The position numbers and the translations under genes were made by a program. A model generated the notes under the pieces. It was not told the DNA's origin. It made no database searches and was given only the letters and a program-made list of their open reading frames with translations. From NCBI RefSeq assembly GCF_016811915.1, contig NZ_CP069127.1, forward strand, positions 4,067,001-4,131,000: 64,000 nucleotides of DNA, given 5' to 3'. The DNA comes from Brevibacillus choshinensis (GTDB taxonomy: Bacteria; Bacillota; Bacilli; Brevibacillales; Brevibacillaceae). Shown one piece after another: positions 1 to 64,000 of this stretch (positions are counted from its first letter, which is position 1; every line of letters starts with the position of its first letter).

Positions 1-742
1 TCGGATAGACGATATCCACGGTGTTGGATGCATTATTGCCCGCACCGAATGGGGGATCAACCGATTGGAAGGCAGCAGTCGCACCCGTATATCTGTACGC
101 GATGTTGTTAGATTCGAGTCCAACCTGCCACTCTGAATTCAGGAACGCTTTCAATCCTTCGTCACTCAACCGATAGCTGGAAATGCCCATGACCATGCGG
201 ATATCGATGGAGGAAGAAAATCGGGGGAGATATTCCTCCGGGATTCGCGTCCCCACATGATGGAAGACGCCTGGCAAAGGCTCCCCGATGATTACCTCGT
301 CCCCTGCAAGCAGTTTTCTTCCCTGAAATCCACCCAATTGACTCAAGGTGTACGTCGATTTCGAGCCGAGCACGTCGGGAACCTGAATCCCCCCTGACAC
401 GCACAAATAGGTTTTTACGCCTTTGGCCGTTGAACGAAGGGTGAGAACATCACCTTCTTGGACGCAGACCGACTCCCACATGGGGATGGGCTGCCCGTTC
501 ACTTTCACATCCATAGGGGCGCCCGTGATGGCGATGACCGTTTTCTTGCGCACTTCGATTTTGGGACCGAGCAGCGTGATCTCCAGAGCGGCATAGTCGA
601 TGGGATTGCCCAATAAAATGTTTCCCAGACAAAACGAATATCTGTCTGCTGCACCGGAAGGAGGAACCCCTAAGTGGTAGTAATCTTTTCGGCCCGAATC
701 CTGCACCAAGGTTTGCAATCCACCGTCCAAGATGTAGAACAA
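1..742 (-). CDS. pxpC: Biotin-dependent carboxyltransferase / 5-oxoprolinase subunit C-like (second copy, 3' end outside window)
   Basis: PxpC/KipA-like protein of the carboxyltransferase subdomain C/D family, which acts with PxpB and PxpA in ATP-dependent opening of 5-oxoproline or related substrates. The visible 247 residues begin LFYILDGGLQTLVQDSGR and contain the family motifs GVPPSGAADRYSF, ALEITLLGP, GGFQGRKLLAGD and PPFGAGNNASN. The chosen start is TTG at 742, because GGAGGGG lies 7 bases upstream and the preceding pxpB copy stops one base before it; no suitable ATG exists. The gene runs off the left edge. It clearly resembles the pxpC at 6260-7228 but is distinct in sequence. The family is sure; the substrate is unknown. 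Confidence 0.85.
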   Translation of the reverse strand, partial: MFYILDGGLQTLVQDSGRKDYYHLGVPPSGAADRYSFCLGNILLGNPIDYAALEITLLGPKIEVRKKTVIAITGAPMDVKVNGQPIPMWESVCVQEGDVLTLRSTAKGVKTYLCVSGGIQVPDVLGSKSTYTLSQLGGFQGRKLLAGDEVIIGEPLPGVFHHVGTRIPEEYLPRFSSSIDIRMVMGISSYRLSDEGLKAFLNSEWQVGLESNNIAYRYTGATAAFQSVDPPFGAGNNASNTVDIVYP

Positions 743-743
743 G

Positions 744-1631
744 CTAGAACCCCTCCATCAATTGCTTCAGATAGCCTTTTCTGTCGGCGAAATAGTCTTC
801 CGTCGAGAAATCTACGTATTTGATCCGGTATCGGTACGTCCCTTCATCGACCTGCTGGACAATCCGATTGTACTCGGCTTCGTCAACGGGACGATGCTTC
901 CAGATATCTCCTGGCTTGGCCAAAAAGAAGGTATCCTTGAGATCGGGAAGCCTCTGCGATTGATCGAATACGGGAACCGCTGCCATCCCAATCAGCTGGT
1001 AGCTGCCGGGGGCACTCAGCGGATAGATCACTGTAAACGCCCCACCGATCCCGACAGCCTGGCTCGGTGTATCAGTCCGGGGGCTTATGTATTTAGGCGT
1101 CTGGATGATTTGCTCTTTCGTAAGACCGAGCGGATATTCCCATGCCGTTCCGGGGATAAATCCCATCATCGTGATCAGGTAGGGACTGGAGGAATGTGCC
1201 TCGATAAAGCGCTCCTTTTCGGCATAGCCGTTCAACTTCATGACCAGCTCAAAATTGCTTTTTGCCTCATGGGCGATATTGCGCTCCTGAAAGCGTCTGC
1301 TGTACTCCTGTGTCAGCGGATCGTCATACCAGATCGGGATCTCGACAATACGGACCTGCATGTTCAATTCGGACGGATTGCTTTTCGTGATGTCAATCTC
1401 TTTCAAATACTCCAGAAGGTCGGCGACAGAAATCACTTCCGGATCGAAACGGATGATATACGAAGAGTTGGAGGGACAAATATCTTGGATGCCAGGTATT
1501 TGCCGCTTCCGCAATTCGTTTGTGACGGCTAATGCCTTGAAATTGCTTTCCTCCCTCATGTCCCGGGAGATCTCCGCGTAGATGTACTCGTCACCGCCGA
1601 AGTCGAATCTGGTTTCTGGCAGGGTAAACAT
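744..1631 (-). CDS. pxpB: 5-oxoprolinase subunit B-like (KipI/allophanate hydrolase subunit 1 family), second copy
   Basis: Carboxyltransferase domain subunit 1 family, 295 residues, normally paired with a PxpC protein. Family motifs visible are GGDEYIYAEIS, DICPSNSSYIIRFDP, GFIPGTAWEYPL, PRTDTPSQAVGIGG and PLSAPGSYQLIGM. The ATG at 1631 is preferred over a TTG two codons upstream, since AAGGAG sits 6 bases before the ATG. It lies 14 bases downstream of the sigma-54 activator gene and 1 base upstream of the second pxpC copy, so the three are probably cotranscribed. No PxpA partner is seen here, so this pair may share the PxpA at 3831-4589 or an external one. Confidence 0.88.
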   Translation of the reverse strand: MFTLPETRFDFGGDEYIYAEISRDMREESNFKALAVTNELRKRQIPGIQDICPSNSSYIIRFDPEVISVADLLEYLKEIDITKSNPSELNMQVRIVEIPIWYDDPLTQEYSRRFQERNIAHEAKSNFELVMKLNGYAEKERFIEAHSSSPYLITMMGFIPGTAWEYPLGLTKEQIIQTPKYISPRTDTPSQAVGIGGAFTVIYPLSAPGSYQLIGMAAVPVFDQSQRLPDLKDTFFLAKPGDIWKHRPVDEAEYNRIVQQVDEGTYRYRIKYVDFSTEDYFADRKGYLKQLMEGF

Positions 1632-1645
1632 AAGCAACTCCTTTT

Positions 1646-3718
1646 CTATTGCAGAAATTTCTGAATTCTGCGACTAAGTGTAGCAGGACTTACGCCAAGG
1701 ATTTTGGCAACTTTCGAGGCGGTGCCGTATTTTTTCAAAGCAAGCGAGATCAGTTGATTCTCCACTTCCTCGACCGCTTCTCTCAGCGGCATGATGTCCA
1801 GTACCAATGTTTTGTTCTCCCGACCGCGATCTTCTTCCACATATAAATGAGGGAGAACGTCTTCCGTACCGATATTGTCTTTTCTCGTTGTCACGACTAG
1901 TCTTTCGATTACGTTTTGCAGTTCTCTGACATTTCCTGGCCAAGCATAGCCCTCCAAGGCATTCAGAGCTTCCCGGGTCAGGCTTTTGTCGAGATGGTAT
2001 AGGCTGTTGAATCGCTTCAGGAAATGAATGGCCAACGGAATGATGTCCGGCGTTCGCTTGCGGAGCGGCGGTATCTCGATGGGAATCACATGCAAGCGGT
2101 AATACAGATCTTCCCGAAATTTTCGACTCCTCACCAGTTCTTTGAGATTCTGGTTGGTTGCCGCAATCACACGCACATCGACGGGAAAGGTTCTTGTTCC
2201 TCCGACACGCATGATTTCCCGCTCCTGCAGGACACGAAGGAGTTTCGCCTGCATGGGGTATGGCAGCTCCGTCACCTCGTCGAGAAAGATGCTTCCTTTG
2301 TGCGCCAGTTCGAACAAGCCCGGCTTACCCTTTTGATCCGCTCCGGTAAATGCCCCTTTTTCATAGCCGAACAGTTCGCTTTCGATTAAACTTTCAGGGA
2401 GAGCTCCGCAGTTGACCCGAATGAACGGTTCATTCTTTCTTGCGCTGTACTCATGGATCGTTTGGGCGAAGACCTCTTTTCCCACACCCGATTCCCCCAC
2501 AAGCAGCACCGTCGAATCCACCTGGGCGATATGCTTTACCTCGTCAACCAGCCTTTCCATCCCTTTGGAGCGGTAGACCAGTTTTCGTAGGTTATCCTGC
2601 CTGGTGAGGATCTCATCCATATCTGGATCATGATCTTTCGCTTTCCTTCCTGACATTTCCAATTCAGGGCGCATGACGTGGATCCCGGTGATATCCCGGG
2701 ACAAGATCACGACCTTTTCCAGCTTGTCACCGTGAAATACCGGGGTGGCGACCGACCAGACCATTCTGCCCTTTTGGGATTCCTGGATCATGGACAGCTT
2801 TTTCTTCTGCGTCATGCACAAATCGGCAATGTTCGGATAAAAAATCCCTGCCCTTTCAAGCTGATAGACGTCCGAATCGATCAGCTGTTCGGGGGTTTGC
2901 ACCTGCCAGAAATCACGCAAAAAGGTTCCCGCGATCCGGACGATTTTGCCGGCATGATTGACCACGATGATTTGCTCGTTTTCCGAGGAATAGATGGCCT
3001 GCAAATCGTCGCTGATATTGCGAACGAATTCGAGCTCATTCACGGCTTCTCCCAATCTTTCCCGGTGGGAGAAGATATGCACGATTCCGATGATCTTGCC
3101 ATTTTCATAGAGGGGAGAAAAATTTCCGCTGATCCGTTTGTAGTTGATAGAGCTTTCCACGCTGAGCAGCTGTTTTCCTGATAAGACCTCTTCCAAATCC
3201 TTGTCGATGGTGAGCAATGTTTTATAGTTCCGATATTGCAGGACGGTTTTTGGCAACCCGAGGATTTGCTCTGCGGTTTCATTCATGAAGGTGATTTCAA
3301 AGTGAGGGTCTGTCGTGATGATGCCTATGCCTGAGCTGTTGAAGATGTGATTCAGCTGCTCTAGCTTGTACTGGCCGAGGTGATTTTTGGCCTCGCTGGC
3401 ACTGGTATACCCCGCGATGTTTCCTGCCTGATCCATCCCCAATACGACATGGATATTGTGATAAAAGGAAATGGGGCTCTCGGCAGGCACCCGAACCATA
3501 TCTTTTCGATACTCTACCTGTCCGGATAAGTCGCCGGACGCTGTGATCTGCCCCAGGAGGAAAGGTCGGTCGATATAGCCGACAATCCCTTGGTGCGAAT
3601 CGTCAACGAGCAGCAGATCCAGTTTGCTCGATTCCAACAAGACTAGCGCTTCCTGTATGGTGCTCTCGATCGGTAACAAGATGGAAACCGGTCTCAAGAT
3701 ATCTTTCCATACCAGCAA
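1646..3718 (-). CDS. Sigma-54-dependent transcriptional activator with CBS, PAS, AAA+ and Fis-type HTH domains
   Basis: Enhancer-binding activator of about 690 residues. In order: a CBS-like region (1-110), two PAS-like sensor regions (about 125-225 and 240-345), the AAA+ domain (about 385-620) and a Fis-type helix-turn-helix at 655-690. The AAA+ domain has Walker A GESGVGKE near 408 and the sigma-54 contact loop GAFTGA near 455; the HTH contains TASKVAKILGVSPATLSRR. TTG at 3718 is chosen because GGAGGGG lies 5 bases upstream; a longer frame back to 3868 would overlap pxpA and a terminator. It is the obvious candidate regulator of the sigma-54 promoter at 14221-14235. The CBS and PAS regions suggest that it senses a small molecule, which is unknown. 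Confidence 0.92.
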   Translation of the reverse strand: MLVWKDILRPVSILLPIESTIQEALVLLESSKLDLLLVDDSHQGIVGYIDRPFLLGQITASGDLSGQVEYRKDMVRVPAESPISFYHNIHVVLGMDQAGNIAGYTSASEAKNHLGQYKLEQLNHIFNSSGIGIITTDPHFEITFMNETAEQILGLPKTVLQYRNYKTLLTIDKDLEEVLSGKQLLSVESSINYKRISGNFSPLYENGKIIGIVHIFSHRERLGEAVNELEFVRNISDDLQAIYSSENEQIIVVNHAGKIVRIAGTFLRDFWQVQTPEQLIDSDVYQLERAGIFYPNIADLCMTQKKKLSMIQESQKGRMVWSVATPVFHGDKLEKVVILSRDITGIHVMRPELEMSGRKAKDHDPDMDEILTRQDNLRKLVYRSKGMERLVDEVKHIAQVDSTVLLVGESGVGKEVFAQTIHEYSARKNEPFIRVNCGALPESLIESELFGYEKGAFTGADQKGKPGLFELAHKGSIFLDEVTELPYPMQAKLLRVLQEREIMRVGGTRTFPVDVRVIAATNQNLKELVRSRKFREDLYYRLHVIPIEIPPLRKRTPDIIPLAIHFLKRFNSLYHLDKSLTREALNALEGYAWPGNVRELQNVIERLVVTTRKDNIGTEDVLPHLYVEEDRGRENKTLVLDIMPLREAVEEVENQLISLALKKYGTASKVAKILGVSPATLSRRIQKFLQ

Positions 3719-3812
3719 GGTATCCCCTCCGAAAGAACATAGTGGACGTGTTTTTCCCTTGCTTCTAGAATACCAATCTTTCCCTAGAAATGGGCGCAAT
3801 CTGTAAAAAAAA

Positions 3813-3834
3813 CTGACCGCATGCTTGCGATCAG
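3813..3834 (-). terminator. Rho-independent terminator at the end of the catabolic operon
   Basis: A stem of nine pairs with one mismatch and a 4-base loop is followed on the minus strand by eight T residues. It overlaps the pxpA stop codon. It separates the long operon (14170-3831) from the regulator/pxpBC unit to the left. Confidence 0.85.
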
Positions 3835-4589
3835 CTTTTTCGTATCGGTTCGATGGCAATGCCGGCAATGCGAAAGGCTTCGTGAATGTGCCTGGTCAGC
3901 TCTACCGCCCCTGGGGTATCGGCGTGGATGCAGATCGTTTCGGCATGCACCTGCGTTTCTTCCCCATCGGGAGTAAGCACGACGCCTTCTTTGACCATGC
4001 GTACCACGCGCGCTGCCATTGCTTCGTAGTCCTGAATGTTCGGGCCTGTTCGGGTGAGGACGATGGAGCCCTCTTTTGTATGCTCTCTGTCCGCGTATAC
4101 CTCTCGCACGACCTGCACGCCCATTTGCTGTCCGACCCATTCGACCGCGGAGTTTTGCAGGGCGAAGACGATCATCTCCTTGGAAACGCTAACCAATGCT
4201 TCCAGTATGGCTCTGGCGATTTTTTCGTCATCCATGGCCATCATGTACAAGGCTCCGTGCGGCTTGCAATGCTGCAGCTCCAGCTGAAAGCACGAAGCAA
4301 ACTCTCGCAATGCCCCGACTTGATAAAGGATATAGTCCCGGATCTCATCAGGCGTACACGTCATGTACCGCCGCCCAAAGCCCATCTGATCCGGAAAGCC
4401 AGGATGCGCACCGATCGCTACGCCATACTCCTTGGCCATTTGGACCGTTTTTCTCATGACTTGGGGATCTCCAGCGTGGTAGCCGCAAGCGATGTTGGCG
4501 GAGGATATGTACTTGATCATTTCCTCGTCGCTGCCCATTTTGTAGAGCCCGAAGCTCTCCCCCATATCACAATTCAGATCTACCTTCAC
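3831..4589 (-). CDS. pxpA: 5-oxoprolinase subunit A (LamB/YcsF family)
   Basis: LamB/YcsF family protein of 252 residues, the standard length. It begins KVDLNCDMGESFG, the signature start of the family, and has ANIACGYHAGDP, IGAHPGFPD and QHCKPHGALY. PxpA works with PxpB and PxpC to hydrolyse 5-oxoproline with ATP. The GTG start at 4589 follows AGGGGGGAG. It is the last gene of the operon, 18 bases after the biotin carboxylase. Because biotin carboxylase and carrier genes sit beside it, the substrate here may be another lactam or cyclic amide; that is inference. Confidence 0.92.
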   Translation of the reverse strand: MKVDLNCDMGESFGLYKMGSDEEMIKYISSANIACGYHAGDPQVMRKTVQMAKEYGVAIGAHPGFPDQMGFGRRYMTCTPDEIRDYILYQVGALREFASCFQLELQHCKPHGALYMMAMDDEKIARAILEALVSVSKEMIVFALQNSAVEWVGQQMGVQVVREVYADREHTKEGSIVLTRTGPNIQDYEAMAARVVRMVKEGVVLTPDGEETQVHAETICIHADTPGAVELTRHIHEAFRIAGIAIEPIRKS

Positions 4590-4607
4590 TCTTTCTCCCC
4601 CCTGACG

Positions 4608-5948
4608 TTACTTGATTAGCGCGGATTCCACGAATTTCGTATCGTAAGTCCCTGCTTGAAAGGCTGGATCATCCATGATGGACGCAAGCAAAGGCAGATT
4701 GTTTTTGATCCCGCTGATCACGCATTGCTCCAAGGCATCTTTCATTTTTCGAATCGCTTCCTGCCTGCTTGCACCGTGCGTGATGATTTTTCCAATCATC
4801 GGGTCGTAGAAGGGGGTGACCTGATTTCCTTCGGTTACGGCAAACTCGAGACGCGCCCAGTCGGGGAGCCGCAGCGTCTCGATCTTTCCTGGCGAGGGCA
4901 TAAAGGTGCGGGCATCCTCTGCATACAACCGACATTCAATGGAATGACCCTGCGGCGACAAAGGGATTTCATCCAGATCGAGCGGCAGACCAGCAGCGAT
5001 TTTGAGCTGCCACTCCACGAGATCCACACCTGTAATTTCTTCCGTCACCGGATGCTCCACCTGAATGCGCGTATTCATTTCAAGGAAGTAGTATTCTCCC
5101 TGTCCATCCACGATGAATTCCATTGTCCCTACATTGGTGTAGCCGATGCTTGCCGCCCCTCTCACCGCTGCCGCACATAACGCTTCACGGGCCTGCGGGT
5201 CAAGAAAAGGGGATGGCGCCTCTTCCACTATTTTTTGGTTGCGCCTCTGGATGGAACATTCCCGTTCCCACAAGTGCACCAGGTTGCCGAGCGAATCCCC
5301 GACGATCTGTACCTCGATATGGCGCGGTGAGGTGATATACTTCTCCAGAAACAAGGTATCATCGCCAAAGTACGAGCCTGCACGCTGAGCCGTGCTCTCA
5401 AATGCTTTTTCCAGCTCCTGATCGCTGTGAACAATCTGCATGCCGATCCCGCCGCCGCCGGCACTCGCCTTGAGCATGATCGGATAGCCTATTTCGTTTG
5501 CCGCCCGTTTGGCTTCCTCCACCGAGGAAAGTCCGTGATCGACTCCCGGAACGATCGGAATCCCAGCGGCCTGCATCTGATTGCGGGCAGCTATCTTGTC
5601 GCCCATCAGTCGAATCACCGATGCAGATGGGCCGATAAAGGTGAAGCCTTCCTCGGTGCACCTTTCCGCGAATGCACCGTTCTCAGCCAAGAATCCATAG
5701 CCGGGGTGGATGGCGCAGGCTCCGGTTTCTTTTGCAGCCCGGATGATATTGTCCATATCCAGATAGCTTTTCTTGACGGGGGCAGGACCGATGCATACGG
5801 CTTCATCCGCTTCCCGGACAAACAAGGCGTCCTTGTCAGCCTCCGAGTAAACGGCAACCGTTTGAATCGACAATCGCTTGCAGGTGCGGATGATTCGGCG
5901 GGCAATTTCCCCTCTGTTGGCGATCAGCACTTTTTTGAAATAGCTCAT
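4608..5948 (-). CDS. accC: Biotin carboxylase subunit (AccC-like)
   Basis: ATP-dependent biotin carboxylase, 446 residues, which carboxylates biotin on the carrier protein using bicarbonate. It begins MSYFKKVLIANRGEIA; the ATP-grasp glycine-rich loop KASAGGGGIGM is near residue 160, followed by EMNTRIQVEHPVTEE and the C-terminal domain motif IECRLYAED. The start at 5948 has GGAGG 5 bases upstream; the longer ATG at 5990 has no such site. Its neighbours are a biotin carrier and PxpA/B/C rather than the usual fatty-acid genes. It is therefore probably a dedicated catabolic carboxylase and not the housekeeping acetyl-CoA carboxylase subunit. Confidence 0.92.
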   Translation of the reverse strand: MSYFKKVLIANRGEIARRIIRTCKRLSIQTVAVYSEADKDALFVREADEAVCIGPAPVKKSYLDMDNIIRAAKETGACAIHPGYGFLAENGAFAERCTEEGFTFIGPSASVIRLMGDKIAARNQMQAAGIPIVPGVDHGLSSVEEAKRAANEIGYPIMLKASAGGGGIGMQIVHSDQELEKAFESTAQRAGSYFGDDTLFLEKYITSPRHIEVQIVGDSLGNLVHLWERECSIQRRNQKIVEEAPSPFLDPQAREALCAAAVRGAASIGYTNVGTMEFIVDGQGEYYFLEMNTRIQVEHPVTEEITGVDLVEWQLKIAAGLPLDLDEIPLSPQGHSIECRLYAEDARTFMPSPGKIETLRLPDWARLEFAVTEGNQVTPFYDPMIGKIITHGASRQEAIRKMKDALEQCVISGIKNNLPLLASIMDDPAFQAGTYDTKFVESALIK

Positions 5949-5997
5949 GTTATCCTCCATTTTTCCAGAAGCGGTTTTTGCGCGCAGCACACCAAAG

Positions 5998-6240
5998 CTA
6001 CTTCAAGGTGACGAGCTCCTGATCCACATCCACAATGCTTTCGTTTTCAACAGCGAAGCAGTCAATGACTCCGTCCACTTCCACTTTCACTTCGTAGAAA
6101 TTTTTCATGACTTCGATGAGTCCGACGATATCACCGGCTTTGACCGAGTCGCCTTCCTGCACATAGTCCGGTTTATCCGGGCTGGGTTTTCGATAAAACA
6201 CACCTGGCAAAGGGGAAAGAATCGCTCTTTTTTCGCTCAT
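5998..6240 (-). CDS. Biotin carboxyl carrier protein (AccB-like, short form)
   Basis: An 80-residue protein consisting of a biotinyl/lipoyl domain alone. The biotinylation site is the lysine of EVMKNFYEV (residue 46), and the opening ILSPLPGVFYRKPSPDKPDY matches biotinyl domains. It would carry carboxybiotin between the neighbouring AccC-like enzyme and a carboxyltransferase, probably the PxpB/PxpC pair immediately upstream. It lacks the long N-terminal region of housekeeping AccB proteins. Confidence 0.88.
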   Translation of the reverse strand: MSEKRAILSPLPGVFYRKPSPDKPDYVQEGDSVKAGDIVGLIEVMKNFYEVKVEVDGVIDCFAVENESIVDVDQELVTLK

Positions 6241-6259
6241 ACCAGTTCCTCCTGTCCAT

Positions 6260-7228
6260 TTATAGAGAAGCGGCGATGCGTCTCAGTTTTTCCTGTGTTT
6301 CTCTTCTGGCCTGCAGAGCTTCGATCATGGATACCGAAACAAAGCGAACCTTCTCATTCGTCTTGATTTGTCCCATGCGGTTCAAATCACTGCTGATGAC
6401 CGTGGCGATCGTGGCATATCCGCCTCCCGTCACCGCATCATGCAGCAGAACGATCGGTTCCACACCATCCGGTACCTGAATGGATCCGATCGGATAGCCG
6501 AGATCGGTCACATTCGACGGATTGCTGCCGGCTCCAAAAGGCTGCTTTCGCTCGACGAACTGAAGTCGCTCTCCCCGATGGCGATACCCGATGCGGTTGG
6601 CCTCCGGAGTAACCGTCCATTCCGTCTGCAAAAACGACTGTTTGCTCTCTTCTGTCAGCCGATAGCTGCAAAGGCCGACGACGACCCTGATTTCGTGCGC
6701 TTTGCCAAAGGCGGGGATGTCCGCATCCGAAATCTTGCTGCCTACCGGAACATCCTTTTCCTTCATGTGTCCGGTTTGCAGGACATCTCCTGCAGCCAAG
6801 GGTCTGCCCTGAAAGCCACCGATGCCAATGAGCGTGTAGGTGGACCTTGAATTCATGATGACCGGGACGTCAATGCCGCCTTCTACTGCCAAATACACTC
6901 TCGCCCCTGACTTGACGAAATCGAAGGACAGGACATCTCCCTCACGTACCGCGAGCGTTTCCCACATGGGGACGGATTCCCCATTGATCTTGGGTGGCAT
7001 GCTGCCTCCCGTGAGGCTGATACGCATGTCTTTTTCAAACAAAAGCTCGGGACCGAGATAGGTGATTTCCAGAGCAGCTGCATTCGGCTGATTTCCGACG
7101 AGCAGATTGGCGACCGTATAGGAATATTGATCCATCGCACCGGAAGGAGGCATGCCGATCTCATAGAAGCCGATTCGTCCCTTGTCCTGAACCGTTGTTT
7201 GCAGACCCGGTTTGCTCACCTTAATCAT
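6260..7228 (-). CDS. pxpC: Biotin-dependent carboxyltransferase / 5-oxoprolinase subunit C (first copy)
   Basis: PxpC/KipA-like protein of 322 residues. It begins MIKVSKPGLQTTVQDKGR; motifs include GMPPSGAMDQYSY, GGFQGRPLAAGD and PFGAGSNPSNVTDLGYPIG, and a glycine-rich GGYATIATV element near the C-terminus. GAGGAGG lies 7 bases upstream of the ATG. Its start overlaps the end of pxpB by 8 bases, the normal translational coupling of this pair. The carboxyltransferase-like fold together with the adjacent biotin carrier supports a real biotin-dependent carboxyl transfer here. Confidence 0.9.
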   Translation of the reverse strand: MIKVSKPGLQTTVQDKGRIGFYEIGMPPSGAMDQYSYTVANLLVGNQPNAAALEITYLGPELLFEKDMRISLTGGSMPPKINGESVPMWETLAVREGDVLSFDFVKSGARVYLAVEGGIDVPVIMNSRSTYTLIGIGGFQGRPLAAGDVLQTGHMKEKDVPVGSKISDADIPAFGKAHEIRVVVGLCSYRLTEESKQSFLQTEWTVTPEANRIGYRHRGERLQFVERKQPFGAGSNPSNVTDLGYPIGSIQVPDGVEPIVLLHDAVTGGGYATIATVISSDLNRMGQIKTNEKVRFVSVSMIEALQARRETQEKLRRIAASL

Positions 7229-8096
7229 GGTACAACCTCCTCATTACGCTCTCCGAGAAAGACTCCAGATCCCCCAAAACCTCGCCGGGGGTAAAGGTAA
7301 ACGCCTTTTTCTGATAGGTAAAGGTACCCTCGTCCACTTGCTTGCGGATGTCGTCGTATTCGTCGCGGGTAATGCTGCGGTAGCGGAAAATGTCGCCTTG
7401 CTGCGGGAATACCATGGAATCCTTGAAGTCAGGCAGCGTCTGCTCTTTTTGATAGATGGGAGCAGGAGCAATTCCATAGAGCTGATATCCGCCGGCACCC
7501 TGTACGGGGTAAATGACGGAAAAGGCTCCGCCAAAACCGAATGCGCGCTCTGGCGTAAAAGTCCGCGGGCGAACGTATTTGGGCACTTCGATCTGCTTTT
7601 CACGCGGAACCATCTGAAAGCACCATGGCAGGCCCGGAACAAAGCCGATCATGGAAACGAGGAAGGGAGATCGCGTGATGGCTTCGATGAAGTCGTCCGT
7701 ATTCGCGTATCCATTGATGCGGGCGGAATATTGAAGGTCGGTTGCCTCGGGATCCTGGTGTCGATCCCGAAAACGCATCAGTGCTTCATGCGTCCACGGA
7801 TCTTCAAAGAGGACGGGGACATCCACCAAACGGCTGGAGATCGTCACATCCAGTGGGTCGATTGTCCTTTCAATTTCCTTCAGCTCGTTCATCAGCACTT
7901 CCGGATCAAGGACATCCGGATCGAAGCGCACCATGTACGACGCGTTGGATGGACAAATATCGAGGATCCCTTCTACTTGCTTTTCCTTTAATTTCCGGGT
8001 GATCGCCATGCCGGCGAAGTTGGATTCCAGACTCATCTCTTCGGATAGCTGGACAAAGATGAATTCGTCACCGCCGTATTCATAAAGTGTATTCAC
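7221..8096 (-). CDS. pxpB: 5-oxoprolinase subunit B (KipI family, first copy)
   Basis: Carboxyltransferase subunit 1 family protein of 291 residues. Motifs are GGDEFIFVQLSEEMS, DICPSNASYMVRFDP, GFVPGLPWCFQM, PERAFGFGGAFSVIYP and QGAGGYQLYGIAP. The GTG start at 8096 follows GGAGGTGAG. It is translationally coupled to pxpC downstream. It is homologous to the copy at 744-1631 but only moderately similar, so the two pairs are not a recent duplication. Confidence 0.9.
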   Translation of the reverse strand: MNTLYEYGGDEFIFVQLSEEMSLESNFAGMAITRKLKEKQVEGILDICPSNASYMVRFDPDVLDPEVLMNELKEIERTIDPLDVTISSRLVDVPVLFEDPWTHEALMRFRDRHQDPEATDLQYSARINGYANTDDFIEAITRSPFLVSMIGFVPGLPWCFQMVPREKQIEVPKYVRPRTFTPERAFGFGGAFSVIYPVQGAGGYQLYGIAPAPIYQKEQTLPDFKDSMVFPQQGDIFRYRSITRDEYDDIRKQVDEGTFTYQKKAFTFTPGEVLGDLESFSESVMRRLYHD

Positions 8097-8149
8097 GTCT
8101 CACTCACCTCCATAATGGGTCCTGCTGTGCATGCTTGCTCATGACGCAT

Positions 8150-8758
8150 TCATCGCATTTGTTTAGCTGCTTCGAAATCAGCAAGCGTATCGATGTCAAA
8201 GTGGATGCCAGGATCATTGACAGGCAAAAGAATTCGCCGCTTCATGCTGGCAATGATCGCTTTGGCACCTTGGTCCCCTTCCAGCTCTTCAAACAGATGG
8301 CTGCTCACATTTCCGAAAAAGACGGGATGCCCGGCCCTCTCCTGATAGGCCGGCTGGATCACAAAAGCTTCCTGCTCCTGCTGCAGCATTTGATTCCCGC
8401 GCGACCATACCTCATGAACCGTTTGGCTGCAGACATAAGGCTGATCACCGAGGAATACCATGACCGAAGCGTGGGTTTCCAAGGCTTTTCGAATGCCCAG
8501 CTTGAACGATGTGCTTTGACCCGTCCGGTACAGCGGATTGAACACCCATTGAAAGCGCGGATCATCGATGGGGATGGAGCGCGAAATCTTGTCAGCCTCG
8601 TGGCCAATCACGGCTGCTACTTGGGCAAACTCCTCTTTTAGCGCCAGCCCTATGACGTGTTCGAGCAAAGGACGTCCATGCAGGTCCAGCAGCTGTTTGG
8701 CCGAACCCATTCGGGAGGACATTCCGGCTGCCAATATCACAGCGCAAATCTGTCTCAT
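8150..8758 (-). CDS. Molybdenum cofactor nucleotidyltransferase (MocA-like)
   Basis: Nucleotidyltransferase of the MobA/MocA family, 202 residues. It has the N-terminal nucleotide-binding motif VILAAGMSSRMGSAKQLL and the metal-binding FLGDQPYV near residue 106, with NPLYRTGQSTSF and GHPVFF typical of MocA/CoxI-type enzymes. These cytidylylate molybdopterin to make the dinucleotide form used by xanthine-dehydrogenase-type hydroxylases. Its place between the hydroxylase genes and pxpB supports that role. It starts 21 bases after the XdhC-like gene. Confidence 0.88.
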   Translation of the reverse strand: MRQICAVILAAGMSSRMGSAKQLLDLHGRPLLEHVIGLALKEEFAQVAAVIGHEADKISRSIPIDDPRFQWVFNPLYRTGQSTSFKLGIRKALETHASVMVFLGDQPYVCSQTVHEVWSRGNQMLQQEQEAFVIQPAYQERAGHPVFFGNVSSHLFEELEGDQGAKAIIASMKRRILLPVNDPGIHFDIDTLADFEAAKQMR

Positions 8759-8779
8759 TTTGAACAGTCCTCCTGCTTG

Positions 8780-9922
8780 TCATCTCGCTGTAACAGGGAT
8801 TCGGTGGATGCGAGCTTTGTCCCGCAGGCGTCCGCCTTCGTGCCCGCTGCGCATGGCAATGATTTCTGCCAGAATACTGACGGCGATCTCCTCTGCGGAC
8901 TCTGCTCCGATGTCGTGTCCAATCGGGCTAAACAGACGCTCCAACTGGCGGTCGCCAAAAAGACAACCTTCCTCTCCAAGGCCCTCCAGAATGCGGTTGG
9001 CACGCGATCTCGGTCCCAGCAATCCGACGTACGGCGCAGGCGTGGACAGCACGTATTTCAACGCTTCCCGATCCCTCTCCAGATGGTGGTTCATGATGAT
9101 GACATAGGTCCGCTTGTCGATCATTACTTTTTCACGATACTGACTCGGTTCGGTCAATATACGAGTCGCCTGGGGAAATCGATCCACCGTATTGTAAGCG
9201 GGACGCGGGTCGATTACGGTAGTCGGAAATCCTAATGATGCGCTGAGCCTGGCTACGGGAACGGCATCGTGGCCGGCACCGAATATCATGACTGCCGGTG
9301 CCGGAACGGAGATGTCGACGAACAAGTTTACCGTTGTACCGTCCTCCAAGGTGAGGGAGCGGCTTTCGGATTTTGGACTTTGCTCATGGAACAGTTCGCT
9401 CGCCCACGCTGCCACCGTTTGGTTTACCCTCTCGTCTCCGAGGCATCCCGCTGCATATCCATCTTCTGAGAGGAACATCCGGCTTCTGTTCGCTGAATCG
9501 CTGTCTGTTCCGGCTGCAGGTTGCACCGTGCACAAGGCTGCAGCTCTGCCTGTGCGAAGGCTTTCGATCCAGAGCGCAAAGGCAGGCTGCCATTCAGAGA
9601 CTGCCGATACAGGCTCCAGATAGATATCGACCGTTCCCGGACAGCCCAGCCCGAGACCCCAAACCAGATCTTCTCCCAGCTCATATCGTTTGATCAGCGG
9701 CATGTTTTGCTCCATGACGGTCCGCGCCGTTTCAGCAACGTCCGCCTCGAGGCATCCGCCCGAGATCAAGCCGACATGATGGCCGGTTTCATCGACGAAC
9801 ATTTTCGCGCCTTCTCGCCGATAGGCTGAACCCTTGATTTGCACCACCGTCGCAAGTACGCCTTTTTTCCCGGCTTTGCGCGCTTCCACAAGCGCTTGCA
9901 GGACTGCCTCGTTTTCCCTCAT
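8780..9922 (-). CDS. XdhC/CoxI family molybdenum cofactor insertion protein
   Basis: XdhC family protein of 380 residues. The N-terminal domain has VVQIKGSAYRREGAKMFV and GLISGGCLEADV; the C-terminal half is Rossmann-like, with MIFGAGHDAVPVARL and VIDPRPAYN. Family members bind molybdenum cofactor, help its sulfuration and load it into xanthine-dehydrogenase-like enzymes. It lies directly downstream of the FAD subunit gene. The assignment is firm at family level. Confidence 0.9.
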   Translation of the reverse strand: MRENEAVLQALVEARKAGKKGVLATVVQIKGSAYRREGAKMFVDETGHHVGLISGGCLEADVAETARTVMEQNMPLIKRYELGEDLVWGLGLGCPGTVDIYLEPVSAVSEWQPAFALWIESLRTGRAAALCTVQPAAGTDSDSANRSRMFLSEDGYAAGCLGDERVNQTVAAWASELFHEQSPKSESRSLTLEDGTTVNLFVDISVPAPAVMIFGAGHDAVPVARLSASLGFPTTVIDPRPAYNTVDRFPQATRILTEPSQYREKVMIDKRTYVIIMNHHLERDREALKYVLSTPAPYVGLLGPRSRANRILEGLGEEGCLFGDRQLERLFSPIGHDIGAESAEEIAVSILAEIIAMRSGHEGGRLRDKARIHRIPVTAR

Positions 9923-9953
9923 CCCTACACCTCCGTTCGATACAGGCAGCTCA

Positions 9954-10811
9954 TTACAAAAGAATTTGGGTCAACGCTCTCTGGGTATATACCGAAGCGA
10001 GATGGCGCCGGTATTCTTCGGAAGCGAACAGATCGCTGCCAATCTCTCCTTCATTTGCAGCGAGTGCTGAGGCAAGGCGAATCGTATCGGCTGTCGGTAT
10101 CTCTCCCAGCAGCGCTTGCTCGACGGAAGTGGCGCGATAGGCGATGTCGGCGGCTCCATTGATGCCGATCCGCACGAAATCGATCCGGCCATCCTGCCCC
10201 ACTCCTGCAATGGCGCATACGCCGACCACTGCATAGCCCGAAGCCGGGTGCGCGTATTTCAGATAGACACTCTTCGCATGGGCAGGAGGGATCAGGAAGG
10301 AGACGGATGCAAGCACGCTGGTCTCCGGCAAGGCGGTGACAAGCGGCCCGAGAAAGAACCCTTCGGCGTCCAAGGATTCCTTCCCATCTTCCCCTTGCAC
10401 TTCCATGAACGCATCCAGCGCAAGCGCCACACCTGGAAGGTCTGCGGCAGAATCGGCATGGGCAAGATTGCCGCCGACTGTTCCCCGGTTGCGAACCTGC
10501 ATGTCCCCGATGGTCCGGGCCGCTTCTGCCAATACGGGAATGTTTTGCTTGACCAGCTCATCCTGATACAATTGCTTATGTGTGGTCAAAGCTCCCACCA
10601 CCAGTCTGTTTCCTTCCTTGCGAATGCCTCTGAGATCTGTAATTTGGCTGATGTCAATCAGCTTGCCGGGGTTGGTCAAGCGGAATTTCATCAACGGCAC
10701 AAGACTGTGACCGCCCGCAATGAACTTGCCCTCACCGCCGCTCTCCTGCATCAGTCGAATCGCTTCCTCGATGGAGCCTGCCTGTACGTACTCAAACGAG
10801 TTGGGTATCAT
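9954..10811 (-). CDS. Molybdenum hydroxylase FAD-binding subunit (CoxM-like)
   Basis: Medium, FAD-binding subunit of a xanthine dehydrogenase/CODH-type hydroxylase, 285 residues. It has the two flavin motifs GGHSLVPLMKFRL (about 32-44) and TIGDMQVRNRGTVGGNLAHA (about 100). The ATG at 10811 follows GGAGGGAAA and overlaps the large-subunit stop in an ATGA arrangement; an upstream start at 10844 is less likely. It passes electrons from the 2Fe-2S subunit to FAD and on to an external acceptor. Confidence 0.92.
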   Translation of the reverse strand: MIPNSFEYVQAGSIEEAIRLMQESGGEGKFIAGGHSLVPLMKFRLTNPGKLIDISQITDLRGIRKEGNRLVVGALTTHKQLYQDELVKQNIPVLAEAARTIGDMQVRNRGTVGGNLAHADSAADLPGVALALDAFMEVQGEDGKESLDAEGFFLGPLVTALPETSVLASVSFLIPPAHAKSVYLKYAHPASGYAVVGVCAIAGVGQDGRIDFVRIGINGAADIAYRATSVEQALLGEIPTADTIRLASALAANEGEIGSDLFASEEYRRHLASVYTQRALTQILL

Positions 10812-13156
10812 GCGTTTTCCCTCCTGTTTTGCATCGCTCTCCATACTTTTTCCGGTGTGAGAGGCATATCCAAATCCTTGATCCCAAACGGTCGCAAGGC
10901 ATCCATGACCGCATTTACGACTGCTGGCGGCGCCCCCGTGGTTCCCGTTTCCCCCACGCCTTTTGCCCCCAGAGGATTGACCGGCGATGGCGTCTCGATA
11001 AAGTGGGACTCGATCGTCGGGAAGAAACGTGCTTTCGGCATGGTGTAATCCATGAATGTCCCTGACAGCAGCTGACCATTTTCACTGTAGACGGCACCTT
11101 CCCACAGCGCTTGGCCGATCCCCTGAACAATCCCGCCATGCACCTGGCCCTCCGCCAGCATCGGATTGATCACGCGGCCGATATCATCCACGGCAACATA
11201 GCGTTTCAGCTCGATTTCCCCCGTTTGCGGATCCACTTCCACCACGCAGATATGAGCGCCGAACGGATAAACGAAATTCGGTGGGTCAAAGAACGATTGC
11301 CCTTCCAAGCTAGGCTCTACGCCATCCGGCAAATTCCAGGCAAAGTTGGCTGATTTGGCAATTTCTCTGAAGGAACGCTTTCGCTCCGGAGCTCCCTTGA
11401 CGGCAAAAATACCTTCTGAAAATTCCAACTCTTCTACGGACGTTTCCAGTTCGTGTGCGGCAATCTTCTTCGCCTTTTCGATCACCCGATCCGTCGCGAT
11501 GGAAACCGCTGCGCCGCCTACCGCTGTATTTCGCGAGCCGTACGTGCCCCAGCCCATGGAGACGCTCCGGGTATCTCCGGAAATCAGCTCGATATCATCA
11601 ATGGAAATGCCTAATTTTTCCGCGACGACTTGCGCAAACGTCGTGGCTGTTCCCTGGCCATGTGGAGATGTTCCCGTAAAAACGGCGACTTTACCGCTCG
11701 GATGGACGCGCACGGTGCTGTTTTCCCAGACTCCGCCTTGGAATCCGATGGCTCCCGCAACTTTTGATGGACCAAATCCGCACAGCTCCACATAGGTAGA
11801 AATACCGATCCCGAGCAGCTTCCCTTGCTCACGCATTTTCTCCTGTTCTTTTCGCAGGGCAGGGTAGCCTGCAATGTCCAGCGCGCGATCCAGCGTATCT
11901 TGGTAATTGCCGCTGTCGTAGCTGACGCCCATGGCGGTGCTATAAGGGAACGCTTCCTTTGGGATCAGATTTTTCTGCCTGAGCTCTACCGGATCCATCC
12001 CGATCTCCTGGGCGAACAGATCCACGATGCGCTCGATCTGGAAGGCTGCTTCCGGTTTGCCTGCACCGCGGTAGGCGTCTGTCGGAGTCGTATTGGTGTA
12101 GACGCCGTAGGTAACCACTTCAGCCTTGGGGATGGTGTAAGCTCCTGTCACCATCAAGCCAAAGTCGATGGTCGGGCAACCAGCTCCAAACGTGGACAGG
12201 TATGCGCCCAGGTTTGCGGTATTTTTGACGCGCAGGGCCGTGAAAGTCCCGTCTCGCTTTCCAGCCAGCTCAACTTCGATCACTTCATCACGCGCATGCG
12301 TAGTGGCCATGAAATGCTCTTTGCGTTCCTCGATCCATTTCACCGGCCTCTTCAGATCGCGTGCCGCGTGCCCGATCACTGCCTCTTCATTGTAGGTGGC
12401 GATCTTTGATCCAAATCCGCCGCCGACATCGGGAGCGACAATTTGCAGCTTGGATTCCGAGATATCCAGTACGTCCGCATACACCATCCGATGGATATGC
12501 GGATTTTGCGAAGTACACCAAATGGTCAACTCGCCGCTTCCCGGGTTGTACTGGGCGACTGCTCCCCGCGTTTCGATCGGATTGGGAATCACGCGTTGGT
12601 TGTATAACCGCTGACGGACGACGACTTCGGCATTTTGAAATTCTTCGTCCGGAATCTCTCCCGCTTTCCACAGCAAAGCCAGGTTGTTCTCGACGTCATC
12701 ATGAACGAGCGGCGCTTCAGGGAGAAGGGCTGCTTCCTGGTGGACAACCGCCTGCAGATCTTCGTAGTCGACTTCGATCAAATCCAGGGCATCACGGGCA
12801 ATATACCGGTTTTCCGCTACGACCAGCGCGACGCATTCACCGGCGTAGCGGGTCTTGTCGACAGCGAGCGTGCTGCGGTCCTTTGGCTTCAGGTCAGCAC
12901 CGGGCAAGAACCACATGGCGGGTACCGCTTTCACTTTTCCCACGAGATCGTTTCCCGTATAGACAGCCGCCACTCCGGGAAGCTCCAGTGCTTTGGATGC
13001 GTCTATTTTCAAAATTCGCGCATGCGCATGCGGGCTGCGCAAGAATGCACCGTACAGCATCCCCGGAAGTTTGATATCATCCGTAAAATGGCCGTTCCCG
13101 GTAATGAGCTTCGGGTCTTCCTTTCGTTTCTGCGGGGTTCCAATCAGCTTTGCCAT
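10808..13156 (-). CDS. Molybdenum hydroxylase large (molybdopterin-binding) subunit, CoxL form II-like
   Basis: Molybdopterin-binding catalytic subunit of 782 residues. The active-site loop near residue 365 reads AYRGAGKPEA, the AYRGAG pattern of form II CoxL-like and xanthine-dehydrogenase-like enzymes and not the AYxCSFR of true CO dehydrogenases. VGGGFGSK (near 250) and GVGETGTTGAPPAV, with the catalytic glutamate of GVGE (near 740), are intact. It therefore most likely hydroxylates a carbon next to nitrogen in a heterocycle or an aldehyde-like substrate, not CO. It is the second of the three subunits in the operon. Confidence 0.92.
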   Translation of the reverse strand: MAKLIGTPQKRKEDPKLITGNGHFTDDIKLPGMLYGAFLRSPHAHARILKIDASKALELPGVAAVYTGNDLVGKVKAVPAMWFLPGADLKPKDRSTLAVDKTRYAGECVALVVAENRYIARDALDLIEVDYEDLQAVVHQEAALLPEAPLVHDDVENNLALLWKAGEIPDEEFQNAEVVVRQRLYNQRVIPNPIETRGAVAQYNPGSGELTIWCTSQNPHIHRMVYADVLDISESKLQIVAPDVGGGFGSKIATYNEEAVIGHAARDLKRPVKWIEERKEHFMATTHARDEVIEVELAGKRDGTFTALRVKNTANLGAYLSTFGAGCPTIDFGLMVTGAYTIPKAEVVTYGVYTNTTPTDAYRGAGKPEAAFQIERIVDLFAQEIGMDPVELRQKNLIPKEAFPYSTAMGVSYDSGNYQDTLDRALDIAGYPALRKEQEKMREQGKLLGIGISTYVELCGFGPSKVAGAIGFQGGVWENSTVRVHPSGKVAVFTGTSPHGQGTATTFAQVVAEKLGISIDDIELISGDTRSVSMGWGTYGSRNTAVGGAAVSIATDRVIEKAKKIAAHELETSVEELEFSEGIFAVKGAPERKRSFREIAKSANFAWNLPDGVEPSLEGQSFFDPPNFVYPFGAHICVVEVDPQTGEIELKRYVAVDDIGRVINPMLAEGQVHGGIVQGIGQALWEGAVYSENGQLLSGTFMDYTMPKARFFPTIESHFIETPSPVNPLGAKGVGETGTTGAPPAVVNAVMDALRPFGIKDLDMPLTPEKVWRAMQNRRENA

Positions 13157-13158
13157 CG

Positions 13159-13680
13159 TCAGCGTCCCTCCCCTGCACTGGTAATCGTTTCTTTCGACTG
13201 GTTGGCTTCAGCGATCAGCTTGGCGGCATGCTGCACGGCGCTGACGATAAATTGGTAGCCGGTACAGCGGCAGATGACTCCTTCGAGCGCATCCCGAATC
13301 TCCTCCTCGGATGGATCCGGATTCTCCTTTAATAGGCCAACCATCGAAATCATCACACCGGGTGTGCAAAAGCCGCATTGCAATCCGTGCTTCTCCCAGA
13401 ATCCTTGCTGGATCGGATGCAGCTGCTCCATGTCTCCGAGCCCTTCGACCGTGGTGACATGTGCACCGTCCGCTTGTACGGCAAGGACCGTACAGGATTT
13501 GACCACTTCTCCGTTCAGCATCACCGTACAGGCACCGCACTGGCTTGTGTCGCAACCGATATGCGTCCCAGTCAGGTTGAGGTCTTCGCGCAAGAAGTGA
13601 GCCAGCAGCAGGCGCGGCTCCACTTCCGCCTGTTTTTGGACTCCGTTAACCGAAAGCGCAATCTTCTTTGTGAATGTCAT
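13159..13680 (-). CDS. Molybdenum hydroxylase 2Fe-2S subunit (CoxS-like)
   Basis: Small iron-sulfur subunit of 173 residues. The plant-type cluster cysteines are in GCDTSQCGACTVMLNG and SCTVL; the second cluster lies in LQCGFCTPGVM and VICRCTGYQ. The ATG at 13680 follows AAGGGGGTG. It stops 2 bases before the large subunit. The subunit relays electrons from the molybdenum centre to FAD. Confidence 0.93.
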   Translation of the reverse strand: MTFTKKIALSVNGVQKQAEVEPRLLLAHFLREDLNLTGTHIGCDTSQCGACTVMLNGEVVKSCTVLAVQADGAHVTTVEGLGDMEQLHPIQQGFWEKHGLQCGFCTPGVMISMVGLLKENPDPSEEEIRDALEGVICRCTGYQFIVSAVQHAAKLIAEANQSKETITSAGEGR

Positions 13681-13705
13681 CACAGAGCACCCCCTTGTTT
13701 CGTTT

Positions 13706-14170
13706 TCATTCCGAATGTGATGCCAGCTGCTTCATTTCTTTGTCCACCGCTTTGAAAAATTGACCCAACACCATTTTGGCGACGCCGCCCATGACACGCT
13801 GACCGACGGATGCCAAAACACCGGTGACCTGGACTTCTGTGGAACAGGTGAGTTGGGTTCCCTGATCAACCTCGTCCAGCCGCATGTCGGCAACGGCGTC
13901 AATCTCTCCCGGCAGCCCCTTCCCGCGGACCAGCAAGCGGTAGAAGGACGGCTCTACCTGGTCCACCTGTTGAACCTGTCCTGCAAACACCCCTTTCACC
14001 GGTCCCACGCTCACGCCCATTTCCGCGTGATAGACCCCATCCTCCATTTTTGAAAAGGATTTACATCCTGGAATGGACTTCTTCAAGACTTCTTCGTCTT
14101 GAATCAGCTTCCACACGATGTCTCTTGGAATGTCAAAGGTGTATGTATGCTCTAGCTTCAAGTCTTTCAT
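13706..14170 (-). CDS. CoxG-like SRPBCC family protein
   Basis: A CO dehydrogenase subunit G-like protein of 154 residues, starting MKDLKLEHTYTFDIPRD. SRPBCC motifs include DIVWKLIQDEEVLKKSIPG and a C-terminal GQRVMGGVAKMVLGQFF helix. The start at 14170 has AGGGGGGA directly upstream. An apparent earlier start at 14236 must be wrong, because that extension is encoded by the sigma-54 promoter itself. CoxG proteins help recruit or mature molybdenum hydroxylases at the membrane. It is the first gene of the operon. Confidence 0.9.
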   Translation of the reverse strand: MKDLKLEHTYTFDIPRDIVWKLIQDEEVLKKSIPGCKSFSKMEDGVYHAEMGVSVGPVKGVFAGQVQQVDQVEPSFYRLLVRGKGLPGEIDAVADMRLDEVDQGTQLTCSTEVQVTGVLASVGQRVMGGVAKMVLGQFFKAVDKEMKQLASHSE

Positions 14171-14220
14171 TCCCCCCTGTTTGTTCACATGTTGGTTCCG
14201 ACGTGTTGCTTTGAAAGGGA

Positions 14221-14235
14221 GCAACTTTCGTGCCA
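14221..14235 (-). promoter_or_regulatory. Sigma-54 (-24/-12) promoter
   Basis: Minus-strand TGGCAC, five bases (GAAAG), then TTGC: an exact match to the sigma-54 consensus with correct spacing of the invariant GG and GC. It lies about 50 bases before the first operon gene at 14170. The operon should need sigma-54 and an enhancer-binding activator; such an activator is encoded at 1646-3718. Confidence 0.92.
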
Positions 14236-14275
14236 TTCGGTTTTCATTGAGTTTGGGGTGTTCATGAGCGGAGTT

Positions 14276-14312
14276 CTTTCATTTTTGAAAGATTGGATTT
14301 CAGAAATGAAAG
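14276..14312. promoter_or_regulatory. Candidate enhancer (UAS): two palindromes of the form TTTCA-N4-TGAAA
   Basis: CTTTCA-N4-TGAAAG at 14276-14291 and TTTCA-N4-TGAAA (plus a further G) at 14298-14312. Their centres are about 21 bases apart, two helical turns, and 55-80 bases upstream of the -24/-12 element. The spacing and placement fit binding sites for the Fis-type HTH of the neighbouring activator. Confidence 0.7.
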
Positions 14313-14352
14313 GGGGGTGCCGACCGTACTCTTCATCGAAACAAAAAGAAAA

Positions 14353-14379
14353 AGCAGCCCTGATCACTCAGTAGCTGCT
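14353..14379 (-). terminator. Terminator downstream of katG
   Basis: AGCAGC/GCTGCT stem followed on the minus strand by a T-rich tract (TTTTCTTTTTG). It ends katG transcription and insulates the sigma-54 regulatory region. Confidence 0.75.
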
Positions 14380-14411
14380 AACACGTAATTCAAATGCCAT
14401 GCCCCAGTAGC

Positions 14412-16613
<2,202 letters not shown>

Positions 16614-16620
16614 TTAAATT

Positions 16621-16641
16621 AAGTATTAGATAATAATACTT
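16621..16641. promoter_or_regulatory. Perfect 8-5-8 inverted repeat upstream of katG (candidate operator)
   Basis: AAGTATTA, five bases, TAATACTT, centred about 35 bases before the katG start. Position and symmetry suggest an operator. Peroxide regulators such as PerR often control katG in Bacillota, but the match to the PerR box is poor, so the binding protein is not assigned. Confidence 0.55.
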
Positions 16642-17567
16642 CTAATTAATTTATATAGTAATTGAGAACAGAAATCAACAACTATTTGGTTCTTTTCTTT
16701 TCATTTTCGCTATTTTCGTAAGGATGTGAGGGTGGACAGTGGTTGGGATGATATTAATGGGCGAGTAATATTCGACGTTTTTGGTGGTCTATCGGTGCGG
16801 AAATCATCATGGTAAATGTAGCGGCGATCATGACTTGAACTACTAGATTATGACCTCCCTCCCAAGTGGAGAAGGGAATCGCTGCGGGCTGGGGCTGTGA
16901 AAGGCTAAGAACGAAAAGAACGGCAGGACACGATGAAATATATGAAATAACTCATCCATTTACAGAGTTTATGCTCATCCTAACGTATGCAAGGGTCGTC
17001 TAGATTATGATCTTGTCACCATTTCGTTTGCCTGTTTTCCGGGCGTAATGATTTTTATCGACTAAGCCGGGGACTGGTCCTCCCCTTGTCCTTCGCCGAG
17101 GAAGGCAGGCAAGTGATACCCTCTGTGATACCCTCTTGATTTGGAAAGGGACGGGGGCTTATCCTGAATTTTAATGGGGACTAGTAGAGGTACAGAGCCT
17201 CCACTTGTAGATTCGTCCAATCGATGAGCGCTGAAATAGATTTGACGTTGGAAAGGAATTTGAGAGGATGTTGGTCAAGATGCGGTAGGTCACCGGTCTG
17301 AAGATGTAGGTGCTTTGGAGGATTTTGATTTTGTCATCCTTCATAGGAGTCGACTAGCAAGTCGTATCTTTCTCTCCTGATTCAGGCACGAGAATGCGAG
17401 AAATGGCAGCATTTACACTCACTTACAACTCTATTTATTTGCACACGGACAATCGGTTCGTTCCGTGTGACCACTTCATTGCATAATTGCAGTCGCTTTG
17501 GCGCCCGCACTATCAAATCCGTAGCGGCCATCTTCCAGATTCGTTCAAATAACATAAAACACGATAA
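16642..17567. other. Noncoding stretch without recognisable gene
   Basis: Nearly 1 kb of mixed composition with no supported reading frame. It contains the 11-base direct repeat CTAGATTATGA (16843-16853 and 17000-17010), a tandem GTGATACCCTCT pair near 17113 and several GC-rich inverted segments. It could be a remnant of an insertion element, but no transposase or clear ends are visible. Confidence 0.4.
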
Positions 17568-17585
17568 CCACGTGATTTCACGTGG
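17568..17585. terminator. Hairpin downstream of the GNAT gene
   Basis: CCACGTG, ATTT, CACGTGG: a perfect 7-base-pair stem 33 bases beyond the GNAT stop. The T tract on the minus strand is weak, so this is a possible terminator only. Confidence 0.4.
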
Positions 17586-17618
17586 CCTTTTAGCGAAGCT
17601 CTGTTTGCTGGTGTCATT

Positions 17619-18104
17619 TTACGAGAGTTGCTTTCCCAAAACATCAACCATATTTTTATGTTCATCCATCTGGCTATTTATTTTCACGAACCCATTTTTG
17701 CTCCAGAAAGAGGCACCCCGATCGTTTCCATTTTGAACCAAGAGTCTCACACGGTTAATGGATTGTTCTAGTAGAATTTGCTCAAATAATCCCCATGCCT
17801 TTGTCCCCACGCCTCCCCCTTCATCATTTTTATGAATGGCAAACAAGCCGATCCAGGTATGTTTGACATGCTGACTCTCAGGAAGATAAGTGATGATTCC
17901 TATGCACTCATCATCCTGTTTTATGTGCAGCGTCTTTTCACCCATTTTCAAGTTTTCAGAGGTCTCTGTCATGATACCTTCATCAGTTAAAAACTCCTTG
18001 CCAACGACGACTAGATTATACGAAGGATGAGAGTTCAAAATGGATTTGTGGATTTGAACATTCTCCTGCGAAATAGGATCGTTCACCGTTTCTAAGTAGA
18101 TCAT
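17619..18104 (-). CDS. GNAT family N-acetyltransferase
   Basis: GNAT-fold acetyltransferase of 161 residues. The acetyl-CoA binding region reads IGLFAIHKNDEGGGVGTKAWGLF (a degenerate R/QxxGxG loop), followed by INRVRLLVQNGNDRGASFW and NGFVKI, typical of the C-terminal GNAT half. It transfers an acetyl group from acetyl-CoA; the acceptor is unknown. It is a single gene with an inverted repeat in its promoter. It is the last gene before the island boundary. Confidence 0.85.
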   Translation of the reverse strand: MIYLETVNDPISQENVQIHKSILNSHPSYNLVVVGKEFLTDEGIMTETSENLKMGEKTLHIKQDDECIGIITYLPESQHVKHTWIGLFAIHKNDEGGGVGTKAWGLFEQILLEQSINRVRLLVQNGNDRGASFWSKNGFVKINSQMDEHKNMVDVLGKQLS

Positions 18105-18121
18105 ACTTGCCTCCTAATGTG

Positions 18122-18139
18122 ATTAGATGATTGTCTAAT
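18122..18139. promoter_or_regulatory. Inverted repeat in the GNAT promoter region
   Basis: ATTAGA, six bases, TCTAAT, about 18 bases before the GNAT start. The size and symmetry resemble MarR- or TetR-type operators. No regulator gene is adjacent. Confidence 0.45.
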
Positions 18140-18301
18140 TAGATTATAATCAAAAGTCCTTTTTCTTGCAATTTTTTGTTATGAAAAGAGTTAACCGGAG
18201 GATGGGCGAAAAATTCAGGTCGATAATATGGCAGTTATGACAGGTATGCGGACAGTTCTAAAATGAATGACTGGAAAACCTTTAACAGCAAACAACAAAT
18301 A

Positions 18302-18380
18302 AACCCTTGATTTCTCAAGGGTTTTAACTTTTATATATGGTGATCCGGACTGGGTTCGAACCAGCGCCCCCCTGTCAAGA
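18302..18380 (-). repeat. tRNA 3'-half plus terminator, left copy (attachment-site remnant)
   Basis: On the minus strand this is the 3' part of a tRNA, probably Val(GAC): anticodon loop, variable region, T-arm with GGTTCGAACC, acceptor strand and CCA at 18338-18340. A perfect terminator hairpin follows (AACCCTTGA, TTTC, TCAAGGGTT). The 5' half of the tRNA is absent. The copy at 21261-21344 is nearly identical; this one lacks about four bases near the anticodon stem. It marks the left edge of the island. Confidence 0.75.
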
Positions 18381-18644
18381 GTGGGCTGTCGTAAAATCCA
18401 AGAAAACTATAATTAGATACTATCTCCTTATTGAAACCTCATGGTGAAGTATTTTCTATAATTCTAAAATATTCTCAGATACCACTGATAATAAATTTGG
18501 TACCACTTTGGCACCAATAGTAAGCCCTCTAACGCTAGTTGCGATCCTGTTGTTGTTTACTTACAGTGAAAACAAATAATTGTTGTGTCCTAATGAATGG
18601 TGTTTGCTCAACCAAGTCCGCCAAAAAAGAAATGGTTACTTACT

Positions 18645-20276
18645 TTAAATACCTAAGTAATCACGAAAAACCATGTAGTTGTCTAAATCTATAAAATCGT
18701 TTCCAAAACTCCTATAACCAGGTCCTAAGTGAGTAGTAACCCCTTCTATACTCTGGTTAAATAACTCACGATATTTAATATAATTTCCAAAATGACTTAA
18801 TTCGTCACCCGAAACTGAAAAGACTGAACCATATAACTCCAATCGATTTTCAAGAAACCCAATAAAAAAATCAATATTATAATCGTACATGCATTTTAAT
18901 AGTATCTGCTCTAGGGAAAATATATCAATCGACCAAGGTTCCTTTATTACACCTTCTTTCTTGAGCATTAAATGAATATCTGTACCGAGATTTAGGTAAG
19001 GAGTCAGGGTTACAACTATGCTTCTGATTGAAGCAATTTTGATTTCTGTTAAGTCTATAACTAGTTCTCTCTTTTCTCTATTACGAGAATTGTAAAACTT
19101 CGCAGTACCCTTATTCATGTGTTTAGCTATTCTTTCAGACTGTTCATATGCCTTTTGTAATGAAGGCTTAAAGTTTCGCTGCAATCTTGTTTCTGATTTC
19201 TCTTTGTTAATAAAAGGTTCCTTAAATTTAGTTGCTTTACACTCAAAGGATAGAAGATATCCATTATATAACACTATGATATCCTGGTCGTCTCCGTTTT
19301 CATCGAATAAATTTTTATAAACGTTCTTTTCCCCAAAGAATTTACAAATAATTTCGTAAGCTCTATTTTCTAAGTAATCTCCTTTTCTTTTATCAATATA
19401 TAAATCACTGTCCTCAATAATATTAAACAAACGATCTAAAATATTATGATTTCTTGGCAGTAAGATCGCCTCATCATATTTTATTCCAAAATAACTTCTA
19501 TACTTCTTATAAATATTTGTTGGATACTCAAAGGAAATTACTTGTTGTTGTTGCACTTTCAAGAACATCGTATCAATAAATGTGTCTGCCGGAATATCGA
19601 ATTTATTTAATAACATACGAATGGAATCAGTAGTAAAATGAGTTCGTACCTTTAAGCTAATTGGTGCATCAAATCGCACATCAACAAAACAGTGGCTGTC
19701 TCTTATTTCTTGCCACCTTTTTTGCATCCTCAACTTTAAAGATTTTTTACATGCTCTTTCGTAATTCAACAATATTAGGAGGCCTTTGATAATCTGATCA
19801 CCGGATAATTCAACCCTATCAAAATAATGTTCAAGTATGTCAACGTGCTCGTATAAAAAATCCAAGTATTGCCTTATAGATATATCAGGGAAGTTAAAGT
19901 GAAAATTCATATATACATTTGAAGCAATGTCTTCATGCAAATGGTGCGTATTTGCTCCTGAAGTTGCCTCATTGTAGTGACAGTAATAAAGGTCTTCTAG
20001 CAGATCTACTAAGTGGTTAAAAGAAGAGTCATAGTCACTAATTCTGTTCACACCATTGCATGCGTTCTCAGCATACATGAACGGTAAGTTAAGCATTAAT
20101 TTAGGTGAAACTTTATATCCACTAGAAGTAGCTGCTTCATGATTTAAACGAATGTAAGAGTAACCAATAAGTCGAAATACATCTTCTATTTTAAACTGCC
20201 TAAGATAGTGTAATATGTCAACACTGCATTTTTCGATAGTGTAATTTTCCGGATGCAATAATGGTTCCATTGACAA
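18645..20276 (-). CDS. Large protein with PD-(D/E)XK nuclease-like core, candidate defence effector
   Basis: A 543-residue protein not recognised as a named family. The middle contains a restriction-like core: helix EN-R-AYEIICKFFGE with E303, then D332 in DDQDIIVLYNG, and E345/K347 in LLSFECKA, i.e. E...D-X12-E-X-K, the pattern of PD-(D/E)XK nucleases. The 290 residues before it are predicted mostly helical and the C-terminal 200 are unassigned. It is the only intact gene between two tRNA-derived attachment repeats and beside a ruined integrase. Single-gene defence nucleases are often carried this way, so an anti-phage or anti-plasmid role is plausible but inferred. Confidence 0.6.
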   Translation of the reverse strand: MSMEPLLHPENYTIEKCSVDILHYLRQFKIEDVFRLIGYSYIRLNHEAATSSGYKVSPKLMLNLPFMYAENACNGVNRISDYDSSFNHLVDLLEDLYYCHYNEATSGANTHHLHEDIASNVYMNFHFNFPDISIRQYLDFLYEHVDILEHYFDRVELSGDQIIKGLLILLNYERACKKSLKLRMQKRWQEIRDSHCFVDVRFDAPISLKVRTHFTTDSIRMLLNKFDIPADTFIDTMFLKVQQQQVISFEYPTNIYKKYRSYFGIKYDEAILLPRNHNILDRLFNIIEDSDLYIDKRKGDYLENRAYEIICKFFGEKNVYKNLFDENGDDQDIIVLYNGYLLSFECKATKFKEPFINKEKSETRLQRNFKPSLQKAYEQSERIAKHMNKGTAKFYNSRNREKRELVIDLTEIKIASIRSIVVTLTPYLNLGTDIHLMLKKEGVIKEPWSIDIFSLEQILLKCMYDYNIDFFIGFLENRLELYGSVFSVSGDELSHFGNYIKYRELFNQSIEGVTTHLGPGYRSFGNDFIDLDNYMVFRDYLGI

Positions 20277-20627
20277 AACAAGTTCCCCCTTATTACTTGA
20301 ACAACATGTCGTATTTGAAGCAATCCACCCATATGTACATCGTATAATTTATTAATAGCATTGAGCATACAATAATTAAACAACCTGATCACGTAGTAGT
20401 CTGCTTGTTGTATTCATCGACCTCGGAAGAATCAATGAACTGATTGGTCAGTCCTAATGAATTAGCTTTTGCAACAAGTTATAGAATTTAAATATAAGTA
20501 ATTATCATTTATTGCAGTTATAGTATCAATTGGTTCACTTACTAATTATTATGGTTTAATTATACAAGAAAAAGGTATAGCCTCCTCTTTTTTTGAGGGG
20601 TGTAGATTCTTAGTAAGAGCTTAGTCT
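20277..20627. other. AT-rich stretch without recognisable gene
   Basis: About 350 bases between the nuclease-like gene and the integrase remnant. Nothing could be supported. It may include the lost 5' end of the integrase gene. Confidence 0.4.
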
Positions 20628-21227
20628 GATCGACTGTATATTGCCTTTTTACTTGCGATTACAACAGGTATGAAGCAAGGAGAGATTTAAGGAGTACGAT
20701 GGAAGGATATTGACTTTGATCATAATTCATTAAGCATTCGTCATACGCTCAGTCATGATGGAAAGACTCTAATATCAGAGGCGAAGACAAACTCCTCACT
20801 ACGCTTAATCCATCTGCCTAAAGAAACTATACAAGCCCTTAAAAGGCATCGAAGCATCATAATTCAAGAAAATCTTAAAACGGGTTGGCAATATAATGAT
20901 CATGGTCTTGTAGTATGTACAACAATTGGTACACCTACTACACCAAGAAATCTTAGTAGAACATAGAATAGACTTATCAAAGAATCAGACGTAAGCCCTA
21001 TACGTTTTCATATCTTCGTCACACGTACGCCACCCTACTTTTAAAACAATGGATACATGTAAGAACGACTGGAACATAGCAACACATGGATGACATTAGA
21101 CACATACAGTCATGTTCAACCTGCAATGAAAGCAGAAGCATCGAGAGCAATTGACCAGTTATTGTTCAAAAAAACTATTAATTTGAGCCTATGGTCACCA
21201 ATTGGTCACCACATTGCAATTAGGTGA
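20628..21227 (+). pseudogene. Tyrosine recombinase/integrase remnant (catalytic domain)
   Basis: Conceptual translation gives the catalytic domain of a phage/ICE integrase: DRLYIAFLLAITTGMKQGEI, stop, GVRWKDIDFDHNSLSIRHTL, then KTNSSLRLIHLP. After further breaks come a frameshifted HxLRHTYAT segment near 21015 and LEHSNTWMTLDTYSHVQPAM near 21070-21125. There are at least two in-frame stops and more than one frameshift; the catalytic arginine of TG-x-R has become lysine, and the N-terminal domain is missing. It is dead. It reads toward the attachment repeat at 21261, the usual arrangement for tRNA-targeting elements. Confidence 0.88.
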
Positions 21228-21260
21228 CCTTTCTTTCATACTCAATCAGTAACAAGAAAA

Positions 21261-21344
21261 AACCCCTGATTTCTCAAGGGTTTTTTCTTGTTACGTATGG
21301 TGATCCGGACTGGGTTCGAACCAGCGACCCCCACCCTGTCAAGA
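21261..21344 (-). repeat. tRNA 3'-half plus terminator, right copy (attachment-site remnant)
   Basis: Second copy of the repeat at 18302-18380. The minus strand carries tRNA positions from the anticodon loop to CCA (21298-21344) and a terminator hairpin with a TTTTTT tail. Sequence beyond 21344 does not match a tRNA 5' half. It lies 34 bases after the integrase remnant. Confidence 0.75.
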
Positions 21345-21348
21345 ATCG

Positions 21349-21411
21349 TCCCAACTGTTTCCTCGGATAAAAATAGATCGGTTATTGATTCGACCCTTAT
21401 CCCAACTGTTT
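21349..21411. repeat. Two 12-base direct repeats next to the attachment remnant
   Basis: TCCCAACTGTTT at 21349-21360 and again at 21400-21411, 51 bases apart. They lie immediately outside the tRNA-derived core, where arm-type integrase sites usually occur. Confidence 0.4.
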
Positions 21412-21518
21412 TCAGAGACTTTTCATGACTTTCATTCAAATATCAGACCACTATCTTTTAGATCATATAACATTTATTATATGGTGGTCACGAAATTAAA
21501 TCAAGTGGTCGCAGTTAC

Positions 21519-23285
21519 TCATTTCTCTTGCTTTTTTTCTTGCCTTTTTTCTTGCTTTTTCTCTTGCCATTCGTTTTCTATCATCTGTTTCAACTTTATT
21601 GCTTCTGAAAATAAAGGATCAATCAATAGTATTCGATTAACTGAATATAGAGCCTTCCCTCTTTTCCCCAAGAAAAAATTAGAAGTAGCAAATTCAAATA
21701 GAACATGTGGGTTTCTGGGGTAAATGCTCTTTGCAAACAACGAAATTTTCTCACTCTCATTAAACTTACCCATACTATTGAGTAAAGCTGATTTATTTAT
21801 TAGAGCCTGCAAATCAAATTTATTTCGTTTTAAAACTTCATCACAGTAACCAATAGCTTGCTCCAATTTTTTATCCTCATTGAAATAGTGTCTTAATAAA
21901 TGGGTTGAAAAGTTTAAATATGCTTCAATAGGAACATCAACTTGGGATAATAGTTTCTCGTAAATCATGTCAGCCATGTCAACTATTCCTTCTCGTGATA
22001 ATATAACTGCAAGATTAATCCCTACTCCTTCCAATTCAATTCCCGTTTGTAATAATAAGTCAAAAGCTTCTTTGTGATTTCCAATATTAATTAGGGATGA
22101 CGCAATGTTTACGTTAGCAACATTGTTGTTGTCTGCATTATTAGTGCGACAGATTTCAACGTCATTTTCATTAAAAACCTCAGAAAGTTCTAAAAACGTA
22201 GGTCTATTATTTGGATCCTTTTGCAAACATTTAAGAATAATTGAAGATATCCAATGTGGAACAAATGTTAAAGGCCGCATTGTGTAATTTTTATGTCTAT
22301 TTATTAAATCATCCTCATTATAATAATTATTAAAAGGATGCTTCCCTGTAAGGACCTCATACATGATGAGACCAAAAGAGTAGATATCTGACTTCTCAGA
22401 CTTAGGGTTGCCATCAAAACATTCTGGTGCTAAGTATAGCTTCGTTGAAATTCCATGAGATCTAAATAGATCTGCAGTTGTAGTTCCAGACAACCCAAAA
22501 TCACCTATTTTTAGGTTCCCATAATAATCAATGAATAAATTCTCTGGTTTTAAATCACCGTGTATAAAATTTGGTATCTTGTACCGGCAATAGAGCATAC
22601 CTTGAATAATATCTCTAAACATATTGATTTTTATTTCATTAGTTTTATTCTTGCTTTTTCTAACCCAGTCTTCTAGTGTAACTATTTTGGAAAAAGGGTT
22701 GATTGCTTCCATTACTAAGATTAGTCGATTATTACTTTCAACCACAACATTTAGCAGGTTCACTATGTTTTGATGATACGAAAGTTTCAACCATGTTTCC
22801 GCCTCATTTTTTAGTAGGGTTACGTCTATGGTTTCTGGTTTAAGATCTAAAGTTTTACAAACTACTAATTGAATGGATTTATCCCTTTGATCAGTACACA
22901 AATAAATTTTCCCCATGCTTCCATTCTTCTCACCAATAATTTTGTACCTACCGGCAATTTCACCAAATGGCAAGAACGTATTATTTTCTTTATACTCATT
23001 TATCTGTAATTTATTATCACTTAGGTAAGGGCCACTGTTTGGTATTTTCCAGGTTTCTTTTACCCTTTGAGCAAATTCAAGTGAACCTCCGTTTATAGAT
23101 TTCGTGATATTAAAAATGTAATCTCGTTGAATATGACAATTCGAACACTCAACTGTTACTGTATCAATGAATTGATCATTTTCCTTATCAACTTTCGAAA
23201 ATTTGAAATGGTAGAACCCTTTGCAATTACACCTTTGTTTCGCTATGTACTCATGTATTTCTAAAGTATTGGATACTTTAATCAA
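21519..23285 (-). CDS. Serine/threonine protein kinase with zinc-ribbon-like N-terminus and TPR-like C-terminus
   Basis: A 588-residue kinase. An N-terminal four-cysteine element (about residues 19-50) has CNCKG and CSNC. The kinase domain spans about 110-375: ATP lysine in VVCK (near 144), catalytic loop HGDLKPENLF (near 242), IGDFGLSG (near 262), LAPECFDG (near 286) and SDIYSFGLIMYEVLTGKHPF. The glycine loop is weak (GEKNGSMG). A helical TPR-like region follows, and the protein ends in a QEKK/QEKR repeat. TTG at 23285 is preferred, with AAGGGGTG upstream; an ATG at 23318 lacks a site. Stand-alone kinases in islands can act in abortive infection; that role is inference. Confidence 0.85.
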   Translation of the reverse strand: MIKVSNTLEIHEYIAKQRCNCKGFYHFKFSKVDKENDQFIDTVTVECSNCHIQRDYIFNITKSINGGSLEFAQRVKETWKIPNSGPYLSDNKLQINEYKENNTFLPFGEIAGRYKIIGEKNGSMGKIYLCTDQRDKSIQLVVCKTLDLKPETIDVTLLKNEAETWLKLSYHQNIVNLLNVVVESNNRLILVMEAINPFSKIVTLEDWVRKSKNKTNEIKINMFRDIIQGMLYCRYKIPNFIHGDLKPENLFIDYYGNLKIGDFGLSGTTTADLFRSHGISTKLYLAPECFDGNPKSEKSDIYSFGLIMYEVLTGKHPFNNYYNEDDLINRHKNYTMRPLTFVPHWISSIILKCLQKDPNNRPTFLELSEVFNENDVEICRTNNADNNNVANVNIASSLINIGNHKEAFDLLLQTGIELEGVGINLAVILSREGIVDMADMIYEKLLSQVDVPIEAYLNFSTHLLRHYFNEDKKLEQAIGYCDEVLKRNKFDLQALINKSALLNSMGKFNESEKISLFAKSIYPRNPHVLFEFATSNFFLGKRGKALYSVNRILLIDPLFSEAIKLKQMIENEWQEKKQEKRQEKKQEK

Positions 23286-23391
23286 AAATATCACCCCTTC
23301 TTCATTAATTACATACATATTTAAGCTTTTAATAAAGGACCAAACCAGCTAAAGTTACTTCAATGAAAAAAACATACACTTTTGGCAATTT

Positions 23392-24252
23392 TTATCTTTT
23401 GCCTACTTTCTCGAATTGTTTAATCGTATTCCCCTTTACCATTTCCCATTTTTCTAATGCTTCTTTTAAGTAGTTAATTCCATTTTTCAAGTCTTCTTGT
23501 ACAGTTGTTCCTACCCCAATGCTGTACGATGATATCTCGTAATCTTCGTCCCAGATGTTGATTGCTCCTTCATCTCTCATAGTTCTGGGATTAGGATCCG
23601 ATAAGTTTACAAAGATATTTGTAGCTCCATCTAATAGAATAATAAATTGCTTAAATAATTCCTCATTCTTTCCGTCATATAAGGGCCCACCGTAACGGAA
23701 CATTTCTAGTGTGTCAAAAAAAATAGACCAGCCATTATGTACTCTTCCACGACCGAAAACCTCATGATCTATCATTTTTAGTCTTTCAATAATATCGTTA
23801 ATTTTCAGCATACTATGATACTCTTGAGTTACCATTTCTTTTACAATATCCAATGAAAAATTATTTAACTTATTTTCAACTTTTTTGTTATCCTTAATTT
23901 TTTTATACTGTGAAATATCTCTCAAACCCACTGTTAACAATACTAACCCTAATGAAAAAATAGTTGCAATATCTCCAATTATTGATAATTGATCCTTATA
24001 AGTTGTGAAGTAATTTGGGAATATCAAACCCAATAAAAGAAGACCAAATAAAAATATCGAAGTAATAATAGCCATTTTTTGGTATTTTTCTTTTGATGTA
24101 ATTTGATTGACAAAATCTTGCACTGTAAACGCAACTGCAGAAATTGAAAATAATGCTATGACTTGCGAAGGAATAATAATTCCAATTCCCCTTAGGATCG
24201 ACAATATAAAGCAAATAACACCAATTGCTATGGCAAAATAAGGCGATTGCAT
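23392..24252 (-). CDS. Membrane protein with four transmembrane segments and a cytoplasmic tail
   Basis: A 286-residue protein of unknown family. Hydrophobic segments lie at about 3-23, 27-47, 61-80 and 90-112, followed by a soluble helical region of 170 residues. It is preceded by GGAGGAGAATT at its ATG and lies about 107 bases upstream of the kinase start on the same strand. It could be a substrate, sensor or effector of that kinase, but nothing in the sequence proves it. Confidence 0.7.
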   Translation of the reverse strand: MQSPYFAIAIGVICFILSILRGIGIIIPSQVIALFSISAVAFTVQDFVNQITSKEKYQKMAIITSIFLFGLLLLGLIFPNYFTTYKDQLSIIGDIATIFSLGLVLLTVGLRDISQYKKIKDNKKVENKLNNFSLDIVKEMVTQEYHSMLKINDIIERLKMIDHEVFGRGRVHNGWSIFFDTLEMFRYGGPLYDGKNEELFKQFIILLDGATNIFVNLSDPNPRTMRDEGAINIWDEDYEISSYSIGVGTTVQEDLKNGINYLKEALEKWEMVKGNTIKQFEKVGKR

Positions 24253-24676
24253 AATTCTCCTCCAATAGGTCTGACTATTCTGTTTCTTTTATTATAACCA
24301 TTATTAATATCCTTAAATTTTTAAATTTCCTTAATACTATTGCATGTTCGTTTTTTGAACACAATTATTCCGAAAAGACACGTTTTCACTATTAATATTA
24401 TGGTTCCAACCAAAAAAATTCTACTATCTATGATATTTCTAATAATAATCTTTATAGTTCGAAACATCATATTAATGACTTCGTTTCACAAATGAAAAGG
24501 GTCAGTTAGTATAAGCGAGATAATACTAAGCTAACCCTTTTAATAATTGTGGAATGACTGGACTCTGAAGTTTCTCTACAGCTCATTCCCATTCAATTTT
24601 AGTTATTTAAAATTCTTAAAACTTCTCTGTACTAGGAATAATTAGATCACAAGACTAACTAATCTAGTTGTTACAA
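24253..24676. other. AT-rich intergenic stretch
   Basis: About 420 bases of AT-rich sequence with no supported gene or clear hairpin. Confidence 0.4.
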
Positions 24677-25285
24677 CTACTTCTTAATCCTTCTCTTCTT
24701 TATATATTTACTTAAGCAATGTGAAATAATCGCATATTGTAATTTAGCATAATGATCTTCTAACCACTTATCAAAATTAGGAACTGGTTGAAGTTCACTA
24801 AACCCTTCAATAATATCAACTGTATTCTCCTTTACTTCTATTCTCCATTTATCCTCCTCATCCTCACCTTGAGCATTTACTATTCCATTAACTATATAAC
24901 CCCTTGGGGATAAAATGTTATCAATTAAGTACATAATCCACTCATCTGCATTATAAAATTTGATCCCACGATCCCAAATAATTCTCTTCCTATCCTCAGT
25001 CGGAATCCATTGAAGAAAAATCCCAGGCTGTCTTCCCGGAGGTTCATTTTGATTAATAATTGATGGGCAATAATCGTTGGTTTTCCCTGCTGGTTCAACA
25101 TATAGCTCCCCATCTATCCCTAAACTTTCCGCCGTTCCATATCCAAGTTGCTCCAGTATTTGTGGATCTCTTTTTATTCTCCTTGTTCTCGCCAATCCTT
25201 TCAACAATTCAAAACTATCGTCATCCAGTTCCTTATCTACTTCCAAATATCCTTCAAAAGCTGTTGAGTAACCCAATATTTTCAT
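24677..25285 (-). CDS. Conserved hypothetical protein of 202 residues
   Basis: Begins MKILGYSTAFEGYLEVD and contains GLARTRRIKRDP, FLQWIPTEDRKRIIWD and LIDNILSPRGYIVNG. It resembles a widespread bacterial protein without known function that has a similar opening and the same order of these segments. No catalytic motif was recognised. It is a single gene on the minus strand, with GGAGG very close to the ATG. Confidence 0.65.
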   Translation of the reverse strand: MKILGYSTAFEGYLEVDKELDDDSFELLKGLARTRRIKRDPQILEQLGYGTAESLGIDGELYVEPAGKTNDYCPSIINQNEPPGRQPGIFLQWIPTEDRKRIIWDRGIKFYNADEWIMYLIDNILSPRGYIVNGIVNAQGEDEEDKWRIEVKENTVDIIEGFSELQPVPNFDKWLEDHYAKLQYAIISHCLSKYIKKRRIKK

Positions 25286-25644
25286 TCCTCCTTTATTTTT
25301 TATTCCTTATATGCAGATTAATTTCAAAATATTCATTTTAGCAATTAGCTATATGTTGTAAGACTATATATAAAGAAGTTCTTCTCAGGCTTCTTAATGA
25401 ATTCATTTGCTTTTAGGCAACCACAAACTTTTATCGAATGTCTGGTGTTCCAATGCAATGGCTTTACAATTGTTGTTATGCAACACATAGCCTCTGGTTC
25501 ACAAACTCATTTTAATCTTGATTACAATACTTCCTAAATCGTCAATATTGCATTATGATATGTACCAGTTACTAAGCAACGTTTTGGCACGTTACAAGCG
25601 GACTCCTTGTTTATGTAAAAATGTATACTTTCTGGTATATTGCT
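25286..25644. other. AT-rich intergenic stretch
   Basis: About 360 bases with no supported feature. Confidence 0.35.
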
Positions 25645-26427
25645 TTACTCATTACCAGTATGTATACCCAGTATTGCATAATAAGTCCTCGCAATAAAAT
25701 AATGATATTTGTGTGTTATCCCTCCACCTAATATTCCAACCTCGACATCTACCTTCAGATTAGCTTGGTCCTTAAATGCATTTTGTAAAACTTCTTTGAT
25801 TTTACTCCGTATTCCGTCTTTTTCTTGATCAACATGGGGAGGATATAATTCTTCCAACTCTTTCGACTTCCTAATCAAGCCTAACTCCATTGTGTCCCCT
25901 GGTATGTGTAAATATCTTGCAACGCTGTGGGTGTAAATATCTTCTTTGTCTAGTACATTGAGGTATTCCTCATCTGGAAGGTAATGCGAGATAAAAAGCA
26001 CTTGATATTGACTAATGTTACTATTTTTGAGTTGGTTGACTATATTTAACCTAGAATTAATGTCTCTTAACACTACCTTTCTAATACCACTATTTCCACT
26101 CTTACCCATGAATTCGTTACCATAGATTATTTGAGTCAAAAGAAAATGTTTGAATTCAATCATTGCAACGACTCTTTCCACGATTGGCCCCTTCCCTTGT
26201 AAAATTGCTAAATCAATTACTTTCCCATGTATTTTCGTTTCCTTAGAAAAAAAAACGTTCCAGTCTTCAGAGTGTTGATTGTGATTGTTATTTGCTAAAT
26301 AGTAAGCTAATCGATCTCTCAATGTATCTTCACTTTGGCCCGAAATACTTAGATATGCAAGTTCATTCTCGAAAAAAGGCATGTTTTCAAGAGCATTCTT
26401 TAGCTCTGTCATAATAAAACTCGACAT
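25645..26427 (-). CDS. Hypothetical protein with possible PD-(D/E)XK nuclease core
   Basis: A 260-residue protein, unknown family. A possible nuclease core is visible: E33 in SEDTLRDRLAYYL, D72 in GKVIDLAIL, then E91 and K93 in VAMIEFKHF, giving E...D-X18-E-X-K. The surrounding pattern of helix, strand and strand fits small restriction-like folds used to bind or cut DNA. The rest is helical with no other motif. The neighbours are also unknown, so a role in defence is only suggested. Confidence 0.55.
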   Translation of the reverse strand: MSSFIMTELKNALENMPFFENELAYLSISGQSEDTLRDRLAYYLANNNHNQHSEDWNVFFSKETKIHGKVIDLAILQGKGPIVERVVAMIEFKHFLLTQIIYGNEFMGKSGNSGIRKVVLRDINSRLNIVNQLKNSNISQYQVLFISHYLPDEEYLNVLDKEDIYTHSVARYLHIPGDTMELGLIRKSKELEELYPPHVDQEKDGIRSKIKEVLQNAFKDQANLKVDVEVGILGGGITHKYHYFIARTYYAILGIHTGNE

Positions 26428-26721
26428 AAACCTCAGTCCCTTCTAATTTCAAACTGTTACTCTTTGACCTCGCTTAAGCGAATGAAACAAATTTCACATT
26501 TTCATCGTGATAATTCCACATCGCTAATTCTATCTTTTCTGTATTTTTCATAGCACAGGATATCATATATAAATTGGGCTTCCTAGTCATAAACGAACTC
26601 CGTCTGTATTTCACTCAAACTGTGATAGCAGAATCTAGGTGATGGATGGATATTTTTGGGTAGTGGGGGGATTGTAATAAAGGTAACATCTGAATAATTG
26701 TCAGCGGGGGTTTTGTACACC

Positions 26722-27312
26722 ATGAAACTTATTATGACATTAAACAATGGTCGTGCGAGGTATGAGTGCTATTGTGGATTATTACTGGAAACCACCATTC
26801 ATTATAAAAGTAGATATAAATGTTCTGGATGCGTAAGGAGATTTAGCGGTATGAATGAAAAAGTGTACTTGAATGAATTAATAAACACATACGGCTATTT
26901 TGTCCTACAGCATTATGGCTCAGAAGAATTAACAGGTAAAAAAGGCGGGCGATTGACATATGATATTGCATTATTACATACCCCATACGATCGAAATCCA
27001 TTTATGAACTATGAAATATTAAGCTTCAACAACACTTCAAACACTAATCAAGACAATGGAAGGGATCATTACATGATGAAGGTAATTTATGCTCGTAATA
27101 AACTACAGGTACCACTAGCCGAAATTGATCCTGGCAATGGAAAATCAGTCAAGGATGCTATTAAAACAACAATTGACAATTATCTTGAATTAACATCGAT
27201 TAAAGATCCGTTATTTTTACGAAAAGAGTTAGATAGATTATTCTACAATGAGATTTTCGATAGGATTGGGAGATATTTCTTCAATTTAAATGGTCATACT
27301 CTCGATTTTTGA
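26722..27312 (+). CDS. Hypothetical protein with N-terminal zinc-ribbon-like cysteines
   Basis: A protein of 196 residues from the ATG at 26722 (GGGGG about 11 bases upstream). Near the N-terminus are CYCG and CSGC, about 20 residues apart, which may bind zinc. The remainder is of unknown fold. It is transcribed rightward, opposite to nearly all neighbours. No family was recognised. Confidence 0.55.
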   Translation: MKLIMTLNNGRARYECYCGLLLETTIHYKSRYKCSGCVRRFSGMNEKVYLNELINTYGYFVLQHYGSEELTGKKGGRLTYDIALLHTPYDRNPFMNYEILSFNNTSNTNQDNGRDHYMMKVIYARNKLQVPLAEIDPGNGKSVKDAIKTTIDNYLELTSIKDPLFLRKELDRLFYNEIFDRIGRYFFNLNGHTLDF

Positions 27313-27673
27313 TTTCTTATCTCTTTGTATGAAGGGAGCAAGGTAAGTCATCACTTGGTCCTCCTTCACTAAATATTCACTTATGTTCTGATAGTTACAG
27401 CATTTTTACATACTTTTCATTCGAATTTGTTCCTGAACTCATTTTAATCAGACGAACAAAATGTTCCGATATCACGAACCTAAGGAATTTTGGTTCGAAC
27501 AGATACTTCAAATTTTCCCTTCGACTTGTCAATAGATTTCTTCACTGATATCATGTCCGTTATCTCAAAAACTTTCACTTTACCTTAAGTGTCCTCATAT
27601 ACCATAAGCTTTAAGTTACATTTATTCGTCGTAAATTCAGAACTTAGTATTTTTCCTTGTTTGTCGATTGATT
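27313..27673. other. AT-rich intergenic stretch
   Basis: 360 bases between convergent genes with no clear terminator or gene. Confidence 0.35.
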
Positions 27674-27949
27674 TCAAGTTGAAAATGCTTTTATTAGTGT
27701 TTTTTCAATCATTTTCGTATAGTTCTTACCATCATTTGTATTACTAAATGTCTTGATTAATCTTTTCTCCTTCTCTACAACTTTTTCTGAAAACTTTTGG
27801 AAAGAAAACAGTTTCCACTCCCCATCACCACTTCCGAAAGCTGTTTTCACCTTTTCGACAAAAGTATTCATCTCATAAAGAATACTCTCCACTAACTGAT
27901 ATGCCAGCCTCTTTTGTAGTTTGTTTTCAATGTTGTCAATGTATCTCAT
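27674..27949 (-). CDS. Small hypothetical protein (91 residues)
   Basis: Mostly helical and lysine-rich, starting MRYIDNIENKLQKRLAYQL with GGTGG just upstream. No family recognised. It lies downstream of the four-helix-bundle genes on the same strand, 141 bases apart, so it may or may not belong to their operon. Confidence 0.5.
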   Translation of the reverse strand: MRYIDNIENKLQKRLAYQLVESILYEMNTFVEKVKTAFGSGDGEWKLFSFQKFSEKVVEKEKRLIKTFSNTNDGKNYTKMIEKTLIKAFST

Positions 27950-28090
27950 TTACCACCACTACTTTTATAGTTTTTGTTATTTCAAATGATACACATATTC
28001 CGCTTTGTTGATTACCGACATATGGTTGAAGCCTGTTTTACTATAGTGAGGGATAAATAGTATTGAATCTGAATAATCAGCGACCATAGA

Positions 28091-28495
28091 TTATGCATGT
28101 TTCTGCTTCCCTTCGATTTCGATTTTCACTTTGTTCATCATTTTCATCGTCATTTTAATAATTTCCACCGTTCCCTCATTTAGTGCTTCAAAAGTAGCTT
28201 GACTCATATATCCAGATTCGAACGCTTTTTCAAGTAATGCTTGAGTCTCTTTCGTTTTGTTTAACGCATTTCGATACGACTCCCGCTCTACGGCCAAATA
28301 GAACTGCGAGTTGCCTCGTGCGATTAGAGCTGGAACCATCACACTGCTTTTCCATATCTTCTTGGACCATCCCTCCGACTCCTGATAACGAAATGATTGG
28401 GTGATCTCTCTAATCCGTACAACCCAATCCATCACCTTCTCATAAAGCAACAACGTTCTTACATCCCGATCTTGTAGTTCTCTAATTTTCTTCAT
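28091..28495 (-). CDS. Four-helix-bundle protein (S23/Avd-like), divergent copy
   Basis: A 134-residue helical protein starting MKKIRELQDRDVRTLLLYEK. Length, start and layout match the adjacent gene at 28526-28930, but the family signature around residues 50-60 has drifted (IWKSSVMVPALIARGN in place of IWRSATSISGNISEGA). It probably forms a four-helix bundle oligomer. Relatives include proteins encoded in 23S rRNA intervening sequences and the Avd factor of diversity-generating retroelements; no reverse transcriptase is seen here. Confidence 0.75.
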   Translation of the reverse strand: MKKIRELQDRDVRTLLLYEKVMDWVVRIREITQSFRYQESEGWSKKIWKSSVMVPALIARGNSQFYLAVERESYRNALNKTKETQALLEKAFESGYMSQATFEALNEGTVEIIKMTMKMMNKVKIEIEGKQKHA

Positions 28496-28525
28496 TTATT
28501 CTTCTCCCCCTATATCTCTTGGTAC

Positions 28526-28930
28526 TCAAGCCACTTCTTTCTCGTCCTGAATCTCTACTAATATCTTTTTCATGATGGCCAGAAGTATTCTACGAATCTC
28601 TATCACTTTTTCATACAAAGCATCAAAAGTAGTCTTATCAATATATCCACATTGGGATAGAATCTCTAACCAGGTACAAGTCTCTCCACATGAACCAAGT
28701 GCTGAACTTAAGTGTTTGAAATAGACTGCAAAAAAAACTTGTGTTGCTCCCTCACTAATATTTCCAGATATTGAGGTCGCCGATCTCCAAATTTGGTCCC
28801 CAAGTATATTCTTCTCCCGCCAAGGTAATGCTTCCTTGATGATACTGATTTCCTTCACCAAATCTAAAGATTTTTGATATACCACCAGTTTCCTAACATC
28901 TCTATCTTGCAACTCCCTGATCTTCCGCAT
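28526..28930 (-). CDS. Four-helix-bundle protein (S23/Avd-like)
   Basis: A 134-residue protein starting MRKIRELQDRDVRKLVVYQK, with the family signature IWRSATSISGNISEGA near residue 50 and GSCGETCTWLEI later. This fits the four-helix-bundle family (S23-like). A strong AGGGGG site precedes the start. It lies 30 bases upstream of its divergent copy and 13 bases downstream of the 28944-29411 gene, so the three form an operon. The function in this context is unknown. Confidence 0.8.
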   Translation of the reverse strand: MRKIRELQDRDVRKLVVYQKSLDLVKEISIIKEALPWREKNILGDQIWRSATSISGNISEGATQVFFAVYFKHLSSALGSCGETCTWLEILSQCGYIDKTTFDALYEKVIEIRRILLAIMKKILVEIQDEKEVA

Positions 28931-28943
28931 AATATTTCCCCCT

Positions 28944-29411
28944 CTAAGTTCTATTTCGCTCTTTATGCCACTTTTCCAAAGTCTCTTCCATTTCGGGTAT
29001 CCAGAACCAGCTAATGGTATCCCAGTTCGAGAAGCGGTTCTTCACTCGATTACGGTAATTGATTCCATGTTTTTCACACCATTTATGGAGGGGGTTGTTG
29101 GTCTTTTCTCTCTCAAACATTTGCAGTTCATCAACCGTTAATATATCTTTCGGCTTCATGGATTGGAAATCGATTTCAAGTAGAACCAAATAGGACATGT
29201 CCGTATTAAAATCAAATATGTCACCACCTTCAATTTTTCCAGTGGAAAGATTCAGGTTTGTATGAATGCTCAGCATACCTGGATAATATTGTTCCCATGC
29301 ACAGTTGAATATTTGCTCACCAGTGAGATGCTTCAATATATGGCCTACCTCTTCACGATTTAACAATTGTTTTTCCTCTTTACCAAACAATAGAGTGCCA
29401 ATTTGCCACAT
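28944..29411 (-). CDS. Hypothetical protein, first gene of the four-helix-bundle operon
   Basis: A 155-residue protein from ATG 29411, chosen because GGAGG lies 7 bases upstream. It contains SNWDTISWFWIPEMEETLEK and LLEIDFQSMKPKD and is not recognised as a family. Spacing of 13 bases to the next gene suggests a functional link with the two four-helix-bundle proteins. Confidence 0.6.
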   Translation of the reverse strand: MWQIGTLLFGKEEKQLLNREEVGHILKHLTGEQIFNCAWEQYYPGMLSIHTNLNLSTGKIEGGDIFDFNTDMSYLVLLEIDFQSMKPKDILTVDELQMFEREKTNNPLHKWCEKHGINYRNRVKNRFSNWDTISWFWIPEMEETLEKWHKERNRT

Positions 29412-29939
29412 CTTCATTCCTCCTCATGTTTTCATTTTTTACTTTCTTTTACTGTAAAGGGTGTCTCCAAAATGATAAAGGCTTTATTGGTCGAATACCG
29501 TTCAAGTAACTCCCTAATTCATATGATTGAGAACATATGTTGTCAGATAAGAAAGATAACTACTTTAACCATTGCATTGTTTCAATCAAACTTAAGAGAA
29601 CAAAAGGATCTGTTGAACAGTAATCCATTGTAAATTTCTTCAATGACACCTATCGTAGATTCTTAAAGCCAGCTCGCACACTTATCTGCTCCCTTTTCCC
29701 CAAGTTCTCAGCAATTCGAGTGAGCTTCTCCACTATTTTTGTCAACATCACCTTCAAGCTCTTTTTTTTGTTCCCATTTACATCATCGTACTCCTTTGTT
29801 TAGTCATTGCGGACTAAAATTGGGGGAACCTCGTTCGAGCTTTTGGAGAGAACTGTTTTTTTGAAAGCAGACCTCATACCGCCTTTGGCTTGTTTCCACA
29901 ATTGATTTCAATCCAACCCCATTTAGTGCATGCCCATAT

Positions 29940-30390
29940 AAAAGTTGTATTGTACATTCGCCTGGATAAAAAATGAAATAATGCTGGTCATAAATCCACG
30001 TTAAAGAAGTTGTATCGAATGCCTTCTTATATAGAAGGAAGCAAAATATTCAGCACAACTTTTTACAAGAACCCGAAGTTTACTATTAAAATTGAATGGT
30101 CGACGTTGGCAGGATTGTCAATGCACAATAAAATGCTGATCCTTTTAATGTAAAACCTGCGTTAAAGATTGTTGTGCATGGCATATCCGATATGTGCTTA
30201 GTTACCTGATTACGAATTTTCATGGATATAAATCCACAACTAATGCTACATCAAAACGAGCATGCCACGACCTACACAAGGCTCTCAACTTTGGCAGGTT
30301 AGCCAAATAATAAAGAACGGGTAACTTTTAATGTAAAACCTACGTAAAAGATTAATTGAAGCATGGCATAGTCAATATGTGCTTCATTGG
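29940..30390. repeat. Degenerate direct repeats (about 95 bases each) in a 1.2-kb noncoding region
   Basis: Copies near 30104-30200 and 30290-30385 share TTGGCAGG, TTTTAATGTAAAACCT, CGT(T)AAAGATT, GCATGGCATA and ATATGTGCTT in the same order. A poorer copy lies near 29960-30025 (CCACGTTAAAGA). A related segment in inverted orientation, with TAGCGTAGGCTTTACATTAA, is found near 33616-33635. No gene is supported between 29412 and 30644. Repeats on both sides of a helicase gene and next to parMR suggest a replication origin or partition site. Confidence 0.55.
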
Positions 30391-30644
30391 TTTGATAATC
30401 TCATAACTTTTTTAGGTGAAGTATCAGCTTACTCTTTAACTACACCGATGCAGACATGCTAGTCCCCAAGCACGTCTTTGTTTTCAAATCGCAACCTTTC
30501 AGTATATGCCGTCCCATAACGTTACCTGTTTGGATGGCAAGCACAAGCACCCTTGCCCAGTAATTCGAACACCCTTTACCACATAATGATATTGGAATTC
30601 ATTTCTCTGACCGTCGATGCGTATCTTTAAAATTACATAGAAAA

Positions 30645-30664
30645 AGGATGCCATCAGACATCCT
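30645..30664 (-). terminator. Terminator of the P-loop helicase gene
   Basis: AGGATG/CATCCT stem with 8-base loop followed by TTTTTC on the minus strand, directly after the gene's stop. Confidence 0.7.
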
Positions 30665-30669
30665 ATTAT

Positions 30670-32409
30670 TTACGCAGACTTACCAAGATTGCGGTCAAGA
30701 TCCTCTGTATTGGGATCATGGATCAAAATTAATTTTTGACCGCTGTTAATAATATTGAGTTGTTCGAAAAATAGTCCCATCACTCCAAGGATTTTGGAGA
30801 AGTATGCAGGGTCACTGACACCTACTTTTTCTCTTAGCTCCTTTTTCTTTACACTACTTATTCCTTGCCCCTTCAACTCGATAAGAAGGTTTTTAATTTG
30901 TTCGATGTTTTTTTCAAATAATGAGCTTTCCTTTCTATTAGAGCTGTCGTACTTCCGTTTGCTTACTAGATCCATCTTTTCCTTTCTGTATTGAATATTC
31001 GGCAGTTGATATAGGACAATATCTATGGCATCCTGATTACTTGTGAAAACATATATCTGTGAATTCTGGCTATTATCCCGATTGATTCGCTTAATGGCTT
31101 GATAGATCTCCCCAGCTACCGTGGCTTTTCTGATGTTTTCTACCCCGTCATGACTAAAGATTGGAACACTTTCCACTGGTCTATTGTTTTTCGTTTGATA
31201 GAAGAGATACGTCAATGCATACGTTAAATAGTCAAAGTTCGGTGTTTTCATAACCACGACAGTATCGTAATCCCGATATTGATTTACCCCAATGATGTTT
31301 CCAAAATAATCCACGCTAAATTTACAGCTCATTCTATTTTCAATCTCCAGTAAGGTATCCCCATATTGTGAAAAATGATAACATAATGATCCTTCAACAT
31401 TTTCTTTATTTGCCATATCCGTTATCAACAAGACACTCTTTCTATCCTCAAGAGAAATGGTATCAAGCACTTTCTCAGGAAAGTTGATATATTGGGCAAG
31501 ATCCTTTTTTCCTGTATTTATTTCAAAGTGCATGAATGTAGAGTTGGAATAATCAAAGACTTTATCCTGGTTTCGTACAATAAATTTGTGGAATAGTTCA
31601 TAACGAAAATCAAATCCAGCATTTGCATCAAGGATGATATTATTATTAAGCATTTTATATTCATATTGATTGTCAAACGTGTAAAACTTCCCTTCATAGA
31701 AGAAGCAACCATTTTTCATGACTTGCTCAAACTTATTCAATAACTTTTCATGTGCTTTGTCACTGATCTTTTTCTTAATGGCAGGTATTGCTGTGCGATA
31801 CTTTTCATACTGTGTTGAGTTGAATTCCACTAATTCCATTGTTTTGATTTGCGTCAAGGCTCTACTCTCATAACTGTACAACTTTTCCCGAAAATCCTTT
31901 GCCAGTTCTTCAATAACATCAAATCCGTGTGTTGGGTAATACCCCCACAGATAACAAATATCCTCAAGGGAAACTGTAATTCTTTCTAACAAATCAGGGT
32001 ACTCATCGATGATTAGTATTTGTCTATTCCTTATTAACTCTTGATGTTCATCTTTGCAAATTTGGCTATACATTTTATGTGTAATACAAAGGACCTGAGC
32101 TTCTTCTGCCCTTTTCTTGCGAACTTCTTTTTGTGTGTCCTCCTTTGCAAAGCGTTCAGCAATTGTTTTCCCAGCATGCTGATTAATTGCCAAAACAGTA
32201 TTATCTAATTCATCATCCCTAACAAATCGCTGAACATATAACACTCTAAAAGGATGATCTTTTGCCATTTCTCCAATAATCTGATGGGCAGATCTGCTTT
32301 TTCCTGTTCCCGCCTCATGATTAAATACATGAAAATGTGCACGATCCCATTTTTCTTGATTGGTTATTTGTTCCTTCAATTCTTCAAAGTAAGTATTGTT
32401 TAAAATCAC
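30670..32409 (-). CDS. P-loop NTPase/helicase-like protein, candidate replication protein of an integrated plasmid
   Basis: A 579-residue protein with Walker A HEAGTGKSRS (near residue 35) and Walker B ILIIDEYPDL (near 135), arranged as in superfamily 2 helicases or translocases. RVLYVQRF and AIKRINRDNS may be further helicase motifs. The C-terminus has a possible winged helix (KKKELREKVGVSDPAYFSKIL). GTG at 32409 is chosen, with GGAGG 8 bases upstream; the nearer ATG touches the site. It is flanked by noncoding repeats and parM/parR, so a replication or mobilisation role is inferred. A hairpin covers its ribosome binding site. Confidence 0.65.
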   Translation of the reverse strand: MILNNTYFEELKEQITNQEKWDRAHFHVFNHEAGTGKSRSAHQIIGEMAKDHPFRVLYVQRFVRDDELDNTVLAINQHAGKTIAERFAKEDTQKEVRKKRAEEAQVLCITHKMYSQICKDEHQELIRNRQILIIDEYPDLLERITVSLEDICYLWGYYPTHGFDVIEELAKDFREKLYSYESRALTQIKTMELVEFNSTQYEKYRTAIPAIKKKISDKAHEKLLNKFEQVMKNGCFFYEGKFYTFDNQYEYKMLNNNIILDANAGFDFRYELFHKFIVRNQDKVFDYSNSTFMHFEINTGKKDLAQYINFPEKVLDTISLEDRKSVLLITDMANKENVEGSLCYHFSQYGDTLLEIENRMSCKFSVDYFGNIIGVNQYRDYDTVVVMKTPNFDYLTYALTYLFYQTKNNRPVESVPIFSHDGVENIRKATVAGEIYQAIKRINRDNSQNSQIYVFTSNQDAIDIVLYQLPNIQYRKEKMDLVSKRKYDSSNRKESSLFEKNIEQIKNLLIELKGQGISSVKKKELREKVGVSDPAYFSKILGVMGLFFEQLNIINSGQKLILIHDPNTEDLDRNLGKSA

Positions 32410-32421
32410 TTGCCTCATCCT

Positions 32422-32450
32422 CCTTTATAGGTTTTTGTTGCCTATAAAGG
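32422..32450 (-). promoter_or_regulatory. Perfect 10-9-10 inverted repeat overlapping the ribosome binding site
   Basis: On the minus strand CCTTTATAGG, nine bases, CCTATAAAGG, then AGG. The right arm contains the AAAGG part of the Shine-Dalgarno sequence for the gene at 30670-32409. It may act as an RNA hairpin masking the site or as a repressor operator. Confidence 0.6.
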
Positions 32451-33995
32451 ATATTAGTCGTGTTTCGCTTTCTGTACTATAGCGTAACGGTTCTATATCG
32501 CTTTACAACATTTTGCCAAAGATTGTGGTTGAGTAGATTGATCTCTTTCACAAATCGAAAGTTACTGGGAAGCTCCTGAATTAAGATTTGAGTAACCAAT
32601 GATTGGGGTAATTTGGACTAACAGAAGAATTAAGGATAGCAAGTAACTCAAATAGAAGACTGCGGGACAGACCTCCCTAATCTTTCACGTTCTATGATTA
32701 AGCTGTCCGAATTCCACTTGATAAGTTTAGGGATATCGATTGTTGAATAATTTTTGATGCAAGAGGATCATCCATGTAAGCCCTTCTCAATAAGTAGGCT
32801 ACCTTTACATGGTCTCTGATCTTTCATGCCTTTTTCTCTAATATTTACTCTGCAATCTCTCTGCTTTATTAGAAAGAAACAAACTAAGTATGCGTATTTT
32901 CTTCGATGTGATGAAAAAATGCGTATTTGGAACCTAGGTAACATTTTGTAATGATACCAGCATCATTTGATTATTGATAAAACCTAGTACGTAACTTTAG
33001 TCTTATACATACCTTACTATCTAGAACAATTCAGAAAAGTGCACTCTGCTGTTTTTGAATCAAAACGTTGTTTATGCACCCGCACCCAAAATCTTTACGC
33101 AGAAACTCTTTTGATTAAAAGTTGGAACGTAGGTTTTGTCTGCGTTCCTCGGTTCTCATCTGTTGAAAAACTACCATAAACGATATTCATGCTATCTGTA
33201 ATTTCATTGTACAACCGTAGACCATTTAATAATTATCGAAGTTTTTGATTAAAATTCAATCGCTCATTGGTAAGCACAATCTAGCAATGGAGAACGCTTA
33301 GTTTCGTGTGTACTTTATGTGCATGTTGCCTTAAAAAGCTAGCCCAATATCAGAATGAACATCTTTCTCTTTGTACAAGTATCGCTTGGATGGCTGTGAA
33401 CAACTAAGAGCGAAGGCGAAACATTAAAATTCGAATGTCGCTCTTTTTTGGCTGGCAGTCTTGTAACAGATGGTTGCAATCGTGTAGCTTTCGCCATGCT
33501 TGAAGAGCAAGCAACCTACTAGGGTGAACTTCTGCACCGTAAGTATAGGTTAATGTAGTCCGAAAGTCGGTGTACGTATATTTCCAGAAAATATTTCAAA
33601 GAACGTGTTCTATGCAAATCCTTAGCGTAGGCTTTACATTAACAATCAATAACGCTTATGCATGGCAAGTAATCTACTGGACACTGAAACCAGTATCGAT
33701 TTTGGCAATCCACGTGTAGATTTTGAAGAGCCCGCACCATAAACGAAGAACTTTTTGCATGCATATAGGTATTATGTTTTCTGAAAGTTGAACGTGAATT
33801 ATTTCACTTAGTTCTTTAGTCCATAAATTCCCCACTCTTTGCCGTTGGTTTCCTCCTCCCCCTTCAATCCCTCGAAACACACGACCTTTTCGCCTATTCA
33901 AGCAGTATTCGACAACTATGGTACGAACTTTTCTTATAAATTCGCCTCCTCCTGTATAAGATACAAAATCAAAAACAAAGGAGGGAAATATTCAT
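32451..33995. repeat. Noncoding region upstream of parM with degenerate long repeats
   Basis: No gene is supported in 1.5 kb. Two related segments, about 33473-33590 and 33703-33810, share in order TGCAATC/GGCAATC, GTGTAG, TTGAAGAGC, GAACTT, TATAGGT, GAAAGT, GTACGT/AACGTG and a TATTTC end. A segment near 33616-33635 resembles, in reverse, the repeats at 30.1-30.4 kb. This is the expected place for a parC centromere (usually just upstream of parM) and possibly a replication origin. Confidence 0.45.
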
Positions 33996-34978
33996 ATGAA
34001 TAACAAGTTTCAAATTGCCATTGATGCAGGAAAACATTTTATTAAATCCATTATGAAAGAAGGAGAGGTAATTCACCGAGTCCTTTTTCGGAACAAAGTT
34101 CAAGAGGTAGATAGCCTTGGAGCTGAGCTTTCACCGAATTCGTACAAGATTCAATTTGAGGGTAAAACCTATTTGCTAGGGGACATGCTCCCAGAAGAGC
34201 GAACATCCTTTGATCTGTCAAAGAACTCCTTCGAACATATCCTGAGTATTTATGTAGCCATCACTCAGTTGTTGTTGAAATCAAAACAGTCAATCGGACT
34301 GGCAAATATCTACCTAGCCGTAAACATCCCCGTTAGTCTTTACAAGAATGAGGAGCATAAGTTTGCTTTCCAGGAAGCCATTAGACGAAATGGAGAGCCA
34401 ATCTGTATTGCCGTAAGTGGTAAAACCTTTGCCTTTAAACTGCAGTCTGTTTTATTGCTACCAGAAGCGATTGGTCCGACCTACCTTAACACGAATGAAT
34501 TTAGAAACAAAAAGATTCTTGTAATGGACATTGGAAGTCTTAATACAAGCTTCATGGAGATTGACCGACTTGTGCCTAAATTTGATCGAATGGTTTCCTC
34601 AAACCTAGGAGTAAATGTGATGAGAGCCAGGCTTGCAGATACGCTCACTACAAAATACGGAATTAACATTACTGATGATGACTGCGAAATAATTTTCAGA
34701 GATAAGTATTTGATTATTGCTGGCCAAAAACGAGAAGATAGCCGTGAAATAATCGAAAAATTGTTCTCAGAGCATGTAGCTGAGATCGTTAATTTTGCAA
34801 AGAGCAGAAAAATATCGTTTAACAACTTGGAAATTTTACTTGTTGGGGAGGAAGCCTATTATTGAGAAATCAACTGATCAATGAGTTCCCAGGAGCAACC
34901 ATCTTTCATGAAGCACAATTTGCTAATGTACTCTCGTTTTTGAAAGTTTTAGAGGCGAAGCATAATGGAAAAGCTTAA
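33996..34978 (+). pseudogene. parM: Actin-like plasmid segregation protein ParM/StbA, frameshifted near the C-terminus
   Basis: Actin-like ATPase. Phosphate-binding motifs are IDAGKHFIKS (residues 9-18) and VMDIGSLNTSFMEID (near 185). Frame 1 stops at 34865 after ILLVGEEAYY. Adding one G to the GGGG run near 34847 restores VGGGSLLLRNQLINEFPG, the adenosine motif, and then FHEAQFANVLSFLKVLE, the normal ParM ending, to a stop at 34978. The restored end overlaps parR by 14 bases, as is normal for coupled genes. Either the gene is inactivated or a base is missing from the sequence. ParM filaments push plasmid copies apart together with ParR and parC. Confidence 0.85.
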
Positions 34979-35231
34979 AGTTTCCTTGAGCTTTCGTCGA
35001 CAGTATAAACACATATACGATCACCTTATCCTCCAGCCAAATCGGAGCGATTATGTCTGTAGGCTAATCGACACAGATATGAATAAGAAGGGTCAGTTGT
35101 CAGAGGAGGAGATTAGAAGGGTGGTGATGGAGGTACTTCAAAAAGAAGGTGGGGACATGATAGGCTTAGGTATCGAGACCAGGAGCAATCTTTCTCATGA
35201 TGACGTTGATCTAATAAATCAATTATTCTAA
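34965..35231 (+). CDS. ParR-like plasmid partition adaptor
   Basis: An 88-residue protein starting MEKLKVSLSFRRQYKHIYDHL, with a short ribbon-helix-helix-like N-terminal part and an acidic C-terminal tail (SHDDVDLINQLF), as in ParR proteins that bind centromere repeats and link them to ParM. It directly follows and overlaps parM and is ended by a strong terminator. No close family match can be confirmed by eye; size, position and layout carry the call. Confidence 0.75.
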   Translation: MEKLKVSLSFRRQYKHIYDHLILQPNRSDYVCRLIDTDMNKKGQLSEEEIRRVVMEVLQKEGGDMIGLGIETRSNLSHDDVDLINQLF

Positions 35232-35239
35232 CTAACTTC

Positions 35240-35284
35240 ATAGGGGACCAGAAGAGTTTGCTACCGACTCTTCTGGTCCCCTAT
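35240..35284. terminator. Strong bidirectional terminator hairpin
   Basis: A perfect 18-base-pair stem (35240-35257 with 35267-35284) and 9-base loop between convergent parMR and the restriction-modification operon. Confidence 0.85.
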
Positions 35285-35304
35285 CATTGTTTCAAATCCA
35301 CTCT

Positions 35305-36030
35305 TTACAGTTCCCTCACAATTTCATCATCTAGAATTGCTTTTCGCTTTTCCCAATCTGGCATTAACGAAAAGAGCATATTGTAGAAACTATCCTTATG
35401 GTCGTTGAATTGAAAGTGAATTAACTCGTGCAATACCACATAATCAATACAATGCTTAGGAGCTTTTATCAACTCAGAATTAAGCAAAATAGTGTCCGAA
35501 TCAATAAGTGCCGAGCCCCACCGTGCTTTCATGAGACGAAGATCAATTTTCGGTTTTTTTATTCCATATTTTTGTACCAATGGATACTGCTTATATAATG
35601 ACTTTTCAAATACTTTAAGTGCCTTCTCTCGATACCAATCATCCATCAATTTGGCTTTTCGAGCGTAATCATTCGGATCCCGCACCATCAAGATAATAAA
35701 ACCCCGATAATACTTAACCCGTTCTTCTTCGGTTGTAATTTCCACACGTAAACGATACTGCTTACCTAAATATTTGTACGATTCCCCGCTAACATATTCT
35801 CGTTCACTTTGTTTGTATGGCTGTACATTTTCAAAGGTTTTTACGTTTTTTAAGATCCAAGCACCTTTACTTTTCACAAAATCATAAATAAAACTTAGTG
35901 GGACTTTCTCCGAAGCAGACACCATAATCGTCATATCAGGTTTAATATTGAGATTCACGTTCTTTACTTTCTTTCGTTCTATCTCAAACTCGATTGTTTG
36001 ATTGGCGTATACAATCTGATGTTTATCCAT
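35305..36030 (-). CDS. YgjP-like (M48/DUF45) metallopeptidase
   Basis: A 241-residue protein with the zinc site VVLHELIHFQFNDHKDSFY (HExxH plus downstream histidine, near residue 200) and the preceding segment LMKARWGSALIDSDTILLN, which is diagnostic of the YgjP/DUF45 family. Such genes are often the last gene of type I restriction loci. It begins 12 bases after the hsdR remnant. Its role in the system is unknown. Confidence 0.88.
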   Translation of the reverse strand: MDKHQIVYANQTIEFEIERKKVKNVNLNIKPDMTIMVSASEKVPLSFIYDFVKSKGAWILKNVKTFENVQPYKQSEREYVSGESYKYLGKQYRLRVEITTEEERVKYYRGFIILMVRDPNDYARKAKLMDDWYREKALKVFEKSLYKQYPLVQKYGIKKPKIDLRLMKARWGSALIDSDTILLNSELIKAPKHCIDYVVLHELIHFQFNDHKDSFYNMLFSLMPDWEKRKAILDDEIVREL

Positions 36031-36042
36031 GTTGTCACTACC

Positions 36043-39000
36043 CTAATAACGTCGCAAAGCTACCGTCTTTATTTGCTCAATAATCTTATCCACTTGATCA
36101 AAATCCAGGTTCACTTTATGCTCTTTCGTAAAATCAAAGATAAGGTCATCTAATTCCTGGGCAATCCGATTGTGTACTTCCATGTTATCATGCCAATCCA
36201 CCTTGGTGTAAGCACGAATAATATCTTCCATTTTCAATGCTAATTCAGCTAATAATTCTTCGCTCATCTTTTGCTCTCTCATGATGTCTTTCGTCACCCC
36301 ATAGAAAGCCTGAGCATTTGCATTTTTCTTGATGCTATCGGGATAATTTTCTACGGGCTCTCCTTGCTGGTATTCCTTTTTGAGATCATTCATTCTTTGC
36401 AAATACTCAGCCTCAGAAATACGTTGTTGCTTGTAAGCATCGATTGCTTCCTTTATCCGTTCGGAAAACTTCTTGTAGTATGCGGGGTTCTCATCCCATT
36501 TAGTATTGATACTTTTTGTAAGACGAGTACGAATCGCATCTGCTTTAGCACGTTTCGATTCTAACCGCTCCAGTTCTTCTTCAAATGCTTTTTCATTGAG
36601 TATATCTACTGGGTTAGTGATACGAATGACTTCTTCTGCAGAGATATAATGATCCATAAGATTCTGCATTTTTGCTTCATATTCTTTATGGTCAATCGTA
36701 TCAGAATACCGTAGCTTTACCGCTTTCCGAAGTTCTTGAAAGAACTTCAAATCCTTCTTATACTTTTTCAATTCCTCTTGTGGCAAAGCATTATAGATCT
36801 TTTCAGACTCTAATGCGATACCAAGATTTTGTCCAAATTTAGAGAGGACTCCGTAAAACTCTTGCCTACGCTCCTCATCTTCCAACCACACCTCATATTC
36901 TTCCGTATCCTGTTTGTTTTTGATTGGAGCAAAAATTTGAAGTAAGTCGGAGTGATATTGCCTCAATGAACCAATAACACTAATTACATCGTATATAGCT
37001 CCTTGTAAATCTTTCGGATCAAAGTTCTCCAGACCTGCACCTGAGTACATTTCCAGAGCTTGATCGAGTCGATCCAACAACCCTCTGTAATCGATTATAA
37101 AACCATAGTCCTTACCATCATACAAGCGATTAACCCTGGCTATGGCCTGTAGTAGAGTATGTTCTTTCATAGGCTTATCAATATATAAAACATGCATCGA
37201 AACCAGTGAGAAGCTTATCAACGACAATCAATAGTTCAATCTCATCGCCATCAATGAAATCCTCTTTTATGGCATCTTCATATGATTCATCGTCACCATA
37301 GCGGGTCATCATCCGATTCCAGAAATTAAGTACCTTGTCTTTTGAAACTTCATCAACAACCTCATGTCCTTCTCGCTGATCAGGCGGAGAAATAACAACT
37401 GCACAGGTCAGATCGCCAAGTTCCTCGAAAGCCTCCAAATAACGGATTGCTTCGATCTTACTGTTGGTCGCAAGCATAGCTTTAAACTGGCTTCCCTGTG
37501 TTTTATAATTGTCCAGAAAGTGCTGATTAATATCAAAGGCAATCATGCTAATCCGTTGATTGGAAGATGCAATCCGTTCGAACTGACTCCACTTTTTCAT
37601 GACTTCATCTTTTTGCTTGTCATTCAAGTTACGAGTGATCATCTCCAGGCGAGTATCAATCGCCTTCTGATTGACAGTCTGATCGACCATTTTTCCTTCA
37701 TATAGCAGAGGAACAATCGCTTTGTCTCTCACACCGTCAGCAATAGTATAGGTATGAATCAACTTACCGAACTTAATCATCGTACTCTTTTCTTTCTTCA
37801 TGAGTGGAGTACCCGTGAATCCTAAATAGCATGCATTCGGGAAAACTTTTTTCATTTTGATGTTGAGTTCGCCATACTGAGTCCGATGTGATTCATCAAC
37901 TAAAATGAAGATATCTCTTGATTCTATAGGTTTTTGTTTCGCTGATGCTGTATCGAACTTATGAACTAATGTGGTTACAATATCCGCATTGTTGTCATTA
38001 ATCAAATCTACCAAATGCGTACCTGATGTTGCCCTACTCGCCTTAAGCCTGGTGTGTTTAAATGTCTTATGTATTTGTTTATCCAGCTCCACCCGATCCG
38101 TTACGATAACCACTTTCGGATTATACTCATTCATCTCAGAAAGAATGTATTTTGCAAGCATCACCATCGTTAAGCTCTTACCTGATCCTTGCGTATGCCA
38201 AATGACCCCAGATTGGCGGTTGCCATTTTCATCTCGTTCCTGGATCGTCTTGATGATCTCTTTGATCGCAAAATATTGCTGGTAGCGTGTGACCTTCTTT
38301 ACGTCTTTATCGAACAGAGTGAAGAAGTGAGTCAATTCTAACAAGCGTTCGGGATGAAAAAGCGAGAGAATATTCTTATCTTGCATCGTCGGTAGACGAC
38401 CTTCAACAGTTTCGTCCAGTAATGCTTGCAACCACTCTTCCTTCTCTTCCTTCCAAACCGACCAGAACTTTTTCGGTGTATTGCATGTTGCATACTTCGT
38501 CTCATTCTTATTCGTGGACATGACGATTTGTACAAACTTAAAGAGCTGAGGGGCATAGTCCTTCCCCTGATTGCGAATCATCTGACTAATGCCTTGCTCC
38601 ATCGAAATGGATGCCTTTTTGCATTCAATAACAGCAAATGGGATCCCATTCACGAACAACACAATATCTGGACGGACCGTACCACGACCATCCATCCGTT
38701 CTACAGCAAATTCTTCAACCACATGAAATACATTGTTCTCGAAGTTATCCCAATCAATGTACTGAATTGTGAATGACTTCTTGGAGCCATCGGGTAAAAA
38801 CTCCGTATAACTTCGCCCTAGCATCAAGGTCTCGAAGATCTTCTCATTCGTCTTCACTAGTCCATCTGTTAATGGCTCATCCAGATCCTGCATCGCTTGT
38901 TGAATATTAGTATGACTGAATTTATATGTAACGCACTTGTACTCATACGAGTTGAACTCTTTCAATTTTTCTTCCAATACCGTTTGCAACAAAACATCAT

Positions 39001-39124
39001 TGAAACCGCCACGCATTATTTCGGCTTGCTCTGGGGCTACCAACTTGTAATCTAAGCCCTGTAATACCTCAAGAGCAGGCTGTTGACTTATGTATCGCTC
39101 ATCATAGCTATTCGTTCGTTCCAC
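36043..39124 (-). pseudogene. hsdR: Type I restriction enzyme R subunit, split by a small deletion
   Basis: HsdR, the ATP-dependent translocase/nuclease subunit. The 5' part (39124 to about 37200) has the nuclease region (RPDIVLFVNGIPFAVIECKK), Walker A THGSGKS-type THTQGSGKSLTM and VDESHRTQYG, and ends in VVDKLLTGFDA, then CFIY and a stop at 37178. The 3' part continues in another frame with VLYIDKPMKEHTLLQAIARV through 36043. Homologues have a PRNT-like stretch between FDA and VLY; here only one base remains, which fits an 11-base deletion. GTG at 39124 follows GGAGGTG. Restriction is probably lost. Confidence 0.88.
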
Positions 39125-39166
39125 TTTCACACCTCCAATGCAATTCTTAGGGAAAAAGGGCAAAGG

Positions 39167-40408
39167 TTAGACCTTTACCCGCACTTTTCCTGTTAACAAG
39201 AGTTGTATAAGTCCCTTTTTTTGTTGTTTAAGAAACTCAAGTTCATTTTCGATAAGCTCTATGTGTTGATCGTGATAGAGTAATACTTCTGCAATAGCCT
39301 TTTGCTCGCTTACGTCCTGCGGAATTATTACCTTAATTACTTTTAAATTCTCATATTTTAGGTTCAAAGTATCATCAACTAAACCCTGGGAATATCTTCT
39401 AAAGAGGTTAATTGTGTGAGGGAGTTTAAATAGATAGCCCACAAAATGAGAATTTACTCGGTTAGTAGGCTTCAAAATAGTATATGCGGGACTTACTATC
39501 CCTTCATACTTGGAAACACCAGATACACCTTGCCACATTCGCATTGTGTTGTAGCCAATATCCAAAGGCATTATTCGTTTGTACTTTGATTTATCTTCAC
39601 TTGAATTATCCTTAATATCAACTTCAGTACGTCGCACTATACCTCTCAAAGAGGTAATAGCCAATAACTCAAGATCATTATATCCAATCTCTTTTCTTTC
39701 AATTAACAAATCACCCAACTTGGCTTCTACCCATTTTTCATTAAACCCTGACAATCTAACCTTCCCCGTCAACAGCTTCTGCATTAACCCTTTTTTCTGC
39801 TCTTTTTTCTGCTCAATCAACTTTTCTTTTAGCTCAATTGCTTTGTCCCAGGTGGAGAGGATTGATGCGAGTTCTTGTTGTTCTTCATATTTAGGGAATG
39901 GTATCTCCAAAGATAAAAAGTTTTCTTTCGATATATTTTTCATACTATTACTCGTACCTGTAGCTAATACTTTTATTCTATTTTTTACACTTGGAGATGA
40001 TAATATATTTGCCAGCCATTTTCCGTCTACCTTCACTTTATAAGTAGCTTGCCAAATTTTATCCGACAAATAGAGATTTTCATAATCTTTATCTACGTAC
40101 CCAACCTCACCTACCAATTCAGGAGTATTAGCTCGACTTATTAGTATTGCCCCTTTTTTGGGATTCAACCTTGCCCTTCCCAATTCATCATCCAATATTT
40201 TTTTATTTTCTTTTATGTGAAAATATCCGTTTGATACTGCACTTGTTTTTAATACACCAAACTCTCCACTTGCAATTGGGGAATCTGTGGAATTAACACT
40301 AACCCCTGAATCTAACGATTCAATTATTTCACTCAATCGGCGTATCTTCCATTCGTTAAATGTGGAAGTATTATCTTTAAGTTTTTTCACAGTTCCTATT
40401 TTATCCAT
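39167..40408 (-). CDS. hsdS: Type I restriction-modification specificity subunit
   Basis: HsdS of 413 residues with two target-recognition domains, each followed by a conserved helical spacer: EQKKGLMQKLLTGKVRLSGF near 205-225 and QQKKGLIQLLLTGKVRVKV at the C-terminus. It sets the bipartite DNA sequence recognised by HsdM and HsdR. It starts 8 bases after hsdM and ends 42 bases before hsdR. It appears intact. Confidence 0.93.
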   Translation of the reverse strand: MDKIGTVKKLKDNTSTFNEWKIRRLSEIIESLDSGVSVNSTDSPIASGEFGVLKTSAVSNGYFHIKENKKILDDELGRARLNPKKGAILISRANTPELVGEVGYVDKDYENLYLSDKIWQATYKVKVDGKWLANILSSPSVKNRIKVLATGTSNSMKNISKENFLSLEIPFPKYEEQQELASILSTWDKAIELKEKLIEQKKEQKKGLMQKLLTGKVRLSGFNEKWVEAKLGDLLIERKEIGYNDLELLAITSLRGIVRRTEVDIKDNSSEDKSKYKRIMPLDIGYNTMRMWQGVSGVSKYEGIVSPAYTILKPTNRVNSHFVGYLFKLPHTINLFRRYSQGLVDDTLNLKYENLKVIKVIIPQDVSEQKAIAEVLLYHDQHIELIENELEFLKQQKKGLIQLLLTGKVRVKV

Positions 40409-40416
40409 TATTTCAC

Positions 40417-41946
40417 CTACAGTCCAAGCTCTTTGAGATACTTTTCCATCTGCAACTCAACCTCTTGTAGCTCCCGCTTTATATTCTCAATATTCTCTTT
40501 AAGTTTTTCCATATCAACCTGCTCTTCTTCCTCAAATGTATCAACATAACGTGGAATATTCAGGTTATAATCATTCTCTCTGATCTCTTCAACAGTAGAA
40601 ACATACGAATATTTATCAATGGCTTCATATTTCTCATACGTTGCCATGATTCGTTGCAGATCTTCTTCACGCAACTTGTTCTGATTCTTACCCTTTTCAT
40701 AATTCTCTTCACTTGAGGCATCAATGAATAGTACATCTTTACGCTTACGATCTTTCTTGAAAACCATAATACAAGCTGGGATACTTGTACCGAAAAAGAG
40801 TCCTTCTGGAAGCCCTATTACGGCATCTAAGAGGTTCATTTCGATAATTTGCTGACGAATCTTCTCTTCACTTGATCCACGAAATAGAACCCCATGAGGC
40901 AGGATAGTTGCCATACGACCATTTTCAGCTAAAGAGTATAGCATGTGTTGAACAAACGCATAATCGCCTTTGGACGCAGGTGGTACGCCCCACTCAAATC
41001 TTCTATGCTGATCCAGGCTTGCTTCCATCTTAAATTTCTCGTCTGTATTTCCTTCACCAGCAAAACCCATTGCCCATTTATCCAGAGAAAAGGGTGGATT
41101 GGCAACGATCACTGAATGCTTCATCAACTTTCCATCTTCTAAATGAAGAGGATTCGACAAGGTATCTCCCCACTCAATCTTTGCATCATCAATTCCATGC
41201 AGGTACATGTTCATAAGAGCTAATGAGTGCGTTTGTCCATTTCGTTCTTGACCATAGATGGCGACTTTTTTATTCGGCACTTGATTCGCTACCTTAATCA
41301 GCAGGGAGCCTGATCCACAAGTTGGGTCATAGATACGATCGTTTTCGTTTGGCTTAACCAATCGAGCGAGAAGTTCCGATACCATTGATGGTGTAAAGAA
41401 TTCTCCACCCTTCTTCCCTGCATCTGATGCGAAGCGTTCGATCATAAATTGATAAGCATCACCGATTACATCTTCGCTTCCAACAACTGAAGGCTTCAGA
41501 GTAAGTTTATTGAAATCCTCCAATAATGCTCTGAGCATCGCATTTCTTTCTTTCGCTTTACCAAGTGTTGCTTCGCTATTAAAGTCGATATTGCGAAATA
41601 CACCACGTAGTTTCCCCGTGTTCTCGTTCTCCAAACGTTCCAACGCTTTATTGATAATCTCACCAATTTCAGGATCAGTTCGTTTGCTATACAGATAATC
41701 AAAAGTAGATAACTCATCTAACACGAAACGCTCCCTGGCTAAAGCACGTTCAATGCGTTGTTTGTCCCCGTCATAACGCTTTGTATATTCCTCCACGTGC
41801 TCTTTATACGAATCACTCAAATACTTGATAAACAGCATCGTCAGGATGTAATCCTTGTATGTACTGGAATCAATTTTTCCTCTAAATGTATCGGCCGCTT
41901 GCCATAAAACTGTATTTATCTGTTGTGAAGTGACTTGTTCACTCAT
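40417..41946 (-). CDS. hsdM: Type I restriction-modification DNA methyltransferase subunit
   Basis: HsdM N6-adenine methyltransferase of 509 residues. It has SAM-binding motif I DPTCGSGSLL (near 207) and catalytic motif NPPFSLDKW (near 283), with EFFTPSMVSELL before them and a C-terminal helical coiled coil (MEKLKENIENIKRELQEVEL) for contact with HsdS. The ATG at 41946 follows AGGGGGAAC; a longer start at 41985 is unlikely. It is the first gene of the hsdMSR/YgjP operon. Methylation is likely to work even though hsdR is broken. Confidence 0.95.
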   Translation of the reverse strand: MSEQVTSQQINTVLWQAADTFRGKIDSSTYKDYILTMLFIKYLSDSYKEHVEEYTKRYDGDKQRIERALARERFVLDELSTFDYLYSKRTDPEIGEIINKALERLENENTGKLRGVFRNIDFNSEATLGKAKERNAMLRALLEDFNKLTLKPSVVGSEDVIGDAYQFMIERFASDAGKKGGEFFTPSMVSELLARLVKPNENDRIYDPTCGSGSLLIKVANQVPNKKVAIYGQERNGQTHSLALMNMYLHGIDDAKIEWGDTLSNPLHLEDGKLMKHSVIVANPPFSLDKWAMGFAGEGNTDEKFKMEASLDQHRRFEWGVPPASKGDYAFVQHMLYSLAENGRMATILPHGVLFRGSSEEKIRQQIIEMNLLDAVIGLPEGLFFGTSIPACIMVFKKDRKRKDVLFIDASSEENYEKGKNQNKLREEDLQRIMATYEKYEAIDKYSYVSTVEEIRENDYNLNIPRYVDTFEEEEQVDMEKLKENIENIKRELQEVELQMEKYLKELGL

Positions 41947-42081
41947 TACTGTTCCCCCTAAGATTGTCTTCATTTTGATATTCAAACTCTATCCAATTAA
42001 AAATAACAAATACCTTCTTTATAAGTATACAAGATAGGAAGGGGAGCGAGTATATCTCCCCTTCTAACACTTAATGGGGTT

Positions 42082-44058
42082 TTAGTTTATTTCCACAAAA
42101 GAGTCGGAAATTCCCATCAACTGATAACTATCCTTGTAGCTTTGTTCATGCACTTTTCTCGCTAGTTCAATCGCTGTATGGTAAGCTTCATCTGATTGAA
42201 GTAACATCTCAGCAATTTCACGTTGTTTTTCAATCGTAAGATTTGGCAACTTGATTGAAGCAACATCCCTATGGCTAAGTACAGTCACAGTTGTGCCACG
42301 TTGATATGCCTGCAAGTAATACTGCCCGATAGGACTTTCGAGAAAAGCTTTAATGTAATGCGGTTCATACTGAGCAAAATTCGACACACGGATTCGAAGG
42401 AAGTTCTGCGAGAATACAAGCGGTTTCTCTTTGAGATCCTCTGGTGTCACCACGGTCATTTTAAGCATAGTTCCTCTACTGGACAATAATATATCGCCTG
42501 ATTCAAGCTCATAATCCCGTGCTCTTTTTGGACCTAATACAACTCCCTTCAGTTCATCAGCAATAATCTTACCTTCTTGCACATCAACTAGATTAACCAA
42601 ATAGTGAGTGGATTCAATATCATCGGTTTCATTTTTAGTAGGGTTAAGTCCCCTTTCGACCTCGGCAATGTTCCCCAAAGTTATTTTAGGAAGATCCGAT
42701 TGCTCGTATTTTTTACGGTTAATATTCGTCTTCCCGATCTTAGATGATACCTCAGCTTTCTCGAAGTATCTCAGGGGATGCAAGCTCCAGTCATTCTCTG
42801 AGAGCTCACTTATCGGAACAATTCGGCTATACCCATCGATCGGTTTAAGATTATGGTAAGCATCTACAATATCTTCGATGTCTGACTCACGCAATACATT
42901 CTGATTACGCATTGCTTTTCCAAAACCGTCTTCTGCGTTTATGAACAGTATCCGATCTTTGAGGCTTTCAGGTTTACTCTTATTGATAATCAGTACCGCT
43001 ACAGGTATTCCAGTTCCTATAAAGAGATTCGACGGCAAACCAATCACTGCTTCAATCAAGTTTTCTTGAATCAGATTGGCACGAATCTTCGCTTCAGATG
43101 CCCCTCTTTGAAGGACTCCATGTGGAACTACAATAACTGCCTTACCGTCCTTCTTGAGAGATGCAACACTATGGAGAACAAATGCCATGTCACCATAAGC
43201 ACGACTCGGCAAACCATATCGAAAACGTCCATATACATCTTTCTCAGCTTCTTCATATCCCCAGTTGCTTACTGCAAATGGTGGGGAAACCAGTATACCA
43301 TCGAACTTCATTAGTTGCCCTTCTTCATCTTTCCACTGAGGATTTGTGATTGTATTCCCAAGTTTCACATCTGCAACTTCATGATACATACCATGAATGA
43401 TCAGATTCAAAATTCCCATTGCACGAGTTTGTGCATTGATTTCTTGACCATATAGACTAACTTCGCTCTGGTTCAGTTGAGCATACTTATAAGCCTCAAT
43501 TAGAAACCCGCTTATACCTGAAGCGTGATCGCTTATCGTTCCACTCGTTATATCCAGGAGACGTGGAAGAAGTGTAGTTATACTTTTGGGACTGCTTACC
43601 TCTCCGCCGTATACACCCTCTCTTGAAACGAAGGCCTCAAATAATCCCTCTAAGTATCGAGTCACTGTACCTGTTAATGGACTTGAGTCATCATAAGATT
43701 CTCGACAATAGGATTGGCGATTAAGAACAGTGTCTGCTACTTTGTACAGACTTAGATCATCTTGAAAACGAGTAAAGTCAGTTATTGTAAAGACATCTTT
43801 TAGAGATGGATTCATGCTCTCCAATTCTTGGAATGCTATGAACATTTTTTTTCCAAAGTCTATTCCGTTTGATGTGAGTGCCTCCCAAGAATAGCCTTCA
43901 GGAATGATAAAGTTATGATCCAAATTCTCACACAATAGCTTGTATGTAGCCATCGGTTGCAAGTAGTGCCTCATCTCACTTACCTGCATTTCGCCTCTCC
44001 AGATATCACCAATAACCCACGCATCTTGTTCAGCACCAGCCATGATTGCATTTTTCAA
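42082..44058 (-). CDS. N-6 DNA methyltransferase fused to a specificity (TRD) domain
   Basis: A 658-residue protein with an HsdM-like domain in the first 400 residues and an HsdS-like target-recognition domain at about 440-640 (ITLGNIAEVERGLNPTK, GDILLSSRGTMLK, PNLTIEKQREIAEMLL). Motif I is altered: DHASGISGFL (177-186) in place of DPxCGSGGFL. Catalytic motif IV reads SPPF (258-261), a variant known among adenine methyltransferases. TTG at 44058 follows GGTGG. It lies 135 bases upstream of hsdM, on the same strand. It may be a solitary methylase, part of a second system, or a partly inactive modifier. Confidence 0.85.
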   Translation of the reverse strand: MKNAIMAGAEQDAWVIGDIWRGEMQVSEMRHYLQPMATYKLLCENLDHNFIIPEGYSWEALTSNGIDFGKKMFIAFQELESMNPSLKDVFTITDFTRFQDDLSLYKVADTVLNRQSYCRESYDDSSPLTGTVTRYLEGLFEAFVSREGVYGGEVSSPKSITTLLPRLLDITSGTISDHASGISGFLIEAYKYAQLNQSEVSLYGQEINAQTRAMGILNLIIHGMYHEVADVKLGNTITNPQWKDEEGQLMKFDGILVSPPFAVSNWGYEEAEKDVYGRFRYGLPSRAYGDMAFVLHSVASLKKDGKAVIVVPHGVLQRGASEAKIRANLIQENLIEAVIGLPSNLFIGTGIPVAVLIINKSKPESLKDRILFINAEDGFGKAMRNQNVLRESDIEDIVDAYHNLKPIDGYSRIVPISELSENDWSLHPLRYFEKAEVSSKIGKTNINRKKYEQSDLPKITLGNIAEVERGLNPTKNETDDIESTHYLVNLVDVQEGKIIADELKGVVLGPKRARDYELESGDILLSSRGTMLKMTVVTPEDLKEKPLVFSQNFLRIRVSNFAQYEPHYIKAFLESPIGQYYLQAYQRGTTVTVLSHRDVASIKLPNLTIEKQREIAEMLLQSDEAYHTAIELARKVHEQSYKDSYQLMGISDSFVEIN

Positions 44059-44300
44059 ACAAATCCCACCTTCCCCATTTCGTTAATATACCTTTTTTGT
44101 GTATTAATAATATACTTTTAAAATCGTTGTTTATTACCCTTCTGAAATGTAATCTCTTGCTTGATTCCTATAATAACCAACTCATTCACATTTGTCAAAT
44201 GTGTATTTTAAATACCTTTTCAGTGAATGATCGATTCTTCTTTATTTTTTGTCCCATACACCTATTTTAACTAAACTTTTAGATTGGCTATAAAAAGGAA

Positions 44301-44324
44301 AACCACTGTGACAGTACAGTGGTT
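44301..44324 (-). terminator. Terminator downstream of the DUF4268-like gene
   Basis: AACCACTGT/ACAGTGGTT stem with 6-base loop and a T-rich minus-strand tail (TTCCTTTTTA). Confidence 0.75.
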
Positions 44325-44492
44325 CAATCAGCAATCATTAGATAAATTGATTATTGGCACATGTGTTACTGTACACCTGCCATAATAGTCCTCTTTTGAC
44401 ATCTACTCCGTAACTATAAGCTTGGCTACTGGTAAGTACACCTTAACCCATTTTCACATTTGTTCGGTGATACCTACACCAAAGCAGTATCA

Positions 44493-45461
44493 TTACTTTC
44501 CAAGCTCAAACCTTATCTCTTCACCATAATAGGTATATGAAGTAAAGTAGTTGATCATCTTTTCTAAGATCTCCGCAATTCGTTGGACGGTATCCTGCAA
44601 GTCCGAGCATGGCTTAAAGTACACTCCAATTCTCCCTTTTCCCATGACGATATCAGGGTGTACACGTTCCTTTATTGAAACGTAGTGATTCTGCAACCAC
44701 TCGTACAATATTTTTTGATTATGGCAAAATGAAGTTCCACATAAGCAAGGTTCCTCCTATCCTGAACCGAGCAATTATAGTTAATACCATCCCGTCCGCC
44801 ACCGATCACAATTCTTCGATTGCTCTCATTATGCTTCTTTGCTTTGTGTAGGTTGATATACTGTGGTAATCGTTCTCGTAGCTTCTCCATAGTATAATTT
44901 TTCACATCGTCAAGGCGTGTGAAATCATATTGATCTACCGCTACTGCTTTTCCAACATGAGTATGAGGAATCTGCTCGTGCCAGTCAACCAATCTAAATG
45001 GCTTTTGGATCTGGTTGATAAGATCTAGGTTACTCCATATATCAAGTTTATACATGGTATTCAGTTGCTCAGTACAGGTAGTATCGTCTGATTAATTTCT
45101 ACTGCATAAAAGTTTATATACTTCTGTCGCCTATGATCTTTCAGGAGAGACCTTACTGCCTTTATGTGCTCAGGATTAAATTGAGTGGCGAGCCAAACGA
45201 CCAAACCTTCGCTAAGCGACATGATGATCGGCTTCACCTTTTGTACAAGATGCTCCATATTCGAGGGGTGACCTGGCTCTCCAAAAACACTTCCAGTCGT
45301 CGATGCTTATTAACAGCATAATAATCGATCTTTTTGCCACCGTTTGATCTTTCAAGTTCAATATTGGATAACTCTAAACCAATCACTCGCTCTAATTCAC
45401 CTTTGTATTTTTTCAGATATAAGGTCAATATCATCTCTTTTTGAGAATTCTTAATGCTCAT
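44493..45461 (-). pseudogene. DUF4268-like nuclease-related protein, three frameshifts
   Basis: Four consecutive fragments form one protein of about 320 residues: IDYYAVNKHRRLEVFLESQV (nuclease-like D...ExQ core near the N-terminus), then MEHLVQKVKPIIMSLSEG, KYINFYAVEINQT, MYKLDIWSNLDLINQIQKPF and YEWLQNHYVSIKERV. The frame breaks at a CCCC run near 45262, at CTGAG near 45072 and at an AAAAAA run near 44713; each is repaired by one added base. Proteins with this layout occur near restriction systems. The pattern could be decay or sequence error. Confidence 0.75.
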
Positions 45462-45522
45462 TGACATCATCCTTTATGTTTATGAAAAAGAGGATGAGCC
45501 TTGGCCCCCTCTTCCTGGTCTT

Positions 45523-46014
45523 TTATGAAACCTTTCTTAATCGATCAATCATGTCGGCCAAGTTGCAGGATTCTCGCATTTTCGTTTCGGATGTCCACTC
45601 ACAAGAAAGGATATGCTTTACGATAGCAAGCAGATGTTCCTTTATTTCTCTGTTTACTGGTTCATCATTCACAAGGTAGTCACTGCAAATAAGTAATTCT
45701 TCGAGCGACAAATTGCGTTCTTTTGGAGCTTTTTCATGAAAGATTGCCTCAAACAATACGTCGCTTGGAATCTTTAAAGCTTCAGCAAATCGTTTCACAA
45801 TTTTAATGCTCGGTGAGTCCCTCTGTCCCTGCTCCAATCTGTTTAGATAAGATGGCGAAATCCCACTCACCATATACACATCGTTCAACGATAGTCCTCG
45901 AAGCTCTCGAAAATATCTGATGAGAACGCCTAAGTTTTTTGCCAATGCATCAATCTCATCATTAAGCTGATCCACATCACTTTTGTTCTTCTCCTTCAAT
46001 TTATCATCATTCAT
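45523..46014 (-). CDS. XRE-family helix-turn-helix regulator
   Basis: A 163-residue DNA-binding regulator. The HTH at about 30-85 reads LIRYFRELRGLSLNDVYMVS and then GISPSYLNRLEQGQRD, typical of the Cro/CI/SinR group. The C-terminal 75 residues are helical and may dimerise or sense a signal. GAGGAGG precedes the start. It probably controls neighbouring island genes, perhaps the DUF4268-like gene 53 bases downstream. Confidence 0.88.
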   Translation of the reverse strand: MNDDKLKEKNKSDVDQLNDEIDALAKNLGVLIRYFRELRGLSLNDVYMVSGISPSYLNRLEQGQRDSPSIKIVKRFAEALKIPSDVLFEAIFHEKAPKERNLSLEELLICSDYLVNDEPVNREIKEHLLAIVKHILSCEWTSETKMRESCNLADMIDRLRKVS

Positions 46015-46133
46015 GTAACCGACTCCTCCTCATATCTTTTCTCTAACGAGAAACCTGTGTTCTTTTGAACTCTATATTCTAAGCATTGCCCATAAGGTCA
46101 ATAACTCTTGAAACCTATTTCCTTTCTTTTTCC

Positions 46134-47060
46134 CTAGCTTTTGCTACATAGTTCCCGATAGTTACAGCTACTGCAGGTCCTAGGATTTTGGGTCTTGGGA
46201 AATGCCTCGAATCCAAACGGCTTATTTTGTTCAATATCCTCTATGTATCCACACATGAGTTCCATAGACATTCGAAATGTATTCAGCATATTATCTATGT
46301 CCATCTGCTTAACTTGAATACTTTTCTGCTTACCTATCTGTAGGTACTCAATTTTGGCCTCAATTTCACCTAGATCGATATTCAGTTTTTCATGCAAGAA
46401 CCAAACGTAGAGGACTACTTGGTAAAAATCATCAGGTCTTTCCTTTCCTGTCTTCCAATCCACGATGACATAACGTCCATTTTCTTCTTGATAAACAAGA
46501 TCCAAGACAGCAAAGATGTTTATGCCATCAACTTTCATGACACGAAACCGTTCTGCATCAACAATTTTTACTTTCTGGTTGTGACTAATTACGTTGAAGG
46601 TCCGACTGCTTACAAAATGATTCACACTTAATCTCGTACGTTCTTGAATATCGTGTATTTTCTCTTTTGTTAACGAACCATCGTAGTAAATTTCTTGGAG
46701 CATGGAGTACTTGCTGGGCTTTTCAAACCACTGTGCTCGTCTATGTATCGAGTCAGCGTATGCAGTGTTCAAATCGGCCCGTATACTTTCAACGAGGTGG
46801 CTCTCTGATTGGATTTTCTCTTCACTTTGAACGTGACCTATCACCTGTTGGATCTGTTTATGAACAGAATTTCCTAGGAGAATTTCTGTGGATACCATTT
46901 TCTTTAAACGGTAAGCATGCTTGGAAACACTGCTGGCTTTTTGCAACCACCCATTATGGGATAGGTAATAAGTAAAAAAATACTGCATTTGGCAGTTCAT
47001 CAATGTTTTATGGCGACTAAGGCTCCAGCTCATTTCAGGAAACTGCTTCACTTCAAGCAT
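46134..47060 (-). CDS. PD-(D/E)XK nuclease with Fe-S cluster motif (Cas4/RecB-like)
   Basis: A 308-residue protein of the PDDEXK_1 group. A single cysteine near residue 23 (LMNCQMQYF) and a C-terminal trio C296, C299 and C305 (TCSSCNYRELC) match the four-cysteine iron-sulfur site of Cas4, AddB and RecB-like nucleases. The catalytic core is AVLDLVYQEENGRYVIVDWKTG (D...DWKTG, near 190-205) followed by QVVLYVWFL. The ATG at 47060 has GAGGG upstream; a TTG at 47126 is possible. No cas genes or repeats are nearby, so it is stand-alone. Confidence 0.85.
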   Translation of the reverse strand: MLEVKQFPEMSWSLSRHKTLMNCQMQYFFTYYLSHNGWLQKASSVSKHAYRLKKMVSTEILLGNSVHKQIQQVIGHVQSEEKIQSESHLVESIRADLNTAYADSIHRRAQWFEKPSKYSMLQEIYYDGSLTKEKIHDIQERTRLSVNHFVSSRTFNVISHNQKVKIVDAERFRVMKVDGINIFAVLDLVYQEENGRYVIVDWKTGKERPDDFYQVVLYVWFLHEKLNIDLGEIEAKIEYLQIGKQKSIQVKQMDIDNMLNTFRMSMELMCGYIEDIEQNKPFGFEAFPKTQNPRTCSSCNYRELCSKS

Positions 47061-47178
47061 TCGCAATCCCTCGCATAACAGTCTGTTGTTCTCAATTACC
47101 CCTTCCCTATGGAACCTCTCGTGCAACTTCCCCCTGTCCTCTATTCCAATGGTGTTTAGGTTGCAACCTAATAAAAAA

Positions 47179-47211
47179 TGCGTCTACTCCATCATGTTTT
47201 GGAGTGACGCA
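47179..47211 (-). terminator. Terminator hairpin upstream of the Cas4-like gene
   Basis: TGCGTC and ACTCC pair with GGAGT and GACGCA around a one-base bulge; six T residues follow on the minus strand. It would end transcripts coming from 47638-48171. Confidence 0.7.
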
Positions 47212-47637
47212 CCTTGTATTTCGATTTGAAATTCCTCTTCTATTCTTTTTCCTCAATCGCATTTAACATCTCCTCCATAAGAACTGACGTTTGTATATTT
47301 ATATTAAAAACTATATCATGACCTATTACCTTACAATATTTGTCTATATGAATTTTCCCATCGGTTATTGCCTAAAAAAGCAGGGGATAGTTGAACAAGG
47401 GCAAGGTAGATATTCAGATTGTATCCACAGATACCTTTGTGGATAATGTTGATATCCTGAAGGTTGAATAGAATTACGGGAATCTAAAGCTTTACGTATC
47501 GCTCTCTTTTCCCCACCCTTGGATTCTGTAACTAATCTCATACTTTCTGCATAAGATGCTCATATTTTTCCCTACAATTTGTGAATGTTCTTCATATATT
47601 GTATGCATATTGTTTATATGGCATCTTTACCATCTGA
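47212..47637. other. Intergenic stretch without recognised feature
   Basis: About 425 AT-rich bases. No gene or repeat was supported. Confidence 0.35.
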
Positions 47638-48171
47638 CTACTTCATACGCCATTTTAAATTATGAGTCCTTACCTTATGCATAACCAAGTCATAAATCTC
47701 CATTCCAACACATATTTTCAGCATTTCTCTTTCATTGATATCGCTCAGAAGATGATTGGCAATATCCTTATCCATGTAGTCATGTGTAAGGACACCATAC
47801 GCAAATAACTGTAAGCCATGATGAAAGTCATCAATTGGGAACATATATTGTCTTCCTGCAAGATTCCCTCTCAGCATTCGTAATACACCAAATCCGCACT
47901 GCTTTGCATTGACAATGTGGATCTCAGCTTCCTCATTCATTTCAAATCGGAATGCTACATCAGTACATTCAGGAATATCGTCTTCACGTATGGCTAAACG
48001 GAAAGAAACTTCTTTCGGTACATGATCTTCAGACAGATATTCATTTCCTTCATCATCAAAGATCACTTTAGAAATCACTTCAAAGTCCCAGTTCCTTCTC
48101 AATCCATTGAGATCAATTGCTTTAATTTTGCCAGCTTTTTTAGGCCTAAACAGTCCCATTCTTTTAAACAT
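47638..48171 (-). CDS. Hypothetical protein (177 residues)
   Basis: Starts MFKRMGLFRPKKAGKIKAID, with AAGGAG upstream. It contains NAKQCGFGVLRMLRGNLAGR and appears to be mainly beta in the first half. No family was recognised. It lies 158 bases downstream of the next unknown gene; the two may be cotranscribed. Confidence 0.6.
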   Translation of the reverse strand: MFKRMGLFRPKKAGKIKAIDLNGLRRNWDFEVISKVIFDDEGNEYLSEDHVPKEVSFRLAIREDDIPECTDVAFRFEMNEEAEIHIVNAKQCGFGVLRMLRGNLAGRQYMFPIDDFHHGLQLFAYGVLTHDYMDKDIANHLLSDINEREMLKICVGMEIYDLVMHKVRTHNLKWRMK

Positions 48172-48329
48172 TTGATCATATCTCCTTATTTATTAACAGA
48201 CCTAAATACAATCCCTAAGATTACTTGACTTCCATCGTGAGATTTCCTGTAATCAGTTGATCACCACAGCAATTTCCCGATTATGTCCCTACACTCAAAT
48301 CAAAACCTTTGAACATTTATTAATAACAA

Positions 48330-48833
48330 TTAGAAGCAGGCCAATATATCCCTGCGAATCCGAATTGTATTATCCTTACCATCAAGGATGTCTGATCGAC
48401 CTGTACCATAAGCCTTAAGGCCGTGGATTCCTTTTTCCGATTTGATGGTTATACGATAACTCTCACGTTTATAGTGGAGATCCAAGCAATCCTTTGCTTC
48501 TTCGAAAGATAATATAGCAATTTCACTATCCTGCAGTTTTTCTTGACCACAAATCAGAGCAAAACATAATTTCCTTCCATTTTTTCTAAAGTTTTTAAGA
48601 AATTCAATTTCATCATGCGAAAAAGCAAATTGCCAAAGTTGAGTATCCTTATTTTGTCTCTTCAAAGGTGCGGATACATACTTCGAATATATTTGATAAT
48701 CACCTTTATCTGTTGAAACTGAATAGATTCTTCTAGACTCACCAGGTTCAATGATCGCTGGGGCCAATCCGTTGTTGATAAGTCCAGATAGCATTGATCC
48801 GAAATAAAAATCAGCTTTTCTAACAATACTCAT
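48330..48833 (-). CDS. Hypothetical protein (167 residues)
   Basis: Starts MSIVRKADFYFGSMLSGLIN at 48833, with AGGAGG about 9 bases upstream; a frame beginning at 48902 is less likely. It contains HDEIEFLKNFRKNGRKLCFA and ILSFEEAKDCLD. Similar small proteins occur in phage and plasmid regions, but no function is known. Confidence 0.6.
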   Translation of the reverse strand: MSIVRKADFYFGSMLSGLINNGLAPAIIEPGESRRIYSVSTDKGDYQIYSKYVSAPLKRQNKDTQLWQFAFSHDEIEFLKNFRKNGRKLCFALICGQEKLQDSEIAILSFEEAKDCLDLHYKRESYRITIKSEKGIHGLKAYGTGRSDILDGKDNTIRIRRDILACF

Positions 48834-48972
48834 TACATTCTTCCTCCTATTTATTAATTTGTGTAAACCGTTGTGATCTTTCGCTTTCACTTTTGCTGAC
48901 ATTACATATTCAGTGCTAAAACACGTTTTTCACACGTAGGATCAAAAACTTCTTCAGTTATTTTTATCCCTT

Positions 48973-49191
48973 TCAACCAACACCTTTAGCTGATTCCCTT
49001 CGAATGATACGCAACGAAGACGTGATCACAAAAACGTTTTTCTGTGTGAGCTGTACTGTACTGTCCCTACATTTAAAACACCAGAGATCTTTCACATGGT
49101 ACTTTTCACGTTGCTGTCCTCTCAATCCTGGCAAGGGAGTCATGCTTCCACAAGAGCTACAATAAAATTCACTGATTCTGTATCCCCTCAT
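48973..49191 (-). CDS. Small zinc-ribbon protein
   Basis: A 72-residue protein with CSSCGSMTPL near residue 11 and WCFKCRDST near residue 37, two CxxC knuckles that should bind one zinc. REKYHVKDLWC is typical of small phage-type zinc ribbons. GGAGG precedes the start. It may bind nucleic acid. Confidence 0.7.
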   Translation of the reverse strand: MRGYRISEFYCSSCGSMTPLPGLRGQQREKYHVKDLWCFKCRDSTVQLTQKNVFVITSSLRIIRRESAKGVG

Positions 49192-49298
49192 TTGCTCTGT
49201 ACCTCCATTTTCTTTTTTGACTTCATCTTTTATTAACTATCAAACACAGAAATGTACACGCTGAATGAAATATTTTTTGTACCGATGCCAATAAAAAG

Positions 49299-49320
49299 AC
49301 CACAGCAACGTAGCTGTGGT
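49299..49320 (-). terminator. Terminator hairpin
   Basis: ACCACAGC/GCTGTGGT perfect 8-base-pair stem with CTTTTTAT on the minus strand. No leftward gene ends close by, so it may terminate readthrough from the JAB operon or be a relic. Confidence 0.65.
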
Positions 49321-49880
49321 TGAAATGTCCTCCAGGTTCCCATAATGGCCACCCTTTACTTTGGTATTCGTTATATATTCACCACAAAGGCGTACCTTAC
49401 ACACAAGGAAACAGTACAATTTTACAATCCTAGCTTTTCGTCAATACACACCTTTTTTGACACAGCATCGAAATCCTATAATAATTTCGGTTAGGGAAAG
49501 TCTTGAAAACTCACTTTGTCATATAAAGGTACAAGTGTCTAAATGTTTGCTAAACTCATAACTTTCAAAAGCCGTTTACACATAGAATGTCAATTTGAAA
49601 CTGGCTAGATTTTTTGATAAAAAACGGTAAATATTAATTGACTGATCATCTCAATCGGTCAGTGATGAGTAAAAAAAGAAGCAGGAATTAAATGCATCAT
49701 GAATGATCGATTTCATGATTCCGAAATGGAGTTAGAGCGGGTATGGTTTTTCACATAAGGACTCATAGAAAACTATTTCCAAAATGGGTGTTATTAGATA
49801 TTGGTATATGTGCTTTGAGGGGCCATTCATGAATAATATCTAGGGGATAGGATTTTGAAAGGAAAGGAATAGCGATTAAT
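49321..49880. other. Intergenic stretch with a TetR-like inverted repeat
   Basis: No gene supported. At 49639-49661 is TGACTGAT, seven bases, ATCGGTCA: an inverted repeat with one mismatch, like a TetR-type operator. It may control the small membrane protein at 49881; no regulator gene is adjacent. Confidence 0.4.
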
Positions 49881-50174
49881 ATGATACATGTTTTCTTCTG
49901 GGGTTCAACGATCCTTTCTATATTCACTGCGTTGATTGCAATATTATCTCGGAATTGGCGATACATGATCGTAAGTGCAATTTTGTATTATCCTCTCGCT
50001 TGGTACTTGAACGCAACACCCCGTTTCGAAGGAGCTTTACTTTTATACGTTTTTCATTTTTTGATCGCTCATTCAGTCCATAGCAAGCGAAACCTGATTT
50101 GGCTGGCTTGGGTTTCATTTATACCGCTCGTTCTATTTCCGCTTTGGATTACGTTCCTAGTATTATACCAGTAG
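49881..50174 (+). CDS. Small membrane protein (97 residues)
   Basis: Three or four hydrophobic segments (about 3-22, 27-45, 52-67 and 73-95) with few charged residues; the final segment is WVSFIPLVLFPLWITFLVLY. It is transcribed rightward and alone. AAAGGA lies 12 bases before the ATG. Unknown function. Confidence 0.6.
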   Translation: MIHVFFWGSTILSIFTALIAILSRNWRYMIVSAILYYPLAWYLNATPRFEGALLLYVFHFLIAHSVHSKRNLIWLAWVSFIPLVLFPLWITFLVLYQ

Positions 50175-50528
50175 TTTGAAGGTATCACGTTTTGAGAGTG
50201 ACATATGATTGATTACCGTCACTCCCCTCCCTTGATGCTTTGCCTGTAAGAGGCACTAGGAATGCCCTTGAACACTCTTACAGGTAGGGTTACGTCCAAG
50301 GGAGCGTAATGGAATTGAAACCTCATCGTACGAATTGAATTCGAGTTTATTACTGACAAAAAATGGAATGCTCATTGATATGGCAAAAACATCGAGACTT
50401 CGCTCTTTTCGCCAAAATCATGCATGCAGAAGTTTCATATCAACACGAAAAAAAACATTCAACGGTACACTTGCAAGTAATACTACGATTACGCCTCGCA
50501 TGTGAAACAGAAAATGAAGGTATTTGAT
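50175..50528. other. Intergenic stretch with a long two-level hairpin
   Basis: CCTGTAAGAG (50243-50252) pairs with CTCTTACAGG (50275-50284), and an inner GGCA/TGCC stem sits between them. No T tract follows, so it is not a standard terminator. No gene supported. Confidence 0.4.
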
Positions 50529-50960
50529 TTAACGTCTATTTCTTTTTCGGATAGTGAAGGTATTCAGACATCCATGCTTAACCCACTTGCAAAAGAGGGA
50601 GTCTCTACCAAAATCGTTTTCTACTTTAATAAATACCGAATCCTGACTTAAACAGTAATGGAGAAGTGCTTCTCTTTCCTCTGGATGATGAGAATCACTT
50701 AATGCGAAGAAATTAATGGTGTCTCCTCTATAACTTTCAAGCTCCCAATACGCATCATCTATTTCTGTTAAATGAACAGGAACGGTAAAGTGCCTGACAG
50801 AGAATCCTTTCTCCCATTTCTCCTTAAATACACCTTCAACTCTGATTAGATACCGTTCCTTGCCTAAAAACACTCTTTCTCTTGTAACTTCGGTTTTGAT
50901 AATAATGATTTCAATTCCGTTTCTCATTGTGACTTTTTCAACTAAGGATTCGACTTTCAT
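50529..50960 (-). CDS. Hypothetical protein at the end of the JAB operon (143 residues)
   Basis: Starts MKVESLVEKVTMRNGIEIII, with AGGGGG upstream. It contains DSHHPEEREALLHYCLSQDS and ends in basic residues. No family recognised. It lies 33 bases downstream of the JAB peptidase gene, so a shared role is likely but unproven. Confidence 0.6.
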   Translation of the reverse strand: MKVESLVEKVTMRNGIEIIIIKTEVTRERVFLGKERYLIRVEGVFKEKWEKGFSVRHFTVPVHLTEIDDAYWELESYRGDTINFFALSDSHHPEEREALLHYCLSQDSVFIKVENDFGRDSLFCKWVKHGCLNTFTIRKRNRR

Positions 50961-50993
50961 AATATACCCCCTAATCCCTTTACCTTGTTATCA

Positions 50994-51824
50994 TTATCTT
51001 TCACCTTTTAAACGCTGAAGATGGTACTCAGTATTTTGTCTCTCCCTTTCTACCGTCCCATCTTTTTGACCAATTAACCTTCTCCGATTATATTCAATTT
51101 TCCGAAGACGGAACGCCTGATCTGGTGACAAAGAAGCAATATCAATGTTTTGATCCAGCAACTCCATCAACATTTCTGCCTCGGAAGAATACAGGTTTAC
51201 ATCACGAAGACAATCGTTTATGTATTGATATGCTCGTATCTCAAAGCGATATTTTTTAAATTCACCCATGATATACTGAACATCTGTAGTAAGTGGTTTA
51301 GTTATCGGAAGATCATGTCCATCAGCTTTTTGGTTGTGATAAAACTCATACGCATTCCCTAACTGATATCCCAGTGACAATGGCTTGTCTTTTTTCCCGT
51401 CTCTTGTTATTGCAACTATCAACATGAACGGCAAATCATCGTACTTTGCACACGCTACATCCATATTACTGGGGTCAGCCCAATGCTCAAAATATTTGTC
51501 ATAAGGATGGCTGTGATAAGTGCCAATAAGTCGTGAGGTTGAGAGAATTTGCCTTGCATTATTAATCGCATTGTCAATTTTACTATTTGGCTCTACTTCA
51601 TCCTCAGCTCTTTTTGTTACATTGCCAACAGGAAATACGTAGTCACATTCCAGGATCTCATTCGACTTGATTCCGAATAGAAGACCGTGAGATTCTGCTT
51701 GCATCTTCTTGATTTCCTGCGGAAAGAATTGGATAGCATCCAATAATATCGTTGAGAAAGCATTCTGTGAAAGATTGAAAGAATCTAAAATTACGTCAGC
51801 GTGAATATTTGATCTGTTTCCCAT
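50994..51824 (-). CDS. JAB/MPN (Mov34-like) metallopeptidase
   Basis: A 276-residue protein with a JAMM zinc site: glutamate in AESHGLLFG (E44), GTYHSHP (H104 and H106), then ADPSNMD (S119 and D122). The distance between HSH and S is about five residues longer than the classic HxHx7Sx2D, so a loop is inserted. JAMM enzymes cleave isopeptide or peptide bonds after ubiquitin-like tails and occur in bacterial ubiquitin-like and CBASS systems. No E1, E2 or nucleotidyltransferase gene is adjacent. A helical C-terminal region of 100 residues is unassigned. It lies 24 bases after the small gene 51849-52130. Confidence 0.85.
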   Translation of the reverse strand: MGNRSNIHADVILDSFNLSQNAFSTILLDAIQFFPQEIKKMQAESHGLLFGIKSNEILECDYVFPVGNVTKRAEDEVEPNSKIDNAINNARQILSTSRLIGTYHSHPYDKYFEHWADPSNMDVACAKYDDLPFMLIVAITRDGKKDKPLSLGYQLGNAYEFYHNQKADGHDLPITKPLTTDVQYIMGEFKKYRFEIRAYQYINDCLRDVNLYSSEAEMLMELLDQNIDIASLSPDQAFRLRKIEYNRRRLIGQKDGTVERERQNTEYHLQRLKGER

Positions 51825-51848
51825 TACCAATACCTCTCCCTACTCAAA

Positions 51849-52130
51849 TCAGCTAATCGCACCATCGGGCACATCGGGCAACTGCGGGACATCTCCATGA
51901 CTCTCGTACACTTCTTCAAACTGCTCCAGTATCAAATAAAGAGAAGACAACGGATCCTGTAGATGGTTATGCGTTGTCCCTACCATGGTCGGAAAGGCAA
52001 CAAGATGACCTTCCATCGCATCCGCCTCACAGTGTAGGCTTCGAACTAAAAAATCATCACCAGTCAATGTTCCATTATCCCACGTTACTTCCGTTTCTTT
52101 ACCATTGTATTTCCCTTTTATCGTAAACAA
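51849..52130 (-). CDS. Small acidic protein encoded just upstream of the JAB peptidase
   Basis: A 93-residue protein from TTG 52130 (GGGGGA 6 bases upstream; a GTG at 52136 is too close). The first 35 residues look like beta strands (FTIKGKYNGKETEVTWDNG), followed by HCEADAMEGHLVAFPTMVGT and a helical, acidic C-terminus ending VPDGAIS. It is not recognised. Its place next to a JAMM peptidase makes a substrate or partner role worth testing; no ubiquitin-like GG tail is seen. Confidence 0.6.
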   Translation of the reverse strand: MFTIKGKYNGKETEVTWDNGTLTGDDFLVRSLHCEADAMEGHLVAFPTMVGTTHNHLQDPLSSLYLILEQFEEVYESHGDVPQLPDVPDGAIS

Positions 52131-52151
52131 GCCCACTCCCCCTTACCGCCT

Positions 52152-52829
52152 CTATCCCCGCACCATCTCGATACATTCAGGTGAATCGTTCTTCACATTC
52201 CCGACCAGCGTTGATACTGGATACGCTATCATTTCTTCCGCTGGATACGGTTGTAGCAAATCCAATATCTCATCCATATTTGTATTTCCCCTGTCCAACC
52301 AAATCCCCTCTTTTTCCCTGCTTAGAATAACTGGCATCCGATCATGGACCTCTTCAACTAACCTGTTAGGTTTTGTCGTGATGATCGTAAAGGTACCGAG
52401 CCTTTGACCATTAACTGGATTGATCCAAGTATCATAAAGCCCAGCTAAACTAAAAATACACTCATCTCGCATCATGATCCTCATCGGTTGCTTCTTCTCG
52501 TTCACATTTTTCCATTCGTAAAACGAGTCCGCAGGGATAATGCATCTCTTTCGGTAAATTAAATTCTTGAACGAAGCTTTATCTAATACGGTTTCCGCTC
52601 TTGCATTGATCATTTTTCCTGCCATGCTTCCGTCTTTAGCCCATGAAGGAATAAGTCCCCATCGAAGTTGATCTATCCGATTTCTTTTACCATCATTGAT
52701 GACCGCAGGAGTCATCTGCATAGGAGCTACGTTGTACCTCGCACTGTGAAAAAGATCAATCGCTTCAGCAATTGAAAATCGGAGAAGTAGATCTTCATGA
52801 GAAACTGCAATCGTAAATCGACCACACAT
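52152..52829 (-). CDS. SOS response-associated peptidase (SRAP/YedK/HMCES-like)
   Basis: SRAP domain protein of 225 residues. The ATG at 52829 places the essential cysteine at position 2 (MCGRFT). YNVAPMQMTPAV, LRWGLIPSWAKD, MINARAETV, RCIIPADSFYEWK and VHDRMPVIL are all intact. Relatives form a covalent link with abasic sites in single-stranded DNA and protect them. It is first in an apparent operon with the small protein and the JAB peptidase (gap 21 bases). Confidence 0.95.
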   Translation of the reverse strand: MCGRFTIAVSHEDLLLRFSIAEAIDLFHSARYNVAPMQMTPAVINDGKRNRIDQLRWGLIPSWAKDGSMAGKMINARAETVLDKASFKNLIYRKRCIIPADSFYEWKNVNEKKQPMRIMMRDECIFSLAGLYDTWINPVNGQRLGTFTIITTKPNRLVEEVHDRMPVILSREKEGIWLDRGNTNMDEILDLLQPYPAEEMIAYPVSTLVGNVKNDSPECIEMVRG

Positions 52830-52866
52830 CAAGGTCTCCCTCCCTTCTTTTCATAATGATACCCCA

Positions 52867-53097
52867 TCATTGTCTCTTTCTTCGCCTATTAATACGCCTG
52901 ACCCTTTTATAAAGCAGACAATCGCAATCGAAAATCTTTCTAAGCTCTCCATAAACCCGTACAGGCACATCAGTAAATACAAAAATGGTATTTTCCCCTC
53001 TCATCTCTATCTGAAACTCAACTGGCATACCTTGGAGTTTTTCAATAATCTTCTCTATACTATTGTCCTGTACAATGAAATACATCGATTTCCCCAT
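52867..53097 (-). CDS. Small hypothetical protein (76 residues)
   Basis: ATG at 53097 with AGGGGG about 9 bases upstream gives MGKSMYFIVQDNSIEKIIEK; a longer frame to 53247 would overlap the helicase gene. It ends in RINRRRKRQ, strongly basic. No family recognised. Confidence 0.55.
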   Translation of the reverse strand: MGKSMYFIVQDNSIEKIIEKLQGMPVEFQIEMRGENTIFVFTDVPVRVYGELRKIFDCDCLLYKRVRRINRRRKRQ

Positions 53098-53155
53098 CTT
53101 GAATCGCCCCCTATTTAACTTGCCATAGTCAATTGGGACAAAAAAAGAAAAAGAA

Positions 53156-53181
53156 GAAGTCCAACAGTTTAGCCAGACTTC
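53156..53181 (-). terminator. Terminator of the UvrD-type helicase gene
   Basis: GAAGTC/GACTTC stem with a 14-base loop, followed on the minus strand by TTCTTTTTCTTTTTTTG. Confidence 0.6.
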
Positions 53182-53191
53182 CTCCTTGTTG

Positions 53192-56100
53192 TTACGACCA
53201 TCTTTGCTTGTTTCCCCTGTTTTGACTAATGTTGATTGTATTTTCACAGAGAGGATAATTTGAACAACCTAAAAACTCACCCCTTTTTCCAGATCTCTTT
53301 ACCATATAACCATTGCATCGTATACAGAAAATTTGGTTATTAAGTATTCGGACATCATTATAGGTCTGATCACAACGAGGATAGTGGCTACATCCTAAGA
53401 AACTTTGGTTGCGATCATTTTTCCTCTCAACTAAAATTCCAGTTTTACATTTCAAACACTTAGGGTTATTTGAAATTGGATTCTTGATTAATCCCGTCTC
53501 AAATGGAATCTTATAATCTTTTACTAACTCATTTACGAACACTGAAGGGTCCTTCTCAGGAGCGAGGATATAAAGATCGCCCTTTGTTCGAGTCAAAGCT
53601 ACATAGAACAACCTGCGTTCTTCAGCAAAGGTATAGGTATCTTGATCAGTAAGTACCCAAAACAGCACAGGATCATCTGCAATTCGATTAGGAAATCCTA
53701 GAAGGTCATTCTTAGCATTGATGAGAATAACATGATCCGCCTCTAACCCCTTGGATTTGTGGGTGGTCATGAAGAAAATATTTAGTGATTTATTGTCCTC
53801 GAGCTGGATCTTGACTTCTTTGTTCTTCTCAATAACCTTGAATCCTGGAGCTTCATTCAGGAAATTGATATCAAAATTGTTTCTTCCTAGTAACATGATG
53901 CTTTGACTATTGCCGTACTTATCAATTATCTCCTGAATAGTAACTCTAAGTGACTCTATAATGTTTTGGCTGTAGCCAATAATTCTGATCGGCTGAGGGT
54001 TCATTTTATCAGATACAAGATTCTTCTTTAGTTGGTTTTGATTCTTCATAACAAAGCTACCCGCAATATCAATGAGATGTTGAGAGTTACGATATGTTTT
54101 CTCAATCTTTAACAATTCATATTTTCCAAAACACTCACCAAACCTGGTGAATAGCTGAACATCACTTCCTGCAAAACGATAGATGGATTGCCAGTCATCC
54201 CCAACACTCATTACTTTTGCGTTAGTCTTTTCTTTTATGGTTTTAATGAGTTTAAAACGGCTATTTGAGATGTCTTGATACTCATCGATAATAATGTATT
54301 TATACGGAAAGGTTGTTAAAGGAAGTCTGGCTATATCAGTGGCCATATTAATCATGTCATTGAAATCGATTTGGTTTTGTTTTTTCAGTATCGATTGGTA
54401 ATACATGAAGATTGGCTCAACTAGAGTAAGAAATAGCTCGTTTCGATCTCTCATGAAAGCATTATTACTGTTCAGTTTCTGATTTTCCTCAAGTAGAAAT
54501 GCAAAGTGTTCCTTTTTGTATCCATTCGATTTGAATAAATTAATAAAGGAACAGATTAATTTAATGAACTCTTCAAAATGCTGATCTTTTCCATGATTCC
54601 GTATTACTTCATAAATACTTTTCAAATCGACCTTCTTGAAAACCACTCCATGGCTTCGAAGATTTTCCCCCAGCCTCTTGAAGAGAATACCATTTTTGTT
54701 GTAGTAGGAATATGACTCGAGAAGAGTTGTTTTCTTTTCTTGGTGAATAGCTCTCTTCCAATGGACTCCCTTTATATATTTTTCTTCCTCAATTGGACTG
54801 AGCCAAGGGGTACGCATATCTTCCGTAATCCCGAAATGTTCAATATAAATTCCATACTGTGGTAGGTAGAAATCAGGTTTGTATTGCCTATGGTATTTCG
54901 TTGCTGTTGGATACTCGTAGTCCTTTTCGTAAACATACTCAATACCATTTAGAAATAAGAAGTTTGCGATCAGAGTTTCCTCTAGACTTTTTACCGTCTC
55001 ACCTTTTATGGTCTGCAGATTTTGAGTTATCTTTTGTAGCTTTCCTTTTAATGTTTCATAATCGAGGTTCTTTGTATGTTCAAGATATTCACCCAAGCTA
55101 TTAAACACTTCAAGATCCTTGGGGATATTCAAATACATCCCGAAGAATGTAATGATTTTCCCAAGAAGAACTGGATTTGAGTATACTTCTGTTCTGAAAA
55201 ACGCTTGCACGATGGGCTTCATCTCATTAAGCACATCAGGTTTTTGCTCTGAATGTCTTGCAATTATCCCCATACCAAGCTTGTGAAATGTTTTTACGTC
55301 AACATTCACACCGAGCTTTTGAACAATTCGTTCGTGCATTTCCCCTGCGGCCTTGTTTGTGAATGAAATCAACAGGATATCTTCAGGGTAAACATTTTTT
55401 CTCTGCGTTAAGAATTTCACCTTACCCGCAATCGTCAAAGTCTTCCCACTGCCTGCTCCCGCAAGAACTAAGTTATTATCTTGATCTGTCAGTACAGCTA
55501 TCCGTTGTTGCTCGTCAAGTGACTTTCCATCAATATCATCAAAAAACTGCTTATTGTTTTCAAGTTCTCGATGAATATATTCTGTATTCCAAGCTGATAC
55601 CTGATTATCCATATCTCTCATGATATTGATAAAAGAAGCGACTAATAGTTCTTCAATTTCATTTGGATTCGTATCCTTATAGAACTGGTAAAGCTCCTGA
55701 TGCCGTTTCACAAAACCATTCTTTACTGACTCTGATATGTAGTCTTGTTGCAAGACATGTAATTCATCGAAAAATGACTGTAACTTTATGTTATAGAACC
55801 GAACGAACTCCTCCATTTCCTTCGATTTCTTATCAACCTCAATAAAAGCATCTGTAAAGACAGTTTTAAGGGAATGAAATTTTCGCAAAAGATCATCATG
55901 TTCTGGAAGCTTGGTTAACCATGGTTTTAGGCTTATGTACTGCTCCTCAACTGTAGGTGATATGAGAAATGGAGATTCACCCTCTATATATGTTCGGTAT
56001 GAGTCAATGCCTTTCAATAGTGAATCAAAATGTGACCTTGGAATATACCGTATCTTTTCATGTGAGTCCTGAGATTTCAGGCTCATAGAGCTGTAATTTC

Positions 56101-56197
56101 TATGCAACTCAGTAATATAAGAGTTGACTTTCCCGATCAGAACGATTGATTTTCGATTTTTAAAATAGGCAACTATCTTTGAAATGAAGTTTAGCAT
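53192..56197 (-). CDS. UvrD/Rep-family helicase with nuclease insertion and C-terminal zinc ribbons
   Basis: A superfamily 1 helicase of 1001 residues. A helical N-terminal part of 230 residues precedes Walker A AGAGSGKTLT (near 246) and, further on, Walker B IIDEYQDIS. Between them lies an insertion with YKPDFYLPQYGIYIEHFGI, a PD-(D/E)XK-like element found in some UvrD-type helicases. The C-terminus carries two topoisomerase-type zinc ribbons (CLKCKTG...CSHYPRC and CIRCNGY...CSNYPLC). ATG at 56197 is chosen, with GGGAG upstream. It may act in DNA repair or in defence with the GmrSD-like enzyme 226 bases upstream. Confidence 0.9.
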   Translation of the reverse strand: MLNFISKIVAYFKNRKSIVLIGKVNSYITELHRNYSSMSLKSQDSHEKIRYIPRSHFDSLLKGIDSYRTYIEGESPFLISPTVEEQYISLKPWLTKLPEHDDLLRKFHSLKTVFTDAFIEVDKKSKEMEEFVRFYNIKLQSFFDELHVLQQDYISESVKNGFVKRHQELYQFYKDTNPNEIEELLVASFINIMRDMDNQVSAWNTEYIHRELENNKQFFDDIDGKSLDEQQRIAVLTDQDNNLVLAGAGSGKTLTIAGKVKFLTQRKNVYPEDILLISFTNKAAGEMHERIVQKLGVNVDVKTFHKLGMGIIARHSEQKPDVLNEMKPIVQAFFRTEVYSNPVLLGKIITFFGMYLNIPKDLEVFNSLGEYLEHTKNLDYETLKGKLQKITQNLQTIKGETVKSLEETLIANFLFLNGIEYVYEKDYEYPTATKYHRQYKPDFYLPQYGIYIEHFGITEDMRTPWLSPIEEEKYIKGVHWKRAIHQEKKTTLLESYSYYNKNGILFKRLGENLRSHGVVFKKVDLKSIYEVIRNHGKDQHFEEFIKLICSFINLFKSNGYKKEHFAFLLEENQKLNSNNAFMRDRNELFLTLVEPIFMYYQSILKKQNQIDFNDMINMATDIARLPLTTFPYKYIIIDEYQDISNSRFKLIKTIKEKTNAKVMSVGDDWQSIYRFAGSDVQLFTRFGECFGKYELLKIEKTYRNSQHLIDIAGSFVMKNQNQLKKNLVSDKMNPQPIRIIGYSQNIIESLRVTIQEIIDKYGNSQSIMLLGRNNFDINFLNEAPGFKVIEKNKEVKIQLEDNKSLNIFFMTTHKSKGLEADHVILINAKNDLLGFPNRIADDPVLFWVLTDQDTYTFAEERRLFYVALTRTKGDLYILAPEKDPSVFVNELVKDYKIPFETGLIKNPISNNPKCLKCKTGILVERKNDRNQSFLGCSHYPRCDQTYNDVRILNNQIFCIRCNGYMVKRSGKRGEFLGCSNYPLCENTINISQNRGNKQRWS

Positions 56198-56351
56198 GTA
56201 TTTTTCTCCCATGTTCCATAATCACAAAAATTCAATTTCTTCCCAATATATTATAATTCTCGTCATCCCCTTTGTCGCTTAGTGATTTTCCAAAATAAGA
56301 ATCAAACATCTTTCCACCTATACTTCTTTTCTCAGTTTGTAGATAAAAAAA

Positions 56352-56378
56352 GACCAGCAGATATACCATCTACTGGTC
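56352..56378 (-). terminator. Terminator of the DUF262/DUF1524 gene
   Basis: GACCAG-x-AGAT/ATCT-x-CTGGTC stem followed by TTTTTTT on the minus strand, 45 bases after the stop. Confidence 0.8.
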
Positions 56379-56422
56379 AATAGTTTAGTCGCTAATTTAT
56401 ATTAGTTGGTTTCTAATCTTGC

Positions 56423-58510
56423 TTATTCATCATCCCGATGCTTTTCAAACGACTGTTTGATCAAGAACATGGTATATTCAATATCATCAACAGAGGAAAC
56501 TCCTATTTCCACATCACCATTGCCCCAACGACCAACATTGCTCACGTCCTTACAAATCCCTTGGGGATCGTTTATCTCATGGAACGCCATATTTAAACTT
56601 AATCGAAGCTTACTTTTCTGTGGCACGATATCGACGAAGTTCGTTGTCGTCTTGAAAGCTATGTACAGCTTTTTGAACTCCATGCGAACGGAACTATCCA
56701 AGTTACAGATTCGCTTACTCAATTCCTCGAATAAAGCCAACATTTCACCTTGCAACTCTGGATGGTCATTAATGGTATATGTAACAGCTTCACCTTCCGA
56801 GTCTTTTTTGGTGTATTTTGAAAGCAAATCATTCGAAAATTGTGGGTATTCCCAAACTTGTAAAGCTTGGTCTGCGAGTAGGCGAGCACGCTTAGTGATT
56901 TCATCTTCATTCCAGACATCGAGTTTGCCAAGCCCTTTATTCAACCGCAATGGACTGTCTGCAAAGCCACCCTCCAGATCCCTTTTATCCTTAAACGGTC
57001 GGTCACTCAACTCAGAATTATAGCGAGTCAGCGTCAGATTGCCCAACGTATGCAAATATGTCCTGTGTACTTCTTCCCAATTCGCCCCAAGATCTTGCCT
57101 CCACTCAGATGACAGGTTCTGATTCTGAGGCATAATATGTTCGATGGTGTAACTCTCAATATCCACAATCTCTTTACGATTGAAGTTCTCCAACTCTCGA
57201 AGCAAATAGTTACGATTCCTAAAATTGTACACATCCTTGATGACCAATTCTTGTACAAATTCTTCGTTTTTTGGAAAACGTCGATGTGATTCTTTAAGTA
57301 AAAAGACTGCCGTTGTACTCTCCAAATAACTTTCTTTATCGATCTCCTTGATGATCGTCGCAAATGTTTTATTCAAAGAATTCGTAGCAACTCCACAAAT
57401 GGCTCTGCGGAATACATACGCTTCAACCAATTTAAGAATCGCAATGAAGTCTTCCTTCGATAGCTTTTGGTGTTCATAATCATCGTATACTTCAAGTAAG
57501 AATGGATACGATACATCGACCTTTAGGGTGTTGATATCGACTAATACCTGGTTGATACTCTTATCTTTTTCCGTCTGAAATGCCAGCTTCACAAAATGCT
57601 TCGAGAATCGATATATGTCTTCAATGATATCTTTTACCGTTTGTTCACTGTGATGATATACATAATCCTTAAAAACTGCATAAACGTCTAGGATATTTGG
57701 AATTTTCCCTGTCTTCACCGTTAAGTAATCACGCATGAAGCGGTCAAAAAGAGCCGAATCGTTTAGATTACCAAAACTACGCTCCATCGGATACCAATAT
57801 TCGGTATAAAGATCGGTTTGTTCTTTCGGTTCCAATTTCATTAGGACGAAGTTACGGATCAGATCTGCTTGCGACAAATCAAGTCCTGTCGAGTTCAGGC
57901 TTTCGAAAATCAATTGCGGATTATCATGATCACGATCCAAAGATATATCTACAACAATTAGTTTAGCGATGCCCTGATATAACTTGTTCAAATCGATTTC
58001 ACTCTTCTTGATTACTTCCAGGAAAAACGTGAAGTTTTCGTACACTCTCTGCGAGTATTCATCGCGGAGTTTTTTATCCGAAATCAAGTTAATTAAGGTG
58101 TCTTTGTCGCTTTTCGTTAAAATCAGTTTATGGTACAGCTCGCCCTCTTCATCATTGTTAACTAAGTAATAGTTCATGATCTTCTTTTTTGTTATATCGC
58201 ATGGCTGATCGCTTTCTTCAATAGCTTTTCCCAAAGCAAGCAAGAACAGGGTCAATGTGGTCATCCGTTGCTGTCCATCTATAACAAGTAACTGAGGAAC
58301 AGAAGATATCTGATACAAACCTCGTTCAATATAAACAATCGAGCCAACAAAGTGACCCTTTACATTCTCATCTTCCGCCGATCGCACGATATCGTTCCAA
58401 AGTTGTCGACATTGGTTAATTGTCCAGCTATATTTTCGTTGATAAATCGGAATGATGAATTGTTTTGTACCTTGCAGGAATTTTAATAAATTTGTCTCTA
58501 CCGCCTTCAC
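56423..58510 (-). CDS. GmrSD-like restriction protein (DUF262 + DUF1524)
   Basis: A 695-residue fused protein. The N-terminal DUF262 domain has PIYQRKYSW (near 22) and VIDGQQRMTTL (near 77), a DGQQR nucleotide-hydrolysis motif of the ParB/GmrS type. DUF1524 follows with an HNH-like centre, YTIEHIMPQNQN (near 460), and HTLGNLTLTRYNSELSDRPF. GTG at 58510 follows GGAGGAG. GmrSD enzymes cut modified (glucosylated hydroxymethylcytosine) phage DNA; the C-terminal 150 residues, including LVDFVPQKS-like elements, are extra. A defence role is well supported for the family. Confidence 0.9.
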   Translation of the reverse strand: MKAVETNLLKFLQGTKQFIIPIYQRKYSWTINQCRQLWNDIVRSAEDENVKGHFVGSIVYIERGLYQISSVPQLLVIDGQQRMTTLTLFLLALGKAIEESDQPCDITKKKIMNYYLVNNDEEGELYHKLILTKSDKDTLINLISDKKLRDEYSQRVYENFTFFLEVIKKSEIDLNKLYQGIAKLIVVDISLDRDHDNPQLIFESLNSTGLDLSQADLIRNFVLMKLEPKEQTDLYTEYWYPMERSFGNLNDSALFDRFMRDYLTVKTGKIPNILDVYAVFKDYVYHHSEQTVKDIIEDIYRFSKHFVKLAFQTEKDKSINQVLVDINTLKVDVSYPFLLEVYDDYEHQKLSKEDFIAILKLVEAYVFRRAICGVATNSLNKTFATIIKEIDKESYLESTTAVFLLKESHRRFPKNEEFVQELVIKDVYNFRNRNYLLRELENFNRKEIVDIESYTIEHIMPQNQNLSSEWRQDLGANWEEVHRTYLHTLGNLTLTRYNSELSDRPFKDKRDLEGGFADSPLRLNKGLGKLDVWNEDEITKRARLLADQALQVWEYPQFSNDLLSKYTKKDSEGEAVTYTINDHPELQGEMLALFEELSKRICNLDSSVRMEFKKLYIAFKTTTNFVDIVPQKSKLRLSLNMAFHEINDPQGICKDVSNVGRWGNGDVEIGVSSVDDIEYTMFLIKQSFEKHRDDE

Positions 58511-58586
58511 TGTATCATCTCCTCCATGAACGAATACTCCTTCAAGCCCCCTTTATTTTACGACTTATTGGGCAATTGTTCACCCT

Positions 58587-59186
58587 TTATTCCCCCAAAA
58601 GACTACCATAGTACCACTCATACAGCTCTTCATCAGTCCTAAACCTTGGTACATCTCCTTCAACATAACACCGCCAAATCAAGTCGTACTCTTCTACTGT
58701 TGCTACTCGGAAGGTCATAACTTCCCTTTTCTCCGTGAGAAAAACAAATCCATCGTCTTCCTGAACCAAGACTTCCCCTTCGAATCCCCTCCCACGATTT
58801 GTATCGAAAAACTGTACCTGCTCCCTTCCTTTCTCTTTCCGAATCTCGACATCCAATGCAAGCAAAAAGTTCTTCTTGGTGTTAACGTCAACAAAATACA
58901 GTTTCCTGCTGACGCTGGCCAAAGGCTCAAATAGCCTATATAAGCCCCGATGAATTCTTTCATAATCATTATATGTCACTGCATGATTAGCATTGGCATT
59001 CACGCAACATCTGGATGTGATGTGTGTCCGAATGGTCGAGGCATTCAAGTTTGGGTTCTGGTTCAGCAAGTGCTCTACAACCTCCCCAACTTGGAACTCG
59101 TTTAGGCCCTTTGTCTTTACGATCTGATGCACAGCGGATAATATTTCATCTCTGTAGTTAACGCTATTGTTAAAACGTTCCTCCAT
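58587..59186 (-). CDS. DUF7669-like protein with N-terminal winged-helix region
   Basis: A 199-residue protein. Residues 10-85 (EILSAVHQIVKTKGLNEFQV, NASTIRTHITSRCCVNAN, and HRGLYRLFEP) form a DNA-binding-like helical module of the DUF7669 type. The C-terminal half is beta-rich with FLALDVEIRKEKGREQVQFF. It is 76 bases upstream of the GmrSD-like gene on the same strand. Such proteins are found near restriction genes; it may be a regulator. Confidence 0.7.
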   Translation of the reverse strand: MEERFNNSVNYRDEILSAVHQIVKTKGLNEFQVGEVVEHLLNQNPNLNASTIRTHITSRCCVNANANHAVTYNDYERIHRGLYRLFEPLASVSRKLYFVDVNTKKNFLLALDVEIRKEKGREQVQFFDTNRGRGFEGEVLVQEDDGFVFLTEKREVMTFRVATVEEYDLIWRCYVEGDVPRFRTDEELYEWYYGSLLGE

Positions 59187-59206
59187 CCTACATCCCCTAG
59201 AAACCT

Positions 59207-59506
59207 TTATTCCCCTGTTCCAATCTTATCTTGTATGGCTAATACCTGGACCAACAAGTCCCTGATTTCATCTTCATTAAAGTCGTGAACATGTATCCAT
59301 CCTCGTTCATCAACTCTATACCTATCCGTGAATTCCGCAATATCTTTGCCCCAAACGTAAGCTACGGTGCTTCCTTTATACATTTCCCTTACTATGACTT
59401 TACCTTTATATCTGAAGTTCGTCTTATCAGGCTTAATAGAGTATCTTTCCATTCCGTACTGGCTATCCTCAAATATCGCGATTTTTTGATCAAATGATAA
59501 AGCCAT
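59207..59506 (-). CDS. Hypothetical protein (99 residues)
   Basis: Starts MALSFDQKIAIFEDSQYGME, preceded by AAAGGAG. It contains VREMYKGSTVAYVWGKDIAE and acidic DFNEDEIRDLLV. It is 20 bases upstream of the DUF7669-like gene, suggesting one operon. Unknown function. Confidence 0.6.
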   Translation of the reverse strand: MALSFDQKIAIFEDSQYGMERYSIKPDKTNFRYKGKVIVREMYKGSTVAYVWGKDIAEFTDRYRVDERGWIHVHDFNEDEIRDLLVQVLAIQDKIGTGE

Positions 59507-59529
59507 TCTGCACTCTCCTTTCCAAATGC

Positions 59530-60223
59530 TTAGCCCTCAAGATTTGCTAGTGATGGTATTTTAGAAACAATCTCTTCAGTGAATGGTCGTTTAGGAGTAT
59601 CTTCAAGAAATATGTACTTGTGATTATAACGATTCTCGAACTCACGAATCCAAAAGTCATCTTTCATCTTTTTTCGCCCAAAAATGACTGTTACGGATTC
59701 AAATCTTTCTTCCTGAACCTTCTGGATATTTTCAATTCTCGCCATGTCTTGCAATAAGGTGGGAACACCGATTCGTTTCCCGAGCTCATATTTACGATTG
59801 TATTCCTCAACACTTTTTACAAAATGCTCTTTATACCGTTCAATGACTGGATTAGAAAAGTCTGCCCCATCCAGATAAGCTGACGTTGAAGTGCTTACCT
59901 TAATAGATACTCCAATCTTTAACTCAGATCCTTTTTAGAATGGAAATGTCCAATGTTTGACTTCCTATTTCAGCTTTATACTTTTTCTCTAATCTGAGTA
60001 TGACAGCCCTCTTCATAACCTCGTTTCCGTAAAGGCTCTGGTTCATCCCTAAATAATGGTGAAACCAACGCTGAATAATAGCTTCCGTTATCCTTGGCTT
60101 CTTAATGAACCTCGAATAAAACTTATCCTTCAGCACTAATAGCTCTGAACACGTTATATTAGGATTATTTAGAACCTCATCGTGATCAAGAATAAAATCT
60201 TTTATTACCTCTTTACTCAACAT
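59530..60223 (-). pseudogene. Hypothetical protein, one frameshift at an A run
   Basis: The first part (60223 to 59924) starts MLSKEVIKDFILDHDEVLNN, with GGGGGG upstream, and ends LDISILKRI. Removing one A from the AAAAA run near 59933 joins it to GSELKIGVSIKVSTSTSAYL, then DMARIENIQKVQEER and the end at 59530. The joined protein would be about 230 residues. No family recognised. It heads the operon with 59207-59506, 58587-59186 and possibly the GmrSD-like gene. Confidence 0.55.
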
Positions 60224-60573
60224 CAACTGCCCCCCAATGATGAATTGTTTTGGCCACTTAATCTTTATTATCTTCCATGACATCTCTGTAAAAATAATAG
60301 TCTGAGCCCAGTTAGAGGATAGTTCCCCTCTCGGCTTGTCATTTCTCTTGTTGTAATCGTAGGTTTTACTTTAATCACCTTTTGCGTTTCAATGATTGAA
60401 AAAAGCTTTAAGGAGTCGATATTATGACTCATACGAGAAGGATGCCTGGTATGTCTTGACACCGCTACATCTAAACAATAAGAATGTAGCATTCGGATCC
60501 AACATATTCGAAGTAGCTGACGTTAAAAAACTATTATGTTATGGTAATTATAACAAGAGCTGAGGTGTTTCAG
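60224..60573. other. Divergent promoter region
   Basis: 350 bases between divergent operons. A partial inverted repeat, GTTAT-N7-ATAAC (60538-60554), may be an operator for the rightward genes. Nothing else supported. Confidence 0.35.
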
Positions 60574-60729
60574 ATGACAAAACCAATAAAGAAAGGGTTA
60601 AAACGGAGAAAAAATGGGGTGATGAACCCGAATCTTCACCCTCGAACGTCATTTCAACAGAACATGGGTTTAGAGCATATTCTTAATAAATTGAATGTGG
60701 CAATAAAAATCATGAACGTGCAACGGTAG
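60574..60729 (+). CDS. Small basic protein (51 residues)
   Basis: ATG at 60574, with GAGG 8 bases upstream, gives MTKPIKKGLKRRKNGVMNPN. It is lysine- and arginine-rich at the start. It is followed 9 bases later by another small gene, so it is probably cotranscribed. Unknown function. Confidence 0.5.
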   Translation: MTKPIKKGLKRRKNGVMNPNLHPRTSFQQNMGLEHILNKLNVAIKIMNVQR

Positions 60730-60738
60730 GTGGGATAA

Positions 60739-60975
60739 ATGGATGAAAGTAAAATTCTGAAGGAAGCCCTTGATGTAATCGATAATTTTGATGATGCCTT
60801 TCCGAATGGAGTATTTGCAACACCTAGACTTCCAGGAGAACACAGAGTAAAAGTTCGAAAGCTAGCTGATTACTGTAAAACAAAAGGAATACAACCATCT
60901 GATTTGAGCCGAGAAGAAATGGAACAATTCCTTGATTGGGGAAAGGGTAACATTCAAATGAATCGACTGGAGTGA
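60739..60975 (+). CDS. Hypothetical protein (78 residues)
   Basis: Starts MDESKILKEALDVIDNFDDA and contains HRVKVRKLADYCKTKGIQPS, then SREEMEQFLDWG. Similar short proteins occur in plasmid and phage regions; the role is unknown. Middle gene of a three-gene rightward unit. Confidence 0.55.
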   Translation: MDESKILKEALDVIDNFDDAFPNGVFATPRLPGEHRVKVRKLADYCKTKGIQPSDLSREEMEQFLDWGKGNIQMNRLE

Positions 60976-60980
60976 TCTCA

Positions 60981-61187
60981 GTGAGGCATACAAAAGTCGG
61001 AAGAATTTATGAGAAAGAAAAAGAAGAAGCTGTCGAAAAAGCTGTAAAAAGGGTAGGGATCCTGTTCGAATTGAATCTTTACGATCTGATCCCTCAAGAA
61101 ACATTGCTTAAAATGATAATGGTAGAAACAGATGAGGAATTTATAGAGATACTGAAAGGGCTAAGACTTAGTGTTAGAAAAAAATAA
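60981..61187 (+). CDS. Hypothetical protein (68 residues)
   Basis: GTG at 60981, with GGAG 8 bases upstream, gives MRHTKVGRIYEKEKEEAVEK. Charged and helical. A weak hairpin (GGGAGC/GCCCCC) follows near 61192 and may end the unit. Confidence 0.55.
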   Translation: MRHTKVGRIYEKEKEEAVEKAVKRVGILFELNLYDLIPQETLLKMIMVETDEEFIEILKGLRLSVRKK

Positions 61188-61732
61188 AAAAGGGAGCCTA
61201 AAGCCCCCTCTTCCGTGGATTCCTGTCGATCTCGTTCAGCAAGATCAAACAACCCCCAACGCCGTCCAAGCGACTTTAGTATACCATAATCTGTATAATG
61301 GGAGAAACGGAAAAGGAGTGTGATGCATTTGAAAATCCGTAATTAGAAGCGATAGATAACTTTGAGCTGTCGAACGGTTGCGACAGAACATTCAGTTGCC
61401 CAAATTGAGTAATCACTCGAACAAATCGTTTATCCATCCGATGTATGCGGAAGTTTTATATCCCTCCTCAGCTTTTCCCCCTCCAGATACCTACTTTGCG
61501 TGCCTTTGCTCCACCACGAACCTTCGCTATAAAACCGATAGGATTGTAGAAGAAAAGTCTTCCAGCTAACAATCAGGTAGGGCTAGAATATTTTTAATAT
61601 ATGCTACTCTTTGCTTATTCACATTCTTGTTTATTTGACCATCTTGTATGTTTTTTTATTCTCCGCAAATAGTTCAATAGACGTTCGTTATCCCTGGAGA
61701 CCGAAAAAGTCATATCTAATACTCGCATATCC
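61188..61732. other. Intergenic stretch
   Basis: About 545 bases. A -10-like TATAAT lies near 61295 and is followed by GGAG and a seven-codon open frame at 61324, which is too short to call. No other feature supported. Confidence 0.35.
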
Positions 61733-62071
61733 TTACGATTTGGATTTTTTATTGAGTGTTTCCTTTTCAGCGACATCACTTACTCCCCCCTCCATTTGCA
61801 AATCACTTTCCTTGTTTCTCCCCATTTGCTCTCGGTGATAATGTTGAATGGAGTTTAGGATACTCTCGAAGTCCTCACGGGATCGATCGTTAGTATAAAT
61901 ACGATCAAATAACTGTTCATTTAGATCTCGGTCGTGTATTTCAAAAAGTTTGCCGATGTATTGAGACTTCATATGATCAAAGTATAATTCGACAAATTTG
62001 CATATCGATCTATTCAATCCAGTAGAAATGCCTAGTTCATAATCCTCATGGTTTTTGATTCGTTTTCCCAT
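61733..62071 (-). CDS. Hypothetical protein (112 residues)
   Basis: Helical, starting MGKRIKNHEDYELGISTGLN, with GGGG upstream, and containing DRDLNEQLFDRIYTNDRSRE. It begins 3 bases after the zinc-ribbon gene 62075-62536, a coupled pair. Unknown function. Confidence 0.55.
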   Translation of the reverse strand: MGKRIKNHEDYELGISTGLNRSICKFVELYFDHMKSQYIGKLFEIHDRDLNEQLFDRIYTNDRSREDFESILNSIQHYHREQMGRNKESDLQMEGGVSDVAEKETLNKKSKS

Positions 62072-62074
62072 GAA

Positions 62075-62536
62075 CTATTCCCCATTTCCCTGTAATAAGA
62101 TTACCTTCGTAATGATCTCTTCCAAGACAACGATATTTTCTAACCTTCGACCAAGAATTGGCTCATCCCTCATGATAAGAAATGGCTCACCATCCTTGAG
62201 ATCATCTATAATCTTATTGATCATTTGCTCAATTTGGGATTTCAACTCATAATCTAGATCGATTTTAAAAATGACCACGGTGGAATCTCTTTGTTGCCAA
62301 TCGATTTCCATCAGTTTAAGTCGATAAGCAACTTTCAATAGAGAAGGAAGGCCAGTGTTTGATTCATAGGTCACGTTCCCGCAGAAATCACAACGAAAAT
62401 GGGGTATGTTGTGAACTTGGATACGTGATTCGAATATGAAATTGTCGACTGTTCCGATTTTTAGGGTCTTTCTTTCACCGCAAATACAGGCAATTTCAGT
62501 TCTTTCTCTTTTATTCCCTTGAAAACCTATATCCAT
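62075..62536 (-). CDS. YgiT/MqsA-type zinc-binding protein
   Basis: A 153-residue protein with two CxC/CxxC pairs, CICGERKTL and FRCDFCGNVTYES, resembling the zinc-binding domain of YgiT/MqsA antitoxin-like proteins. The C-terminal half is helical. The ATG at 62536 is preferred over one at 62548. The downstream partner at 61733 could be a toxin-antitoxin partner, but it has no recognised toxin fold. Confidence 0.6.
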   Translation of the reverse strand: MDIGFQGNKRERTEIACICGERKTLKIGTVDNFIFESRIQVHNIPHFRCDFCGNVTYESNTGLPSLLKVAYRLKLMEIDWQQRDSTVVIFKIDLDYELKSQIEQMINKIIDDLKDGEPFLIMRDEPILGRRLENIVVLEEIITKVILLQGNGE

Positions 62537-62693
62537 ATCGTCACACATCCCTATTTGGATTTAATAGGGAGCTACCCTCGACTTCGTTTACCTTGTTGGT
62601 TGAGAAACTCGTATCACCAACGGACATTTGTCTCCGACTTGATATTATTCCTTTCTTCGCTCTCCACCGTATTAACCGAATATCTTTCCCCTT

Positions 62694-62918
62694 TCATCTA
62701 CACAATATGTCCTTAAACTCTTGCTTACTTTCATCAGGTAACATTCTGGAAAGACCCATCAATCCAACGCTAGAAATTGCCATAAGGAGGAACCTTTTTG
62801 CTTCATCTGATGACCACCACAAATCCTCCCCAGTAAAATGAAAGTCCTTATTCAGTTCAGCATCTGCATATTGTTCATGCGTAATGATCTGTGGCTCTTT
62901 CCGTGGAATCATTTCCAT
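62694..62918 (-). CDS. Small hypothetical protein (74 residues)
   Basis: Starts MEMIPRKEPQIITHEQYADA and contains LLMAISSVGLMGLSRML, a short hydrophobic stretch. Unknown; coding status is moderate. Confidence 0.45.
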   Translation of the reverse strand: MEMIPRKEPQIITHEQYADAELNKDFHFTGEDLWWSSDEAKRFLLMAISSVGLMGLSRMLPDESKQEFKDILCR

Positions 62919-62979
62919 ATTGAGATCGTCCTTTCCGTGATACAGGTAACAAGGATTAGTAATTTACCAAAAGGGCAAA

Positions 62980-63297
62980 TTATGTTCCTTTTGGCTCTTC
63001 GTGATAAAAATCATCCTTCATTTGCTCAAGTTCGCTAATGGAGAAACCAGTCTGTTCAGATACTGATTCCAGATTCACGCCTTTTCGAATCAAGTTTTTG
63101 GCTGTAATGATTCTTTTGATGCTGTAAACAAATGCCAACTTTACTTGTGTCAGCTCTGCAGTTAGTACTGGATCAAAACCTTTCTCCAGCAATCGGATAG
63201 CCATCTCTATTCTTGTGATCCCACTGCTGATATTTCGAAGCTCTTTGTCTGATGTCTCAAGGTAGGCCTTGATTCGATCCCATAGATTACTTTCCAT
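62980..63297 (-). CDS. Hypothetical protein with helix-turn-helix-like C-terminus (105 residues)
   Basis: ATG 63297 follows GGAGGAAGG. The C-terminal LIRKGVNLESVSEQTGFSIS, followed by ELEQM, is like the short HTH tails at the end of PD-(D/E)XK transposase-type proteins. The rest is helical. Function unknown. Confidence 0.55.
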   Translation of the reverse strand: MESNLWDRIKAYLETSDKELRNISSGITRIEMAIRLLEKGFDPVLTAELTQVKLAFVYSIKRIITAKNLIRKGVNLESVSEQTGFSISELEQMKDDFYHEEPKGT

Positions 63298-63410
63298 CAA
63301 CCTTCCTCCCCTAAATCTGCTTCCAAATCTACCAGCACTCTGTACATTGATTTCATCCTGATTTTTACTGATAACAAGCTCAGCTCCTTTAAACTTTCCG
63401 CCTAATCTGA

Positions 63411-63533
63411 TTAGAACATCACATATTTCAGTAAACTGCCAATGTGGAAGCCAGCCCAGATCATCAACAAGTCAGCAGTAACTTCAATGACGAAATTCTG
63501 CACAAAAACTCTATCGTTTAGTTTTGTAAACAT
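63411..63533 (-). CDS. Very small hypothetical protein (40 residues)
   Basis: ATG at 63533, with GGGAGGTGA upstream, gives MFTKLNDRVFVQNFVIEVTA, then LLMIWAGFHIGSLLKYVMF. The good ribosome binding site is the main support; it could be a membrane-associated peptide. Confidence 0.4.
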   Translation of the reverse strand: MFTKLNDRVFVQNFVIEVTADLLMIWAGFHIGSLLKYVMF

Positions 63534-63601
63534 AAAGTCACCTCCCTTCAAGGGTCTATTTCGGGGTCTAATAATGTTGCCTTGAAAACGAAATAAAAAC
63601 A

Positions 63602-63619
63602 CCCAGTCTGGCGACTGGG
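63602..63619 (-). terminator. Terminator hairpin
   Basis: CCCAGTC, TGGC, GACTGGG perfect stem followed by GTTTTTATTT on the minus strand. It would end transcripts from beyond the right edge. Confidence 0.7.
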
Positions 63620-64000
63620 CGTTAATTTTGAAAATCTATGAAAATAGGATAGTCTTTTAGAAAATCCCTAATCATATCGATTCCATCCTTTTTCTCATGT
63701 TTAGGGCTTCATCGTAACATATCTCATATTGATAATTCAAGATATTCCCAATTCAGTTATATAGAAAACAATAATGATTTATATTCTCTTACTAAGTCCT
63801 ACCTTCCCTCTACAAGGAATTTTCAAAAAAATGTTGACATTTCGAATGTGCTTATTGTACATTACCTTTACGACCTTTTTGAGCAATCCTTTTCTTTTTC
63901 CTTTTAGTCAATACCAGCCACTTAAGGCTGATTTACTTAGAGGTTTTACATTTTTTGTAGGTTTATTTTATTAAGCAACCAAGGGATTTCTCTGCCCATT
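63620..64000. other. AT-rich stretch at the right edge
   Basis: No supported gene in the last 380 bases. Confidence 0.35.

Follow-up and report, generated by a model that had tools for sequence, protein, structure and literature searches.

Closest described systems

In the anaerobic indoleacetate pathway of Aromatoleum, a molybdenum (Mo) hydroxylase forms a lactam which is then opened by an ATP-dependent enzyme; that opener is of the hydantoinase/HyuAB type, the substrate is aromatic and biotin is not involved, in all of which the pathway differs from the operon described here. ATP-driven lactam opening is also performed by the PxpABC 5-oxoprolinases (YbgJKL of E. coli, KipI/KipA/YcsF of B. 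subtilis), whose three subunits all have counterparts in the operon, but the operon PxpB carries lysine instead of arginine at the urea carboxylase base position, fails model TIGR00370, and is accompanied by a dedicated biotin carrier protein (BCCP) and biotin carboxylase (BC), a hydroxylase and a sigma-54 activator. PxpB/PxpC are assumed to phosphorylate 5-oxoproline in a 2026 paper, in the available portion of which biotin was found only in strain-table and reference mentions (PMC13274462).

Urea amidolyase, or urea carboxylase, shares with the operon BC, BCCP and the carboxyltransferase (CT) fold with its lysine, and works by N-carboxylation followed by a hydrolase. According to the accessible part of one study, K1605 of urea amidolyase is most likely the general base, and the K1605A substitution severely inhibits the enzyme (PMC5770610). 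The operon differs in having separate small subunits, PxpA in place of an allophanate hydrolase, and presumably a cyclic amide as substrate. Caprolactamase (CapAB) of Pseudomonas jessenii belongs to an unrelated protein family and likewise opens a lactam with ATP; it needs bicarbonate, and lactim carboxylation is among the mechanisms proposed for it in the available excerpt (PMC8453981). Finally, the form II CO dehydrogenase (CODH)-like CoxSLM hydroxylases have the coxG-S-L-M gene order and an AYRGAG motif in common with the operon, whose enzyme nevertheless reads AYRGAGK rather than AYRGAGR and is tied to lactam genes; form II activity is described as unresolved in the accessible sections of two papers (PMC13240472, PMC7248562). 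Among the open-licence papers listed, none was found that deals with this operon or with a lactamase dependent on biotin.

Organization of the locus

The window is a 64,000-nucleotide stretch of the Brevibacillus choshinensis genome (NZ_CP069127.1, positions 4,067,001 to 4,131,000). It contains 11 minus-strand genes in one run, CoxG-S-L-M-XdhC-MocA-PxpB-PxpC-BCCP-BC-PxpA, neighbouring genes overlapping or being spaced by no more than 53 nt. The original prediction had assigned these hydroxylase, cofactor, biotin and 5-oxoprolinase genes to a single operon, and each was found at its place, on the minus strand and in a single run, although the gene count of ten has to be raised to 11. Beyond position 3831 the unit continues with a sigma-54 activator and then a second PxpB-PxpC pair that exits the window. 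The features are as follows.

14277-14311, no strand assigned: two palindromic TTTCA-N4-TGAAA boxes, 21 bp apart; by sequence a likely activator UAS
14220-14235, minus: sigma-54 (-24/-12) promoter-like site TGGCACGAAAGTTGCT, 50 nt upstream of the CoxG ATG
13706-14170, minus: CoxG-like protein (PF06240); ATG at 14170, a longer ORF to 14236 overlapping the promoter
13159-13683, minus: CoxS-like [2Fe-2S] small subunit of Mo hydroxylase (PF00111, PF01799)
10808-13156, minus: CoxL-like Mo hydroxylase large subunit; motif AYRGAGK, KGVGETG kept, without the CODH cysteine motif
9954-10844, minus: CoxM-like FAD subunit (PF00941, PF03450)
8780-9922, minus: XdhC/CoxI maturation factor (PF13478, PF02625)
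8150-8758, minus: MocA-like molybdopterin nucleotidyltransferase (PF12804; TIGR03310 140.5 bits, below the cut-off of 186.45)
7221-8096, minus: PxpB-like CT half (PF02682) with urea-carboxylase-type lysine (PKYVRPRT), by alignment to K1605 of the Kluyveromyces lactis urea amidolyase
6260-7228, minus: PxpC-like CT half (PF02626); placed by the tree on the side of urea carboxylase
5998-6240, minus: BCCP, 80 aa, EVMKN biotinylation motif (PF00364; NF005457 99 bits, above 87)
4608-5990, minus: BC subunit (PF00289, PF02786, PF02785; NF006367 630.8, above 597)
3831-4589, minus: PxpA/LamB-YcsF hydrolase, proposed ring-opening subunit (PF03746; NF003814 337 bits, above 226)
1646-3700, minus: sigma-54 activator (PAS, AAA+ with GAFTGA, Fis-type HTH); true start uncertain, the ORF opening at 3868 inside pxpA
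744-1637, minus: PxpB2, a second PxpB-like protein, also with the catalytic-type lysine (PF02682)
1-742, minus: PxpC2, a second PxpC-like protein; 3' end outside the window (L004:9765-10742)

CoxD and CoxE, both present in some relatives, were not found in the operon, and neither were CapA and CapB.

Predicted sigma-54 regulation

The promoter and twin boxes (14220-14311) lie just upstream of the interval originally delimited. All features of a sigma-54 enhancer-binding regulon are present by sequence, namely a GAFTGA activator, a -24/-12 promoter and upstream boxes, and the twin boxes are likely binding sites (UAS) of the activator. The TTTCA-N4-TGAAA box occurs 58 times across 40 pathway loci (1.2 in composition-only shuffles) and was not found in any of 46 control loci; 53 of the 58 boxes lie close to where a CoxG, PxpB, CapA, PxpB2-type or activator gene begins. 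Sigma-54-like sites number 41, as against 5.3 in shuffled sequence. We also considered further regulon members in the same genome, but nine boxes genome-wide compare with seven for a reversed control pattern; a close box pair occurs in this genome-wide scan only at the operon.

Proposed pathway

We propose, with a probability of roughly 0.4, that the operon encodes a biotin-dependent lactamase, working by N-carboxylation and PxpA-mediated opening, joined to a form II-like hydroxylase that converts 1-pyrroline to 2-pyrrolidinone. What the sequence itself shows is the gene content and its conserved linkage, the promoter with its boxes, the discriminating PxpB lysine and the signature of the hydroxylase; from these we infer every chemical step and the substrate. 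The hydroxylase (L/M/S) would hydroxylate a cyclic imine (most likely 1-pyrroline) at its C=N carbon with oxygen derived from water, yielding a lactam (most likely 2-pyrrolidinone), with electrons probably passing via CoxG to the membrane. BC would charge the small carrier with CO2 from bicarbonate and ATP, and PxpB-PxpC, with the conserved lysine as base, would move the carboxyl group onto the nitrogen of the lactam, in the way that urea is carboxylated by urea carboxylase. PxpA may then hydrolyse the activated N-carboxylactam, the resulting carbamate shedding CO2 to free the omega-amino acid (GABA), so that bicarbonate would serve as a catalyst. GABA transaminase (GabT) and succinate semialdehyde dehydrogenase (SSADH), in-locus in some relatives, would carry GABA on to succinate; the genome of the operon has GabT-like genes elsewhere.

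These parts differ in strength. That the substrate is a lactam appears probable, and the balance tips slightly towards the hydroxylase making the lactam which PxpBC opens. The chances are about even that the operon as a whole is catabolic, switched by sigma-54 and directed at a nitrogen compound that yields a lactam, and the assignment of 2-pyrrolidinone and GABA to this genome is tentative. The operon had been put forward as one module for an N-heterocycle; comparison with relatives supports a single regulated module, but an aromatic N-heterocycle gives way to a cyclic imine as the better guess.

If true, the fold of the urea carboxylase and 5-oxoprolinase carboxyltransferases would also drive lactam opening via N-carboxylation, with a bearing on the bicarbonate need of caprolactamase as given in the available excerpt of PMC8453981. 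The pathway would constitute a new route to GABA from cyclic imines, hence from putrescine or pyrrolidine, and would provide a physiological substrate for one branch of the form II CODH-like enzymes, a clade marked by AYRGAGK. Lysine or arginine in PxpB offers a one-residue test to sort genes all annotated as 5-oxoprolinase, and lactam-opening enzymes could conceivably serve nylon-monomer recycling.

Linkage across relatives and proposed role of the hydroxylase

Gene linkage was surveyed in one phylum-level sample, in which 31 other loci encode a PxpC of at least 60% identity (BC counted at ≥55% and GabT at ≥50% identity; duplicate records L055-L057, equal to L036-L038, and L062, equal to L092, were dropped beforehand). 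BCCP is present in all 31, PxpA in 28, the Mo hydroxylase in 21, BC in 18, GabT in six and SSADH in five, counts which are not independent as many loci come from close relatives. BCCP is kept even where BC is missing at this threshold; among 26 ordinary PxpABC loci it occurs in one, and neither GabT nor SSADH was found in any of 46 control loci. Six GabT proteins, from seven GabT loci, were scored and all exceed the NF005376 cut-off. PxpA is not in place in L084-L086, each genome having a 55-56% identical copy elsewhere. A further locus outside the 31, L046 (G010), encodes a hydroxylase truncated to 361 aa and fused to a piece of an activator. The linkage of hydroxylase and lactam genes goes beyond chance, as at least four of the sampled Bacilli families have it. 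Biotin and hydroxylase genes lying apart in most relatives, the outcome named beforehand as speaking against the original prediction, is not what we observe: BCCP and hydroxylase occur together in 21 of the 31 loci.

The hydroxylase had been classed as form II, which agrees with its S-L-M gene order but not with the last motif residue. All 22 linked hydroxylases carry AYRGAGK, and all 20 unlinked relatives that were read carry AYRGAGR; these counts leave out a second hydroxylase copy in L121 (37%), L046, and three of the 23 unlinked matches (G053, G059, G264). Linked and unlinked enzymes overlap by identity (L063, linked, 67.3%; L109, unlinked, 68.3%), so it is the K/R signature, not identity, that separates the hydroxylases read.

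The best-scoring named models for the hydroxylase are glyceraldehyde dehydrogenase and CO dehydrogenase, not lactam-forming enzymes, which bears on the strongest alternative, that the hydroxylase acts downstream as a Mo aldehyde oxidoreductase on an omega-amino-acid-derived semialdehyde, in place of SSADH. We regard this as unlikely, though the best placed of the alternatives. Among NCBIfam models, those for glyceraldehyde dehydrogenase subunits score best (752.6 and 268.6 bits), and hydroxylase and SSADH are nearly exclusive, only one locus having both; the scores nevertheless fall under the cut-offs (790 and 350), the other 20 hydroxylase loci lack GabT, and Sporosarcina locus L063 has hydroxylase, GabT and SSADH together, on one strand, as GabT-SSADH-PxpB-PxpC-BCCP-BC-PxpA-CoxG-S-L-M-D-E-XdhC. 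Because GabT is absent from those 20 loci, the GABA assignment is borrowed mainly from sister loci.

Somewhat less likely again is co-regulated but separate nitrogen scavenging, with the hydroxylase acting on another N-heterocycle or aldehyde and PxpBC-BCCP-PxpA on an unrelated lactam. In its favour, each part can own a sigma-54 site (L085, L086), and in ten of the 31 loci the stretch read includes the lactam part but no hydroxylase (L087, among these, ends at a contig edge). Five of these ten have GabT, so the hydroxylase is separable, and it is perhaps a later front-end to the lactam part. Against separate functions, AYRGAGK tracks linkage, and linkage survives rearrangement, the hydroxylase preceding the Pxp genes in Brevibacillus and following them in Sporosarcina and L091.

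Probable biotin dependence of the carboxyltransferase

It had also been suggested that PxpB/PxpC use carboxybiotin, and a carboxybiotin-dependent CT now appears very likely from sequence comparison. Along with the ubiquity of BCCP, the parts of a biotin-dependent carboxylase are present: a complete BC, a carrier with the biotinylation lysine (motif E.MK in 32 of 32 pathway-locus carriers) and a CT with the general-base lysine. The lysine equivalent to K1605 occurs in 33 of 33 pathway PxpB proteins, and ordinary PxpB has arginine there in 26 of 26 (7/7 by alignment, 19/19 by motif), as does a PDB entry pairing biotin carboxylase with KipA/KipI-like chains. The lysine alone is no proof of carboxybiotin use, since PxpB2 has it and yet stand-alone PxpB2 loci lack BCCP; L143 and L099 encode lysine-type PxpB/PxpC with no BCCP within the stretch read.

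PxpC gains 257 bits against urea carboxylase and 236 against the PxpC model NF045499, whose cut-off of 500 this genome's ordinary PxpC likewise fails to reach (274). Six PxpC columns are common to pathway proteins and urea carboxylase only, and two to ordinary PxpC and urea carboxylase only, weakly favouring kinship with urea carboxylase. These scores and the tree position would also suit a CT acting, urea-carboxylase style, on a non-lactam amide, ureide or guanidine-like nitrogen, the product of which PxpA cleaves, and an amidase adjoins locus L087. We consider this improbable because the activator block and boxes are common to caprolactamase-like genes and because GabT points to GABA. In L047, L048, L100, L101 and L103, caprolactamase-like CapA/CapB adjoin this activator block; those of L100 score 574 and 334 bits, below the cut-offs of 1000.

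The operon is also distinct from ordinary 5-oxoproline recycling by PxpABC, as had been claimed. Recycling is very improbable despite the homology of the subunits and a PxpA above its NCBIfam subfamily cut-off: a distinct PxpABC of the ordinary kind (L052) is encoded in the same genome, and its PxpB passes TIGR00370 (246 against a cut-off of 145.55); the operon PxpB scores 60.7 and has lysine for arginine, and BCCP is present in all 31 loci. The claimed distinction from CO oxidation also holds, since CO dehydrogenase activity is least probable of all: a CoxL (8uem) is the solved structure nearest in sequence, CoxG is present here and CoxD/CoxE in relatives, but the form I motif (A/S)YRCS(F/L)R was not found in the CoxL-like subunit, TIGR02416 gives 749 against a cut-off of 991, and lactam genes share the operon.

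Genome context

An Rfam search of the window gave no match. KatG (14412-16613) was considered as an operon member and rejected, there being no KatG match among the relatives' loci listed. We also rejected the operon as a horizontal island, as it is the low-GC part of the window (about 17-64 kb) that is the odd one: the first 14.3 kb have 53.5% GC (48-57% by gene) versus 37% for the rest, and other stretches of the genome read (L001, L003, L004) have 50.8-52.8%.

Operon organization and related gene sets

All of the genes that the original prediction had joined into one operon, namely a molybdenum hydroxylase with its cofactor proteins, CoxG, a biotin carboxylase (BC), a biotin carrier (BCCP) and the three 5-oxoprolinase subunits, were found in order on the minus strand of the window, giving a total of 11 genes from CoxG to PxpA that overlap or are separated by gaps of at most 53 nt. 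On the 3' side of the operon lie a sigma-54 activator (PAS, AAA+ and Fis-type HTH; GAFTGA present) and then a second PxpB-PxpC pair, PxpB2-PxpC2 (window block 1-1637), which adjoins the activator in the loci read. The same genome holds a third PxpABC set of the ordinary, plain 5-oxoprolinase type (locus L052) ~1.36 Mb from the operon, and, elsewhere, two GabT-like genes (GABA transaminase; 58-59% identity). An additional PxpA-like gene (G000:C1:2323613-2324359; 35% identity to the operon PxpA) is separate from the ordinary PxpA beside L052.

Probable carboxybiotin use

In K. lactis urea amidolyase, residue K1605 is described as the most probable essential general base of the carboxyltransferase, and the K1605A variant as severely inhibited (PMC5770610). 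In our alignment, window rows included, this column is lysine in all 33 pathway PxpB and all 24 PxpB2 proteins; it is arginine in 7/7 ordinary PxpB proteins, and a motif check of 19 further ordinary PxpB found arginine in every one. A PxpC tree, midpoint-rooted and with urea carboxylase as a long branch, separates a group of ordinary proteins from a second group, in which urea carboxylase lies with the pathway proteins and PxpC2 (support 100/97). PDB entry 9yx5, presumably of mycobacterial origin, pairs an alpha3 chain of an acyl-CoA carboxylase with KipA/KipI-like chains, a hint that biotin carboxylase and PxpBC-like proteins touch each other. These KipA/KipI-like chains carry arginine where pathway PxpB has lysine, so the lysine is unnecessary for mere association.

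Distribution among relatives

PxpC orthologs of at least 60% identity were found in 25 of 398 Bacilli genomes, with a linked hydroxylase in 16 of the 25. Across 31 loci (those of the Bacilli scan plus family-level and named loci, window excluded), BCCP and PxpB are present in all 31, PxpA in 28, BC (at least 55% identity) in 18, the hydroxylase in 21, the activator in 22, PxpB2 in 17, PxpC2 in 16, GabT in six and SSADH in five. Three loci (L084-L086) have no PxpA in the locus and a 55-56% PxpA elsewhere in each genome, and the contig of L087 terminates beside PxpB. Adding L064, which has BCCP and BC, and L099, which has no BCCP, both of them more distant, brings the set to 33. Of 398 genomes scanned from the phylum, two gave a match at E <=1e-85: the genome containing the window and the one carrying L143, a locus from another class with a lysine-type A-B-C set and no BCCP within the stretch read.

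Among 26 ordinary PxpABC control loci, read over ~+/-6 kb (19) or +/-10 kb (7) against ~+/-10 kb for pathway loci, one had BCCP (L051, 36% identity), and none had GabT, SSADH or the hydroxylase at the same thresholds; all six counted GabT genes lie within ~4 kb of PxpC. Likewise, 20 unlinked hydroxylase loci contained no BCCP, GabT or SSADH at these thresholds.

Several loci show variant contents. L046 (genome G010, 6581-10765) is a decayed copy in which CoxG and FeS are followed by a truncated Mo large subunit (361 aa) that runs into an activator fragment, PxpB2-PxpC2 being intact and the intervening lactamase genes lost. In L038 (B. reuszeri record, 8403-9470) BC reads as two distinct ORFs beside an intact BCCP, which fits a housekeeping subunit substituting for BC. 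The pxpA-to-activator interval of L087 (5153-11646) holds an amidase, an MFS transporter, polysaccharide-deacetylase-like and CobW C-terminal-like genes and two dehydrogenases. ABC importer genes (two-domain ATPase, BPD_transp_2-type permease; L045 4289-5791 and 2275-4265, L064 3927-6477, the L045 permeases being assigned by similarity to L064) flank the hydroxylase-free lactamase loci L045 and L064 and may serve substrate uptake.

The molybdenum hydroxylase

The cysteine motif of CO dehydrogenase is absent from the operon hydroxylase, which also scores below the TIGR02416 cut-off (749 vs 991); the activity of form II enzymes is described as unresolved (PMC13240472, PMC7248562). AYRGAGK is present in 22/22 linked copies, window included, and AYRGAGR in all 20 read of the 23 unlinked matches (59-68%). 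Hydroxylase genes precede the Pxp genes in Brevibacillus and follow them in Sporosarcina and L091, and this difference in order between lineages indicates that the linkage survives rearrangement. In the PxpC tree, early and weakly supported branches lead to several loci that have GabT but lack the hydroxylase, a placement that would agree with the hydroxylase having been recruited later, as a front-end.

Candidate substrates and mechanism

GabT and SSADH occur together in five loci (L094, L095, L097, L098, L063), GabT alone in L092, and in L099 GabT lies ~7-8 kb away. GabT scores pass the NF005376 cut-off (676) in L063, L092, L094, L095, L097 and L099; SSADH of L094 and L097 exceeds that of TIGR01780, and the L063 protein falls slightly under it (643.8 vs 646.35). 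Opening of 2-pyrrolidinone would give GABA. We chose 1-pyrroline as the presumed substrate, since it is a product of putrescine oxidation and the C=N carbon is the site at which molybdenum hydroxylases act. In the proposed chemistry, the hydroxylase would convert the cyclic imine to a lactam, BC, BCCP and PxpBC would carboxylate this to an N-carboxylactam, PxpA would open the ring with loss of CO2, and GABA would be passed onward. Caprolactamase requires bicarbonate, one mechanism proposed for it being lactim carboxylation (PMC8453981), a parallel that supports the plausibility of our scheme and nothing beyond.

In five loci (L047, L048, L100, L101, L103) the activator-PxpB2-PxpC2 block is kept separately from the rest of the pathway and is adjoined instead by caprolactamase-like CapA/CapB, those of L100 scoring 574 and 334 bits, under the cut-offs of 1000. 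From this shared neighbourhood, one switch seems to be common to two unrelated enzymes, both likely to open lactams. These five loci turned up no BCCP close to PxpB2-PxpC2, although PxpB2 keeps the lysine. One possible role for PxpB2-PxpC2 is that of a further carboxyltransferase served by the housekeeping carrier; another is that of a sensor that works on the activator, much as KipI/KipA act on a kinase.

Putative promoter and regulon

The sequence TGGCACGAAAGTTGCT at 14235-14220, 50 nt 5' of the CoxG ATG (14170), is a -24/-12-like site that matches the consensus. A short way upstream are two copies of TTTCA-N4-TGAAA, 21 bp apart, the sole close pair in a genome with nine copies (vs seven of the reversed control pattern). 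The 40 pathway loci (789 kb) hold 58 copies, at least one in 25 of the loci, vs 1.2 in five composition-only shuffles, although these 58 are not independent events because many loci are close relatives; 46 control loci (774 kb) hold none. All but five of the boxes (53) are close to where a labelled gene starts, above all CoxG, PxpB, CapA or the activator. Sigma-54-like sites number 41 in pathway loci vs 5.3 expected (30 near labelled-gene starts, e.g. CoxG, PxpB, GabT and CapA) and 1 and 6 in two control sets. The activators of L094, L095, L097 and L098 are merely 35-38% identical; the box is absent from three of these loci and in L095 does not adjoin a labelled gene.

The AT-rich island

Positions 17000-64000 of the window are AT-rich (~37% GC) and are likely a defence island, with the following features:

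21519-23318, protein kinase
36043-37227 and 37178-39163, HsdR (type I restriction-modification), two overlapping ORFs
40417-41985, HsdM
42082-44058, HsdM/S-like
53192-56212, UvrD-like helicase with zinc ribbons
56423-58510, GmrSD-type enzyme
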